Below, in pieces: positions 1-64,000 of a stretch of 64,000 nucleotides of DNA. The notes below the pieces were generated by a model, which ran no database searches, was not told the origin of the DNA, and saw only the letters and a program-made list of their open reading frames with translations. The position numbers were made by a program, and so were the translations under genes. Source of the stretch: Antedon mediterranea. Its lineage: Eukaryota; Echinodermata; Crinoidea; Comatulida; Antedonidae. Positions within the stretch are counted from its first letter, which is position 1. Each line of letters begins with the position of its first letter. Location: the NCBI RefSeq assembly GCF_964355755.1, contig NC_092677.1, positions 12,918,601-12,982,600 on the forward strand, read 5' to 3'.

Positions 1-404
1 CTACAACAATTGTTTACACCCTGCCCACCCTATTTAATCTATCCACTAATTTTTCACTTGCGTGATGCACCACAAACTGAAAGTATTTGATAATTGGCAA
101 CTTTCGGACTTGTGTCCCCTTAATAGAGGTGTCCCAAAGGAGGGATACGCTGTACATTAGAACCCTATTAAAGAGACACCTTCGGGACTTACTAGTCTGT
201 CTGTGTCTCCTAAGTAAGGGCGTCCCAAAGGAGGAGGTTCTACTGTATGTGAAAGTGATCATACGTTTTGCTATATCATTGCTAGGTTCCGATAGGTTAA
301 GCATTGCTATCAAGGCTTTTACAGTTTCTGGCCGTTGAAAACCTCCATTCCAATATCACCTTCAACATAACCGTTATGTTATCTGCTTTCATTCTTTCTA
401 TTAG
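1..404. other. Intron with diverged foldback-type repeats
   Basis: No coding exon seen. Positions about 88-255 carry several diverged copies, in both orientations, of a unit around GTCCCAAAGGAGG and its complement. A related stretch lies at 29594-29705. This looks like a dispersed repeat within an intron of the WD40 gene. Confidence 0.45.
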
Positions 405-2782
405 GAATCATACAAACATTGTATCTTGTTGTTGCTTTACAAACAATGAACGACGGATATGCACTGGATCGTGGGATAAACAGCTCCATGTGTGGGATAT
501 ATCAACCGGAATATTCCGTAGCAAAGGACCAACAACTTTCACCAATGGACATGAGGGATCCATTAGCTCTTGCTGTTTCAGTAAAGATGGTTAGTTTCAT
601 ATCATTTTAAAATACATGCAATTTTGTAGTACAACAATTTTTTGTTGTTTTTTATTTGGAGGTTTGTATTTTTCATGGTTTTCACAAGCGCCTTGTGCAG
701 TTTGTGGAAATGCGTGCTTCCTTAATCATTATTATCTTTATCTTATCATTATATAATCAGTGTATTTTACAATAATAGTGTTAAATGTTGTGCTGAAAAT
801 TTTGGTGAGTTGGAGGCCTAGCACTATTGAATACAGTTACAATTGTTGAGCGTGTATACCTGTAGGTGTTTAATTCCTAGTATCAGTGAGGACATTGTTT
901 TCATATTTCAGGTACAATACTCGTTTCTGGTTCCTACGATCAGACTGTAGTGGTTTGGGATGCTGATAACTGTGGACAAAAAATAACCCTAAAAGTAAGA
1001 GTTGAATTGAATTGAAAAACGTTATACTGGGCGACCTCTTCAGTCAAAGACTGGTCTCACAGAGGGCCCAGCTATTATCAGTGGCTGTGATGTACTAGTA
1101 CATTGGGGTAACCCCCTACTCGTCTCGAAAGATGTACTAGGTTCTTTAAAGTGCACATGAGCTAGATGTGTACACTGGACCTATGGTTTATAGTCCTTAT
1201 CCAAGAACACTTGTTCTACCACCAGAACCATAGAGCAAGTGAGTGATCCACAAACCCTTGCCGATATTATGCCTAATTAATTGCTGTCTTAACCGCTAGG
1301 CCACTCACTCACCAAGTGAATGTTTCTTTATGAGAACTGAGTGGTTAAGGCATGAAAAAATGTAAAATTACAAATATACAATAGTAATGTGACTTAAAAG
1401 ATACTAAGTTGCTAGTGTTCGATAGGGACTATGAAGAATATTTCATTGGGCACAGTTAAAAAAATGTAGAACAGCTTTCAAAGAATAATTTCTCTTTCTA
1501 TTCCCTGTTATATTGACTTAATCTGATTTCAAGAGAAAGAAAGTTATAAACATGTTATATGCTATAATGATTATTTACCATTATATTTATCTAAAAACCA
1601 AACTCTTTATGAGATCATTTTTGATATAATTTATGAATATGATAATAGGGTTATTTATTTATCACCCAGGTTTTAATAACATATAAAAGTAGAGGAATTT
1701 TAGGAACAAGTTTGTAGACAATTTTGAGCTTATGTTGTTTGGTGCCTCCTATTGTCAACACTTATTTCAATAAAAGTTTTTTATCAATAGAGGGCAGAAG
1801 TCAAAAATCATTTCTATGTAATTACTGTACTTGTTACCATATATAATTTTTAAATTTTTATTCTGATACCAGGTATATATAGTCACAATTTTGAGTAATT
1901 TTTTTTCAATTTAGGGTCATACAGATTGGGTAACTGATGTTGATTTTAGTCAAGACCAGAACTGGATTCTGTCTTGTTCCAGAGACAAGACAATCAGACT
2001 GTGGAATATCTCCAATAGTGATAACATTCCTGTGGTGCTGGAAAAAAAACGAAGTATGGGATTGCAAATAATAAAGGTAGATACAATAAATTTGCCTCTG
2101 TAATACTTTACTCATAAATAAAAAAAAAACCACACACATACAGTAATGCTGTTTTGTTTTGTTCATGAAAGCCCCAGTAGTCCAAAGCTCTATCTACACT
2201 ATCAAAGTTTGTGTGACAAAAAAAATGTGATGTGCCCGTTATATGGGCACACTGTTTTGTGTATTTTAAGGGGGGATGTGGATAGAGATGCTTGTCACCT
2301 GTTCATCCCGTTCTCTTTGCTGCCTTTTTGTTATAATGTTATGTGCAGTTTAATAAATAAAATGATGATGTCATGTCACTACCATATTTGGGCATATCAC
2401 TACCATTATTTGGGTACATAACACTTTTTTGTCAACGTAGTTTGACAGTGTAGACAGGGCTTACCGGAAGGATTGTCTGCATTTTGGTTGAACCTTCTTT
2501 TTCTCATCAAATAAAAAATGTATTTACAGCTTATTTTGTCATTAACAAATGACATTTTTTGTATGACAAAAATGCATGTTACATGATTTGAACCATGTGA
2601 CTTTCCACTGTCATCACTCACCATGTTATTCATTTCAGTGCCAGCTTTGTGGAAAGCCTTTCTCCATTTCACAACTTGATACCGTCGGCCAAGTCGACAC
2701 GTGTGTGTTCTGTCGCATGCAAGCTGGGCGTAAAATAATCGCAATAGAAAATGAAATGTGGACTGAACCTGAAGGTGAATAA
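405..2782 (+). CDS. WD40-repeat protein, WDR88-like, 3' part (last four exons)
   Basis: Four exons with GT-AG borders and compatible phases: 405-589, 912-994, 1915-2076 and 2639-2782 (stop TAA 2780-2782). The translation shows successive WD40 blades: a GSWDKQLHVWDI blade, a GSYDQTVVVWDA blade, and a GHTDWVTDV...SRDKTIRLWNI blade. Such blades form a beta-propeller used as a protein-binding scaffold. The last exon departs from the propeller and has two CxxC pairs (CQLCGKPFS and CVFC), which look like a small zinc-ribbon tail. A CxxC...PFS tail after the last blade is what I recall of WDR88, but I could not align it. The first exon enters in mid-codon, so the N-terminus and earlier blades lie left of the window. 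AATAAA-like signals occur near 2831 and 2936. The gene is well supported; the WDR88 name is moderate. Confidence 0.85.
1003..1320 (+). repeat. Dispersed repeat B, copy 1
   Basis: Begins next to a GAATT-type short repeat and contains AAAGACTGGTCTCACAGAGG and a GATGTACTAGTACA block. Related copies lie at 16778-17035 (same strand) and 18776-18912 (opposite strand). No coding potential. It sits in the WD40 gene intron, starting 8 nt after the 5' splice site at 995. Probably a SINE or a non-autonomous element. Confidence 0.6.
2184..2463. mobile_element. Hairpin MITE A, copy 1 (internally expanded)
   Basis: Family consensus read from 13 copies in the window: ends AAGCTCTGTCTACACTATCA and its reverse complement; internal arms TGTGATGTGCCCA...ATATGG and the complement; usual length 140-160 bp; usually flanked by TA. 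The whole unit can fold on itself. TA flanks and short inverted ends suggest a Tc1/mariner-type non-autonomous element. This copy is about 280 bp, with extra sequence in the middle. Confidence 0.75.
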
Positions 2783-3454
2783 AGCAAAAGACACAGAGGG
2801 GGAAATATAGAAAAACAGATTAAGTGGAGAAAATAAACAGGATCTTCCGTATATTCTAATTCTGTCATTGTTACTGTGATCATCCGTCAATGAATGAAAT
2901 ATTAAATGTAACTGTATCTTTTTTTATATTGTAAATAATAAAATTGTAAATTATAAAAGTTTTAGTAATCTTCTTGAAACATTTGGTAGTCAATGACTTG
3001 CTTTTGACTTGAATTTTTTCTCTTTGATGGGTTTGTCCCACTTTTATTTTTATGCATATTTTATTTTTATGCATAAAATGTATCAATAAAATAGGGTTAG
3101 TACTCTACCAGTGTCTACTAATATTGTTATATTCTCAGTATCTTCATTTTCTCATTTAGAATTTTTAATTCTTGCAAACCTACTTAAAAATTGATGTTGA
3201 TTTCAGTTTTATTCTTTGTTTTAAAAATCTTTCTATACACTTTCGTGCTGTTGACATTAGTAAAAGAAAAGTTTTTGAAAAATCTGTAAAATACTAAGAA
3301 AATTGTTATTTATTTGAGCACATTTTTCATCAGTTTCAGTTGTGGTGATGACAATAAAGACATGTCATTTATGGCGATAGTATTTATGATCTGATAATGA
3401 TGTCATGATTATATTGAATATTACTACCAACATATAAAACATAAATTCTGTTTT

Positions 3455-3730
3455 CAGGATAATAATAATAATAATAATAATTTATTTGGAGATTACACTT
3501 TTACAACAGTGGCACTCGACCAAATGAAGGTGCATCCAAGAGAAATATACAATAAAAAAAAAACATGATATAGAAAATAACAATTACAATAAAAAGTCGA
3601 CGTATATGTTTTATAAAAGGAAGAAGGTTAGGAGTGATTTTGGGACCTAATAATAAGAGCATTTATAATGCGCCATATATCCAATCAATGATTGCTGATA
3701 TAGGCGCAGTACATACATGTATAAAAACAT
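3455..3730 (-). mobile_element. Retroposon 3'-end remnant
   Basis: A run of AAT triplets at 3460-3482 borders a block containing GCGCCATATA and ATAATGCGCC motifs. On the minus strand this reads as a 3' end with ATGGCGC...TATAAATGC followed by a simple-repeat tail, as in L2/CR1-like LINE or SINE ends. No reading frame remains. Confidence 0.35.
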
Positions 3731-3930
3731 TATAAGAATTTAAACAACTTCAGAAAGAAAGTAAAAATACCATAAAGGTCTACGACAATTATCTAATGAT
3801 ACTAAATTAATTAAAACTGTTAAAAAAATAATGATTGTACTGTAATATGTAGTGCAGTCTTAATTCACCAGGAAAAATGCTTATTCATTTCTGAAGAGGA
3901 GTTTTGATAAAACGAATTGCCAACAAATGT

Positions 3931-4077
3931 TAAGCTCTGTCTACACTATCAAACTAGTTAGATGTGATGTGCCCAGATATGGTAGTGATATGGTCAAATA
4001 TGATATGACATCATCATGTCCATATATGGGAACATCACATTTTCACATAAGGTTTTTTTAGTGTAGACAAGGCTTTA
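3931..4077. mobile_element. Hairpin MITE A, copy 2
   Basis: Typical length (147 bp), with GCTCTGTCTACACTATCAAA on the left and GTGTAGACAAGGCTTTA on the right. Lies in the intergenic DNA between the WD40 and CUB genes. Confidence 0.75.
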
Positions 4078-5040
4078 TAAATTATATATCCTAGAAATCT
4101 ACTATAACTTTCTTTACATATATTTGTTGGTTAGTTATATATTAATTATTAATTCTATTTTATTTCCACAATATAATAACATACATACAGGATAAAAAAT
4201 ACAATGAAGTAATCATGTGGGGGAGGGTCATAAAAGTCAGAAAGACTTTAAATTTGACCCACCCCAAGATAGAACATTAAATACGAATTCGAAAAAGAAA
4301 AATATATACATAAACTAATAATAAATAAAAGGAAACAAAGCTACAATTTCTTTTTAAACCATATTATATATATGGCACACATCATTTTCGAAATGTGATT
4401 GACAGTTTCTCGATTGGTATTATATTAAATAATCTTTGGTGACCAAGGCAGTAGTATGATTTATGAATGAATAGACTTACATAACAATTACACGTTGTGA
4501 TAAATTGTTGTATTGTTCAAATAGCCCTTGTTTTATTCAATCTTTTTATTAACACTAGTAGCTTGCTACAAACTATATTCTAAGGGCCCGTCTCCCGTTG
4601 AGCCGGATGAATTCTATTATTCGATGTGATACATACTCGCCATGACATTTTGATTGAAAGGTGGGTTTAGTTATCCGTGCTTACTCCCTCCTTAAAAAAT
4701 ATTCCTTTAAAACAATACTGGAATTATTTATTAACAGTTATAACATTTCCATAAAAGTAGTAGGTTTGGAGTAGGCTTATAATAATTATTAAATATATAT
4801 TATTTAAGTATGCAGTAATAATGATTATTATACAGTAATATACCTTATCGTGTATTCAGAAGAGTGAGTTAATCCCAGTAGCAGAGGGGTGGTGATAATT
4901 ACATGTAACAGCCGTCATGTCCAATTATCCATTCTTTATTATGGTAAATGAAGCGCTAAATGACCAGGCAATCAGACTATTATCATCAGTGGTCACATTA
5001 CATTGATCAAACAGGTTGTATACGAACACTCACAAACATC

Positions 5041-8000
5041 ATGGAATTTTATATATTATTTTATATCTCTGTATGTTTTCTTTACGAAGTTTATGGATAC
5101 AATATAAGTAAGTATATTCAATATTTTCTGTTTTATATCATAATGTGCTTTATTGTGTGTTAATAGTATTCATGATGTATTAATACGCTTAATAGTTTTA
5201 ACGTTACGAACGCAAAATGCGAAGAATGAGGATTTTAAGTTTTAGAAATATTGGAATTGCTACAGAGTGTATACCATAGATAAATACCCGTACTCTTTCT
5301 TGAAAATCTATATTGTTCACAGTTTTAAATTTGTGACTTGAATGTGTGTTTTTATCATCAATCTTACATATTATAAGTACTGTAATTTTTGTAAATCGGA
5401 TGTGCATACCTCTTAACTCCTGAACTGAGCAAAAATTAGCAACATTTTTACAAACTTTCAATAAGATCACCACAGTAAAAACTTATTCCTGATCGTCGTA
5501 AGTGCCTACAGTATAACGACTGTTTGGTTGCCTGTGCATTTAATGAGTTTGATAACTGTAACGATATTTAAAAAAAACACATATTATAGGTTGTTATTGT
5601 AGAGAATTCAAAGTTTTATTAGAAAAAGTCAAATAACTAAACACCGGTTGAATCTCAAGACAATTAACCAAATGCGTAGAAAAAAAGTAAATACGCAAAA
5701 GAGATATGAAGTGAACTTGGAGGGGAAGACTACATTAGTTTCCGGTATCCACCTAGGCATTTGTCATGTTAATTTCTTTTTGAAGATGACCAAATCAGTC
5801 AATCGGAAGAGTCAGTTCACACCTTGTTGTATGAGATTGATTGACATTGTCAGATCACTTGTTCGTTATAATAGACGCCTGTCAATCACAAAGGGCTTTA
5901 AGTGTGGACAGTCATTGTTGCAACTGACATTTAAGCATTTTCACGGGGTTCCATACTGATCAACCATTGTTCCACCATGGCTCAACAAGATAAACAGAAC
6001 ACACTTATATTGTAAACCTATCTATTATGCTCACTACCTTTCTTAAACACAAGGTTTGTAAATTAATATAAAAGTCAAGCACGTCTGGTGTTGAGAAGAC
6101 ATATCAATGGAGGCCATACTATAACAAAACCTACTTACTGGCATATACTAATTGCTAGGAATCGGCCTATAATTGGAATTGGAAACAAAAATTTGGTAAT
6201 TATCATCTCCACCAGTCACCGTGGATACCATTATTTACCAAAATAAATAAAAATTTAAATTGAATTGAATAATATGACATTGATTATATAAAACGAGCAA
6301 TAATATTGAAAATAAATATATAAAAGTAGTCTTCAAACCTTTTATTTAAAAATTCAAAAGGTGCAGTTACAGATAAAATGCATAGTATAATATTTAGTAT
6401 GAATAAGAAAATGTCTCTATTTTAAGTGAGTAGGCCTATTTAATTACTAATATCAATATTTAAACCATGGGTAAATTAGTACAGTTAATTAAACTAAAGA
6501 TAGATAAGTGAAGAACACGAATATGAGGTTACTATTACATAAGATGACAATTAGGCCTACGTAAGATTATAATTACATACGATTTCAATTACATAATAAG
6601 CCATTAATTAATCCCAATAGACTAGATGAGCAAAATGTTTCTGATACGGCTTTAATAATGGCAATATATGCCTAGGTTATAACCATGGACCTTTAATTTA
6701 TTATCAATATTATATAACTAATAATGACTGAATTAATACAGTGTTTAGGGCACATACTTATTATTGTTTTGAATTCACTTGATCTTGAAAATGGTTCTAT
6801 GATGGTACCGAAACGTCGATCTCTCTTTTTGTCATTAAATTTATATTGAAAGCTTAATTTAATGTCGATTAATATCATTGCAATTGTATTTTGGTATGTA
6901 CCATTTCAAATAATTATAAATGTAAAATTTATAAGAGTTTTATATCATAGTTGATTTTTGTGGGTGATGATTTTGTAAATTGTAAGCTGTATAGGCCTAA
7001 TAATAAACTGCAAAAAGACAATAGGTGTGACAAGACCGTATCATACAATGGGTCTGGAATTCAATCATTATCTATAAAATTATAAACTGTCTTTTTAATT
7101 CCATTCATTTGAATAATGACGTACATTTGAATAGGTGTTTCTTAATGTTTTATTGTTCTGCACTCTGTCGTTACGTTGTAGTAGCCTGATTCGTTCTTGT
7201 CCATTATTTGTTTTCATAATGGAATGGTTCGAATCTCTATTGTTCGTTATATAAATATTGAAACAGTAACCTGTATATGTGTGGTTGTGTGATTATACAA
7301 TGATTTTAGTATACGGAATAACGTAATACAGTAGTTACGGATATGGATTTTGTCATTCATCCAGGCAGTAGGTCTATTCAGTTTAACAAAGAGATAAATC
7401 TAATCAACTCATGATTAGATTTATCGCTTTCTTTCTAAACGTAATAATACAGTAGTTATAACAGTCGTGAATGATAAGAATGCACTGTATATAATTTCAC
7501 TAAATTAGGTCGAATGAAAAACAACATTACAGATTGATATGGGGCAATGTGCAGAAAAACATCAATTATGCATATTTGTTTTAATGATTTATTTTTGCCT
7601 AACTAAACATACATTTTATTACAGCATATGTTCAACAAGACACGGATAGCGAATGCTGGCAAAGAGTTTCACACAATGGCGGTATCATCTTCTCACACCC
7701 AGGCCACCATAGTTACGCAGAAAACACCGATTGTAAGGTAACATTAGTGGCAAAGCCAGGCCTGAAAATAGCAATACGGTTCGACAGTTTTGACATCACT
7801 GACTCTCACAATTGTTACCAGGACGAACTCTTAGTTTATGATGGCCCAGCTCTTTCAAGTTTGAGGTTAACAGGCACTATGAAAGGTCTTTGTGGACGCA
7901 CCATGCCAGAGGCGTTTAAGTACCTCGTCAGTACGGGAAATGAGATGACAATACGTTTTATTACTGGTGATGTTTTGTCGAAGAGTATTGGTTTTACTGT

Positions 8001-9262
8001 TATTTACTCTACTGTGTATCCAGATGACCAATCTGAAGGTAAATTTTCATAATAAAATATAATAATACCAAAATGAGCTTTTCTAATTTTGAAAATCTTC
8101 TCTTTTGAGAATTAGACCATCATCCAAGGTTTACTCCTCTTCTCCATTTTAACCTTAAGCACTGTTTAAACTATCAAACTTTATGTGACAACAAAATGTG
8201 ATGTGCCCATATATGGACATGATGAAGAAATATCACTACCATATTTGGGCATATCAATACCGTATCATATTTGGGCACACCACGCTTTTTTGTCAAACTA
8301 GACAGAGCTTAAAGCATTATTTTCTCTGCAAAACTTCGTTTGCGCGCCAATAATATCGTTCGATGCCATTGGTAATTCGCCTGTGCTAGCCGCTGTAGGC
8401 CTATTAAACGATTTATATTTATGATATGACATTTCGTAAATTTTAAAATTATTTTATTTCTTTAGATTGTTTCCCGTGCAGTGAAGGTGATATGTGCATT
8501 CATAAGGACCTGAAATGCGACGGTCTTCCTAATTGTAAAGATGGAAGTGATGAATTAAGACAGTCATGCTATCGTAAGTTACATATTAATACGTTTATTA
8601 TTACGTAAAAATAATTTTAATACGTTTATTGATTAGAATTAGAATTCTCACCTACAATATGTAACCCTACCAGTAATACTACTAAAACTATATACTGTAG
8701 GGCTACACTTTATTTATTTATAATATCATTACTACTAATGCGTGTGTGCGTTCACAACAGATTTACAACCATTCAAATATTGCAACTTGATTTCCCGTAA
8801 ACAGTTTGTCTTTTATTTTATTTATGTTTAGCCCCTACAACTAAAGAAACTACAATAATTGACAATGGTTGGAATTCGTGGATGGGCACAGCATTCGGTG
8901 TTGCAGTAGCATTCGGCATATTCTTCGTCGTCATCATCATTTTAATCGTCTGTATTTCTTGCGGCTGTAGCGAACCTGAAAATCGTGCAGAAGTTAGCGA
9001 CACACACAGCTACGAGTCTGCCATCGAACCGATGATCATATCGGCCAAACCTCGTAATTTATCTCCTGGGTGTAGGCTTAGTGCCTACAGTATGCACCAA
9101 CCATTAACTTCACAGTTGCCTACGTTAGGTCTAGCAGACAGACATGTTGAATTATCAAATGTATTATTACCACCAATTCGGCAACAAATGCTTTATTTAC
9201 CAGAAAGCACAATAGGATTACTTCATCAACATTGTGTTGCGCTTCCACCAGAACACGCATAA
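5041..9262 (+). CDS. CUB-LDLa single-pass membrane protein
   Basis: Exons 5041-5107, 7625-8038, 8466-8573 and 8832-9262 (stop TAA); all three introns are phase 1, the hallmark of shuffled extracellular modules. The predicted protein is 339 residues. Residues 1-19 form a hydrophobic signal peptide starting MEFYILFYIS. Residues about 33-150 form a CUB domain with conserved cysteines and an LLVYDGP core. Residues about 161-195 are one LDL-receptor class A module with six cysteines and a DGSDE calcium motif. Residues about 216-238 are a transmembrane helix followed by a Cys-rich edge and a cytoplasmic tail of about 100 residues. The order resembles NETO proteins (two CUBs, LDLa, helix) and LRP3/10/12, but with only one CUB. 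It is probably a cell-surface receptor or auxiliary subunit; the ligand is unknown. An AATAAA lies at 9275-9280. Confidence 0.88.
5108..7624. other. First intron of the CUB-LDLa gene
   Basis: About 2.5 kb separating the signal-peptide exon from the CUB exon. I looked for a second CUB exon and found none. It contains GAATTGAAT simple repeats near 6255 and an inverted repeat at 7393-7425. Confidence 0.6.
7393..7425. repeat. Perfect 14-bp inverted repeat
   Basis: GATAAATCTAATCA at 7393-7406 faces its exact complement at 7412-7425 across a 5-nt loop; four more pairs (AAAG/CTTT) follow after one mismatch. Intronic. Confidence 0.7.
8155..8312. mobile_element. Hairpin MITE A, copy 3
   Basis: Lies in the intron between the CUB and LDLa exons. 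The left end is diverged (TTAAGCACTGTTTAAACTAT); the right end, AACTAGACAGAGCTTA, is partly deleted. Confidence 0.65.
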
Positions 9263-9274
9263 ACTTCTTATTAT

Positions 9275-9280
9275 AATAAA
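9275..9280 (+). terminator. Poly(A) signal AATAAA of the CUB-LDLa gene
   Basis: Exact hexamer 12 nt after the stop codon. Such closeness implies either a very short 3' UTR or use of a later signal in the AT-rich downstream DNA. Confidence 0.45.
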
Positions 9281-9561
9281 TGATATAAGATTAAGAACTA
9301 TTTATATTATAATATATGTTATTAAGGTCAAGACTTGATCACTAATATATTAAATATATAGTTATATAAAATATATTTTAATAAAAATAATACAATATCC
9401 ACTTTGCAATATACGGTATTATATTATGTAGTGTAGCGTAGAGTCACAGTTTTATTGTAAATGTATAATTATTTTTGATTTACTGTAAAGATAAAATAGT
9501 AATATGAGGGTGATAATATGGCTATGGAAACGATAACCAAAATAACGATACAGAGTGTCCG

Positions 9562-9896
9562 TTAAGCTTGGTTCCCACTAGCGACGCAAGGACGTAACGC
9601 AACGTAAGTGATTTGACCAATAATGGATTATTTGAACAGTGGCTTGTCATTGGTCAACCCGCTTGCGTTTCGCGTACGTTCTTGCGTTGTGTCTCTTAAG
9701 CTTGGTTCCCACTAGAACGTAACGCAAGGACGTAAACGCAACGCAAGCGTGTTAACCAATGAAAAGCGAAGTTATAGACAGTTAGCAATCACAAGCGAAT
9801 AAGCCATCGCTTGTGATTGGTCAATTCACTTGCGTTGCGTTACGTCCTTGCGTTGCGTCGCTAGTGGGAACCACGCTTAATGGGAACCACGCTTAA
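9562..9896. mobile_element. TTAA-flanked foldback element carrying a nested relative
   Basis: The outer element begins TTAAGCTTGGTTCCCACTAG and ends TGGGAACCACGCTTAA. Within its right end, between TTAA at 9696-9699 and TTAA at 9877-9880, a second complete element of the same family is inserted, again beginning TTAAGCTTGGTTCCCACTAG and ending CTAGTGGGAACCACGCTTAA. Both have long inverted arms rich in CGTAACGCAA. TTAA target duplications are typical of piggyBac-type transposition. Confidence 0.75.
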
Positions 9897-10381
9897 TTAC
9901 TGCCGTCATTGATTTCATAATTGTTTGAATCGTAATTAGGCCTAATAAATGAAATCACTGCAATAATGTTCCTAGTGATACATAATGATACAACAATTAC
10001 CAGACAATTAATGATTTGCTTAATTAGTTATTGCCTACTTGATGGTTAGGCCTAGGAAACGAAATTAATGTTTGGATACGGTGATTACGCAAGTATGCGT
10101 CCTTCAAATAATTATTCAAGTTTACGTAAAGAGTACCGCATATTAGGTAAAGAGAAAAACAACTGTAAATATATTATTAATGGAAAGTATGTTTCTTTTA
10201 TTCACACAATAAAGAAGGTGAAATACGAAACTGGTTGTTCAGTTAGTTTTATTCTATTTAAAATGTTAAAACATCAATACCACATTCATACGTCTATGAA
10301 TTAAATAAAAACCGATTACTGGTCTGGGATAACATTGATTATAATGACAAGGACACATGTCCAATATAGAAAACATTAAAC

Positions 10382-10418
10382 CAGGGAGATGTAAAATAAT
10401 TTATTTTACATCTCCCTG
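10382..10418. repeat. Perfect 37-nt palindrome
   Basis: CAGGGAGATGTAAAATAA (10382-10399), one T, then the exact complement (10401-10418). It lies between the converging CUB-LDLa and ANKUB1-like genes, 228 nt past the stop of the latter. On the minus strand it contains AATAAA, so it may overlap that gene's poly(A) signal. Confidence 0.8.
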
Positions 10419-10447
10419 ATTAAACGCTGTCTGATTTCTACCATCTT

Positions 10448-10605
10448 TAAAGCTCTGTCTACACTATCAAACTTTATGTGACAAAAAAATATGATGTGCC
10501 CATATGGATATGACATCATATCACTACCATATTTGGATATATTACTACCATATTTGGGCACACTTTTTTTTGTCAAACCAGATTGATAGCGTAGAAAGAG
10601 CTTTA
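10448..10605. mobile_element. Hairpin MITE A, copy 4
   Basis: Flanked by TA on both sides. Both ends are well kept (AAGCTCTGTCTACACTATCA on the left; GATAGCGTAGAAAGAGCTTTA on the right is one mutation cluster away from consensus). Lies 40 nt beyond the stop of the ANKUB1-like gene, so it may be part of its 3' UTR. Confidence 0.75.
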
Positions 10606-10645
10606 CATAACAAAAGGTACATTTAAATATCGGATTCAAACTCCG

Positions 10646-12898
10646 TCACCGTGTTTTTAATCTAGGATGCGCCGACTGGATTCTGACTCTACGACGCATT
10701 GGTAAATTGTCGTTTGAAAATCCACTGGCCGCAGAGTGTGGCCGCCGCGCTTTTAATCTTTCTAGTTCCAATTCCTGTTTTTTCTTCAACCAATGCTGAA
10801 AAACCTCTGTTCTATTTACATCATGTGTTGTAGGCATATTTGCCTCTTGTTTTCGAATGGTTGATTTTAGTTTAGTGTTTTTTTCTTTAACCCAGTCTTC
10901 AAACGTTTTTCCCTGTCTGTTAATTTGACAATGTTTGTACTCCTTTGCTCGTTGGTTTTCTTGTTGACGTTTCATTATTTCAGCCTTTTTCTTTTTCTTC
11001 AACCAACTCTCGAACGCCTTTTCATTTACTGACAGACATGATTCTTCTTTTGGTGATTCCTTCGTTTCTTCAACTTTGACCTCGGTAACTTGATTTAACA
11101 TTTTTCTAACTTTTCTTATTAATTGTTCATCTTTCGCATCTTGTTGCTTCAGAGATAACCACTGTTGGAATGCTTGCTCATTCTCTTCGTCCGTCGCTCG
11201 TTTCTTTCCATATTTCATTTGAAATAGATCTTTTTCAGAAATAAACTTCGGTTGTACGGCTTTACGTATTCGACTTTGCTCTTTTTCTTGCTCTACCAAA
11301 CTTAGATCACCCGTAATTCGATAGGTGGTCTTTGACAATTCACTGTCACTAAGGTCCGTTGTACTAAGTTCAGTTGAAGTCTCTTTAGCACAACTCCAGG
11401 CTTGAAAAGTTACCACTCCGCAGTCAATCCTTAAACAGGAGAAAAAAAACATACATTTTTAATAATAATCATTTTGTTTGGGTTAGAAACAAGCATAAAG
11501 AGTGGATGATGACGTTGATGATACTGACATGGTGACGTCGACTATAATGACGATATTATGAAGAAAGTAATTACAGTATATATGTATTATCTACATCTTA
11601 CTATCTTACTTTTCTAAACCAGTAAGGTTTTCAGATGGTGCCTTTTCAGTCAAACTTTGTATTTCTGTGGGTGCCGATTTAGGTATGTGCTTTACTTTAG
11701 TAATTGAATTATGTCTGACAGTATCTCCATTACCGTGCTTTATAAGGTTTCTTCCGTGTAGGCCTATGCCTACGTTTACTGTAGGGCTACATCGAGGATT
11801 GAGAAGTACCTTTGGAGACGCCTTCACAAACGCCGAACGCGGCCGTTGTCCGGGCAGTGGGTACATGGAAATCTCTTCAGGGCCTGGACTAATACATAAT
11901 CTCTGAAGCTCTATCACAGGGGTAACACTCTGTGCTAGTTTAGATCTTGGAAAATTCTTAGCAAGCGGCCAAGGTAATTGTCTCGTCACCGTTTTACTGT
12001 CCCATTTATTCTTAATATGACGAAATTGGATTAGTTTGGCTTCTACCTCCGTCTGTCCAGATCTGTCGGCTAATTCTTGGGGTGTGAATCCGTATAAATC
12101 GCGGATATCGACCGAAGCATGGTGTTGTAGAAGTAGGCGGACGCAATTCATCATACCCGTGACACTGGCGATGTGCAAAGCCGTACGTCCAGTTTTAGTC
12201 TGCGTATTAGGGTTTACGCCGTCTGATAACATTCTACAACAATAGGAAAAATATACCTTACAATAAAATATAGTTTCAGTTAAAAACCAACAAATCATTG
12301 CACCAATAAAACTAGACTATAACAACAATTATTTTATAACACATCGGAGTGTATTGCCATGATTGGTATCAGGTGCCGTTCTGCATTGATTCTATTGCAC
12401 GGTTCTATTGAATGGTTATATTACACGGTAAATATTCCATAAAAAATGATACTATTGAAGAAATACAAACCTCTCAACTAAAAAGCCAAATCCTTTTTGC
12501 GAACTAATAAACAAAGCAATGAATCTTCTACGTGCGATGATCGATTTATCGAAGTGGTGGTAGATATCATTGATTACCGATTTCGTATCCCCGGACAATG
12601 ACGCTTCTATCAACTCTTCCCAGCCGTACGGATAGGCAACTGTAATATTCATACCAGGAATGATAATACACATACGTAGTGTCTCATCGTCGTTGCACAG
12701 TAGATGTTGTCTATACCATAATTTCTGCATTTCTAAAGGAACTCCGAACGTGAACTCTATCATTGACTTTAATTCGAAGATCGTCATGTCGTATCGGACA
12801 GTCACAGGGGACGTCATTCCAGTCGGTAGACGGACAAACACGTCGAATTGTTTCTGAGGACGTCCTAGCTTTTCAGTCGCCATATCAGTTGATACCAT
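10646..12898 (-). CDS. ANKUB1: ANKUB1-like protein (ubiquitin-like + ankyrin)
   Basis: Three exons in transcription order: 12898-12471, 12233-11610 and 11429-10646, all GT-AG and in phase (612 codons with stop). Residues about 18-91 form a ubiquitin-like fold (VTVRYDMTIFELKSMIE, then a WYRQHLL segment). Next comes a GWEELIEASLSGD block matching the GWKEFLMGCLLG region I recall from vertebrate ANKUB1. Residues about 144-205 carry an ankyrin repeat (TGRTALHIASVTG) and a partial second (YGFTPQELADRSG). The C-terminal third is charged and helical and holds four FxxW[LV] motifs, at residues 438-441, 490-493, 527-530 and 561-564, plus a weaker FQAW at 359-362. The family's function is poorly known. 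The ATG at 12898 is the first in frame; another ATG lies five codons downstream. Confidence 0.87.
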
Positions 12899-14581
12899 GA
12901 TGTTATAGGCTTACTTCCTCATTAATATAGCGTCATATACGTCATATAATAGCGTTATTTTGCATTAGTAACCAAGAGAAGCTTTTCAAATCCAGTCATT
13001 TGATATCACCAGTCGTCTGAAATCTATAATAAATATATAATTGAAGACGTTCTGTAAATTTACTTAGTTATCTCTGAATAAACACTCATCGATAGTTAAA
13101 CAAATATATCGTGTCGTTTGGATATAGGCCTATAAAAGAAGGTCGTAAAATTAGCAGTGAGGAGGATATACATAGACAAATTAATGTATGAATGTGATCT
13201 TTTAGGTTGATAGCAATAATACTTTTGTTGCCTTGATGCAATATGATTACAATCATAATTATTAAATCTCTGATCTAAATTCTCATGATGTCCTAATGTT
13301 ACTTTCGACAAATATTGTTTTTATCGTATGCTAAATGCTGGTTTAATTATGAAAATAAAGAAAATTGAAAGTAAGTTTCACCGTATTGAATTTAAATTAA
13401 AAAAATAAGAAAATTAGTATAGGCCTAATGCATTGTTATAGCCTATAACCATGGAGTAACTCCATGCTATAATTTATAGCTAAATTGTCATGATTAACTA
13501 GGCATGTCACTTAATTATGTAATACCAATTGTAAAAGAAACATTTAATGGTACCAATGAGTACATATACATACTTACAGTAGTGTAAGTCTGTAATGCAG
13601 TATTTTATACCAATGATATACCAATGTAAGCCACTGATATGCATACATGCACCAGGACAGGACGCTGTCTTGTCCCGTATTAAGTAAGCACATAGCCTAC
13701 ATTCGGTACTTAGTATGTGCCTAGCAGCAATGACAAAATGTGGCCTATCTACAGGACATATACAAACGTATGTAGGTAGGCCGAAAACAAAACAAACTTA
13801 CAGTGTGAGCGTCACATTGCCATGGTGATAACACGTAGTTGTTATAACGAAAACCTTCCATATTTCTACTGTATATTCAACTTAAACATGTTCGTGTCAA
13901 TTTATGGGTATACTGTAATTTGAATGGGTTCCCACGTAACGACCTTCTATTGTTCCGAGAAGCCTACTTTATCGATCTTATTGTGTCAGTATTGCATGTT
14001 CTTTCAATGATATTACACTGTAGTCCTATTATTATCATAAGAGACTACAGGTGTAGTGAATATTGAATAATAGAACTGCTGATTAAATGAAATTCGTTCT
14101 ATAAAACGATGTAGTAATGTTCTGATTGACGATGATACCGATTTGTGACGTCATAATATTAAAAGATGACGATATTAGGATGATATAGACGATGAAGATA
14201 AAAAATTAGAAAGAAATGTGATATTGATGACAATAGAGAAATTAATATCTGTATGTGATGACAGATAATGAATGACTTATTTTACATAAAGAATAACAAA
14301 TATTTTCTATAATTCAAGTTGTTTTAATTTGTGAAATTTCATCATCACATCAAAAGCAAATTGCACTTTTTCCCAAGAAAAGTAACATAAACTTCTAACT
14401 AAAATGTTGACACACGCAAATTCTAACCAGTGAACATATGAGTCGGTCTGCAGTCTCAATTTGTGAGCCGGACATATGTACTGGGAACTAACATGATGTT
14501 ATACACATTATGTGGTAAGACGAAGTCTCACAGAACTCATAGCATACGTAAACTGGTAAATGTCACATTGTTTATGCTGCA

Positions 14582-15216
14582 TTAAAGACCCCTTCCCTGC
14601 AATTTTGGACGTTTTTTGGAAAATAATACATATATATTACTTTAAAAACATTAAACCATGTCATTCCTTGTCTTAAATGTACGTTTTATGGTAAATTATG
14701 ATAAAAAGTGAGAAACAATGCACTACCTAAGTAGCTCGCGGCGATCGACCTCTCGTGGACGGTCTCAGGCCTAGCCTAGCTAGGCTTAGTTTTGTAGGCC
14801 TAGCTGGTAAACATCGGTAACGTACGAACATCGTACGCTAGCTATATACCTAGCCTGACGTTGTATAGTTGCTGCATTAATTGTCTTTCTATTTTTGCCA
14901 GACTCCGTTGATACAAATTGGGGGAAAACCCGGTATTTTCGCTGAAAAGTTAGGAGTCTTCCATTTGTTTTGGCTTCACGATCGATCGAAAAGTGGGCGA
15001 ATTACAGGTGAAAAACAACAATATCAATCCGCGCGCAATGCATTTTGGGATTTATAGCGGGCCGCTATAATTATTAAAATCGATTTATTTTTCACATTTT
15101 TAACCGTTTAAAGACGAAATAAGTTATCGCAATAGGACCATATAGTATTATTTTTACATTAAATATAGTTTGTGATCTTAAATTAGATCTAAAAAACGTA
15201 GGGAATGGGGCTTTAA
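14582..15216. mobile_element. TTAA-flanked non-autonomous DNA transposon, copy 1
   Basis: A 635-bp unit bounded by TTAA, with inverted ends TTAAAGACCCCTTCCCTGCA and the complement of TGTAGGGAATGGGGCTTTAA (a few mismatches; this copy has CGTAGGG). A nearly identical copy lies at 59271-59904. It has no transposase frame, so it would need an enzyme supplied in trans, probably piggyBac-type given the TTAA target. The interior has a CCTAGCCTAGCTAGGC palindromic cluster and an ATAGCGGGCCGCTAT palindrome. Confidence 0.8.
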
Positions 15217-15534
15217 CATTCTTACTAATTTCTCATAACTCATCATAACCGATTTCAACCAACACTGATCTACTCGCGGAACATGAGTAAACCCGAATGA
15301 AATATAATGTTTACTGAATACATTTCATTCATGGGATAAATACACAAAACACTCCCTTTTGTAAACACATTTAAATAATGGGTTAATTTTACCCAGATTC
15401 GTTAGAAAATCATTAGAAAAACAATTGGATACAAAGAGTGGAGCAAGTTTGACCATAAATGTTTGTCTACAAAATTTGGTGAACCATAATTAACATTGGT
15501 TTTGTAGCCATAATTAATCCCTCCTAAAGCTTTG

Positions 15535-15660
15535 TCTACACTATTAAACTAGACAAAAAAAAGTTTGATGTGCCCAAATATGGTAGTGATATGACATCAT
15601 CATGTCCATATATGGGCACATCACATTTTCTTGCTTGTTTGATAGTGTAGACAGAGCTTA
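15535..15660. mobile_element. Hairpin MITE A, copy 5
   Basis: Slightly short copy (126 bp); the right end GATAGTGTAGACAGAGCTTA is close to consensus. Confidence 0.75.
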
Positions 15661-16622
15661 AAATAAAATCAACAACCCCTACATGTATCACTTTAATAAT
15701 GTTAATATTAATGTTACATTAGTATTGTAAAAAACCTGTTTTTAATTTATCAACCTACCATTTGATCACCCAATACTGTTTATAAGATCAACAAAACATT
15801 CTCCTACCTTGCAATACATTCTCATTTATAAATTCAAAATAAAGTTGCTTTGGAAACTTTCTTTAAACATGTTATTTATAGTATATACGACAGATACGAT
15901 ATTTGCATATATAACAGGTGTCAATACACACTATTGAAACGGAAAGAGGCTTATTAAACTAAAAAAACAACTAATTGTTAACTTCTGGTGTTAAATTTAA
16001 AAAAAAAAAAATAATTTTTAAAATGAAATTTTACAATGAATGCAATAATAAGCATACTCTAATTCAATAAGTATAATTCTAAATAATATATAAAATAAAA
16101 ATAGGTATATAAAAATAATTATAGTTTAAGAGTTAAAATAACACTAGATATTCAGACAAGCACCTGTAATTAATAAGCAGTTTTTAGACAATACTAGGGA
16201 GCTTTTGGCTTGCGATAACCGAGGCCAATCTAGATCAGGTCAAGTGATGCATCATTGGTCATCTGGACATAGAAACCACCAAACCTATGTCGTGGTGGTG
16301 AGCGAGGACACATGTCTCAATATTTCCAAATGCGCTCAATTAATTAACATGACTTAATTTGTCTAGTAACTAGATTCATAATAACCATTTTGTCTGTCAA
16401 ATAATAACCACATTGATAATAGCGCCATTGTTTGGCAATGATTGTTAAATATTAAATGTATTCTTCTTTTCTGCTACATGTACAGTGCTGTTTGCTACAT
16501 TTAAAGCGTCGTCTGCTCCAATGAATCGCCATATGCTACATTTAAAGCATCGTCTGCTACTACCAATATACAGTTAACAATGTAATCATTTCGGCATGGC
16601 CACTCTTTTTCATATAATGACA

Positions 16623-19600
16623 TCATTGCGTTTGTTGAGTGAATGTTTGTGTAGCACTTTCTCTCATCAGCTTATGTTCATAGTTTACTAGTTGTTGTCC
16701 TACTAAATACCTAGAAATAAAAACAGATAATTAATTCTAGATTTGAAAAATTGTTTTTTTTTATTATTTATTTATATAGTCAAAGACTGGTCTCTCAGAG
16801 GGCCCAGTTATGATCTGTGGCTGTGATGTACTAGTACACCAGGGTAACCCCCAACTCGTCTTGAAAGTACTAGGTTCTTTAATGTGCACATGAGCTAGAT
16901 GTATTCACTGGACCTACGGTTTATAGAGCTTCTCCAAAAAGACTTGTTCTACCACCAGAACCATGGAGTGAGTGAGCCTCAAACCGGTGCAAATGTTATG
17001 ACTACGTAATTACGATTCCACTGTGTTAAACACTCAGCAAAATTCAAGTTAAAATTGCTCAAAAATAATTAAAAGTGAAAGATAAGTTACAGAGAAAATG
17101 ATAATAATAATTTCACACTTACTTGTCATTTTTAATATGTTCATATAATTTTTTAAATTGCCTTAGCTGGAAAAAGAGTACAGAGAGGAGCACAATAACT
17201 GCTAACATGGTTGGGTATATCTTACGAACTATTGTGTGTAGTGAATCTTCACTAAAACCTAGTGGTTATAAAAACAGATTTTAAAACACTAATTTCAGAA
17301 TATAATATATTGACAAGAAAAATAGATAAAAAAAATTTATTTATTATTTGTTTTTTTTCTGTATAAAACATATATTGTTCATATAAGTTTGCGGTACACC
17401 ACGTATGTTAGTTCTGAAAAGAACTGTTGAGTTTCTCGACAATTCGATCAATATGCTTTGATCGTCTTTAGGAGTGAGAATACAGAAGGTCCAGGAAACT
17501 TGGAATATAAGTGGAAAAGGGTGGGATTGGTGTGAAAGCCAGAAACAATGGCAAGTTTACACAATGGGAGGGATTGAAATTAGCTGTAGAAGAGCATTGT
17601 TTCTTTGATTTCACCATGAAAACCTTGAAAAGATATAAAACATGTAATTGTAATGCATTGTTTAAAATCACGTGTATATATGTATTTTTGTGTGCTACAA
17701 ATTGTAGTAATTAGACTACAATTTCTATAAATTAAGTATTCCTATTATTCTATACATTTCAACACATCATTCAGTTTAATGGTGGCAATTTATATGTAAA
17801 GTATCTCTACCTGAAGTAATGAAAAAAAAAAGAAATAATAAGGACAAAAAAGTAGGGTTGATTTTTTAAGATTGATGTTTTAAATCTTTTCTACAACTAA
17901 CAATCATAGAATGTTGTTTGCTGGTAAAATTACTTACTCTATAAAAATATTAAGGGATTAAATTATTCTACTGCAGTTACTACTGTAATAATGGGGGATT
18001 TAGTTTGTTTCAATATTTATTAGTTATTAAAGGTTTGGTAAATAATTTTCAACGTTATTTACTGCAGTAACTGCAGTAGGATAACTTTGATATGATTCCT
18101 AAAGATAAATGACATTTTAACGTTTATCACTATAAAGAATACTTACCCAATAATGGTAGGATTCCCACAGCTATTACATATGGTAGTGTTAAAGACAGCA
18201 ACAATGTTGCTACTACTGGCAATAACATATTCTTTACAATATATGATAAATTTAAATTACGGAAACCATCTTGGTATATCTACAAAACAAATTAGAAGAA
18301 AAAAGATTTTAGATTTTTCTAATATTATTTATAACAGTATAAAGCCCAATCTACACTATCACACTTTATGCGACAAATAAATATCATGTGCCCATATATG
18401 GACATGGTGACATCATATCACTACCATATTTGGGCACATCAAACTTTTTTTGTCAAACTAGTTTGATAGTGTAGGCAGAGCGTTAGATTTCAATTACCAT
18501 TAATGTTGAAATATGATATCGTAAATAATTTAGCAATACATATGAAATATAATATATATATTTTCTGTTACTTACTTGCTCTAGAGCTGTCTTGAGCCAC
18601 CAGTTGGGACCCATCATGGTTACAGCGCCTAATATCTTAGTATGTAACACACCAAGAGCCCAGTCCTAAAAAAAAACCAACCATCTTTAATATGAAATCT
18701 TATATCTTTTTATATACTGATTGCAATAAAATGTATGTGATTAGTTGAAAAATATCAATAAATAACAAATTTTTAAACCGTAGGTCCAGTGTACACATCT
18801 GGCTCATGTGCACTTTAAAGAATCTAGTAAATCTTTCGAGAGACAAGTAGTGGGTTACCCTGGTGTACTAGTACACACACAGCCACTGATCTGGAGACCA
18901 GTCTTTGACTGAAAATGTCATCAGTATAAACAAACAATGCCAGACACATTGGACATTTAGAGTGAAGTATTATGATCAACGCTTGACCTTTACTAGAGAT
19001 GTGTAAAGCCTGTTTTCCTGTCAACGTTATTTGACGCGATCGTCGGTGTTCGTTAACAGTTCAACATTGATTGTTTGAAAACGATCAAGTTGAAATGATA
19101 ACGAGTAGCTTCTCCTGTAAATCGTTAACATTTCTATGTTTACGTAAAAGATCGCTGATTATTGTTAACGATAGCGACGAATAACGTCGACAGGAAAACA
19201 GGCTTTAAGGTACTGAAAAGACGGTGAGACATACCTGCCATAGAAAAAAGACAGGAGTCTGATCCATAGGAACTCTAAGGGGAACGACTACAACCAATTC
19301 AAATAAAAGACCAATGAGAAAAGGCACGACTCCAAGAAGTACTACAGCAACCACTAACGACTTCAGTGCCTATGAAAGAAAATACAGCATACCGTAAATA
19401 AAAAATATAGAACTGAAACCATGTTTGTATACGAAAGCTTGAACTAGAAATAGAAAATAGATAGAACTGTAATTGTTATTGAATTTGGAATAACAGCATT
19501 GTTGTAATGTAATTGCTTGAACATGGCCCATACATGAGTAATATTAGAATATCTTTTGTACCTAACTGTATACACTGGACTAATATATACTTTTATGATG

Positions 19601-22600
19601 TTTATGAGTAGTTTGTACTTAAAATAAAGTTTAGATAAATTACAGTAATACCTACCAGAATTGCATAGCTCTGTAGCCTGGTAAAGATGGCACCAAATCC
19701 TTCTGGCACCCAAGAGGCTACCAGGCTCATAAACCTACAAATAAGCCAACATGTGTACACCCCACATGCAGCTGTGTACAGCTCATGGATGGTGATGTTA
19801 TCTGCATACAGGGACATGACACGACGACCTATTGCAACTGGGATGGTTAAACACATGAAGCTGGACAGGAATAGGGTGATGCACATAAAAATGACGAGTA
19901 ACACCAACTGTAATAAATGATAAAGTTAGACAAGTTTTATTTTTTATGTATCTAGTGATATTAAAAATAAATAAATTTTATTATTAAGAATATGAATAAC
20001 TTACTTTGAAAGTAAAATATGAAGTTTTATTATAAGGTTGAAAGTCAGTCTGGCCTTGGTTCAGCAAGGCCTGATGCACAGGATGCAGTCCATTCACGGC
20101 GTGGAGAGGGTGGTTTACAACTGGAACAGCTTCTGGCACCTCTTCCTCAACCTCATCTTCTTCCTCGGCTTCATCATCATCCTCTAAATCTTCTGCCATC
20201 TCTACATCAGAATCTTCATCTGGTGCATAGTCATCCTGGAGTAATGGTTGATCTTCTTCCTCATCCTCTTCCTGGTGGATGTTGACATCTTCATCAACCT
20301 CTGCTTCTTCTTGATCATCATTTTCTTGTGCAGCATTGTGGTCTTCGTTCAGATTGTCATCGTTCACAGCAACATCACCAATTAAATATGATCGTAAATC
20401 ACTGTAAATTATAAATGGAACTCCTTCAAGGTAGTTATTTATACATAGGGCAAGCTAGGCTTAGTTATTTACCCCGATAATTTGAATTTATGGGTAGTAA
20501 TTGTTAACTTTGGTGGGTAGGAACTAGCTTACCAGGGCAAATAACTAAGCCTGAATGGGCCCATAAAGTCAAGACAAACTGGTATCCACAGGCTTAGCTC
20601 TCATTATTAAACCAGGAATTATACAACTTGGTATTACTTACAGACAATAAGCAACAGCTAGGCACCAGCCTTTGATAGAGTTTTTAAGCCAGAGTCTTGT
20701 ATGTCCTTGTTCCAGGAGTGCAGGTAACACAACTTGTAATAGCAACAGTTCTAAAGATAGCTCACTTACAGGTGCGTCACTGATGAGAAAATATACACAC
20801 AGCTTAAATTTAGACAGCTTTTCAATACTTATTTTGTAATTGTTTATATATTTATTGTTTGGAACAGAGAGTATAGTGGTAATTTGATTGGTTTGATCAC
20901 ATCATGTTATATGTACAGTAGGACTGAAAGTTGTATGTAAAACATGGGATCCATACAATTGGCCCCTAACATGTAAATCCTATAGTTAAGGCTGCAGTAA
21001 TATTTTTTTTACCTTTACAGATAGGCCTATAAAAGTTTATAATACGTACGTAAAATCAAGGTCATACTGTACTTCTTTAATATACTTGTCTATGTTTATA
21101 GTTACCTTGACAACTGCACATGGTACGGTAAGAACAGTGGAAACAGGTACTTAATAAGTGATACCGGTAACCAAAGCATTAGGAGCACCACGCTACCGAA
21201 GACGACAACAGACAGGAGGAAACGACGAACATGGTTGTAGATTGGTAGATGGATCATCTCTTGAATCGGATTGAAGTCCGGGTCGTTTAAATTCCGCAGA
21301 AACCACAAAACACCAGGGCGTAAAATCTAAGTAAATGAAGGACATTTTTAAAGAATACTGTGCATGTTTGCAAAATATCAACAAGATTTTAATATTCTAC
21401 ATAAAGCTCTGTCTACACTATGAGACTAGTTTGACAAAAAAATTGTGATGCCCAAATATGGTATGCTTACATGTGGTAGTGATATGACATCGTCATGTTC
21501 AATCATGGGCACAACACATTTTTTGTCACATAAAGTTTAATAGTGTAGACAGAGCTGTAGAAGGTACTAGTTTGTTAAGACAGAGCTTTAAGAAAGTATA
21601 TCTTTTCTAAAGGTTTACTTGTTATAAAATCAACTATAATTACCTCTCTCAATAGTAGGACGAATGATGCGAAATAAAAAACATACACCATGCCAACTAA
21701 CCAATGAAGGAACATGTACGTGCCAGGGGCAGATGTAAACCCCTCCTCACGCTCATGGAGGGTACTGTTAAACAAAGACTGCAATGGAAGCAAAGAATAA
21801 ACATTTTGGAGTTCTTGTCAAAATTATTCTACTGCAGTTACTGCAGTAATTACAGGAACAGCTTTATGAAGCAGTCAATACAAACAGTACAGTATGTGCA
21901 TATTTACCTAAAATCTTGATAAAAATACTTTAATTGCATAAACAAGTAAAATAGTATACAAAATTTAGTTACTGCTCAATGTTGTTTCTGAATTTAAATG
22001 TATGAAGGCGAGTCTGACATGGGACACTTTTTCAGAAAATTTCACTGAAATTCCTATTATTGATTTAGAAGGTCTCTATGTAAATTTTCATACCTAAAAA
22101 TAAAAAAATATTTAGAAAATGTAATGATTTGACACTCACCAGGGAGCAAATATCTAGCCACCAACCACAGACCAATGGAAAGACTCCGATCTCTAAGATG
22201 ACCAGTAAAAACACCTTTAACATTATATAACACATACCAACAAAGCGACGACAGCGCTCAAATGTTAAAGCCCGACCAACAGACTATAAAAGAGTCAGTT
22301 AAGGTAAAAAAATGATTTTTACTTTATTCAATTGGTATCAGGATTTTTAAAAAGAAAGAATCAATAATTGTGCATATACCAGAACACTGATTTATTGGGA
22401 GAGCAACGGCAGATAGTTGTTATGGCAGGAACAGATCCAGGAGCACTAACATAATATTAAATTAATAAATTATTAAATTTCAAAAGATACATGAAGAATA
22501 AGCAGAGTTGTTGTGAGTCCAAGATAACCTAATATGGTCGTAAAGACACTGTCAAATCGTGATGTACCAATCAGCTTGTTCCATTGTAACATTGACATCA

Positions 22601-25600
22601 ATATTTGACCAAGTTGATACGGAAAGAAAGCTGAAATATCAAATACATTTTGATAAAAATAATAATAATTTCTTTTTAAAAAATACTATGATAGTCTTGA
22701 GTGCTGATTACACATCTTATAAAATAAATGATGCTGGGGATCCTGGTTTATGGACTGCACCATTTGTGAAGAGGTTGTTCTCCTTTTAAGTTATATCACT
22801 CTTCAAAGAGAGTAGGATGTTGTTATTTATCCTGTAAGCTAGGCACAAAATAGATGGTAATTATAATGTTATAGCAATATATAACTGTATTATAAATTCA
22901 ACAGTTTTTTAGATACAATTAATTCTATACATACCAAACATAAAAACAAACAAAGCATTTAAAGAGATGACCCAAAATACATGCTCTAAAAATATCAATG
23001 ATCCATCCAATCCCAGCATCCTTTCCCAAGTCAATTCTTCAGCAGCACGATCCCATTCCAATGCGTTCCAATTTAGATCGTCTGCAATAATGGAACAAAA
23101 TGAATCATAAATCTTTCCATCCATCATACTAATCCCAGAATACTCAACAAACTTTGGGAAGTTTATTATACCTGTGTATAGTAAATAAACTATTTTGTAT
23201 CAGCATTCTATTCGTCATTTAGGTGATTTCAGATGATACTTACCCGCGCCACCATTTTCTGCTGCTTCACCTTCTGCTGCTACCCCCTCTGCTGCATTAT
23301 CATCATTGTTAGCCTTTAATAAAAAAGACACGTTAAAAATAGGCTTAATCAAGTTGTCTATATTTTGTATATATATATATTAAAGCCATTATGGTGCAGT
23401 TTGCATTAAAAGATCACTTACTGCCTGCTGCGGCTGTTGCTGGTTTGCCTGGTTCTGACCCCCTATGTCAGGTTGCTGTTCGAGCCATTGAGGGCCTCCC
23501 CCATTAACCACTTGTTCTCTTAGCCACACCAAACTGATGAAGGCACACAAAGTGCATCCAACAATAAAACAACCCTGGACTATATCACTAGCTATGGCTT
23601 CACTAGAAAAAAAGAATAAAATGAATATTATAATAGCATATAATAATCGGTAAAGTGTGATAGGAATGTGCTGTGATTTGTTGCAATTTTATCTCATATT
23701 TGATTTTAAAGAAAAAAGTGAACTTACATTGAAAATATATCAGATGGTAAATTTAATATTGGTTGGATAGATCCTTGGAATAGACATTTATAGGTACAGG
23801 CTGGAAAAAAAGAGATTAAATTAAAATCATAAGTATAATTTCATGCTCGAATGTAATCTCACCCATTAATTTAGGATAAATTTACATACAAGACGTAACA
23901 TAAATCCATTGTTAATTTAATTCAAGTATAATCCCATCTTTACCAAAATTCTTAACCAGGGACCAAACTTGGTCAATACTTCTGGATCGACAAATATGAT
24001 GACATAAAAATGTGACTACCTATGGTTTCATGCAACGTATGTTGAATAGTGGTAACATTCTTGTTGCTTGTGTTTGCAAACATATGCTCCATAACTCCAA
24101 AATGTATTGTAGACGGAGAAGCATTCTATATACTTAAGTTTAGATATTTCCGAAATAAAAAGAAATTGAATGAATGTGACATCATCAATTATCACTTACA
24201 GGCAGATACTGGGACTACTCCTAACCATGCGAATGTAACAAGAGTATAATGAAGCCAGCATTTGACTGCAGTTGCTATATTCTTCAACAAGCCTTTCGCA
24301 ATGTCTTGAACCGGTAAACGAGCCGGCATGTCAGGTGCATAAACTGAAGTTTAAATAGAAAAGATAAATTACTATTAGGATTATCGTTAATATTGGAAGT
24401 TTAATTTTGTTGTCTGTTAAAAACATAGCCATTTTCTAGGCTCTAAACTTAGTGCTTTTTTTAGTTTGTAAAGTACTGGGGCCGGATTTATCAAACTTGC
24501 TTAGCAAAAAATTTTCTTAACTTTCCCTTAAATCCTTTAGTTTGCTTAAATCAGATTTATTAATATATTCTAAGCAAAAATAGTTGCTTAATTTTATCTT
24601 AAATCTAAGATGAAAAATTTTGTCTTAACTCATTTCTGCAACAGAAAAATTCTTTTTTGACAATGTCCGATAGAGTTTAGTTTTGCTAAGACAATTTGAT
24701 AATATGCTTAGATTATCTGCTTAAGTACTTCTTAAATATTTCAGCTTCAGCAAAAATATAAGCAAATATTGATAAATGCCAACCTTGGTGTAGTGGAGTA
24801 CTGCATGTGGAGCTTGGTTTATGTATGTTGTATTTTGTATAGAATTAATAATAAGTTAAGGTCTAGGGTAGTATGTGGTTGGTCTATGTATGCTACAGCT
24901 TATTATATTCTGAAGCCAAATAATATTTCTATATCCTTTAGTCCTCATTGTAATGATGTAAAACAGAGATATATAATACTAGTGTTGGAAGTTGGATAAA
25001 AAAAACAAAATTTGATAATTAATATCACTTACTCGGTGTGAAAATAAAGCGATGCTTGCACAACTCGCAATATTCTTTCTTGCTGTGTTTCAGCCATTGT
25101 ACCAAACTTATAAAAATAAAAGTAAGTCATAGGTTATTGGGTGTATCTGGTGTAAACTATCATATTGAATGAAATTTCACACTCTATTAATTTTAATGAT
25201 TCAATACTTAGAGAATCCAAGGTTTTACTGAAAACAAAAATACCATTGTTATTTTTATCTTACCAGTCTTGGTGAATATACTTGATGCTGCCAGTACAAA
25301 TACACGGATGAAATAGAGGGCGCTCATTGCTGTCGCCTGCACGGCACACCCTGCATATATCCTCTACAAAAGATACATTAATTTTTTAGTAAATCATTTT
25401 TTTTTCAAAATCAAAATGCAGTTATAACAATCAATAATTGGCAGATCATAATTTGTTTACTATAGTAATTGAAGTCAGTAATGGAACGGTAAAAAATTGT
25501 GCATGTTATTGTTAATCAATAATTATTCTGGTTGACCGTGTGTCTAATGTAACGTTTCCTATTCTATTGGCACAGTCTTTGCTGATCAACAACAGAAGAA

Positions 25601-26156
25601 ATGAATGGGTACTTTTAACAAAAAAATTGTAATCATCTACGTATTATATGAGACATCAGAATACAACGACAGGGATTATATTAGGCCGCTATCTTCCTTG
25701 TAATGTTTAGTTATATTATTTCGCAATTTAAAATTGTGCAAAATTGTACCAAAAAAATCCTTTCACTATTTAAAATTGTTTAAATCACATACATACGACA
25801 TACAATGTTTATTCATAGTTTTGGAAGAATAGCTACGTGGAAAAAATAATCTAGGCTGAAAATGACCACATGCATTCAGGGCAGGGTTAATAATAATGAC
25901 GGTGGCAGGGCAAGTAGGCTAGCACGCCGTACAAATTAATAACAAAGTCAGAGGAACAGTGAGTGAGGCCTAGCCTAGATCAAGCTATATGACTGTAAAT
26001 ATTAATATATTACTGAAATAACAACACCTGTACATAACTAAATACAATTAAACATGCTATAGAAATAATTACAAATAAAAGTACATCTGAAGGTATTTAA
26101 AACCAACATTATATTATATTAATATTACCTTCTTGTTGCGAAGTCGGTTCGTCCAT
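16623..26156 (-). CDS. MARCHF6: MARCHF6 / TEB4 (Doa10-type) ER membrane E3 ubiquitin ligase
   Basis: Twenty exons in transcription order: 26156-26129, 25363-25264, 25106-25033, 24343-24200, 23800-23728, 23602-23422, 23313-23244, 23081-22935, 22630-22491, 22283-22140, 21778-21644, 21326-21106, 20779-20642, 20401-20005, 19907-19656, 19369-19235, 18665-18576, 18279-18147, 17258-17123 and 16710-16623. All are GT-AG, phases agree, and 942 codons include the stop (human about 910). The N-terminal RING-CH has C13, C16, C30, C32, H40, C43, C56, C59. Diagnostic blocks follow: [50 protein letters not shown] and HELYTAACG. About 14 membrane helices are expected. Exon 14 codes a long Asp/Glu-rich loop (about residues 532-640). 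The family ubiquitinates ER and lipid-metabolism proteins for proteasomal degradation (ERAD). Confidence 0.97.
16778..17035 (+). repeat. Dispersed repeat B, copy 2
   Basis: Contains AAAGACTGGTCTCTCAGAGG, GATGTACTAGTACACC and TTGTTCTACCACCAGAACCA as in copy 1. Lies in the last MARCHF6 intron (16711-17122). Confidence 0.6.
17408..17480. repeat. Foldback repeat C, partial copy
   Basis: Shares GTTCTGAAAAGAACTGTTGA plus about 50 following bases with 33749-33858. Only the left half is present here. In the MARCHF6 intron between exons 18 and 19. Confidence 0.55.
17958..18096. mobile_element. Foldback element D, copy 1
   Basis: Left end AATTATTCTACTGCAGTTAC and right end CTGCAGTAGGATAACTTTGA form imperfect inverted repeats built around CTGCAGTTACTGCAG. 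Similar units at 34430-34641 and a half unit at 21824-21855. Intronic in MARCHF6, ending about 50 nt before exon 18. Confidence 0.6.
18340..18485. mobile_element. Hairpin MITE A, copy 6
   Basis: TA-flanked, 146 bp, occupying half of the 296-nt MARCHF6 intron between exons 17 and 18. The pre-mRNA would therefore contain a self-complementary stem. Confidence 0.75.
18776..18912 (-). repeat. Dispersed repeat B, copy 3 (truncated)
   Basis: Reverse orientation to copies 1 and 2: CCGTAGGTCCAGTGTACA through CCAGTCTTTGACTG. In the MARCHF6 intron between exons 16 and 17. Confidence 0.55.
19016..19205. mobile_element. TA-flanked foldback element G
   Basis: Inverted ends AAGCCTGTTTTCCTGTCAAC and the complement of GTCGACAGGAAAACAGGCTT agree over about 28 bp with few mismatches; TA lies on both sides (19014-19015, 19206-19207). 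The interior repeats GTTAACGAT-type words. No coding frame. Its right edge is about 28 nt from the MARCHF6 exon 16 splice donor. Confidence 0.7.
21402..21559. mobile_element. Hairpin MITE A, copy 7
   Basis: TA on both sides, near-consensus ends. Fills half of the 317-nt MARCHF6 intron between exons 11 and 12. Confidence 0.78.
21824..21855. repeat. Element D fragment
   Basis: A single half: AATTATTCTACTGCAGTTAC followed by TGCAGTAATTA. In a MARCHF6 intron, just upstream of exon 11 on the minus strand. Confidence 0.5.
24480..24782. mobile_element. Diverged foldback element, intronic
   Basis: Left GGATTTATCAAACTTGCTTA and right AGCAAATATTGATAAATGCC are imperfect inverted ends; TTAAGCAA/TTGCTTAA words recur throughout. 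Old MITE in the MARCHF6 intron between exons 3 and 4. No target duplication could be settled. Confidence 0.45.
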
Positions 26157-27728
26157 GTTTTACATCGCTCTTAATTTGCTTCAGAAATAGGTGGCGCTAT
26201 TCAAATTGTCATGCGTTGGGGAAGGGGGACGGGGAAGTCGAGGTTTCTTTTCATCAACATCACGATTGAAAATGAATAAAAAAAAAGAGAACCAAAAATA
26301 GTAGTAGTATAGTAATAGTATGCCTATTATCCGCGTTAGAAAATCTTGTTTTTTTGGTAAAAAATGTTTATATTTTACCGCGATTACATAACGTTTATTT
26401 TATTGTAATAAAATTATGTGTTAAACAATTTATTTCCAGTTAATATTGTTCGTACTATGTATATATATATATATATATTTTTTTTTATCTGTCAACGATT
26501 TTAACTTTTATATGAATTTTATATAATCATTGTAAATTTTTAAGCCTTTAATATATTTTATGTCATTTGAATATTTAATATTTTATGTGTTGTACTGTAT
26601 GTTTGTTTTATCGAGGGCCCTGAATGATCAGTTCTATTAGGAACTGGATAGGCTACCCTCAGTAAATATGGTAATAAAATAAAAAAAATAAAAAATAAAA
26701 TAAATAAATATGATCTAATTTTAATTCAACCATTGTTAAGTTTTTATTATTATTATTACTAGGTAATGATTACACCACATCATTTCCTAACTCTTTGAAA
26801 ACAAAGCAGCTTATTGTATTAACCTAGATTGGGGAGACTTTAGTTCAAATATCTGTTTTCTTTCCGTTTAAGAATAGTTATACTTCCTTCCTTTTATTAT
26901 TTTTATTCAGCTACTTCATCCAGGAAAAGTGACTTGACTCCATGACTAGTGAAACAACCACGAATTAACGACACAACTTATCGAAAAACGTTTCAACCCC
27001 ACACGGTGGCAGATCATATACGTTTAATAAACATTTTGAAACAGACAGTGAAAATTGGTTTATAAAGTATTAACTAATAGAAACCACTTCCAAAATATTT
27101 GATAATTTAAGTTCCTAACACATTTGAAACAGCCTGAAAATTGGTTTATAGAAGTAATATATTATTGGAAATCGCTACCATTGGTGGGGGTCTATTTTAT
27201 CTCAACTATCTATAATTTCAACCCACCGTAACACATTTTAAAACATCAGACAACTAATATTTGTTGTCATTTTTCATAAATCACAATTTAGTTGTTTTTG
27301 ACAAACCAATTAGAGAAGTAGACAATTGAGATTTGTTTTGATAACGCATCCTGAAAAAAAGTTCCGGACTTTAACTTCTCTGTTGTTGGTGGTCCTGGAT
27401 TGTTCCACTACGTAACGGCGGATTTCACCAATACACACATAAAATTTCAATTTAAATATTGTTGTATTTAAAAATGTATTATTACCAGCATTTTTAATAG
27501 AAAATTTCCTGTTACTAATAAATTAGAGATTTTATCGATAGTACACCGGTAATTGATGAGCAATTCATTTTCATCTTAGAATGATTTCATACATGAAATG
27601 GTAGAGTCTGAATTTAAGTTTATTTACTCCTTTCACGGTTGAGAGGTGGTCGTCTGCCCTGGATCCGACTTCCGTCATTTCATGGAAGTAAAAGGAAGGG
27701 ACGAACACGTATAAAGTGTTGAATCAAA
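26157..27728. other. Divergent intergenic region between MARCHF6 and the 27729 gene
   Basis: Two genes start head to head 1.57 kb apart. A stretch at about 26380-26720 ends in an A-rich AAATAAATAAATA tail and looks like the 3' end of a retroposon, with a short (TA) run near 26460. A GC-richer patch just upstream of the MARCHF6 ATG (26210-26240) may be its promoter. No TATA box is convincing. Confidence 0.45.
27682..27714 (+). other. Possible upstream ORF (10 codons)
   Basis: ATG at 27682 runs ten codons to TAA at 27712-27714, ending 14 nt before the main ATG at 27729. If the transcript begins upstream of 27682, it could lower initiation at the main start. The transcription start is unknown. 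Confidence 0.3.
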
Positions 27729-30700
27729 ATGCCTTCCAAAGTACGGCTTTCAAATGATGAGCAGTTCTGGGTTATGTGCCAAGTTAAGCATGGACTTCGG
27801 ACGGTGGACGAGGCATTGGAATTTATAAGACAAGAACATTCAAGAGATGGAGTTGAAGTAACTGATGTTGAATTGGATTATGACGCACAATACCCTACCT
27901 GTAAAGATCCACAGTACTTTGAAGAGGAGGTGAGTGCCCATTCATAGTCATTTACATTTCCTGGGGTATGGGGCCTAGCTCTTCATTCAAATACCATAAA
28001 ATATCATGATATACAGTATAGTAATTTTCTTCAGATTATATGTTTATATTTTTGTTTAAAAAAATAAAATTACTTGTTGGTTTATTAAATTAAAATATTA
28101 TTACTGTTGTGTATTAGCCACCTGTGTGGGGGAAATATGTTAATTATTGCAGATTGAAAAATGAACAATTCTTATTGGTATGTAAAGTAGGTATGGAAGG
28201 CAAGTAAAAACAAAGAAGAAAGTGTACACAGGGACTGAAAATAGAATAGAAGCATCATTCAGTCAATTCAGGATTGAAAGCTAAATAAACGAAAGTAACA
28301 ATTGGTACTGTCAACAGCACCAATGACATCATGTAGTGTGTGTTATTTTTATTTGCATCATTGACTGTGGGCTTAGTTCCTGCACCGATGATAACCGTAA
28401 GCCGCACTACTGTATGGCAATAGCCTCAACATCAACATTGTCTATTGGCACGGTCCACCATGCTGATAGCAAATACTCTAATGCAATAGAAAACAGTGGT
28501 TGACTGCAAACAAGGAATAGTATAATTTCTCTCTTCCCCGGCACGACGATAGCTTTTAATATCTCCAACGAAATTTGTTTCTAACCAGTTTTTGTATCAT
28601 CATAACCCTTAATTTGTGTGTTTCTTCTTCCTTGATTGCAAAAGAAAAGTGGATGTATGAGATGCTGTATTATATATCAGATGATTTCAGGGAATTTGTT
28701 GCACCCTGGGTCTGCTAACCTCCTTAGAAACTAATATACTCAGTTTACCATTAATTTCCTGCCGATATTGGAGTGTTTTACAAAGCTCTTCCTCATTCGG
28801 GTGTATTTTTTATAACTATATAACCTGATACCTGTTATTGAAAGATGCTCAATAACGAGTTTTAAATGGGTTGAATGGGCAAACACTTTAAGCTATGTAA
28901 CGTCACACAACATAAAGGAAATATGAATTAATTCATCTGAGATTGTTTCTCTCTATTGTAACCAGTAACCAGTAGTGTGAACTCACAGTACAATTGGCAG
29001 AAACCACTGTAGCTATAGATTGTAATATTTTCTATACATAGTTCTTTACTTAGAAAGGTGTAGAATAATCATATCTTGCAAAACTTTAACTTTGATCTAT
29101 AACTAATTTTTATGGAATCATAACTTTACCGTAATTGATTAGTGTCAATGATTAATTTATTTAATTTAAAAATATCATTAATTTCATTTAATTTCTGCCA
29201 TGTCATATCCAAATTCAAATTAACCTAAAAGATTAGTTATTATGACAATCAAATAGACATTTTAATGTCACTCAAAGAATGAAATGGAATTAAACCTTAT
29301 TAGAATAAATACATTTACAGCAAAGATAACGTGAACATACTGACATGACTTAGGAATGTTAGAATACTCCGGTACTGACTCAGGTATAAGCCTGCCCTGG
29401 AGAGTAAGCCCGACCTGTGGAGTACTGTACATTTCTGCTAATCTAAGATAAAGTTAGCAAATGGGTACTAAAAATGTTTCATAACAATATTTTAATACTC
29501 CACCAAATGTGAAGTAGTAATTTTCAAGCATGCTGCCATTTTGGACCATCTCCTAAATTTTTGACCTCTTCCCTTCCCTTAATTTTGACCTACAGTAAAA
29601 CCCCTCCTTTGGGACATCTCTATCTTTCGTTCCTGTGAAACGGACATGTTTTAACACTATGGTCAAAACCCCTATTTGGACACAACTAAATGTCCCTTTA
29701 AATATAATTCTACTGTACATTCAATACTAAAAACAATTTTTAAAATGTTTTTAAAAGTTTTATTATATTCACAATTTAGTGAATTATTAGTGAGCCCTCA
29801 AAAATCCAACAAAGTGATAACATCAAGTACATAATTATAAAACATTTGTCATCAATAACATTATTCATCATCACAGTACTAGTTACATGTTAACTAATAA
29901 CCGAGGCTTATCTGCATATAATCTGCATATACTGTATGTAGGAAGTTTCCATTTTATCATCATATACCTTTGATAATAGAGTAATCTTCAATCTAAATTA
30001 TATAAAAGGAAAAGAAAAAAATGTTATCAAGATTTTGATTTAAATAAAAGACTAATGGAAGGTATGACAACTGGAAGGAAACATCAAGATAAAGTAAGCA
30101 CTTAAAGCAGTAGTAGTTCATAAGTTCATTTTTATGCTTTTTTGAAAATAAATATTAAATTAAATTATTCAAATTTTAGAAAAAAGAAATGTCAAACAGC
30201 CAGCCGAGGGTTGAAATAGATAGTGTGTAACCATATCATTAAGACTTATATAGCACACATTATGTATACATGTCATATAAGAGTGATTGTACAATGCTAC
30301 TATATGTGACCCATATAGAACAGGGAATTTCCCTAATTTTACCTTTGCAAAATATAGGTGTTATGTTACTTATAGTCCAGGAGTATTAGACAAAAAAAGG
30401 GCCAAAGGTAGAAATAAATATGCTAAAGCTGAATTTTTCAGGATAGGTCCCCAATGTTGTCTGGAACAACATACTAAAAGTCCCCGGGTTTCCCCGTTGT
30501 GCTTCAACCTGATTGGGCCATTTTTCAAAATGGCGGCCATCTTAACATTATTGATAATAATAATAATAACAATTATAATTCTATATCAATTATAATAAAT
30601 AACAATATATATATATAATGACAATATTAACTATAGTAATGATTACTACAATTTTAAATGTAAATATGTATATGTTTGTATGATGTAATGTTTAAGCGGA

Positions 30701-33700
30701 TATTAGCCCATGATGGCATTTGCAGCTATAAAGAAATTGAAGTGAATTGAATAATCTGTAATAATATTTGATCTTTATTGCAATAATCATAATATAATGT
30801 AAGATGTAGGCTGACGGATAAAACCACAATATTTACATACAGTAATACAGTAAGATATCATACAAATATAGAACATTGAAAATAGATTGTAATCATAAAC
30901 AATAGTGTAGGAAAATAATACTAATATTAGCATGTGTTAAATGGATAAAGAGGACTGTATACTGTAATTGCTTTTGATAGAATACTATATCATAGGTAAA
31001 ACAGGGAAATCCCCTAATTCTCCCTATAGGTATGTATGTAGATCACCAAGCCACTTCAGGTTCTAGTTAAATGTTATTGGGGATGTTTCATAAAATTCAC
31101 ATTTGCTAATTTAAGTTACTGGCACCAACCATTTTTTTTACTAGTACCAGAAACCATGATATTTAGATACTGACATTTTATGAAAAAAAAACCAAACAGT
31201 ATAGCACTCAGACTAAAGCTCTGTCTACACTATCAAACTAGTTTGACAAAAAAAAGTGTGCCCAAATATATAGTGTTATACTTTAAATATGGTAGTGATA
31301 TGACATCTTCATGTCCATATATGTGCACATTTTTTGTCAAATTAGTTTGATAGTGCTGACAGAGCTTTAAACTAAGCACTTAAACTAAAACAAGCCATAA
31401 CATAACATTGTAAACAGAAGACCAACATTTTAGTAATTTTTCCCAAGAAAATTGCTTCAAATTTTGCTATAGCTATGTCAGTCATAATACTATGCAGATC
31501 ACTATACATTTCAGAACTATGCACCATTAACGATAAATGTGATGTCATCATTTACTACTCAAATTAACACTAACAAAGATTGCTATTGTCATATTTAGTT
31601 GTATCAAGTTGTCAAATTATTTAATTAAACAATTTATAGTTTATGACAGGAAATGTGATGTTTTATTAACAGGAAGTGGGATTGATTATGCATAAAATTA
31701 ACATTTGAAATTGAATAAAGTGGCACTTTAAATCAAGTAATAGACATCCTAATGTCACCTTTTTAGTTTAATGTGTACAGGAAAGTAATTCATTACTTAC
31801 TTCATTATTTAATTTGCTACATATATCTAGGCCTATATTTTTTTTACTACCAAATTTGCGGTACTTATTAATCAAACCATTGGACAAAACTACTTAAATT
31901 GAACTTTAAATTTAATCATAGAGCTAAAGTTTAAAGTATATTAAAGCATATTGACCAAAAGCTTAAACTCATTTTAATACTTAATTTTATTTGTTTTAAA
32001 CATCCTCTGTCTTTTACAGGAAAAATTAATTATAGCCATTATTTAGCTCTACTCAACTGTTGGCTGTACCTTTTACCATTTAGATACTTTATTAAATAAT
32101 TATGCTAAACTAATATTTTTACAGGAAAATTTTAGTAAATATATTAAATACAGATTGACAATACATATTTTACCATCTTGGTGACTTTTATAATAATTAT
32201 GTAATAGTTATTTTATATACTTTACCTGTTTTGATGTCACTTTTATGTATTTTAAGGAAAAATTCAGTTCATACTGGTTGTAGTCGAGAGGTTTTAACGT
32301 CTGCAGTTCAAAACTATGACTCAGTTTTGCTTGTACCTTCACAGGACAAACCCTTGTCAGCTAGCACTCTCGTAATAACAAATTTGAGTGTTGTAAAATG
32401 CTTTAGTAAGGATTTTTAACTGTGAAATTTAAAACGGTTTTGATTTGTTATAATACTATGGATTTTTAGTCTTTTCTTTGGAACATCATTTTTGGCAAAA
32501 AATGGTAAGTATCAAATATTTGATTTTTGTGTACTCATCCTAAATAGTTGTTTTCTTAAAAAAAAAAACAACTTAAAAGTACCTATAGCATGAAATTAAT
32601 TAGATATTTTTTCTTTGGTTTGTTTCCACTAGGCTTATATCTAGATATATTTAAAAAAATAGGATTCTAGATATAGGGACAATGAAAACTAAACTTAACT
32701 GCTGGTCGTATACACGGCTAAGGAAAACACCTTTCCTTAAAATTAAATTCTCCTATCTAACTGATTGCCATTGAAAGTGAAATCCTGAAGTATTTACCGA
32801 CTTAAGAATGTTGTGAGCCTTAGCTTACCTGGATAAACCGACAATAGCCTTTTTCCCTCTTAGGGAATACAAAAAACAAACAAAAACACCTTTTTAAGAT
32901 AATGGTATCATCTGTGATACTTAATTTATATCATTTATTAGACAATCCACCATCACTTGTATAGATGTCTATAAACTTATCTGTTCTCATAGCCACAAAT
33001 ACTTTATATTGCATTATATAGTATTTGTCTATATTTTCTTAACAATAACAAGTTCATGAAGATTTATCTACTAATAAAAGCTGAGGCAGCTGCTTAATGA
33101 ATGTTTTCCTTTGTTTCAAAAGTATTTGGTCAAAATATGAACTAAACATTATTCATACTCATATTAAATGAGTCAGTCCATTTACTTTGTCTCATTTTGT
33201 AAGTACTGTAGTTAAAGTAACATTACTTTATGAACTTAACCCTATGTTCTTATAACTTACTCTTAATTTTATGTATTTAATCTGCCTATTGAAACATGCT
33301 ATCATTAGTGTCAATTATTTCAATTGATAATATAACATTAACAATAGGAGCTTTCTTTTTGACAACCTAAAATTGGACCTACAAAATAAATATAATATTA
33401 TTTTACTATTCAGTATTTCTAAATGAAAATTTTAATAATGTTAATTTAATAACAATTTCTTATTATTAAATAATTAATTTGTTATTTTACATCCACAAAA
33501 TATAAGGCCAAACTAAATTGATCAATATTTGTATATATAGTTTATTCATTGGCATTAGATATCTTTTACAAAGGATAACCATATGTTTTCTGAGAATTCT
33601 TCTGATTGATTCATATGATTAAACTGTTAATTTACACTTGGTATTTATGATTCAATCTTACTAAAGTGTCCAATAGATTAACACAAGTCTTTAAATTTAG

Positions 33701-36700
33701 TTACTTGGATTACATTACAGTACTGTACTGCAGTACACAACGCATATATAGTTCTGAAAAGAACTGTTGAGTTTCTCGACATTTCAATCAATATACTTTG
33801 ATCCTCCTCAGGAGTGCTAAACGTTGAGAAACTTCAACAGTTTTTTTTTCAGAACTATTGATTTCGCCATTCAAACAATATAGTACTGTACTGTATATAT
33901 CTATTGAAAGTTTGTGGAATCTTCTTGGGGAAGGATATAGTTAAGTTACTAGTTTTATTCTTAATGATTGATTTATGAGCATGTTGTTATTTTGCAACTT
34001 ACATCTCTACTCGTCATTATTGGCATTGTGGGTTTTCCAGTCATTATTATACAAACATTGAGTTGTTAATCACTTACATTAAATACACTAGAAATCTTTA
34101 ATGAAATAATAAAACCATATGAAACTAGAATTGATAAAATTATCTGCACGTTTAAAACATTCTTTTAACTGAAGTATAGCTATAAAACTACGTAACTTCC
34201 TTTTTGTGTCCTTCAGATATGACATTAAGCTGTTGGACCTACTGTTTTCATTATACCTTGCCGACAGATGATTTCATTTCATAACTATAACTTGATGTTG
34301 TTAAATATTAGTGCTGCAGAGTTACTGATAAAATATTTTAAAAATTTATTTATTTAAAGAAAATATCAAAACAATTATTGTAGTGTTAAATATTTATAAT
34401 ACATCAAGATTTGCTGTTATTAAGGGACAATGTTAAAATAATTCTACTGAAGTTACTGCAATTTACATTTTGTTTAATACTCTTTAACCTATGCATTTGT
34501 TTAGCAATCTTTTTTGTTGTAATCATACAAGCTGTTTGTTGTATTGACTGCCTCATAGTCTTCGAAACAAAAAAAAATCGTTATTACAGTAAAAAATGTA
34601 GTTACGTCTGCAGTAAACTGCAGTAGAGTAATTTTGATATGGTATTAAAAATTGCCTGTAATAGTACTCATCATTGGCTCATCTGCAAAGCATGTGATGA
34701 ATGTATTTACAGCGATGTTACTAAGGCAACACTTTTTGATACTCGTTGTTTCCTTGTTCTACCTGTAAAGTTGAGTGATTTTGAAGAATTACCTTTGACC
34801 GAACTTTGACTTTTAAATGAACCACGAAAACCAAGAATATTTGCTATTTATATATTGATCATGACTTTGTAACTTGGATCTTATATTTTCTAATTCAATT
34901 TTTCAAACAATTAAAACTTTGTACAGGTATTTGATATCTGTTCTATATCACAGCACGTATGTTTTGAATAAATATAATTGGGTACTGTACAAATGAGTAA
35001 ATTGTTTTCTAGTGTAGAAGGGGGAGACATTTCTCTCCTCCAGGTGTGGTACACGCCCAAACTTTTCATCGCCAAACCCATTGTTTTCAAAGCAGCAACT
35101 TTGCTTTGCTATGAATTTCTCTAGCAAGATAGTTTTTCATTTCTTTTTTGCACAAACAATGTGTAAAAATTGTTGGTTATAACAAAAATTGTGTGTGCGT
35201 TGTAATATTATTATTGATAATGACCTCTACTATTTTGGTGTATTTTCGCTACCAATTAAAATCTACTTTCTAAACTCAGAAAAGGTCTTACTTCTAATTA
35301 AATAAGCCTGACCTTACCTATTAACTTAATAAACACATGAACTTTATCGAGTATCAAGAAGCTTTAAATCTGCGTTTTTATTTACAGTGGGTAAGATTTT
35401 CTAAACATGGATGCAGTATAACAATGAAAGTGCATTGGTCGTTATTTTTTAAACTGATAATATACATTTTATGTTTGTTTTTTCAAATAAAATTTTTTTT
35501 TTGTGATTGTATAATTTGGCATTTATGATACGTACTGTACAGAAACATAAATTATATATTTATTGAACTTTCAAATTTACATGGATTCAATTCATTTTTA
35601 GACTTCCTGTCGTACCGACCTAATAGTTTAATCAGCCTTTCCCATTCTTTCCTGTCTATCTGTCTTTCTTAATTTCTCCTTCTTAATTATTACATCATAG
35701 AACACCAAAATTCACATACTGTAGCATTATACAATGATTACAATTATAAAATGACAAAATAAATGTTTAAATTCAACCAAAAAAACCTGGCAGCCAATTT
35801 GACTATTTTTTTGCTTTAAATTACAGTTTTTTCAGGTAAATAAATTTTGTTCCTATCCAATTTTTGGTCAAAATTGATAACTTTTATGCGACATTAAAAT
35901 GGCATATTCAACAAAAATTTTAATAAATTATTTTGTCAAAGGGACAATACATCTTGAAGGTAATATGCATACTATGAAACAAGTTTATGAACATCATGCA
36001 CTGTGATTTTATTTCTTCGTCAATTGGGACTTTCAGATTTTCACGTTGACCATGTCGACTGCTACCCTATTACGTAAATTTATGATATGCGCATGCGCTA
36101 GGCGACTGGTACCTCAACTGGCAAATTTGAGCACTTGTTCAGTGGCATTTTGACGTTCGCTCTCTGACATGAGTACATGTACGTACGTATGACGTCATAA
36201 CACAGTAAATGTGTTGTGATGATTTTCTGAGAATGTAAAGAGAATTTCAATCAAATTATATTTGCAAACTGATTTGATTTGTATTGGTTATTTTAAATAA
36301 AGCTTGTAATAATACAGGTTATGGCCTGGACACAAGCCTTCATTCATAAAATTAAGGATCTCGGCTAGGCCTACGCTACACACTTAACCTGACCTAAGCT
36401 TGTGTACTTCCACCGGCCCAGCACGGTGGAATAGCACCACGGACGAGCATTACAAAGAGATTACAATGTCACATCCCAAGGTCATCACCTCATACTGTAC
36501 ATTCACTGGAACATCAATGTAAATGTCCAGTTAATCTAAATGTTCATATATCTGTCAACAGGAATAGTTGACTACGACCCATGTGGCCGTGACCACTGTG
36601 TGCAGCTACACTCAATCTAAAAGTTCCTATCTACTTGCTATTGACATTCTATTCATGTATTTAATAGCAAGTTTGTAAGATCTCCCTAATTTATTATTTT

Positions 36701-39700
36701 TTTTGTTTTCATTATATATTTGTATATTGTATGTATATCAAATGTAAATCAACCAACCAAATTTCATACTTTTATGTACCTAGTTGTAAAAATGACAATA
36801 AATACTATCGTATCGTACCAATGATATACTGCTTTTTTTAATTTTCATTGAGAGATCACCATCAAAATGTAACGATAATCAGACGTACTGCCACGAGCAA
36901 TGACTGCTGGAATGGCGCTATATAAATCAAACGATTGATTGATATATATATTATATAATTAATTTGATTGTTTTGTTTTGATGATCGTTTGCACATCAGT
37001 GAAAAATTTGATCTGGATCTTAACAACCTTTGGATGTTTCATGCATATATTTTTTTGGTACTATACTAAAAACAGATTGATATTTGAGTTGACAGGTACG
37101 TGTCAGCTTTTGAAGGGTTCGCTAGCATTGTTTTTGTCAGGGTGACATGAATCAGGCTTGTCATTGTAGATACCAGTTCAAGGCCTTACTGAATGTAGTA
37201 AAGATGGCATGTTGGATTTTAATGTACATGACACAAGATAAAGAAGTTTATTTATAAAAATTGTTAATATTTAAAATATATGTAAATTATAAGGAAGAGA
37301 TACCAGTTTACTGATTGACCATATTGGATTTGTCATCACTGATTACTAACACATGAACAATTAAATTTAATTAAAATTCGTTTGGTGATTCACGTTTCAG
37401 ATGTGATTCAGACATGGATTGATTGAAGGACATGATAATAGGACAACTGACAGTACAATAGATAATAGTTAGTGCCATCTGATAACCAATAGCATTTATA
37501 AAGAGTTTTATTTTTAATATTTTCATCTTGTAAACCATCTTACAAATACTTCCTTAAATTCACAAAACAAATCAGAAGTCAAAAATGTAGTGCAATCTAC
37601 AACCACCTTGAAACATCATCTGTATACACTTTCAAACTTTATATGAAAACAATGTGATGTGCCCATATATGGACATGAAGATGTCATATCAATACCATAT
37701 TTGGGCATATCACTACCATATTTGGGCACATCACACTTTTTTGTCAAACTTGTTTGATAGAGCTTAAAGCTCTGTCAACACTATTAAACTTAATGTGACG
37801 TGCCAATATATGGACATATGTCATATTATCATATTTGGACACATCATCATCATCACCACAAGCTTTAATGAAAGACCTTTTGTTGACTATTGTTTATATT
37901 AATTTTTCTTGTATTTTGTCAATTCAACAACTTGATATACTGCCCTCTATTTGATAAGTGATTCTTATGTAAAACTGTATATATGGAATTAATCTGTAAA
38001 ACATCAACAAAACTTAATGAATATTGAAATTTGGAGTGTCCAAAAAAATAATAATAATTTACTGATATCAGAGTATAATTTCATATGTGGAATAATCCAA
38101 TCTCCAAATTTAGGCTAAATTCCTATACAAGACTTCTAGGAAACCTATAATCCTAACCCTAACCCCCTAATTTTACCAATTTTACTAAATTATATACCCA
38201 AGCCTCATGGGACTATATTCAGCCAAAATACAGTACGATTGAAATTTAAATGGGCCTATTTTAAACATGATGTAATTGACATATCATTTTTTTTTCAAAC
38301 AAATGCTATTATTTGTTAGCCCTTAGATATCAAACTGTACGTGTTATATGACTTCCTTATATTTCAAGTACCCTTTTATCTGTGCCTAAGGATTTCCTCT
38401 TTCATTTGTGCGTTTAAAAGCAAGACTAGTAGTCGCCCTCGTTAGAACGAAATGACCCATAAACCTTGTGTACATTAATAAAACCAGGTGATAGATAATG
38501 ATCCTGTCGCTGTGAAAATGAAACAATTTTTGAGATGATTTCTTTTGTCTTTATTATTTGACTACTGTACTATTATTGTTTACCGATAAAAAGCAGTTTA
38601 TTTGTGAAACAATCATAATATTTAAAAAGTTCCATGTACTGTAGCAAGCAACTGCTACTGTACAAAGTATGTTTCATCAAATAACTTTGATCTGACTTTC
38701 TATTTACAAAACAAGTGTGATCTGCCCAAATATGGTAGTGATACAGTATGACATCATCATGTCCATATATGGGCACATCACATTTGTTTGTCACATAAAT
38801 TTTGTAGACAGAGATTAATAATACACAGTTATCAGTGGCGTAACGGCTATACGTGCTCACTGGAGTTTATGGAGCATCAGAGCATGCTGTGCAGTCCAAT
38901 GCAACTACCCAGCATTGGAGGGCCCATTAGAAATGCTAAACCAAAGCCCCTTTCCCCTGCGTTTATGCCACTGACAGTTATAGCTATAGATAGCAGATTA
39001 CAGTTATATTCATAATTTAAAAAGAATATTTAATTTTAATATAATATATCATTTAAAAGATTCTAAAATAAAAACTTCTATTTCTAGTGAGGTTTTTTTT
39101 TACCCATTTTGAAATTAATTTGATATAGTTTAAATTTATTAAACAACCTAGAACAAGTTCACTTTTATTTATTGATAAAAGATTCTGAAATGCTTACAGG
39201 ATTCAGTTATCAAAACAGTTTTAAGTAGTAGTAAGTCTTACTAGGCTAGGATTAGTAATCCATGGTCTATGATAATTATGATATGCACCCTCTATAGTTT
39301 CTAGTTTCATAAACTTTATACTGCCAACTAAAAGTGTTGTAACCTGTTCATGCATACAAACTAACTTTGACATTCATGATACAAATCATTATCTTTCTAG
39401 CAGCTGATTATTATTATGATTCTCTAAAGCAATACCAATTTTTTATGAAAGTTTTTAAGAATATAGTTGTCTCCCAAAATTTAGTTGTGGTGCCAGGATA
39501 CGGCCACAATTGCAAGATGTGAAAAAAAAACATTGGACAACAATTATGCTGCTTCAATACATAACAGTACAATTTTACTACACTATGAATGCACCAATAA
39601 ATGATGTTAGTTGTACTACATGCAAGTACTATAGACTGTTATCCTTTACAGCATTTGCAATAATAGTATAAGTGTGAAAGAAATATCCTAAAAGGATTTT

Positions 39701-42700
39701 ATAGCTTTATAGTGAAATCATGAAATTGTTGACATTTTCAACAAGATTTAAACCTTGAGATTGTAGCCAGACACTTATACATAAGTTTCAACCAATCAGC
39801 AACTATCTTCCATTTTATATTGCGTTTTAATAAAAATTTGTTTTGCAATTTAAAATATTTCTAATTTAAATGAATTAAAATATAACTATGAAAACCTTGA
39901 GATGTATTAAGACTACCTTATCAGTTTCAACCAATCAGCAACAAGCAGATGATCATGGCCTTGTTCTTTTCATTAATTTATTCATGGATTATGACTATAA
40001 CATTTATATGTTCAGTTTGTATACTAGTCATAGTATAGTCACCAAGTTAATTTCAAGGTATTTGATTTAGTCAGTAACTTTCTACTTAGCGTGATATAGT
40101 CCTAATTAAAGATTCATGCGTGCCCCAATTAGTTCACACCCTACCCCTTGAACTTAAAATTGAGTCCTAAGTTTATAGCACAGGCTTATATACCAAAAGA
40201 AACCAAATTTGAGTCAGTCAGTCTGTGAGTCCATTGGCTATTACTGTTGCGTTAGTTGGATGAGTTGAACAATTTATTATTATTTTACTCCTTTACATTT
40301 GTAATTTTTCTTCTTAAGCATTGTCTACACTTCATGTGACAAAATATGTGATGTGCCCATATATGGACATGATGATGTCATATCACTACCATATTTGGAC
40401 ATACTGCTACCATATTTGGGCACATCACACATTTTTTTGTCAAACTAGTTTGATAGTGATAGAGCTTAAGCCTTGCGATTAATTTGATTCTATTCTTATC
40501 CTAAATGACTCATTTTCTGGCATAAACTAAGTTTATAAACCTATCATTAAAATGGGTCTGGTGATTATTTTTTAGTCACCAAGATTAATTTAAAACTGTT
40601 AAATCTATCAAAGATTATTAAACCATTTATCTCTCTTGTGTTCACATTCCTTGGTATTTTTGTAGACTTAACAACTGTACAATAAACAGTAAGGAAGTCT
40701 ATACCATGTAAAAGAAGGACTATCTATATCAACAAGGCATACTCCTCCCACGCAACTAGTGCATGATGTAGTTACAACCGCATGCTTTTGGAAGGAAGCG
40801 GGTTATGCGTGTTGAGGTTATGTATGTGTGTGAGACACTCGTTCTTATGATGTATTCTGAATCATACCTAGAGGTGATAAGAATAGAACGTTTAATGGTA
40901 CTTGCTTAATTTTTATTTCAACTTGCATTTAAACATCGCCTAAATGCTAAAGAAATATTAAGGCACAAAATGTGCAAACTTCAGGCAAGTGTCCATCCAT
41001 CAAGTCCATCTGCAGCCACAAAGTCAACTCATTTTAAAAATATATATTCAGATAAATATCAACCTATTATCATACATCTGTTTTTATTTAATTATTTCTT
41101 ATTTCATACACCGTAAACTAACTTTGCCAATTACAGGAGGGATAAACTAGTTTATATTAAATCAAGTCTCATTTGAAACTTATGAAGTGTGTATCAAAGT
41201 ATTAGATACTCTAGTGCACAACTTTGGAATGTTTTGCCTCTTTCTTCCAAAACATACAAAATGTAAATAGTTTCAAAAAGATTGAAAAATATTATTTATT
41301 ATCAAACAATACTTAGCGGCCATGTTTATGTTAATATATTTACAAACCTCTAACAATTCAAAATGTATTAATATGTTTTGTACTGAAATTGAAATGTACC
41401 GCTTTACGTCTTATTGTTATTTTCATTTCTTTGTCTTGTATATGTTTTGTTTGCTTTTGAATGTTTTGTTTTGGCGTCCCTGACACAAGCTTTTTTTTTT
41501 TTGTGACGCCACCATTTTGGAAATAAATGTTGATTTTGATTGATTTGAAGATTAGTATATAAAAACTTTTTAAATTTTCTGAGAATATTTGTCACGAATA
41601 TATTTAGAAAACAACAATACCCATAAGCTGCATTTAATTAAAACTGGATTTCACCTTGACATTATGGATACTAAAGTATTAATCATAGAATTTATGATAG
41701 ATGAAATATAGAATCATTTTTCAACTTCCCGTTTTGTAGAGGCCCGGTTATAGTAGTGTAGTTTTGTTATTATTATGGCCTATTTGATTTTGATGTTGCA
41801 TTTATCATGTCATTCCTGTCAGGCATGTCATTGTCTTTTAATAATTTACTGACAAAACAAATTATAGACTTTTTTTCTGAATAATGAATGGTCCCACTGT
41901 ATGGTAGAATATTAACCTACTAGGATTTAACTTTAGTGCACAATATTTTGAAAATTGTGCATTCAGGTACAATATCTATATTATATTCTTTGTAAGCACA
42001 ACTGTAAAGTCTGGTGTTAAACGAAAGAAATGAGACAGAGAGACAACCATGTAAGTTACGATAAGTACAAGTGTTTAATGGCAAAACAACACGTCCTTTA
42101 TATACAGTAATACCTAGCACGCCACCACTCAGGTGTGTATGCAAATTGGGGTCTAGCGCCACCATATTACATCCCCCTTATCGACAAAAATAGAAAGTTT
42201 TTTTTTAGATTTTTTAGAATATAAACATTTAGAATATATAACAACATCCCCTTCACAGCAAACTTGAAACAACATACTAGCAAAATATCATACAGTCAAA
42301 AAAAAAAAAAAATTAAGTTATAAATGTTCGCAATATCGTTACAATTTTGAGGTATTCGTAGTTCGTATCATGGTTTATATCGATCAGGGATTTTCACTTC
42401 CCGTCCGGACCTTGTACGAATTATAGGTTGTTCTGGTTCGATCTCAGTTCTGCTCACATCTGGTTTATCCTGTGGGTCTGGGTTGAGAGGTTTGTTAGGT
42501 ACGGTTGTTTCTTGTAGTACAGGCGTACTGACTGGTATTTCTCGGATGTGTTGTCGATTTCGTCTGGTGATTTTACCATTCGTTATTACGGATCATAAGC
42601 CATTGATAATGATAACAAATAAACCACTAACATCTGCACCTCCTAGATTACAACGGATGCTGATCAAATTACAAGGATAATGGCCATTGGGCTAAGTTTT

Positions 42701-45700
42701 GTCTAACCAGTAAATTTAAAGATCATCGTAGTCGACCAAAATATAGAACTAATTATGCTCAAAACCACCAACGTTACCGACGGGGTCAATCCCCAAGACA
42801 ACGGGGTAGATACCAACGCAACCGCCCTTATGGATATGATAGAAATGTACATTATTTGGAACAGTCTGAACAGACGCATACTGATGATAACGATACTGAT
42901 TGCATGAATACGCAATTTGAATCATTTTCTTTCTCCTCTATACAAGTATCCAGTTTCTGTTTCCAAGACGGACCGAAACCCCGAGACGAAGCTTTCGCAA
43001 ATCTCAAAGTAAAACTTGACGGCAGACCAGGCACGCATAACTTACAATTAAAAGTTGATACTGGCGCACAAGCAAACACGCTCCCACTTAGAACATACCG
43101 TCACATGTTCCCGTACAATTTGAATACAAAAGGCTACCCACAACCAAATGCATTGGAAGCCACGCAGAACGTTTTGACGGCTTACAACGATACAAAAATA
43201 AAATGTTTTGGTACAACAAGAATACATTGCTGTTACGAGAACTCTACATGGTTGAGTACCACATTTTTTGTTGTTGATGTTCCAGGCCCAGCTGTAATCG
43301 GTCTTCCAACATGCGAACAACTCCGCATTGTAACACTGCACTGTAATATCAACAACACACCAACCAAATACAATCCCGTAGTTAATAACATCGAAGAACT
43401 TATTAAACTTTACCCTGACCAGTTTGATCGTATTGGTGAATTCAAAACGATACACAAGCTTGTTGTTGATCCTAACGTTCCCAGTCGAATGAATGCACCG
43501 AGACGTACACCTATTGCTTTAAAGGAAATGATAAAGGCTGAACTTTCAAAGATGGAGCAGTTAAATATCATAAAGCCAATTGAAGAGCCAACAGAGTGGG
43601 TAAGCTCACTAACGTATGTGACAAAAACAGATGGTAGCATTCGTGTTTGTTTGGACCCTAAATATTTAAACATGGCACTTGTCCGTCCGCAACACAGAAT
43701 TCCGACACTTGAAGAAATAAATCATAGATTCGCCAACGCAAAGTTTTTTTCCAAACTCGATGCCAAAGCTGGTTATTGGTCAGTAAAGTTAGATCACGAC
43801 AGCCAGAAACTTACCACTTTCCAAACACCCTTTGGACGCTATTGCTTCCAGCGTTTGCCTTTCGGATTGTCTGTGAGCCAGGATATATTTCAGCTTGAGA
43901 TGGATCGAATCATCACCATATTGCATTCAGGTACAATATCTATATTATATTCTTTGTAAGCACAACAATGTAAAATTGGTTTCATTTCGTTTATTTATAG
44001 TAAGTTTTCTTTTCAAAGATGATAGCTGCTTAGTATCTGACATTTATGATATCAAGGTTATTAATTTACATCGGAGAACTAGCTTTCTCAGAAGATAAGA
44101 CACATTTGTAATGTAATTAATGCATTTGGGAATTAGCAATAAATGTTTTAATAGTCTTGGCAAAAAGTTCATTAAACGTATTCAATATTCTAGGAAGGAG
44201 GATAGGTAAATGGGAATGTCTACATGAAGATTTTAAAATGTTTAGTCTTTTCGTGCCTATAGCTTACCTAGATAAACTGAAAACAGCCATTATCCTCAAA
44301 AAGCGAGGTACTGTATAACTCGAAAAGTAGAGATTTAAAATGTTAATATTATCATGTAATTGGTTACCTTGCTGTTGGATGTTTATCTTAGAATAAAATC
44401 AAAACAATTTGTTGACATAGATTATCATTTGGCAATGAAATAATTATGGAATTTCAGGATATAGGTATTAAAATGTTATTCCTCTGCATCTATCCTATCA
44501 AATGGTACATATTTAATTCTTCAAGTTTGTTTTAAATAGCTTAGTTTGGTTTTGGTTTTGAATTGCATGGACTTCTTCGTGTTCCAATGGTTTTTTATTA
44601 AGGATATAATAAGTCATGGATAAAATATGGAAGTAAGTACAGTATGTTGTATTGTTTTACTAGTTATCAGCTATAGCAGCTATTGCCTAAAAAAACCAAA
44701 TTGTTTCATTGATTAATTCATGTTTGATGTTTAACTACATTTGATGTTGTAATCATTTGAGCAAACTTCCTTAATTTTGTAAAATAATTTGCCATATGTT
44801 TTAACCAAACCAATAATCTGATTAAAGTACATTACATTTTGCATTAGCAGTAAAATGTATTTTTATGTAATTGCTATAAACAGCTGAAATGCTATAATAA
44901 TTATGCATGCTAATTCTTTCAACATTATTTAATGTAAATCTTAAAACAGTTGGCTTTTTAATTTATTGTATATCATAGTTATGTTCAATTTTACATAGCA
45001 GACTTTAGATTCCAGTTCTTGTTAGAAGCCTACAGTAATTATCAAAGTTAAAGTAGTTTTTAAAATTATACCTCCCATTGAACACCACAACCCTACTCCC
45101 TAACGTGTACCCCTCCCCAACCTGTACCTCCTATAGCCTACGTCTAGCATGGTATGTCAATGAGGACAGGGTGATACCGCCTAATCCATTATTCGGATAG
45201 AGGTTTTTATTTTATAAACTACCAATATATTGGTTGATTTGGGTCTTTTCAATACTGGAAATTATTTAATTAATAAGATCTTTTTAATCTAGATATAAGT
45301 AGTAATCAGAAATAATAATAAAACATAGTGACAGATAGTGATAGTGACCTAACATTTGAGGTCAACCCTGAGGCAAATGTGAAGCTAGATTTGATGACGT
45401 TTGATGACTGGAACAAACCAAGTAGAATAATTTATAATATAATTGCTTTTGTAAATGGGTCATATTTAAATATTAGCATACTTTGTTAATTGTTAAATAA
45501 AACAGTTACAGTACCAAGGTTCCTTAAGCTTTTGCTTTTAAATTGATATTTAATACAGTTTGACATACTTTAGTATAGAATAATTAATTAAATTTAGACA
45601 GCTTAATTATTGTTAATAACCAGTTTTAAAAAAGGGGGTTCATGTGCCCCTTATGGTTGCCTCCTTTTTTCACTGCCCTGGATAAAAACAAGACGAGTAA

Positions 45701-48700
45701 ATAATTATACCTGTACTAGGCCATTTTGTCGTTCAATATTGTTAATTCATGTTTCTGCTGCATAGTGCCGAATAAACCGATTAGTTCAAAAATGTAATTT
45801 CTGTTCAATTTTTGTTCCAAAATAACCGTTTAAATCAGTTGGTGGTCGTTGGCAAAAATTGTTAGAATTACCCAAAATGCAATTAATCCTGCCGGTTAAT
45901 TCAAACATTACTACAGTGTAGTTGACCTGAGGTCAGCAGCTGTCAATCAAATAACCGTTATTTTGTGTTGCAGCTAAAAGTTGTCCAACCATAACCGGTT
46001 AAATTTTTATTTATTTATTCTTTCTTTTGTTGTTCTTTTTGGTGTTCTAACACCGAATTGAGTGGGTGTTTTTAACTGGTTATTGGGGGAAAAATATATC
46101 TTTAATGTATTATTGATAAATGTATGCTTAGGGCCTATAGACTAATACATTACTCATAGAATGTTTAAATATTCATTAAACTTGTAAATATTCATGATGC
46201 ATCATGTAGACCTACAATGTTCTTGCACCGATGTAGTATCATAAAAATAAGGTCACCTTTAAATTCTGTGAAGTAATGAATCATCATTAGCCAAGGCATC
46301 TGTATTTAGGGCTTTCTGCTATAAAACTAATTTATTCATAACTAATTTACATATTCATACCCTTTTATTCATGTAATGCTACATAATGTATTAAAATGTC
46401 CTTGTACTATTTTCTTTGCTATCAATTGATGCGAGGATTGCACTTTTCAATTAGACTGATTAATCAAAGGATTTTTTTTGAAGATATTCAAACATTTTTA
46501 TGATTCAAACTTTAGATAATTCAACAAATTTAAAGGTCACTCCCATTATTGACACGTCCCTTAAATTATACTGACGCTGCATTGAAATAATAGAAAAAAT
46601 ATATATTACGTTTTGCCAAGTTGTGCTGCACTGTAGCTATGTCATATTACACTTGATTACGTTACCTCTTTGAAAGTGTGTTAAACCCATGACTAGTATT
46701 TTTTGCTAGCCCCTTCGTTAATCTACCCCAAACACATAGCAGCAGCAGAACCATTTCTTAACTGTTCAACCACAGAGAGTATACTTCTCTCTTTGGTATT
46801 ATCTTAAGTCAAACACTGGTTAACTGAGATCAAGTTGTATTACTCAGTGGGGAAGCTAAACTTGCATGTTCACTTTGTAGCCTAAAGTCGTTGACGCTGA
46901 TTTCCTTGCTGAGTGCCAACACTCGTTGTGAGCGTGTGGAACTATAGTTATGATTTTTTTATAGCACACTGGGCCTGTTTGTTCCCAGTTTTAGGGAAAG
47001 GAAAGTTGCGTTTTAGGAATACAAAATGGAAATAATACGTCCTAGGTTAAGGAGTGGAAAAGAGGTACGTAAAAGGAAAATAACTAACGTTTATAAATTG
47101 ATAATTTAATATGATTTTAAACATTAAAAGAGTTTTTATTTATTAAAGTTTGGTTGAATTATTTAGCATTATCAGCATATTATTATAATCATAACTTGTC
47201 AAGCTTTAGTTATAAATACACAGGAGGTACTGATACTAAAATGTGTAATAACATGTTTAATAATAGTAATCGTATATGTTTTTATTATTACATGTAACAT
47301 GTTGGAAAGAAATACCTAAAACCTATTCTTTTTATAATTAATTAGGATTGTGACATCATGCTAATTAACAACAAAGTTAATATGAACAAGTATTTTAGTT
47401 ATTTGTAGGCTTATATTTATTTTTCATATAGCACAGAGAATACTACTATTTAGTTACTTTAAGACATGGGTATTGGTTGATGGTTGTTTGGTAGGGTTGG
47501 GGGAGGGGGTTGGGAGTTGTGAGGTGGGGTAGGAAGGAGGGCTGTGATAGAGCTCACTTTACCACCTTTAATTTAAAACCACTATGAATTTACAACTTTA
47601 TTGCTATCAGGATAAGATATAGTCATGTGATTAAGCTCTATAGAAGCAAAACATTCAATTCCCATGGTAACAGCATGATTTGAATATCAACGATTAGTAA
47701 CATGATATTATTTACTCATATTTTTTATTCTATCAAATCAATTTATAATCAAGTTTGCACGATATTTTAAGTATGAAGTACTTATTTATTTTAGTATATA
47801 CTTATTTTTCAACCAATGGGTATAAGTACTAACTTTTGTTGGTAGTAAGATCAACTAGTTTTTGCCACAATAGTGTAAGAAATGTATATACCTCTTATAC
47901 TATAGTTAAACTATGGTGAGTTTGATTTTGATGATTTTGTTCGCATTACATTTTTACCAACTAAATCATTTGTTAAATTTCTGAATTTCTAACATCATTT
48001 TTGTGGGTGAAATTTTTGAGGTTTTCAAATCTCTTTTAAAAACTAGCAAATGTGGTAAATTTAACAATTTATATATATATATATATATATTTTTGTGTTA
48101 AAATATTGTTTATACTATTTAATTGTGTCAGTTAATTTGTTGTTTTTCTAAAACTGTGAATTTTGTTATGATATCTAGTCAGACCGACATTGGCATTAAT
48201 TTTTTGGCTGGGACTGGCTTTATGGACATAGAGTTTTCTATTTTTATTCAACCTGTTGACAACCTATTCTCTGTCCTCAAGTAGGCAGTAGCAATAATTT
48301 CCGATTCCGTTTTAAAATATGTTTCAATAATGTTCTTTTTTAGGGTGATCCAAAATGATACAAATATTCTTTAACTCATAGATTTGATAGAGGAAATTCT
48401 AAAACTGAAATTTAACCTAACTGATAAAACACATGGATCAAAATGAATATATATTAACTAATATAAAAATAGTAATAAGATTTTAATGATTTGGTTCAAA
48501 TTTTATATAAAATCAACTTATTTTTCTGTGGTTAAACTAGTATATACTAGTGTATCTAGGGTTTATAAATTTAAATTTACTTGATAAAATTTGATAAATT
48601 GTTTTGGCGTCTGTAAACCCAATGGTATTACTTATACAGATCCTGTTATAGACTTGTTTCTGACGAACTAATAAATGACAAATTCAGTTTGTTTTTTTAA

Positions 48701-51700
48701 ATTATTTTTTTATTATAGTTAGGCACTTAGGAACTTTAACCTTATTGAATATTGAATTTAATGTCCAAAATAGTTCTACAGAATTAGCAGCTTAAAAGGA
48801 GACATAGAGTGAGAGTGAAGTTTTATCTGAGGATAAATAAGTAAACATCTAACCCACGAAGATACAAGTCTACTCCAATCTTCCTACCCAGTATTAATAG
48901 TTGTTATCACATGGGCAATGCCGGGCCCCATCTTTAAAGAGAAGATGCAAAAACAAGTGTAAATCTGTAGTACATTGTCCTAAAACAAAGTGGAAACTTT
49001 CTGGAAACCAACACATCCAGAACTGACAAACTTCCTATTGTTTTGAAATACTATAACTTAATGTCATTTTAATTAACCAATCAAATTGGTATAAAGTTCC
49101 TTTTCTACATTTTTTTATTTCATCTTAATTCTCAAATATTCAATAAGGATGTTTGCCAAATGTAATACAGTGTGTGATACTTTAAAAACAACCTTGATTA
49201 ATTGGTTCATCCATTGATGAGTGGGTTGATTGCATTCCTAGATGTAGAAAGGGTTGCTAATCTAAACTTTAGTCATTCTGCCTGTCTGTCTGTCCGTCCT
49301 TTATTTGTGTCAGTTGGATATTTAAAAAAGGGAGCCTTACTTACAGCATATAGGAAAAGTTTGTTCAAACCTGATTTCATGCTCATTTAAAAAAGAACTG
49401 ACTTAAATTATCACTTTGTATCTCAGGGTGGGATTATACTTCAGTCAATATACAGTATTCATTATAGAATATAAATTCGTATTCATGAAAATGTGGATTA
49501 TTTGCATTCTTTTGTATTTATTTTATGAAATTTTGAACAACCATATCAGGAAACTTAGTGATTCATGCAACGATCACAGGAAATATGAAAGCAAAGATAA
49601 AAAAAAGAATAGAGGAAGGCTTTATTAACTTTACTGAAACCTTAAGTTTGGACATTCTTCATTTAATATGCTAATTAGTATGCTAATTATGTATTGTGTT
49701 TTTTTTAGCTGACAAAAAAATCAGGAATAATTAATATTGAAAAGCTTACATAAAACGATATTAATCAATTAAAAAGGCTTCACACATTTTGTTAGTACTT
49801 TTACATACATTTCACAGTATCATAGACAAACGCATAATACAGTTCTCACATACATCATATGCCTATTTTGGCCTATGAAACAGTGAATGACATGTTATTC
49901 CGTATCACAGAATTTGCCTATGATTCTCTACAAATTATAGATAGGTCCGAAAATTGACTACTGTTTTCTAACAATTCATTCGGGAAATTCCAATTTCGTC
50001 ATATTCCAAATTTAAAACTATAATCTCAATCTTTCGTCGGACAGGGCACAAATTGTTAAAACTGTGCATTATAGTGATGTTTGGACATGTCCATCTACAT
50101 TTTAGGTATAAGTGATAATGATAATATGCAAAACTTGTTTTTACTTGTAAAAAAGCACTTCCTTGATATGTGGAGTGAAAAGAGGGACGTAGCTATATCA
50201 GCTAGGTTTCAAAGGGTGCAAGAATCTGGTTAGGGTGTTTCTTGTGGAAATGACTCATGACTAATATTTCCGCATCTTCAAGCGTATGTAGGTACATCAC
50301 GTGTTAGACACAATTGATAAAACTGAAGAAGACTGCTTCAATATATACATATTTGCATGGCATCACTTTATCTCACAATGTAACACAGATTTTGCATTAT
50401 TACAATGTTTGCTGTAAACAAAATTAATTTTCATTTACATAAGTTAAATTTGTATCAATCATGTGTCTAGACACTTGATATTTTAGTATTAAATATCCAA
50501 ACAAAATTTCGAAAGCTTTCGTTCTTGTTAATTGAGTATGCTTTACCTTGTCAAGTTAATCAATATATTCCAACTTTTCTTCATCATCATGATATTGCGT
50601 TGCCTCAGCGATTCCCAACAGAAACAATGTGGTTATGAGAAATACATTCCCTGATATATGAACAATTAAAATTACATTAAAATGTGTCTTAATTATCAAT
50701 ATTGTATACAACTGAATAAAAATAAATCCTTTAAAGCACTACAAGAAAAGGAAATGATTTCACTTTTTCAACCCATAGGGAGAATTTTATTTCTTGAAAA
50801 AATTGCCTTCACATTAGTTTCATGGGAACACTTTCCTTTTGTCCTCAATCTAACCCTTTGTCTATGATTCTCTCTGTTAAAAGGAGAAATGTGTTATTAA
50901 TAATGGACCTTATGCAATATGAGGCTCCACCTTCTAAATGTGAATATTATTTTTATATATTATATCTTGGAGATAGTATACTTTAGAGAGAATATACTTC
51001 CAATGAGATTAGAGAGAGCATGCCTTCTTGAGGGCATACCTTAGAGAGAGTATACAGTACCTTCGAAAGAGCATACCTCAATAAGAGCATACCTTAGAGA
51101 GAGTATACCTTTGACAGAGCATACTTCCAAGAGGGCATACCTTAGGGGGAGTATACCTTTGAAAAAGCATACCTCCATGAGGACATGCTTTCACAACAAG
51201 AGCATACTTTAGAGAGAGCATACCTCCACAAGATTATACCTCCACCTTCCTGCCTTTAGCTGAGACCCATTGGAAGGAAATGAACTTGAATGAACCCACG
51301 CACAGGACAACGAAAAGTGCCATCAAAACAACAATACCAACAACCCTAGCTATCAGTCCGCTTTTTCATTCATTATTTAAATCATCACTCTGGATTCAAA
51401 CAACTGTTGGTTGTCATACGTTGGACACCCCTACTTCCCTTCCTACTGTGGGATGCCATATTCATGTGTATACTTTCACCTGTTAAAACAAGTTAAAATG
51501 ACGTTTAAAAACAGGTTTCTATGATGTAAGCACATGACCTTTCCTGTTTTATAACATTGCAAGCTACTTTCAATTCGCTTGTTTTTCATGGCACGATGGT
51601 ATTGTCCAGTACCATACTGACTCAGAAGTCTATACCTTGTGTAGAAGTTCATACTTTTAATTGGTATAAGTTTTGTGCAAATTGATGATACTAACTATTA

Positions 51701-54700
51701 GTGTGTATTATTTGAGCTTAATTTTGTTTAAAGTAAAAGCACCAATTTTCCTTTTGTTTGTAAGTGTAGCACCGTCATTTGTCAAAATTATCGTGGAATT
51801 ATTTGCAAAAGAAACTGTAAAATGCGAAATTATACTAATAAATAAAAAGAAATAAAGTCAAGTATTAAGTTATAAATAAAATAAATTAGTTGATTCTAAC
51901 TTGTAATTAATATTGCGCTGCTCAAATAAACACTGACAACATAATTATTTAAGACACTTTTATTTCTAGCTTCAGGTATAAAAACTAAAAAAAAGTTAAT
52001 TGTTGTACATTAAAGATCAACTCCCATTCAAACTGAACTATATATATTAAACAATTAATTAAATAATATTAATAATCAATAAAATAATTAAATAAGGATC
52101 TGTATTGATGTAATTGTTTTTTTAATTAGTTATTGTTATTAATATTAATACAAATTTTTAAAGACAAATAGTCTTCTTACTTTTCCGTAGCTTATTATTG
52201 TAGTTAGAAATATAATTATATTCAAGGAAATGATTCAGATTGAAATTGGCCAATAACTACAGGCTAGCTTGTCTGATTTTAAAGTCACAAATTGAATACA
52301 AGTTTATATTTTCCACAAACAGTTACCAGTATTTTGTAAATCAATCAGGTTTTCCCTCAACTAAATTTGATAAAATCTGTCAATTTCTGTGTACTCCATA
52401 TAATATATTGTGAGACAGAGTTGAAAGATTTTGGTAAAGCTATCATTTCTATTACATTTATATTAATATTGAATAATATCTTTATTGGAAAAACGGATAC
52501 ACTTAATATAGTGTTTTTAACAAGGCCATTACAAAACTATTTACAAAAATCAACAAACAATTAAAAGTAAAAGAAGTAAAAAGACTGTAATAAAAACAAT
52601 ACAAAAGTATTGGAAATATCCACAACATTATTTATTGTGCTTGGCAGAATTATTTAGATCTGTATAGCAACTTAAGTGTACACCTTTGGGACCCAACAAA
52701 GTTCCCCCTGTAAAGCAACTTACATTAGAGCCCCTTAAGTGTACACCTTTGGGATCCAACAAAGTTCCCCTGTAAAGCAACTTACATTAGAGCCCCTTAA
52801 GTGTACACATTTGGAACCCAACAAAGTTCCCCCTGTAAAGCAACTTACATTAGAGCCCCTTAAGTGTACACCTTTGGAACCCAACAAAGTTCCCCTGTAA
52901 AGCAACTTACATTAGAGCCCCTTAAGTGTACACCTTTGGAACCCAACAAAGTTCCCCCTGTAAAGCAACTTACATTAGAGCCCCTTAAGTGTACACCTTT
53001 GGAACCCAACAAAGTTCCCCCTGTAAAGCAACTTACATTAGAGCCCCTTAAGTGTACACCTTTGGGACCCAACAAAGTTCCCCCTGTAAAGCAACTTACA
53101 TTAGAGCCCCTTAAGTGTACACCTTTGGAACCCAACAAAGTTCCCCCTGTAAAGCAACTTACATTAGAGCCCCTTAAGTGTACACCTTTGGAACCCAAAA
53201 AAGTTCCCCCTGTAAAGCAACTTACATTAGAGCCCCTTAAGTGTACACATTTGGAACCCAACAAAGTTCCCCCTGTAAAGCAACTTACATTAGAGCCCCT
53301 TAAGTGGACACCTTTGGAACCCAACAAAGTTCCCCCTGTAAAGCAACTTACATTAGAGCCCCTTAAGTGTACACCTTTGGGACCCAACAAAGTTCCCCCT
53401 GTAAAGCAACTTACATTAGAGCCCCTTAAGTGTACACCTTTGGAACCCAACAAAGTTCCCCCTGTAAAGCAACTTACATTAGAGCCCCTTAAGTGTACAC
53501 CTTTGGAACCCAACAAAGTTCCCCCTGTAAAGCAACTTACATTAGAGCCCCTTAAGTGTACACCTTTGGAACCCAACAAAGTTCCCCCTGTAAAGCAACT
53601 TACATTAGAGCCCCTTAAGTGTACACCTTTGGAACCCAACAAAGTTCCCCCTGTAAAGCAACTTACATTAGAGCCCCTTAAGTGTACACCTTTGGAACCC
53701 AACAAAGTTCCCCCTGTAAAGCAACTTACATTAGAGCCCCTTAAGTGTACACATTTGGAACCCAACAAAGTTCCCCCTGTAAAGCAACTTACATTAGAGC
53801 CCCTTAAGTGGACACCTTTGGAACCCAACAAAGTTCCCCCTGTAAAGCAACTTACATTAGAGCCCCTTAAGTGTACACCTTTGGGACCCAACAAAGTTCC
53901 CCCTGTAAAGCAACTTACATTAGAGCCCCTTAAGTGTACACCTTTGGAACCCAACAAAGTTCCCCCTGTAAAGCAACTTACATTAGAGCCCCTTAAGTGT
54001 ACACCTTTGGGACCCAACAAAGTTCCCCCTGTAAAGCAACTTACATTAGAGCCCCTTAAGTGTACACCTTTGGAACCCAACAAAGTTCCCCCTGTAAAGC
54101 AACTTACATTAGAGCCCCTTAAGTGTACACCTTTGGAACCCAAAAAAGTTCCCCCTGTAAAGCAACTTACATTAGAGCCCCTTAAGTGTACACATTTGGA
54201 ACCCAACAAAGTTCCCCCTGTAAAGCAACTTACATTAGAGCCCCTTAAGTGTACACCTTTGGGACCCAACAAAGTTCCCCCTGTAAAGCAACTTACATTA
54301 GAGCCCCTTAAGTGTACACCTTTGGAACCCAACAAAGTTCCCCCTGTAAAGCAACTTACATTAGAGCCCCTTAAGTGTACACCTTTGGAACCCAACAAAG
54401 TTCCCCCTGTAAAGCAACTTACATTAGAGCCCCTTAAGTGTACACATTTGGAACCCAACAAAGTTCCCCCTGTAAAGCAACTTACATTAGAGCCCCTTAA
54501 GTGTACACCTTTGGAACCCAACAAAGTTCCCCCTGTAAAGCAACTTACATTAGAGCCCCTTAAGTGTACACATTTGGAACCCAACAAAGTTCCCCCTGTA
54601 AAGCAACTTACATTAGAGCCCCTTAAGTGTACACCTTTGGGACCCAACAAAGTTCCCCCTGTAAAGCAACTTACATTAGAGCCCCTTAAGTGTACACCTT

Positions 54701-57700
54701 TGGAACCCAACAAAGTTCCCCCTGTAAAGCAACTTACATTAGAGCCCCTTAAGTGTACACATTTGGAACCCAACAAAGTTCCCCCTGTAAAGCAACTTAC
54801 ATTAGAGCCCCTTAAGTGTACACCTTTGGAACCCAACAAAGTTCCCCCTGTAAAGCAACTTACATTAGAGCCCCTTAAGTGTACACATTTGGAACCCAAC
54901 AAAGTTCCCCTGTAAAGCAACTTACATTAGAGCCCCTTAAGTGTACACCTTTGGGACCCAACAAAGTTCCCCTGTAAAGCAACTTACATTAGAGCCCCTT
55001 AAGTGTACACCTTTGGAACCCAACAAAGTTCCCCCTGTAAAGCAACTTACATTAGAGCCCCTTAAGTGTACACCTTTGGAACCCAACAAAGTTCCCCCTG
55101 TAAAGCAACTTACATTAGAGCCCCTTAAGTGTACACCTTTGGAACCCAACAAAGTTCCCCTGTAAAGCAACTTACATTAGAGCCCCTTAAGTGTACACCT
55201 TTGGAACCCAACAAAGTTCCCCCTGTAAAGCAACTTACATTAGAGCCCCTTAAGTGTACACCTTTGGAACCCAACAAAGTTCCCCCTGTAAAGCAACTTA
55301 CATTAGAGCCCCTTAAGTGTACACCTTTGGAACCCAACAAAGTTCCCCCTGTAAAGCAACTTACATTAGAGCCCCTTAAGTGTACACCTTTGGAACCCAA
55401 CAAAGTTCCCCCTGTAAAGCAACTTACATTAGAGCCCCTTAAGTGTACACCTTTGGAACCCAACAAAGTTCCCCCTGTAAAGCAACTTACATTAGAGCCC
55501 CTTAAGTGTACACCTTTGGAACCCAACAAAGTTCCCCCTGTAAAGCAACTTACATTAGAGCCCCTTAAGTGTACACCTTTGGAACCCAACAAAGTTCCCC
55601 CTGTAAAGCAACTTACATTAGAGCCCCTTAAGTGTACACCTTTGGGACCCAACAAAGTTCCCCCTGTAAAGCAACTTACATTAGAGCCCCTTAAGTGTAC
55701 ACCTTTGGAACCCAACAAAGTTCCCCCTGTAAAGCAACTTACATTAGAGCCCCTTAAGTGTACACCTTTGGAACCCAACAAAGTTCCCCCTGTAAAGCAA
55801 CTTACATTAGAGCCCCTTAAGTGTACACCTTTGGAACCCAACAAAGTTCCCCCTGTAAAGCAACTTACATTAGAGCCCCTTAAGTGTACACCTTTGGAAC
55901 CCAACAAAGTTCCCCCTGTAAAGCAACTTACATTAGAGCCCCTTAAGTGTACACCTTTGGAACCCAACAAAGTTCCCCCTGTAAAGCAACTTACATTAGA
56001 GCCCCTTAAGTGTACACCTTTGGGACCCAACAAAGTTCCCCCTGTAAAGCAACTTACATTAGAGCCCCTTAAGTGTACACCTTTGGAACCCAACAAAGTT
56101 CCCCCTGTAAAGCAACTTACATTAGAGCCCCTTAAGTGTACACCTTTGGAACCCAACAAAGTTCCCCCTGTAAAGCAACTTACATTAGAGCCCCTTAAGT
56201 GTACACCTTTGGAACCCAACAAAGTTCCCCCTGTAAAGCAACTTACATTAGAGCCCCTTAAGTGTACACCTTTGGAACCCAACAAAGTTCCCCCTGTAAA
56301 GCAACTTACATTAGAGCCCCTTAAGTGTACACCTTTGGAACCCAAAAAAGTTCCCCCTGTAAAGCAACTTACATTAGAGCCCCTTAAGTGTACACATTTG
56401 GAACCCAACAAAGTTCCCCCTGTAAAGCAACTTACATTAGAGCCCCTTAAGTGTACACCTTTGGGATCCAACAAAGTTCCCCTGTAAAGCAACTTACATT
56501 AGAGCCCCTTAAGTGTACACCTTTGGAACCCAACAAAGTTCCCCCTGTAAAGCAACTTACATTAGAGCCCCTTAAGTGTACACCTTTGGAACCCAACAAA
56601 GTTCCCCCTGTAAAGCAACTTACATTAGAGCCCCTTAAGTGTACACCTTTGGAACCCAACAAAGTTCCCCCTGTAAAGCAACTTACATTAGAGCCCCTTA
56701 AGTGTACACCTTTGGAACCCAAAAAAGTTCCCCCTGTAAAGCAACTTACATTAGAGCCCCTTAAGTGTACACATTTGGAACCCAACAAAGTTCCCCCTGT
56801 AAAGCAACTTACATTAGAGCCCCTTAAGTGTACACCTTTGGGACCCAACAAAGTTCCCCTGTAAAGCAACTTACATTAGAGCCCCTTAAGTGTACACCTT
56901 TGGAACCCAACAAAGTTCCCCCTGTAAAGCAACTTACATTAGAGCCCCTTAAGTGGACACATTTGGAACCCAACAAAGTTCCCCCTGTAAAGCAACTTAC
57001 ATTAGAGCCCCTTAAGTGTACACCTTTGGGACCCAACAAAGTTCCCCCTGTAAAGCAACTTACATTAGAGCCCCTTAAGTGTACACATTTGGAACCCAAC
57101 AAAGTTCCCCCTGTAAAGCAACTTACATTAGAGCCCCTTAAGTGTACACCTTTGGAACCCAACAAAGTTCCCCCTGTAAAGCAACTTACATTAGAGCCCC
57201 TTAAGTGTACACCTTTGGGACCCAACAAAGTTCCCCCTGTAAAGCAACTTACATTAGAGCCCCTTAAGTGTACACCTTTGGAACCCAACAAAGTTGTCGC
57301 ATAAATAGGGGTTGGCCGTAGTGTTAAAAACATATTGCCTAAGTGCATTGATATCTACAGATTATTTTATTGTCTAAAGAATGTATTGCTATTTAATGAA
57401 TAAGAATGTGTGCATCACAAGACCTTTAAAAAGTATGGAGGTGATATATGTAACTGTATGCATCAATCCATTGTGAATAAGAATGTTTAAAAACCATAAA
57501 TCTCAATGGATCACATAACATTAAATTTTATCACGATGGTAGTATATATCACTAACTGGAGTATAATATACTTTCATAGCGCCATCTATGATGTTATACT
57601 TTCGTTAATAGATGTACAAAACCAAGTGACTTTATCAACATAAAAATAAAAGTTTCTTGACAAAGTATACCCACTTCAAGTGAAGGTCAAAGTGAGCTTC

Positions 57701-60700
57701 CTTTAGCGTCAGCTAGATAATTAAATTCCATTTTAATTGCTATTGCTATAGTAAGCTAGACATTGGTTACGTGTGTACAAAGGCTTATTTTGAAGGGGTC
57801 AGTACTAATCTGCATGAGAAGTCAGGAAGAAACCCAATCAAAGTATTTTCCTTTAACTAGTCACTCATTTCTAACCCTTTCTATTTGTTAACGCTTTAAC
57901 TAGCACCATATCAGATTCTGGCGGTTGATTATGTTCGTTAAGCCAACGTTTTTATTTTAATGATCCTCTTGCGTGTGATTTTATTTGTTTTTGTCCAAAA
58001 AAAATATGCGATTGCATTAAAATTACCCTGTTATCGCTTTAAAAGTTTATCCGCAAGTTTCAGTAATATTGTTTGATAAGTACTTTGATGATGGTACATC
58101 TAATTCCTCTACGTGAATCGTTGCCTTATTTGTTGACACCGTGGCACCCGTCCACTCGGATGTCGCCATGCCCAGCGCTTTGTCACATGTTTTCGATTGC
58201 TTCATAATTTGAAGTTGTTCACCATTTTTGTTCCGTCTCAGTTCCTGCCAACTCGTTGAGTGCTAAGTGACGTCATAGTGTTTGACTCATATTCCAAAAC
58301 CAAAGCGTGAATGGAGGATTGGATTCACTTAGCCCTGTTGTAAATACTCTGAAGTTTTCTGCATACCGCTTTTCCTACTGAACTTAACTGGTGCTGGAAG
58401 CTACTGGAAAATAGCCTCGGAGAATGTTTAGTTGCGTAATGATCACCATCTAAGGACGAGTATATGAGAGAGCGTTACCGAAGGAGAGAATCTGAAGGCC
58501 GGTAGAAAGTTTAGAATGCCCGGAAGCTGGCCTAGTGCATCACCATGATTTAGGATGTTTTAATCTATTTTGTCTAACGACCATACAAAATGTTTGTAAG
58601 TTCAGCCACATCCTTCCTTGTTTTGACAGGGTCTTTCTTGTGTTTGTCTAAGTGTATTAATTAGTCTAAAAATAAGTTGAGTTGCCAACTTGAAAATGTA
58701 AATTCAATGTATTTATTTACTAATTTATGGTAAATATCACCATGAAATGTTTCAGCATATGTATTTTGTTATTTGTCTTACTTGGCAACATATACTAAGT
58801 GAATTATTTTGAGAATTTTAATCAAATTGTTATTAATTCAAGTTATTGTCCTTGTTGTAAATTATCTTTGAGTCCAATGTTGCTTTTTTCATATTTCAGT
58901 TTTAGCAATGTATTATTATTATTATTACTAATAGTGTTATAAATAATTCTCATACTTTGTAGTCAATAATTGTTTTAATTGTATTGTTCTATTTATGAAA
59001 TTAATAAATTAATAAATTCAGCAGTTTGAAATGCTGTTATAAATGTATTTTAATCAAAATGATTTAAAATCCAATAATCCATTCAGGCAATTTCAATATA
59101 TTAAATATAGCATTTAGCAATGAATTTACAAGAACATTTTATGTAATTTTGAAATTGTAATGATCTATAAATAGATGCATGGAGGTTGAAACAGGGAAAA
59201 TGTTTGATAACATGCGGTTATTATTTGTCTATCTGACTCATATGTTAAGCACATTGCTCTAATTTTAAAATTAAAGACCCCTTCCCTGCAATTTTGGACG
59301 TTTTTTGGAAAATAATACATATATATCACTTTAAAAACATTAAACCATGTCATTCCTTGTCTTAAATGTACGTTTTATGGTAAATTATGATAAAAAGTGA
59401 GAAACAATGCACTACCTAAGTAGCTCACGGCGATCGACCTCTCGTGGACGGTCTTAGGCCTAGCCTAGCTAGGCTTAGTTTTGTAGGCCTAGCTGGTAAA
59501 CATTGGTAACGTACGAACATCGTAAGCGAGCTATATACCTAGCCTGACGTTGTATAGTTGCTGCATTAATTGTCTTTCTATTTTTGCCAGACTCCGTTGA
59601 TACAAATTGGGGAAAACCCGGTATTTTCGCTGAAAAGTTAGGAGTCTTCCATTTGTTTTGGCCTCACGATCGATCGAAAAGTGGGCGAATTACAGGTGAA
59701 AAACAAAAATATCAATCCGCGCGCAATGCATTTTGGGATTTATAGCGGGCCGCTATAATGATTAGAATCGACTTATTTTTCACATTTTTAACCGTTTAAA
59801 GACGAAAAAAGTTATCGCAATAGGACCATATAGTATTATTTTTACATTAAATATAGTTTTTGATCTTAAATTAGATCTAAAAAATGTAGGGAATGGGGCT
59901 TTAATGAATCCTCATTAATAATTTCTGAAGATAAAGAACACAGATATAGAATGTAGTAGTCCTAAGGTCTTTCCACACTATCAAACTAGTTTGACAAAAA
60001 ATGTGTGATGTGCCTAAATATGGTAGTGATATGATGTCATTGGGCACATCACAAAGAATTTGGCATTGTATAATCATTACCCTCCGCCAAGGAGGTATAT
60101 GTAATCGATCGCATGTGTTTGTTTGTTAGCAGGATTACGTAAAAAGTAATTACAAGATCTTTACCAAAATGAATACAGATATATATATATTCCATTAAAT
60201 TTTGGGACCACGGTTCCAATTCTGGACCACTTTTTTGTATACTTTTGAGACCTAATAGTGTTTTAAAGATAGGACAGATTTTTTCAAAAGCCGGCGAGCA
60301 GTCTTAAAGTAACAAGTAAACTGAAATTTTCTCTAGAACTACTTGTCCGAAAAACTTCATTTTCTAGTTCTAGTTGTAATGATTTGTAAAATGAAGGAGA
60401 TGGAAGGATCTACTTTTTCCCTTCATGTCCATGCACAGTAACTAACATTTCTAATATCAATATTGATCAAATTTTCATACTGTATCTGTTGGACATTTGC
60501 TGTTTCCACAAAACGACAAAAGGAATAATCCATTTGACAGCAAAGTTTCAAGGGATTTTACCAACTGGGCGCAGTTTCAGCTGAACACTATTACTGAGAG
60601 ATTGGGTTCAAATCACTAAGGGGTTATACTTATAAAATTTGTTTATAAATAATGATTGTAATTTAATTGTTTTAAAATGTTACAAGAAAACTATGTTGCA

Positions 60701-62198
60701 TGAATAATTTGACCTAGTTTTTTACAAGCCACTGTTTTTAAAAAATGAATAAAAATAACTAAAACTAATACTGTGAAGACTTTTTACACTCAGTTTCGAG
60801 AGAAACTTTATAGCCTATTTTTACTTACTGATGAAATTATTTCATTTAAGTAATTGGGAGCAGCTGTTTAGTGTCTATTCACCTGCCTTTCTTTTCTTTC
60901 TGTTGTGTGAAGCTCAATAAATAAATAAATAAAACTTTTTCACAAAGATTATTATACAGTTTGCAAATTTGATGTTAGTTAGGAACACTAGTATAATTTA
61001 ACATAACAGATATTCTGAACTTTTATATATTTGAATGTGTTTTGAGATTCAGTTCAATTGGGCATCATCAGTATAATGAAGTCCTCTGGGATCACTGTGC
61101 CAGGCTGTGATCGCCGATGTATAGCGATTTAATCTAATAACTACTATCATTCTAGGTAAAGCTATGGTCCCTGTAAAAAAATAACAATTTTGGGACTAAT
61201 GCCAGATAAGTCAATTGACTATATTCATATTTTTAGGATGACTGTGATTGGGATTCCCCACCCTTTGGGATTCCGCGCCCTTTGGGATTCTGATCCCTGC
61301 TGGGATTTTTCCCCCTTTCAAGGTGACTGTACGCTATCTGGTTTATTTAAATGGTCACATTTCTTACTTATGTTTATTTTTCAAGCTAAAACTTTCTTTC
61401 AATTGAAATCAAACCCGACAATTGATATTCTATTGACATATAGTATGCTATGTCAAATGTTAACAGCATATAAGAGCTCCTTTCAGAAGAAAAAAAGGAC
61501 TGGAGAGACTCCCACCCCTAGGCTTAGTATCATGTTGATGTGACATGTAGTGCTTTGGAAAAAGAGTTGACAATCATTGTGATAAACAATATGACTCTGG
61601 AATTGGGAAATGCAATCATTTGAAGTCCAAAGTTAATTAGCAGTACTAATTAAAACTTTACTAACTACATCATTAGTAACACTCTGTTAATTAGGATGAA
61701 CACTATTTTAAGTTGTTGGTACCGTTTAATATTTTGGCCTGTTAGTAGCTGACTAAATAACATTAAAAACTATATATACTGTATTATTTGAAATTATAAG
61801 CAAAAATTATAAATATTTTCTGAAAAAGTTAACCTGCATTTGAGAGTAATACATTTCTCCTTATTTTACAGGAAAGAGTAAAATCACGAACAAGGAATTT
61901 CTTCCGTCACTTTTCCCGTCAGTTTACTGTCCGCCATTCCAATGCAACATACGTTGAGCAGCAGCAGCAGCAGCAGCCGCCTTCATTGCAAAAGACACCT
62001 AGGAGACGACCACAGTCGCTCTTTTTTGTGGCTTCACCGAGCATCGAGGAAGAATGGGAGAAAGGCGATGAATTGTTGGATTTGCTCATCACCGAAGGAA
62101 AGTTGACAAAGGAAGATAAGAGAGAACTGCAGCAGAAGTTCTCGGATAATTATAAAACAGGAGATGCACAGCGTATGATTTTAGGAAACCTAGTAAAG
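27729..62198 (+). CDS. Unrecognised protein, 5' part; two phase-0 exons
   Basis: Exon 27729-27929 starts at ATG (context AAAATGC) and codes 67 residues (begins MPSKVRLSNDEQFWVMCQV, ends in acidic FEEE before gtgagt). Exon 61872-62198 follows a clear pyrimidine tract and CAG acceptor, codes 109 residues and ends before gtgaga. Both junctions are phase 0, so they can join directly; further exons may lie between. The second exon is basic first (RNFFRHFSRQF), then a six-Gln run, an Arg-rich RRRPQS stretch and an acidic helical part (EEEWEKGDELLDLLITEGKL). I do not recognise the family. The continuation lies right of the window. Linking the two exons over about 34 kb is inference from strand and phase; each exon on its own looks real. 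Confidence 0.55.
29594..29705. repeat. Dispersed foldback repeat related to 88-255
   Basis: Starts TACAGTAAAACCCCTCCTTT and ends near TAATTCTACTGTAC; the inside has GGGACA and GGACAC words like the unit at the left edge of the window. Non-coding. Confidence 0.45.
31214..31369. mobile_element. Hairpin MITE A, copy 8
   Basis: TA-flanked, ends almost consensus (right end GTGCTGACAGAGCTT has one change). Confidence 0.78.
33749..33858. mobile_element. Foldback repeat C, full copy
   Basis: Left arm AGTTCTGAAAAGAACTGTTG and right arm CAACAGTTTTTTTTTCAGAA are inverted relative to each other over about 30 bp, around a core with TTTGATCCTCCTCAGGAG. Shares its left half with 17408-17480. Confidence 0.6.
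34430..34641. mobile_element. Foldback element D, copy 2
   Basis: Left AATAATTCTACTGAAGTTAC, right CTGCAGTAGAGTAATTTTGA. Longer interior than copy 1. A 71-codon frame across it (34411-34626) is a by-product of the repeat. Confidence 0.6.
36088..36197. promoter_or_regulatory. Candidate promoter/enhancer: NRF1-like palindrome plus CRE
   Basis: TGCGCATGCGCT at 36088-36099 matches the NRF1 palindrome (one edge base off) and TGACGTCA at 36190-36197 is a full CRE (CREB/ATF site). They lie 90 bp apart in a local GC-richer island within AT-rich intronic DNA. No coding first exon follows directly; it could drive a non-coding first exon. Confidence 0.35.
37618..37766. mobile_element. Hairpin MITE A, copy 9
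   Basis: Diverged left end (CTGTATACACTTTCAAACTT). Joins copy 10 directly at AGAGCTTAAAGCTCTG, so the two share their boundary. Confidence 0.65.
37763..37867. mobile_element. Hairpin MITE A, copy 10 (short)
   Basis: Runs from AAAGCTCTGTCAACACTATT to CACAAGCTTTA, about 105 bp; the right arm is largely lost. Head-to-tail with copy 9. Confidence 0.6.
38711..38817. mobile_element. Hairpin MITE A, copy 11 (left end missing)
   Basis: Keeps GTGTGATCTGCCCAAATATG through TTTTGTAGACAGAGATTA. Followed 15 bp later by the hAT-like MITE. Confidence 0.6.
38825..38981. mobile_element. hAT-like MITE with 8-bp target duplication
   Basis: Element 38833-38973 (141 bp) starts CAGTGGCGTAACG and ends CGTTTATGCCACTG, imperfect inverted ends. 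ACAGTTAT lies directly on both sides (38825-38832 and 38974-38981). An 8-bp duplication is the signature of hAT transposases. The interior has no transposase frame; the 75-codon frame 38788-39015 is incidental. Confidence 0.8.
40315..40468. mobile_element. Hairpin MITE A, copy 12
   Basis: Ends TTAAGCATTGTCTACACTTC and GATAGTGATAGAGCTTA, each with small deletions. Confidence 0.7.
41958..42002 (+). repeat. 45-bp direct repeat, left copy
   Basis: Identical to 43922-43966. Begins TGCATTCAGGTACAATATCT and ends TTTGTAAGCACAAC. Borders the outer end of the LTR. Far longer than the 4-6 bp target duplication of a normal Ty3/gypsy insertion. Confidence 0.85.
42003..42171 (-). mobile_element. Ty3/gypsy-type LTR (3' LTR, minus orientation)
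   Basis: A 169-bp unit that on the minus strand begins TGTAATATGGTGGCGC and ends AGACTTTACA (TG...CA ends). It carries a TATATAAAGG promoter-like box in that orientation. Just inside it, the minus strand reads AAGGGGGA (42172-42179), a polypurine tract as found before a 3' LTR. Only one LTR is present. Confidence 0.75.
42368..42580 (-). pseudogene. Ty3/gypsy pol C-terminal (integrase tail) fragment
   Basis: On the minus strand an open frame ends TRSGREVKIPDRYKP then stop at 42368-42370, the typical basic end of gypsy-type pol downstream of integrase. It precedes the polypurine tract and LTR in the correct order. Its upstream side breaks off at about 42580, where plus-strand RNase H sequence begins. 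Non-functional remnant of a retrotransposon. Confidence 0.65.
42576..42677 (+). pseudogene. Ty3/gypsy RNase H fragment
   Basis: The plus strand codes VITDHKPLIMITNKPLTSAP followed by PRLQRML, the conserved TDHKPL...PPRLQRM segment of gypsy RNase H. Only about 30 residues survive. It is fused at about 42673 to the middle of a gag zinc knuckle in another frame, so element order is broken here (RNase H normally follows RT). Confidence 0.75.
42673..43921 (+). pseudogene. Ty3/gypsy gag tail, protease and partial reverse transcriptase
   Basis: One frame is open throughout. It starts inside a zinc knuckle (GHWAKFC retained, first two cysteines lost), then a basic RNA-binding tail, then an aspartic protease with the VDTGAQAN catalytic motif at about 43048-43075 and the AVIGLPTCEQL flap-side motif. 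The N-terminal half of reverse transcriptase follows, with FSKLDAKAGYWSVKL and RLPFGLSVSQDIFQ. It is cut off after MDRII, before the YxDD active site. The element therefore cannot be active by itself. Flanked on the right by the second 45-bp repeat. Confidence 0.88.
43922..43966 (+). repeat. 45-bp direct repeat, right copy
   Basis: Exact duplicate of 41958-42002, directly after the truncated reverse transcriptase. Confidence 0.85.
47026..47064 (+). CDS. Candidate alternative first coding exon
   Basis: ATG in good context (ACAAAATGG) opens 13 codons, MEIIRPRLRSGKE, directly followed by gtacgt, a good donor. The end is phase 0, so it could join the 61872 exon in frame and replace the 27729 start. 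Evidence is only context, donor and phase; no transcript data. Confidence 0.35.
50985..51245. repeat. Degenerate minisatellite, 48-bp period (3 x 16)
   Basis: Repeats of a roughly 16-bp unit like GAGAGTATACCTTTGA, CAGAGCATACTTCCAA and GAGGGCATACCTTA. Triplets of these make a 48-bp higher period visible at about 51080-51180. Several units are diverged. Confidence 0.6.
52660..57295. repeat. 63-bp minisatellite array, 73 full units
   Basis: Unit starts TTAAGTGTACACCTTTGGAA and ends ACTTACATTAGAGCCCC. From 52672 I count 73 full units plus a 32-nt partial; length fits exactly (66 units of 63 bp, 7 of 62 bp that lost one C in the CCCCC run). A decayed partial unit precedes at 52660. Only a few substitutions vary: GGAACCC/GGGACCC, ACACCT/ACACAT, CAACAAAG/CAAAAAAG, GTGTAC/GTGGAC. 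As 63 is 21 codons, both strands stay open for long runs: plus strand repeats KVPPVKQLTLEPLKCTPLEPN, minus strand GTLLGSKGVHLRGSNVSCFTG. The 62-bp units split these into frames of up to 686 codons. Each unit contains CTTAAG and TGTACA. I see no coding signal other than openness. Confidence 0.97.
58268..58275. promoter_or_regulatory. CRE (TGACGTCA)
   Basis: Exact CREB/ATF palindrome in a GC-richer patch about 320 bp before the candidate first exon at 58590. Suggestive of an internal promoter. Confidence 0.35.
58590..58595 (+). CDS. Candidate second alternative first exon (2 codons)
   Basis: ATG TTT followed by the strong donor gtaagt; phase 0, hence compatible with the acceptor at 61872. The upstream 450 bp is GC-richer than its surroundings and has a CRE. 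So short a coding piece cannot be supported by protein similarity. Confidence 0.25.
59271..59904. mobile_element. TTAA-flanked non-autonomous DNA transposon, copy 2
   Basis: Same orientation and nearly the same sequence as 14582-15216 over the full length, with only scattered substitutions and one missing G. TTAA at both ends (59271-59274, 59901-59904). The high identity implies recent movement. Confidence 0.82.
59963..60056. mobile_element. Hairpin MITE A, copy 13 (truncated)
   Basis: Left end AAGGTCTTTCCACACTATCA is near consensus; the right arm stops after GGGCACATCACA. Starts about 60 bp after the second 635-bp element. Confidence 0.65.
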
Positions 62199-62269
62199 GT
62201 GAGAAAAGTCTAGATTGAGAGAGTTTCTTGGCTGAGATAAAACCCTGCTCATATAAATGATTTGTGCAT

Positions 62270-62620
62270 TAAATTCATATTCTCTTCCCTTTCCCCGATC
62301 CCCTTCTTTCATTTCTCTGATCCCCTCCCCCCCCCCCTCCTTCATCCTCCTTCTCCCCTTTCTTGGTCCCCTTATTCCCTTCCCCAATCTCGTTCCCTTA
62401 ACCCGATCCCCTTCTCCCTTCTTCCCTTTCCCCTTTTCCAGATCCCCCTTCTTCCCTTTCACCAATCATCCTTCTTTCCTTTCCCCGATCTTCCCTATCT
62501 GTTTCCTTATTTGTTTTTAGTTCATTTCCAGCAAAAAGCATGTGCTCCAAGCTATTTCCCATTCTTTTCCTTCTCTAGTCCATTCCTCTTCTCCCCTTTC
62601 CTCATTTGTCTTTAGTTCAT
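62270..62620. repeat. Polypyrimidine tract
   Basis: About 350 bp of almost pure C/T on the plus strand with TTCCCCGATCCCC-like repeats, just after the 61872-62198 exon. Open frames here are low complexity and not genes. Confidence 0.7.
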
Positions 62621-62790
62621 TCGCATACACTAATAGTAGAAACTATAATAAAGGACAGGTTAAAAGCATGTTCTCCAAGCACTATCTCCCTCCCCCTTCT
62701 CCCCATCTTTTTTTCCTCATTTATCTTTTGTCCATCCACTTAGACAAATAGCAGAAACTGTCAATGATAGGTTAATATACTTTAAAAAGT
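62535..62790. repeat. Imperfect tandem duplication, about 125 bp
   Basis: Two units each containing AAGCATGT[GT]CTCCAAGC, a pyrimidine stretch, CCTCATTT and TAGCAGAAACT/TAGTAGAAACT, then GATAGGTTAA or GGACAGGTTAA. Confidence 0.55.
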
Positions 62791-64000
62791 GAAAGAATTT
62801 CATAGGATTAACACCAAAAGCCTATAAGATAGTCCAATTCTAGTCTAATTTAATTATTTTTTTACATAGAGTTAAGGACTCATACCGATTGTAATTAAAA
62901 GTCTGATGAGATTGAAAAAAAAGAATCATGATTTTACTGATTTTTATTGACGCCATGTGCTTTGATAATTTTTGATTATTATATTTTTGCTGTCATCATA
63001 GTCGTGAAATTTTATATGATAAAAATGAATAAATCGAAAGATTTTGAAAATATCTTGGGCCAGGTGCCAATACTGAAAATTTGCTTTTCGCATCAAATTT
63101 AGATTGTGTGGAAAGTGAATTGTTTTACAATAAATTTAATGGCATTTAATGGCATTTAAAGGTAGTATTTAGAGTCAACTCTCTACAAATTTGGGAAAAT
63201 CAAAAAAAAAAAGACAAATTTATGTAAAACAAGGCATTGTTCAACAGATAAAAGTATTTTTGTGCCTAGCTTTAATACCTGGATAGCCCATGCTCTCCAA
63301 AGAGGGAGTCATGGTATAAACAGATATATTCACTAACTGGAAATTCTGGGCCATCTTCATGGTGTCTGGACAGTGGAACCAGAATTATGATCTAAATATT
63401 TTATTAGATAATTAGATATTTAAATATTAGTACTGTATATGAGTGCCTGAGTACCCACTGATATGTATTTACGGAAGGTCTGGGACTGGGCTAAAGCTCT
63501 TGTTCAGCCAATGCATCAGCTCTGCTTTCCTGAAGCCTGTCTGACTTTTTAGTCTCTATTATTTCCTGTAGTACTTGGTCCTTTTTCATTTTCAACTAAT
63601 TTATTAATAAAATAATAGGTAAAAAAACTAAATTCAATACAAATTGCTATATTTTAGTTCACTATTCATTATTAATCCTCAAATAATGTGTTATTGCCCA
63701 AGTCCAGCTGACTCAAAATTGGATCATATCTTGGGTTGACAATTTAAAACAAATTAAGCATTGAAATGTTTTGAAATTGTATGTATGAGTAAATTTTCTA
63801 TAGTACCCTCTATTAAAAACACCAACAAATCTGACTGATTGATCCCGTTTTTTAATTGACACTGCATAACAATATATTTTGGATCTAAGGGGGACTAGAC
63901 GTTAGACTAGCTGCCACTTTATAGTTCAAAATAGATTTAATGCATTCAAATTTTATAAAGAAAGTATCACTTGATGAAAGTGAAAGGACAGAAGATATAA

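Follow-up and report, generated by a model that had tools for sequence, protein, structure and literature searches.

Why should a minisatellite of the crinoid Antedon mediterranea be readable on both strands as long open frames, and where did such a repeat come from? The array lies in the 64,000-nucleotide stretch analysed here (the window, whose positions serve as coordinates; Table 1). Tandem Repeats Finder (TRF) gives it a period of 63, 73.5 copies and 98% matches, and cutting at CTTAAGTG yields 73 full units and a 33-base stub. Sixty-six of the full units are 63 bp long and seven (nos. 2, 4, 36, 37, 40, 61 and 67) are 62 bp long, in each case by loss of one base from a run of five C's. The full units fall into ten types, 38 of them are identical, and strings of variants recur in the order of unit types along the array. 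This is a tandem array far beyond chance, and in its head-to-tail order, unit length (about 10–100 bp), tens of copies and homogeneity it is a minisatellite. An initial annotation had placed it at 52660 to 57295; the right limit stands, while 52660 is the start of a flanking remnant, CTGTATAGCAACTT, just outside the array found by TRF. No Rfam match at gathering scores and no tRNA (ARAGORN, bacterial code) was found in the window. A nearby 48-bp array (51009–51228) shows, by eye, a likeness of 16–17 bases to the 63-mer, for which we claim no kinship.

Table 1. Features at and around the minisatellite, in window coordinates
Feature	Position	Strand	Basis
Left flank remnant CTGTATAGCAACTT	52660..52673	+	13/14 bases equal unit positions 38-51 (CTGTAAAGCAACTT)
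Minisatellite, 4.6 kb	52671..57295	+	TRF and unit cutting at CTTAAGTG
First 62-bp (frame-breaking) unit	52734..52795	+	Unit cutting
Remaining 62-bp units	starts 52859, 54874, 54936, 55124, 56446, 56823	+	Unit cutting
Element-derived stretch across the junction of units 7 and 8 (example)	53097..53142	+	Alignment to L043
Only ATG-started frame of at least 30 codons touching the array (174 codons), judged to be chance	56824..57348	-	
Final 33-base stub, running continuously into element interior	57263..57295	+	Unit cutting and alignment to family copies
Element interior GTCGCATAAATAGGGGTTGGCCGTAGTGTTAAAAACATAT...	57296..57340	+	Genome matches; colinear with L012, L043
Family core GGCCGTAGTGTTAAAA	57314..57329	+	Exact genome matches

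The stop-free unit translations are LKCTPLEPNKVPPVKQLTLEP on the plus strand and GSNVSCFTGGTLLGSKGVHLR on the minus strand, and the remaining two frames of each strand contain stops. One frame per strand is uninterrupted between 62-bp units, the longest having 683 codons (plus) and 686 codons (minus); these start with GTG and TTG, respectively, which are bacterial start codons, and neither open frame of the array contains an ATG. The initial annotation had described a 21-codon unit lacking stops in one frame of each strand, frames of these two lengths, and seven 62-bp units that break the frame, all of which unit translations, unit cutting and frame ends confirm. It had also argued that openness follows of itself once a single unit has no stop, and this is so because the period is divisible by three; it is mainly for this reason that the unit looks readable on both strands. 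Repeats of random 63-mers at 33% GC are open in both directions in 27% of cases, those of dinucleotide shuffles of the 63-mer in 43% and those of its plain shuffles in 47% (20,000 sequences of each type). Among 72 real arrays in 168,054 bases (the window and 31 loci, a non-random sample mostly picked for matches to the family described below; best of overlapping TRF rows, consensus of at least 15 bases), 34 have a period divisible by three; of those 34, both strands are open in 28 (in 5 of 10 where the period is at least 30). The double openness is not beyond chance, and open frames in arrays with such periods should not be scored as evidence of coding.

The origin of the unit could not be seen in a reading of the stretch by itself: a terminal piece of a transposon-like family, dispersed in the genome, is combined in it with flanking DNA. 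In alignment, unit positions 51–63 and 1–33 correspond to the 5' end of a family with terminal inverted repeats (TIRs), and positions 38–50 are flanking DNA that recurs just left of the array. In the example in Table 1, TA plus CATTAGAGCCC makes up positions 51–63, the outer end of the element, and CTTAAGTG...CAAAGTT makes up positions 1–33, its subterminal part. The type B unit shares 42 of 49 columns with family copy L043, and its score of 63 compares with at most 27 in 1000 shuffles; the unit scores 43 with copy L012 (maximum of 300 shuffles 25) and just 25 with copy L010 (maximum of 300 shuffles 23), and the right edge of the array scores 94 with L043 and 66 with L010. Unit and right edge are colinear with L012 and L043, also in an alignment of 11 rows, and the likeness continues from the last unit into 40–45 flanking bases; the unit is homologous to a dispersed element and the array edge is continuous with that element. 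This right flank recurs at three places in two loci (C7:7421415, C7:7421499 and C4:27493744). On the left, CTGTATAGCAACTT alone among the window sequences beyond the array comes within one mismatch of the corresponding part of the unit; its 13/14 match has a fixed-register chance of about 7e-7 at 0.28 per base, and 15 bases have been lost between two CTT where it joins AAGTG. At 13 bases the flank sequence is short. A single-unit form would consist of the flank CTGTATAGCAACTTA and the element end. With 3 mismatches allowed, no GGTTCTACTGTA, the element's 3' end, was found over about 380 bases downstream of the core, and with that end missing this locus shows no complete insertion or target-site pair. 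Taken together, the alignments make it very probable that the array is a minisatellite seeded by a dispersed, MITE-like TIR element. It belongs to a known kind, the transposon-born minisatellite, in which the present case has a unit that spans the insertion joint.

The seed family is dispersed through the genome. Its 16-base core, GGCYGTAGTGTTAAAA, has 139 + 96 = 235 exact matches, and the reversed pattern has 0 + 0; a broader search gave 1457 first-look candidates, 40 of which were scored and yielded 45 matches. The end motif TACAGTAGAACC is in range of the core in 11 of 23 copies (0.15 expected) and GGTTCTACTGTA in 7 of 23 (0.1 expected), counted with at most two mismatches after 8 of the 31 examined loci had been dropped as having no core; two of the 23 carry both motifs, with spans of 151 and 171 bases. 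The end motifs include TA, which is present at both ends of copy L034. In being short, numerous and furnished with TIRs, these copies are MITE-like. In the search of the same genome that the initial annotation had called for, all 74 reported matches of the array 63-mer itself are at the window locus. None of the papers listed in literature searches names the family in its title or the opening lines of its abstract, and the listed matches to its end motif as text look unrelated by title.

The seed transposon is probably of the pogo/Tigger-like type, judging from a sequence likeness at its very end. Locus L045, which we take to be pogo/Tigger-like from its DDE_1 domain, carries a 539-amino-acid frame with PF03184 and PF03221 and perfect 29-base inverted repeats that include TACAGTAGAACC. 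The outermost bases of the family, TACAGTAGAACC, are those of L045 (the first 12 bases, TA included, are common to both), but the family copies with both end motifs are too short for a transposase. In unrestricted local alignments of the L045 end with six family copies, one exceeded and one equalled the maximum of 500 shuffles; the kinship of family and transposase therefore rests on the anchored outer bases, since the unrestricted alignments are mostly within the shuffle range. Such ends are present in the fetched flanks of one of six DDE_1 loci (taken from 47 matches), and for L045 the unfilled relative at window positions 59271–59500 shows TA.

The structure of the array suggests the following history. 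A family copy would have inserted at a TA beside CTGTATAGCAACT, and the flank, through the TA into about the first 45 bases of the element, would have been tandemly duplicated, which joined the C-run of the element to CTGTA of the flank. Family copies read CCCCTGAATAG at this point, so a CTG may have been common to both sides of the joint (a microhomology). Unequal exchange or replication slippage could account for the expansion to 73 units and for their homogeneity, the repeated variant strings suggest that local blocks were copied within the array, and the C5 run presumably slipped to C4 in seven units. The openness of both strands would be a by-product, the 21 codons per unit happening to be stop-free in one frame of each. 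We infer this order of events, the mechanism of expansion and the absence of function. With little doubt, then, the array is a non-coding minisatellite that grew out of a single end of a short DNA transposon, non-autonomous and probably pogo/Tigger-like. A curious "two-strand gene" thereby acquires a plain history, in which the end of a small transposon and 13 neighbouring bases were copied 73 times, and it is a clean case in that the sequence still shows where the first duplication was joined.

Four other explanations were weighed. That the array is functional, with putative binding sites for a transposase or host factor or minus-strand splice-site decoys, is improbable. Tandem repeats inside a TIR may provide extra transposase-binding sites; in excerpts of PMC4079207 this is discussed for Galileo and suggested for the TIR-220 of Tetris. 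Each unit contains GTAAGT and CTTTACAG on the minus strand, a pair that was chosen after seeing it and lies on one strand in 0.4% of shuffles; however, the element is not expected to move, because its other end was not found. Less probable again is a plus-strand coding repeat, in which (LKCTPLEPNKVPPVKQLTLEP)n would be an exon of a repetitive protein ending in NKVVA and a stop at 57302–57304, with a candidate splice between ...TATAG and CAACTT, and the 62-bp units would be assembly errors. A single frame is open over the 73 units save for the seven deletions, and the TAG before the array is a candidate acceptor. The deletions are all of the C5 to C4 type and are spaced somewhat closer than random (p 0.045); this type of loss is a common long-read consensus error. 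The rare T at site 22, however, occurs in two units that both have the deletion as well (Fisher p 0.008), which gives that deletion, at least, the look of a copy rather than of a random error. Moreover, the unit is built from a non-coding transposon end and its flank, there is no in-frame ATG and no Pfam match at E 0.1, and all five distinct substitutions among units are missense on this strand (too few for a test). An ordinary single-locus minisatellite with a chance likeness to the family, which would fit the confinement of the 63-mer to one locus, is very improbable, and is already contradicted by the alignments, both by the unit score (63, where shuffles reach at most 27) and by the colinear likeness beyond the last unit. 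Coding on the antisense strand, or genes that overlap with one on each strand, can scarcely be credited: the minus frame is likewise open, but chance gives this in 27–47% of such units, and the 174-codon frame that enters the array from the right, with three Pfam matches each below its curated cut-off (the best a weak one to DUF5944, E 0.00066), ends inside the 62-bp unit that starts at 56823, while 4 of the 5 substitutions are missense on the minus strand.

Coding on either strand was rejected, since 7 of the 73 units shift the frame, there is no ATG, no Pfam family exceeds its cut-off and the openness is that of chance. The emphasis that the initial annotation had placed on sense and antisense coding thus finds no support; the frames are predictions, and nothing seen here indicates that the array is translated.

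Several described systems resemble this locus in part. In Drosophila virilis, excerpts of PMC4079207 describe TIR-220 arrays of up to 66 copies, for which unequal crossing-over was proposed, that come from the TIR region of the DNA transposon Tetris, as the present array comes from a TIR region; but Tetris is a foldback element with 220-bp units and many arrays, whereas here there is a 63-bp unit, one array, and flanking DNA in the unit. The Xenopus Tc1/mariner MITE miDNA4 with its satellite, for which microhomology was proposed, and Xstir (Scalvenzi and Pollet; Hikosaka and Kawahara, as summarised in PMC12628747 and PMC9659126) are likewise short non-autonomous elements that contain or yield tandem repeats; in those summaries the repeat is inside the element, whereas here the joint of the insertion lies within the repeated segment. 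Alu, B1 and LTR sequences have also given rise to minisatellites, for which short direct repeats were put forward as the initial step (PMC6947457, in excerpt); there too the seed is a dispersed element, but here that seed is a DNA-transposon end.

With this family and several further arrays in one genome, the question of why some transposons seed minisatellites could be studied by counting. It is possible, if rather doubtful, that the family acts as a nursery of minisatellites throughout the genome, its copies being unusually prone to tandem duplication via internally repeated, inverted motifs of about 17 bases (TTAAGGGGACACC...), and some arrays, like the present one, capturing flank. Stop-free units might then keep arising on one or both strands, and repetitive proteins would be possible in principle. 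Ten copies taken in coordinate order (L035–L044) contain no core array; among the 72 loci listed, 8 (about one in nine) have the core in tandem, and TRF finds arrays of family-like sequence in L013, L019, L020, L022 and L033 among 22 loci examined.

The tandem array of the initial annotation is real: Tandem Repeats Finder reports a period of 63, 73.5 copies and 98% matches at window positions 52671–57295, and cutting at CTTAAGTG divides it into 73 complete units followed by a 33-base stub. Units are 63 bp long in 66 of the 73 cases and 62 bp in seven, all seven short ones having C4 in place of C5. The ten full-unit types differ in this C-run and by substitutions at five unit positions (9, 14, 20, 22 and 27), and 38 of the 73 units are identical. 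The C5-to-C4 deletion is found on several unit backgrounds and is present in each of the two units that have the rare T at site 22 (Fisher p 0.008), and the seven 62-bp units are somewhat clustered along the array (p 0.045). Possible causes, which may have acted together, are slippage, unit-to-unit copying and local consensus errors.

The array is very probably a minisatellite built from a transposon end. All 74 matches reported by a genome search with the 63-mer lie inside it, and the bases just to its right recur at three other places (two on contig C7, 84 bases apart, and one on contig C4); these recurrences (loci L010 and L012) are members of a dispersed family of short, MITE-like elements with terminal inverted repeats (TIRs). 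The stub and right flank align with L012 and another locus, L043, in a single colinear match that starts at the TA and the outer end, crosses the subterminal part and continues into the interior. The right edge of the array scores 94 against L043, and one unit variant (type B) is identical to it at 42 of the 49 aligned columns (score 63, with 27 the highest among 1000 shuffles). The unit scores 43 against L012 (maximum of 300 shuffles, 25) and only 25 against L010, whose copy is altered in this part (shuffle maximum 23). Given these colinear alignments, we read unit positions 51–63 and 1–33 as the 5' end of a family element, including its TA; about 16 bases of other family copies are missing from the aligned window copy, as from L043. 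Positions 38–50 (CTGTAAAGCAACT) are read as DNA that formerly lay beside the insertion, because CTGTATAGCAACTT adjoins the array's left edge (at 52660) and occurs at no other window site outside the array at one mismatch or fewer. The four C's at positions 34–37, outside the alignment's assignment, are probably element-derived, and the first unit has lost 15 bases between two CTTs. Where the element C-run meets the flank CTGTA, the CTG may be common with the family's CCCCTGAATAG, which would point to slippage or microhomology-mediated joining as the origin of the joint.

Minisatellites and satellites derived from transposon ends and MITEs have been described (PMC9659126, PMC6947457, PMC12628747; Tetris, PMC4079207), and passages of these papers propose microhomology-led duplication and expansion through unequal exchange. 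The present array is a new example of these known transposon-born minisatellites; the flanking DNA within its unit is a feature not met in those passages. A literature search found no published description of this TIR family.

The family's 16-base core word GGCYGTAGTGTTAAAA has 139 + 96 exact genome occurrences (reversed control, 0 + 0). Searching with a 326-base family query brought up 1457 first-look candidates, of which 40 were scored and yielded 45 matches. Eight of 31 loci match part of this query without the core and were excluded from the end-motif counts (L011 and L013–L015 overlap other loci and stand outside the 31). Among the 23 copies with the core the 5' end motif is present in 11, the 3' motif in 7 and both in 2, with 0.15 (5') and 0.1 (3') expected by chance. 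Of the 235 core places, the 100 that were listed fall into 72 loci, at eight of which the core recurs within 500 bases, with spacings of 68, 75, 80–82, 85, 168 and a few larger. We read these eight as tandem arrays from the spacing alone, except L019, the one whose sequence was inspected; two of them have just two cores. Among 22 loci checked with Tandem Repeats Finder, which are the best matches and a non-random sample, family-like arrays are present in L013, L019, L020, L022 and L033 (see table), and the 63-bp array of L013 is on a contig other than the window's. No array of the core was seen in ten loci taken in coordinate order (L035–L044), where the repeats are a 17-mer present 2.4 times within L042 and some further arrays.

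DDE_1 has 47 matches in the genome. The best of these, L045, has an unbroken 539-amino-acid frame from an ATG (1045–2664, minus strand), with PF03184 (DDE_1) and PF03221 (HTH_Tnp_Tc5) above cut-off, between perfect inverted repeats of 29 bases containing TACAGTAGAACC; it is possibly a recent Tigger-like element. Window positions 59271–59500 hold a copy of a different repeat that is almost the same as the DNA flanking L045 on either side (contig C3); this copy is an unfilled relative of that site, with the TA duplication visible. The family is likely, but not proven, to be pogo/Tigger-like, because its end motif is identical to L045 over the outer bases TACAGTAGAACC, yet unrestricted alignment of the L045 end with family copies exceeds the 500-shuffle maximum in one of six cases and equals it in one of six, and such ends were not found in the fetched flanks of five of six fetched DDE_1 loci.

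Coding by both strands of the array is not supported. The sense and antisense frames of 683 and 686 codons in the initial annotation have the lengths claimed when ORF calling permits GTG and TTG starts; with ATG starts only, one frame of at least 30 codons touches the array (56824–57348, minus strand, 174 codons). The consensus unit has one stop-free frame per strand, and its only ATG (minus strand) is directly followed by TAA and lies outside the open frame. The double openness is unsurprising, because head-to-tail 63-mers are open on both strands in 27% of random sequences at 33% GC and in 43% of dinucleotide and 47% of plain shuffles (n=20,000 each). In a non-random sample of 168,054 bases, the period is a multiple of three in 34 of 72 arrays, and both strands are open in 28 of these 34 (in 5 of 10 with periods of at least 30); the 63-bp array of L013 is open on one strand only. 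As had been noted, the 62-bp units break the frame, 7 of the 73 units shifting it. Of the five distinct substitutions, all are missense when read in the plus frame and four in the minus frame, with 45/189 and 47/189 possible changes silent, respectively; these five events, too few for a test, show no sign of purifying selection. Every 63-bp unit also has, on the minus strand of its flank-derived part, a donor- and acceptor-like pair (GTAAGT...CTTTACAG) covering 16 bases in all, both sites included; 0.4% of shuffles carry such a pair, picked after the fact, on one strand.

Other features of the window, and family-like arrays elsewhere in the genome
Feature	Location	Coordinates	Description
Second array	window	51009–51228	48 bp x 4.3, 16-bp subrepeats (AGAGCATACC...); 1.4 kb left of main array; Tandem Repeats Finder
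Retroelement fragment	window	42664–43959	431-codon open frame, reverse transcriptase domain PF00078
Exon-like frame	window	7603–8052	CUB domain (+)
Exon-like frame	window	11606–12910	ankyrin and ubiquitin domains (-)
Family-like array	L013, contig C7	5269–6038	63 bp x 12.2
Family-like array	L013, contig C7	4398–4588	84 bp x 2.3; within 2 kb of the preceding
Family-like array	L019		85 bp x 5.3
Family-like array	L020		104 bp
Family-like array	L022		34 bp
Family-like array	L033	2688–2961	17/34 bp; 17-base word GACACCTATATTAAGGC resembles family subterminal motif; 1.1 kb from L033 family copy

The second array of the window has a weak likeness, by eye, to the 63-mer. A dispersed word of about 21 bases, CATATCACTACCATATTTGGG, is present at window positions 2372, 10518, 37685 and 40379 in about two tandem copies each, and similar words are found in loci L027, L036 and L041.
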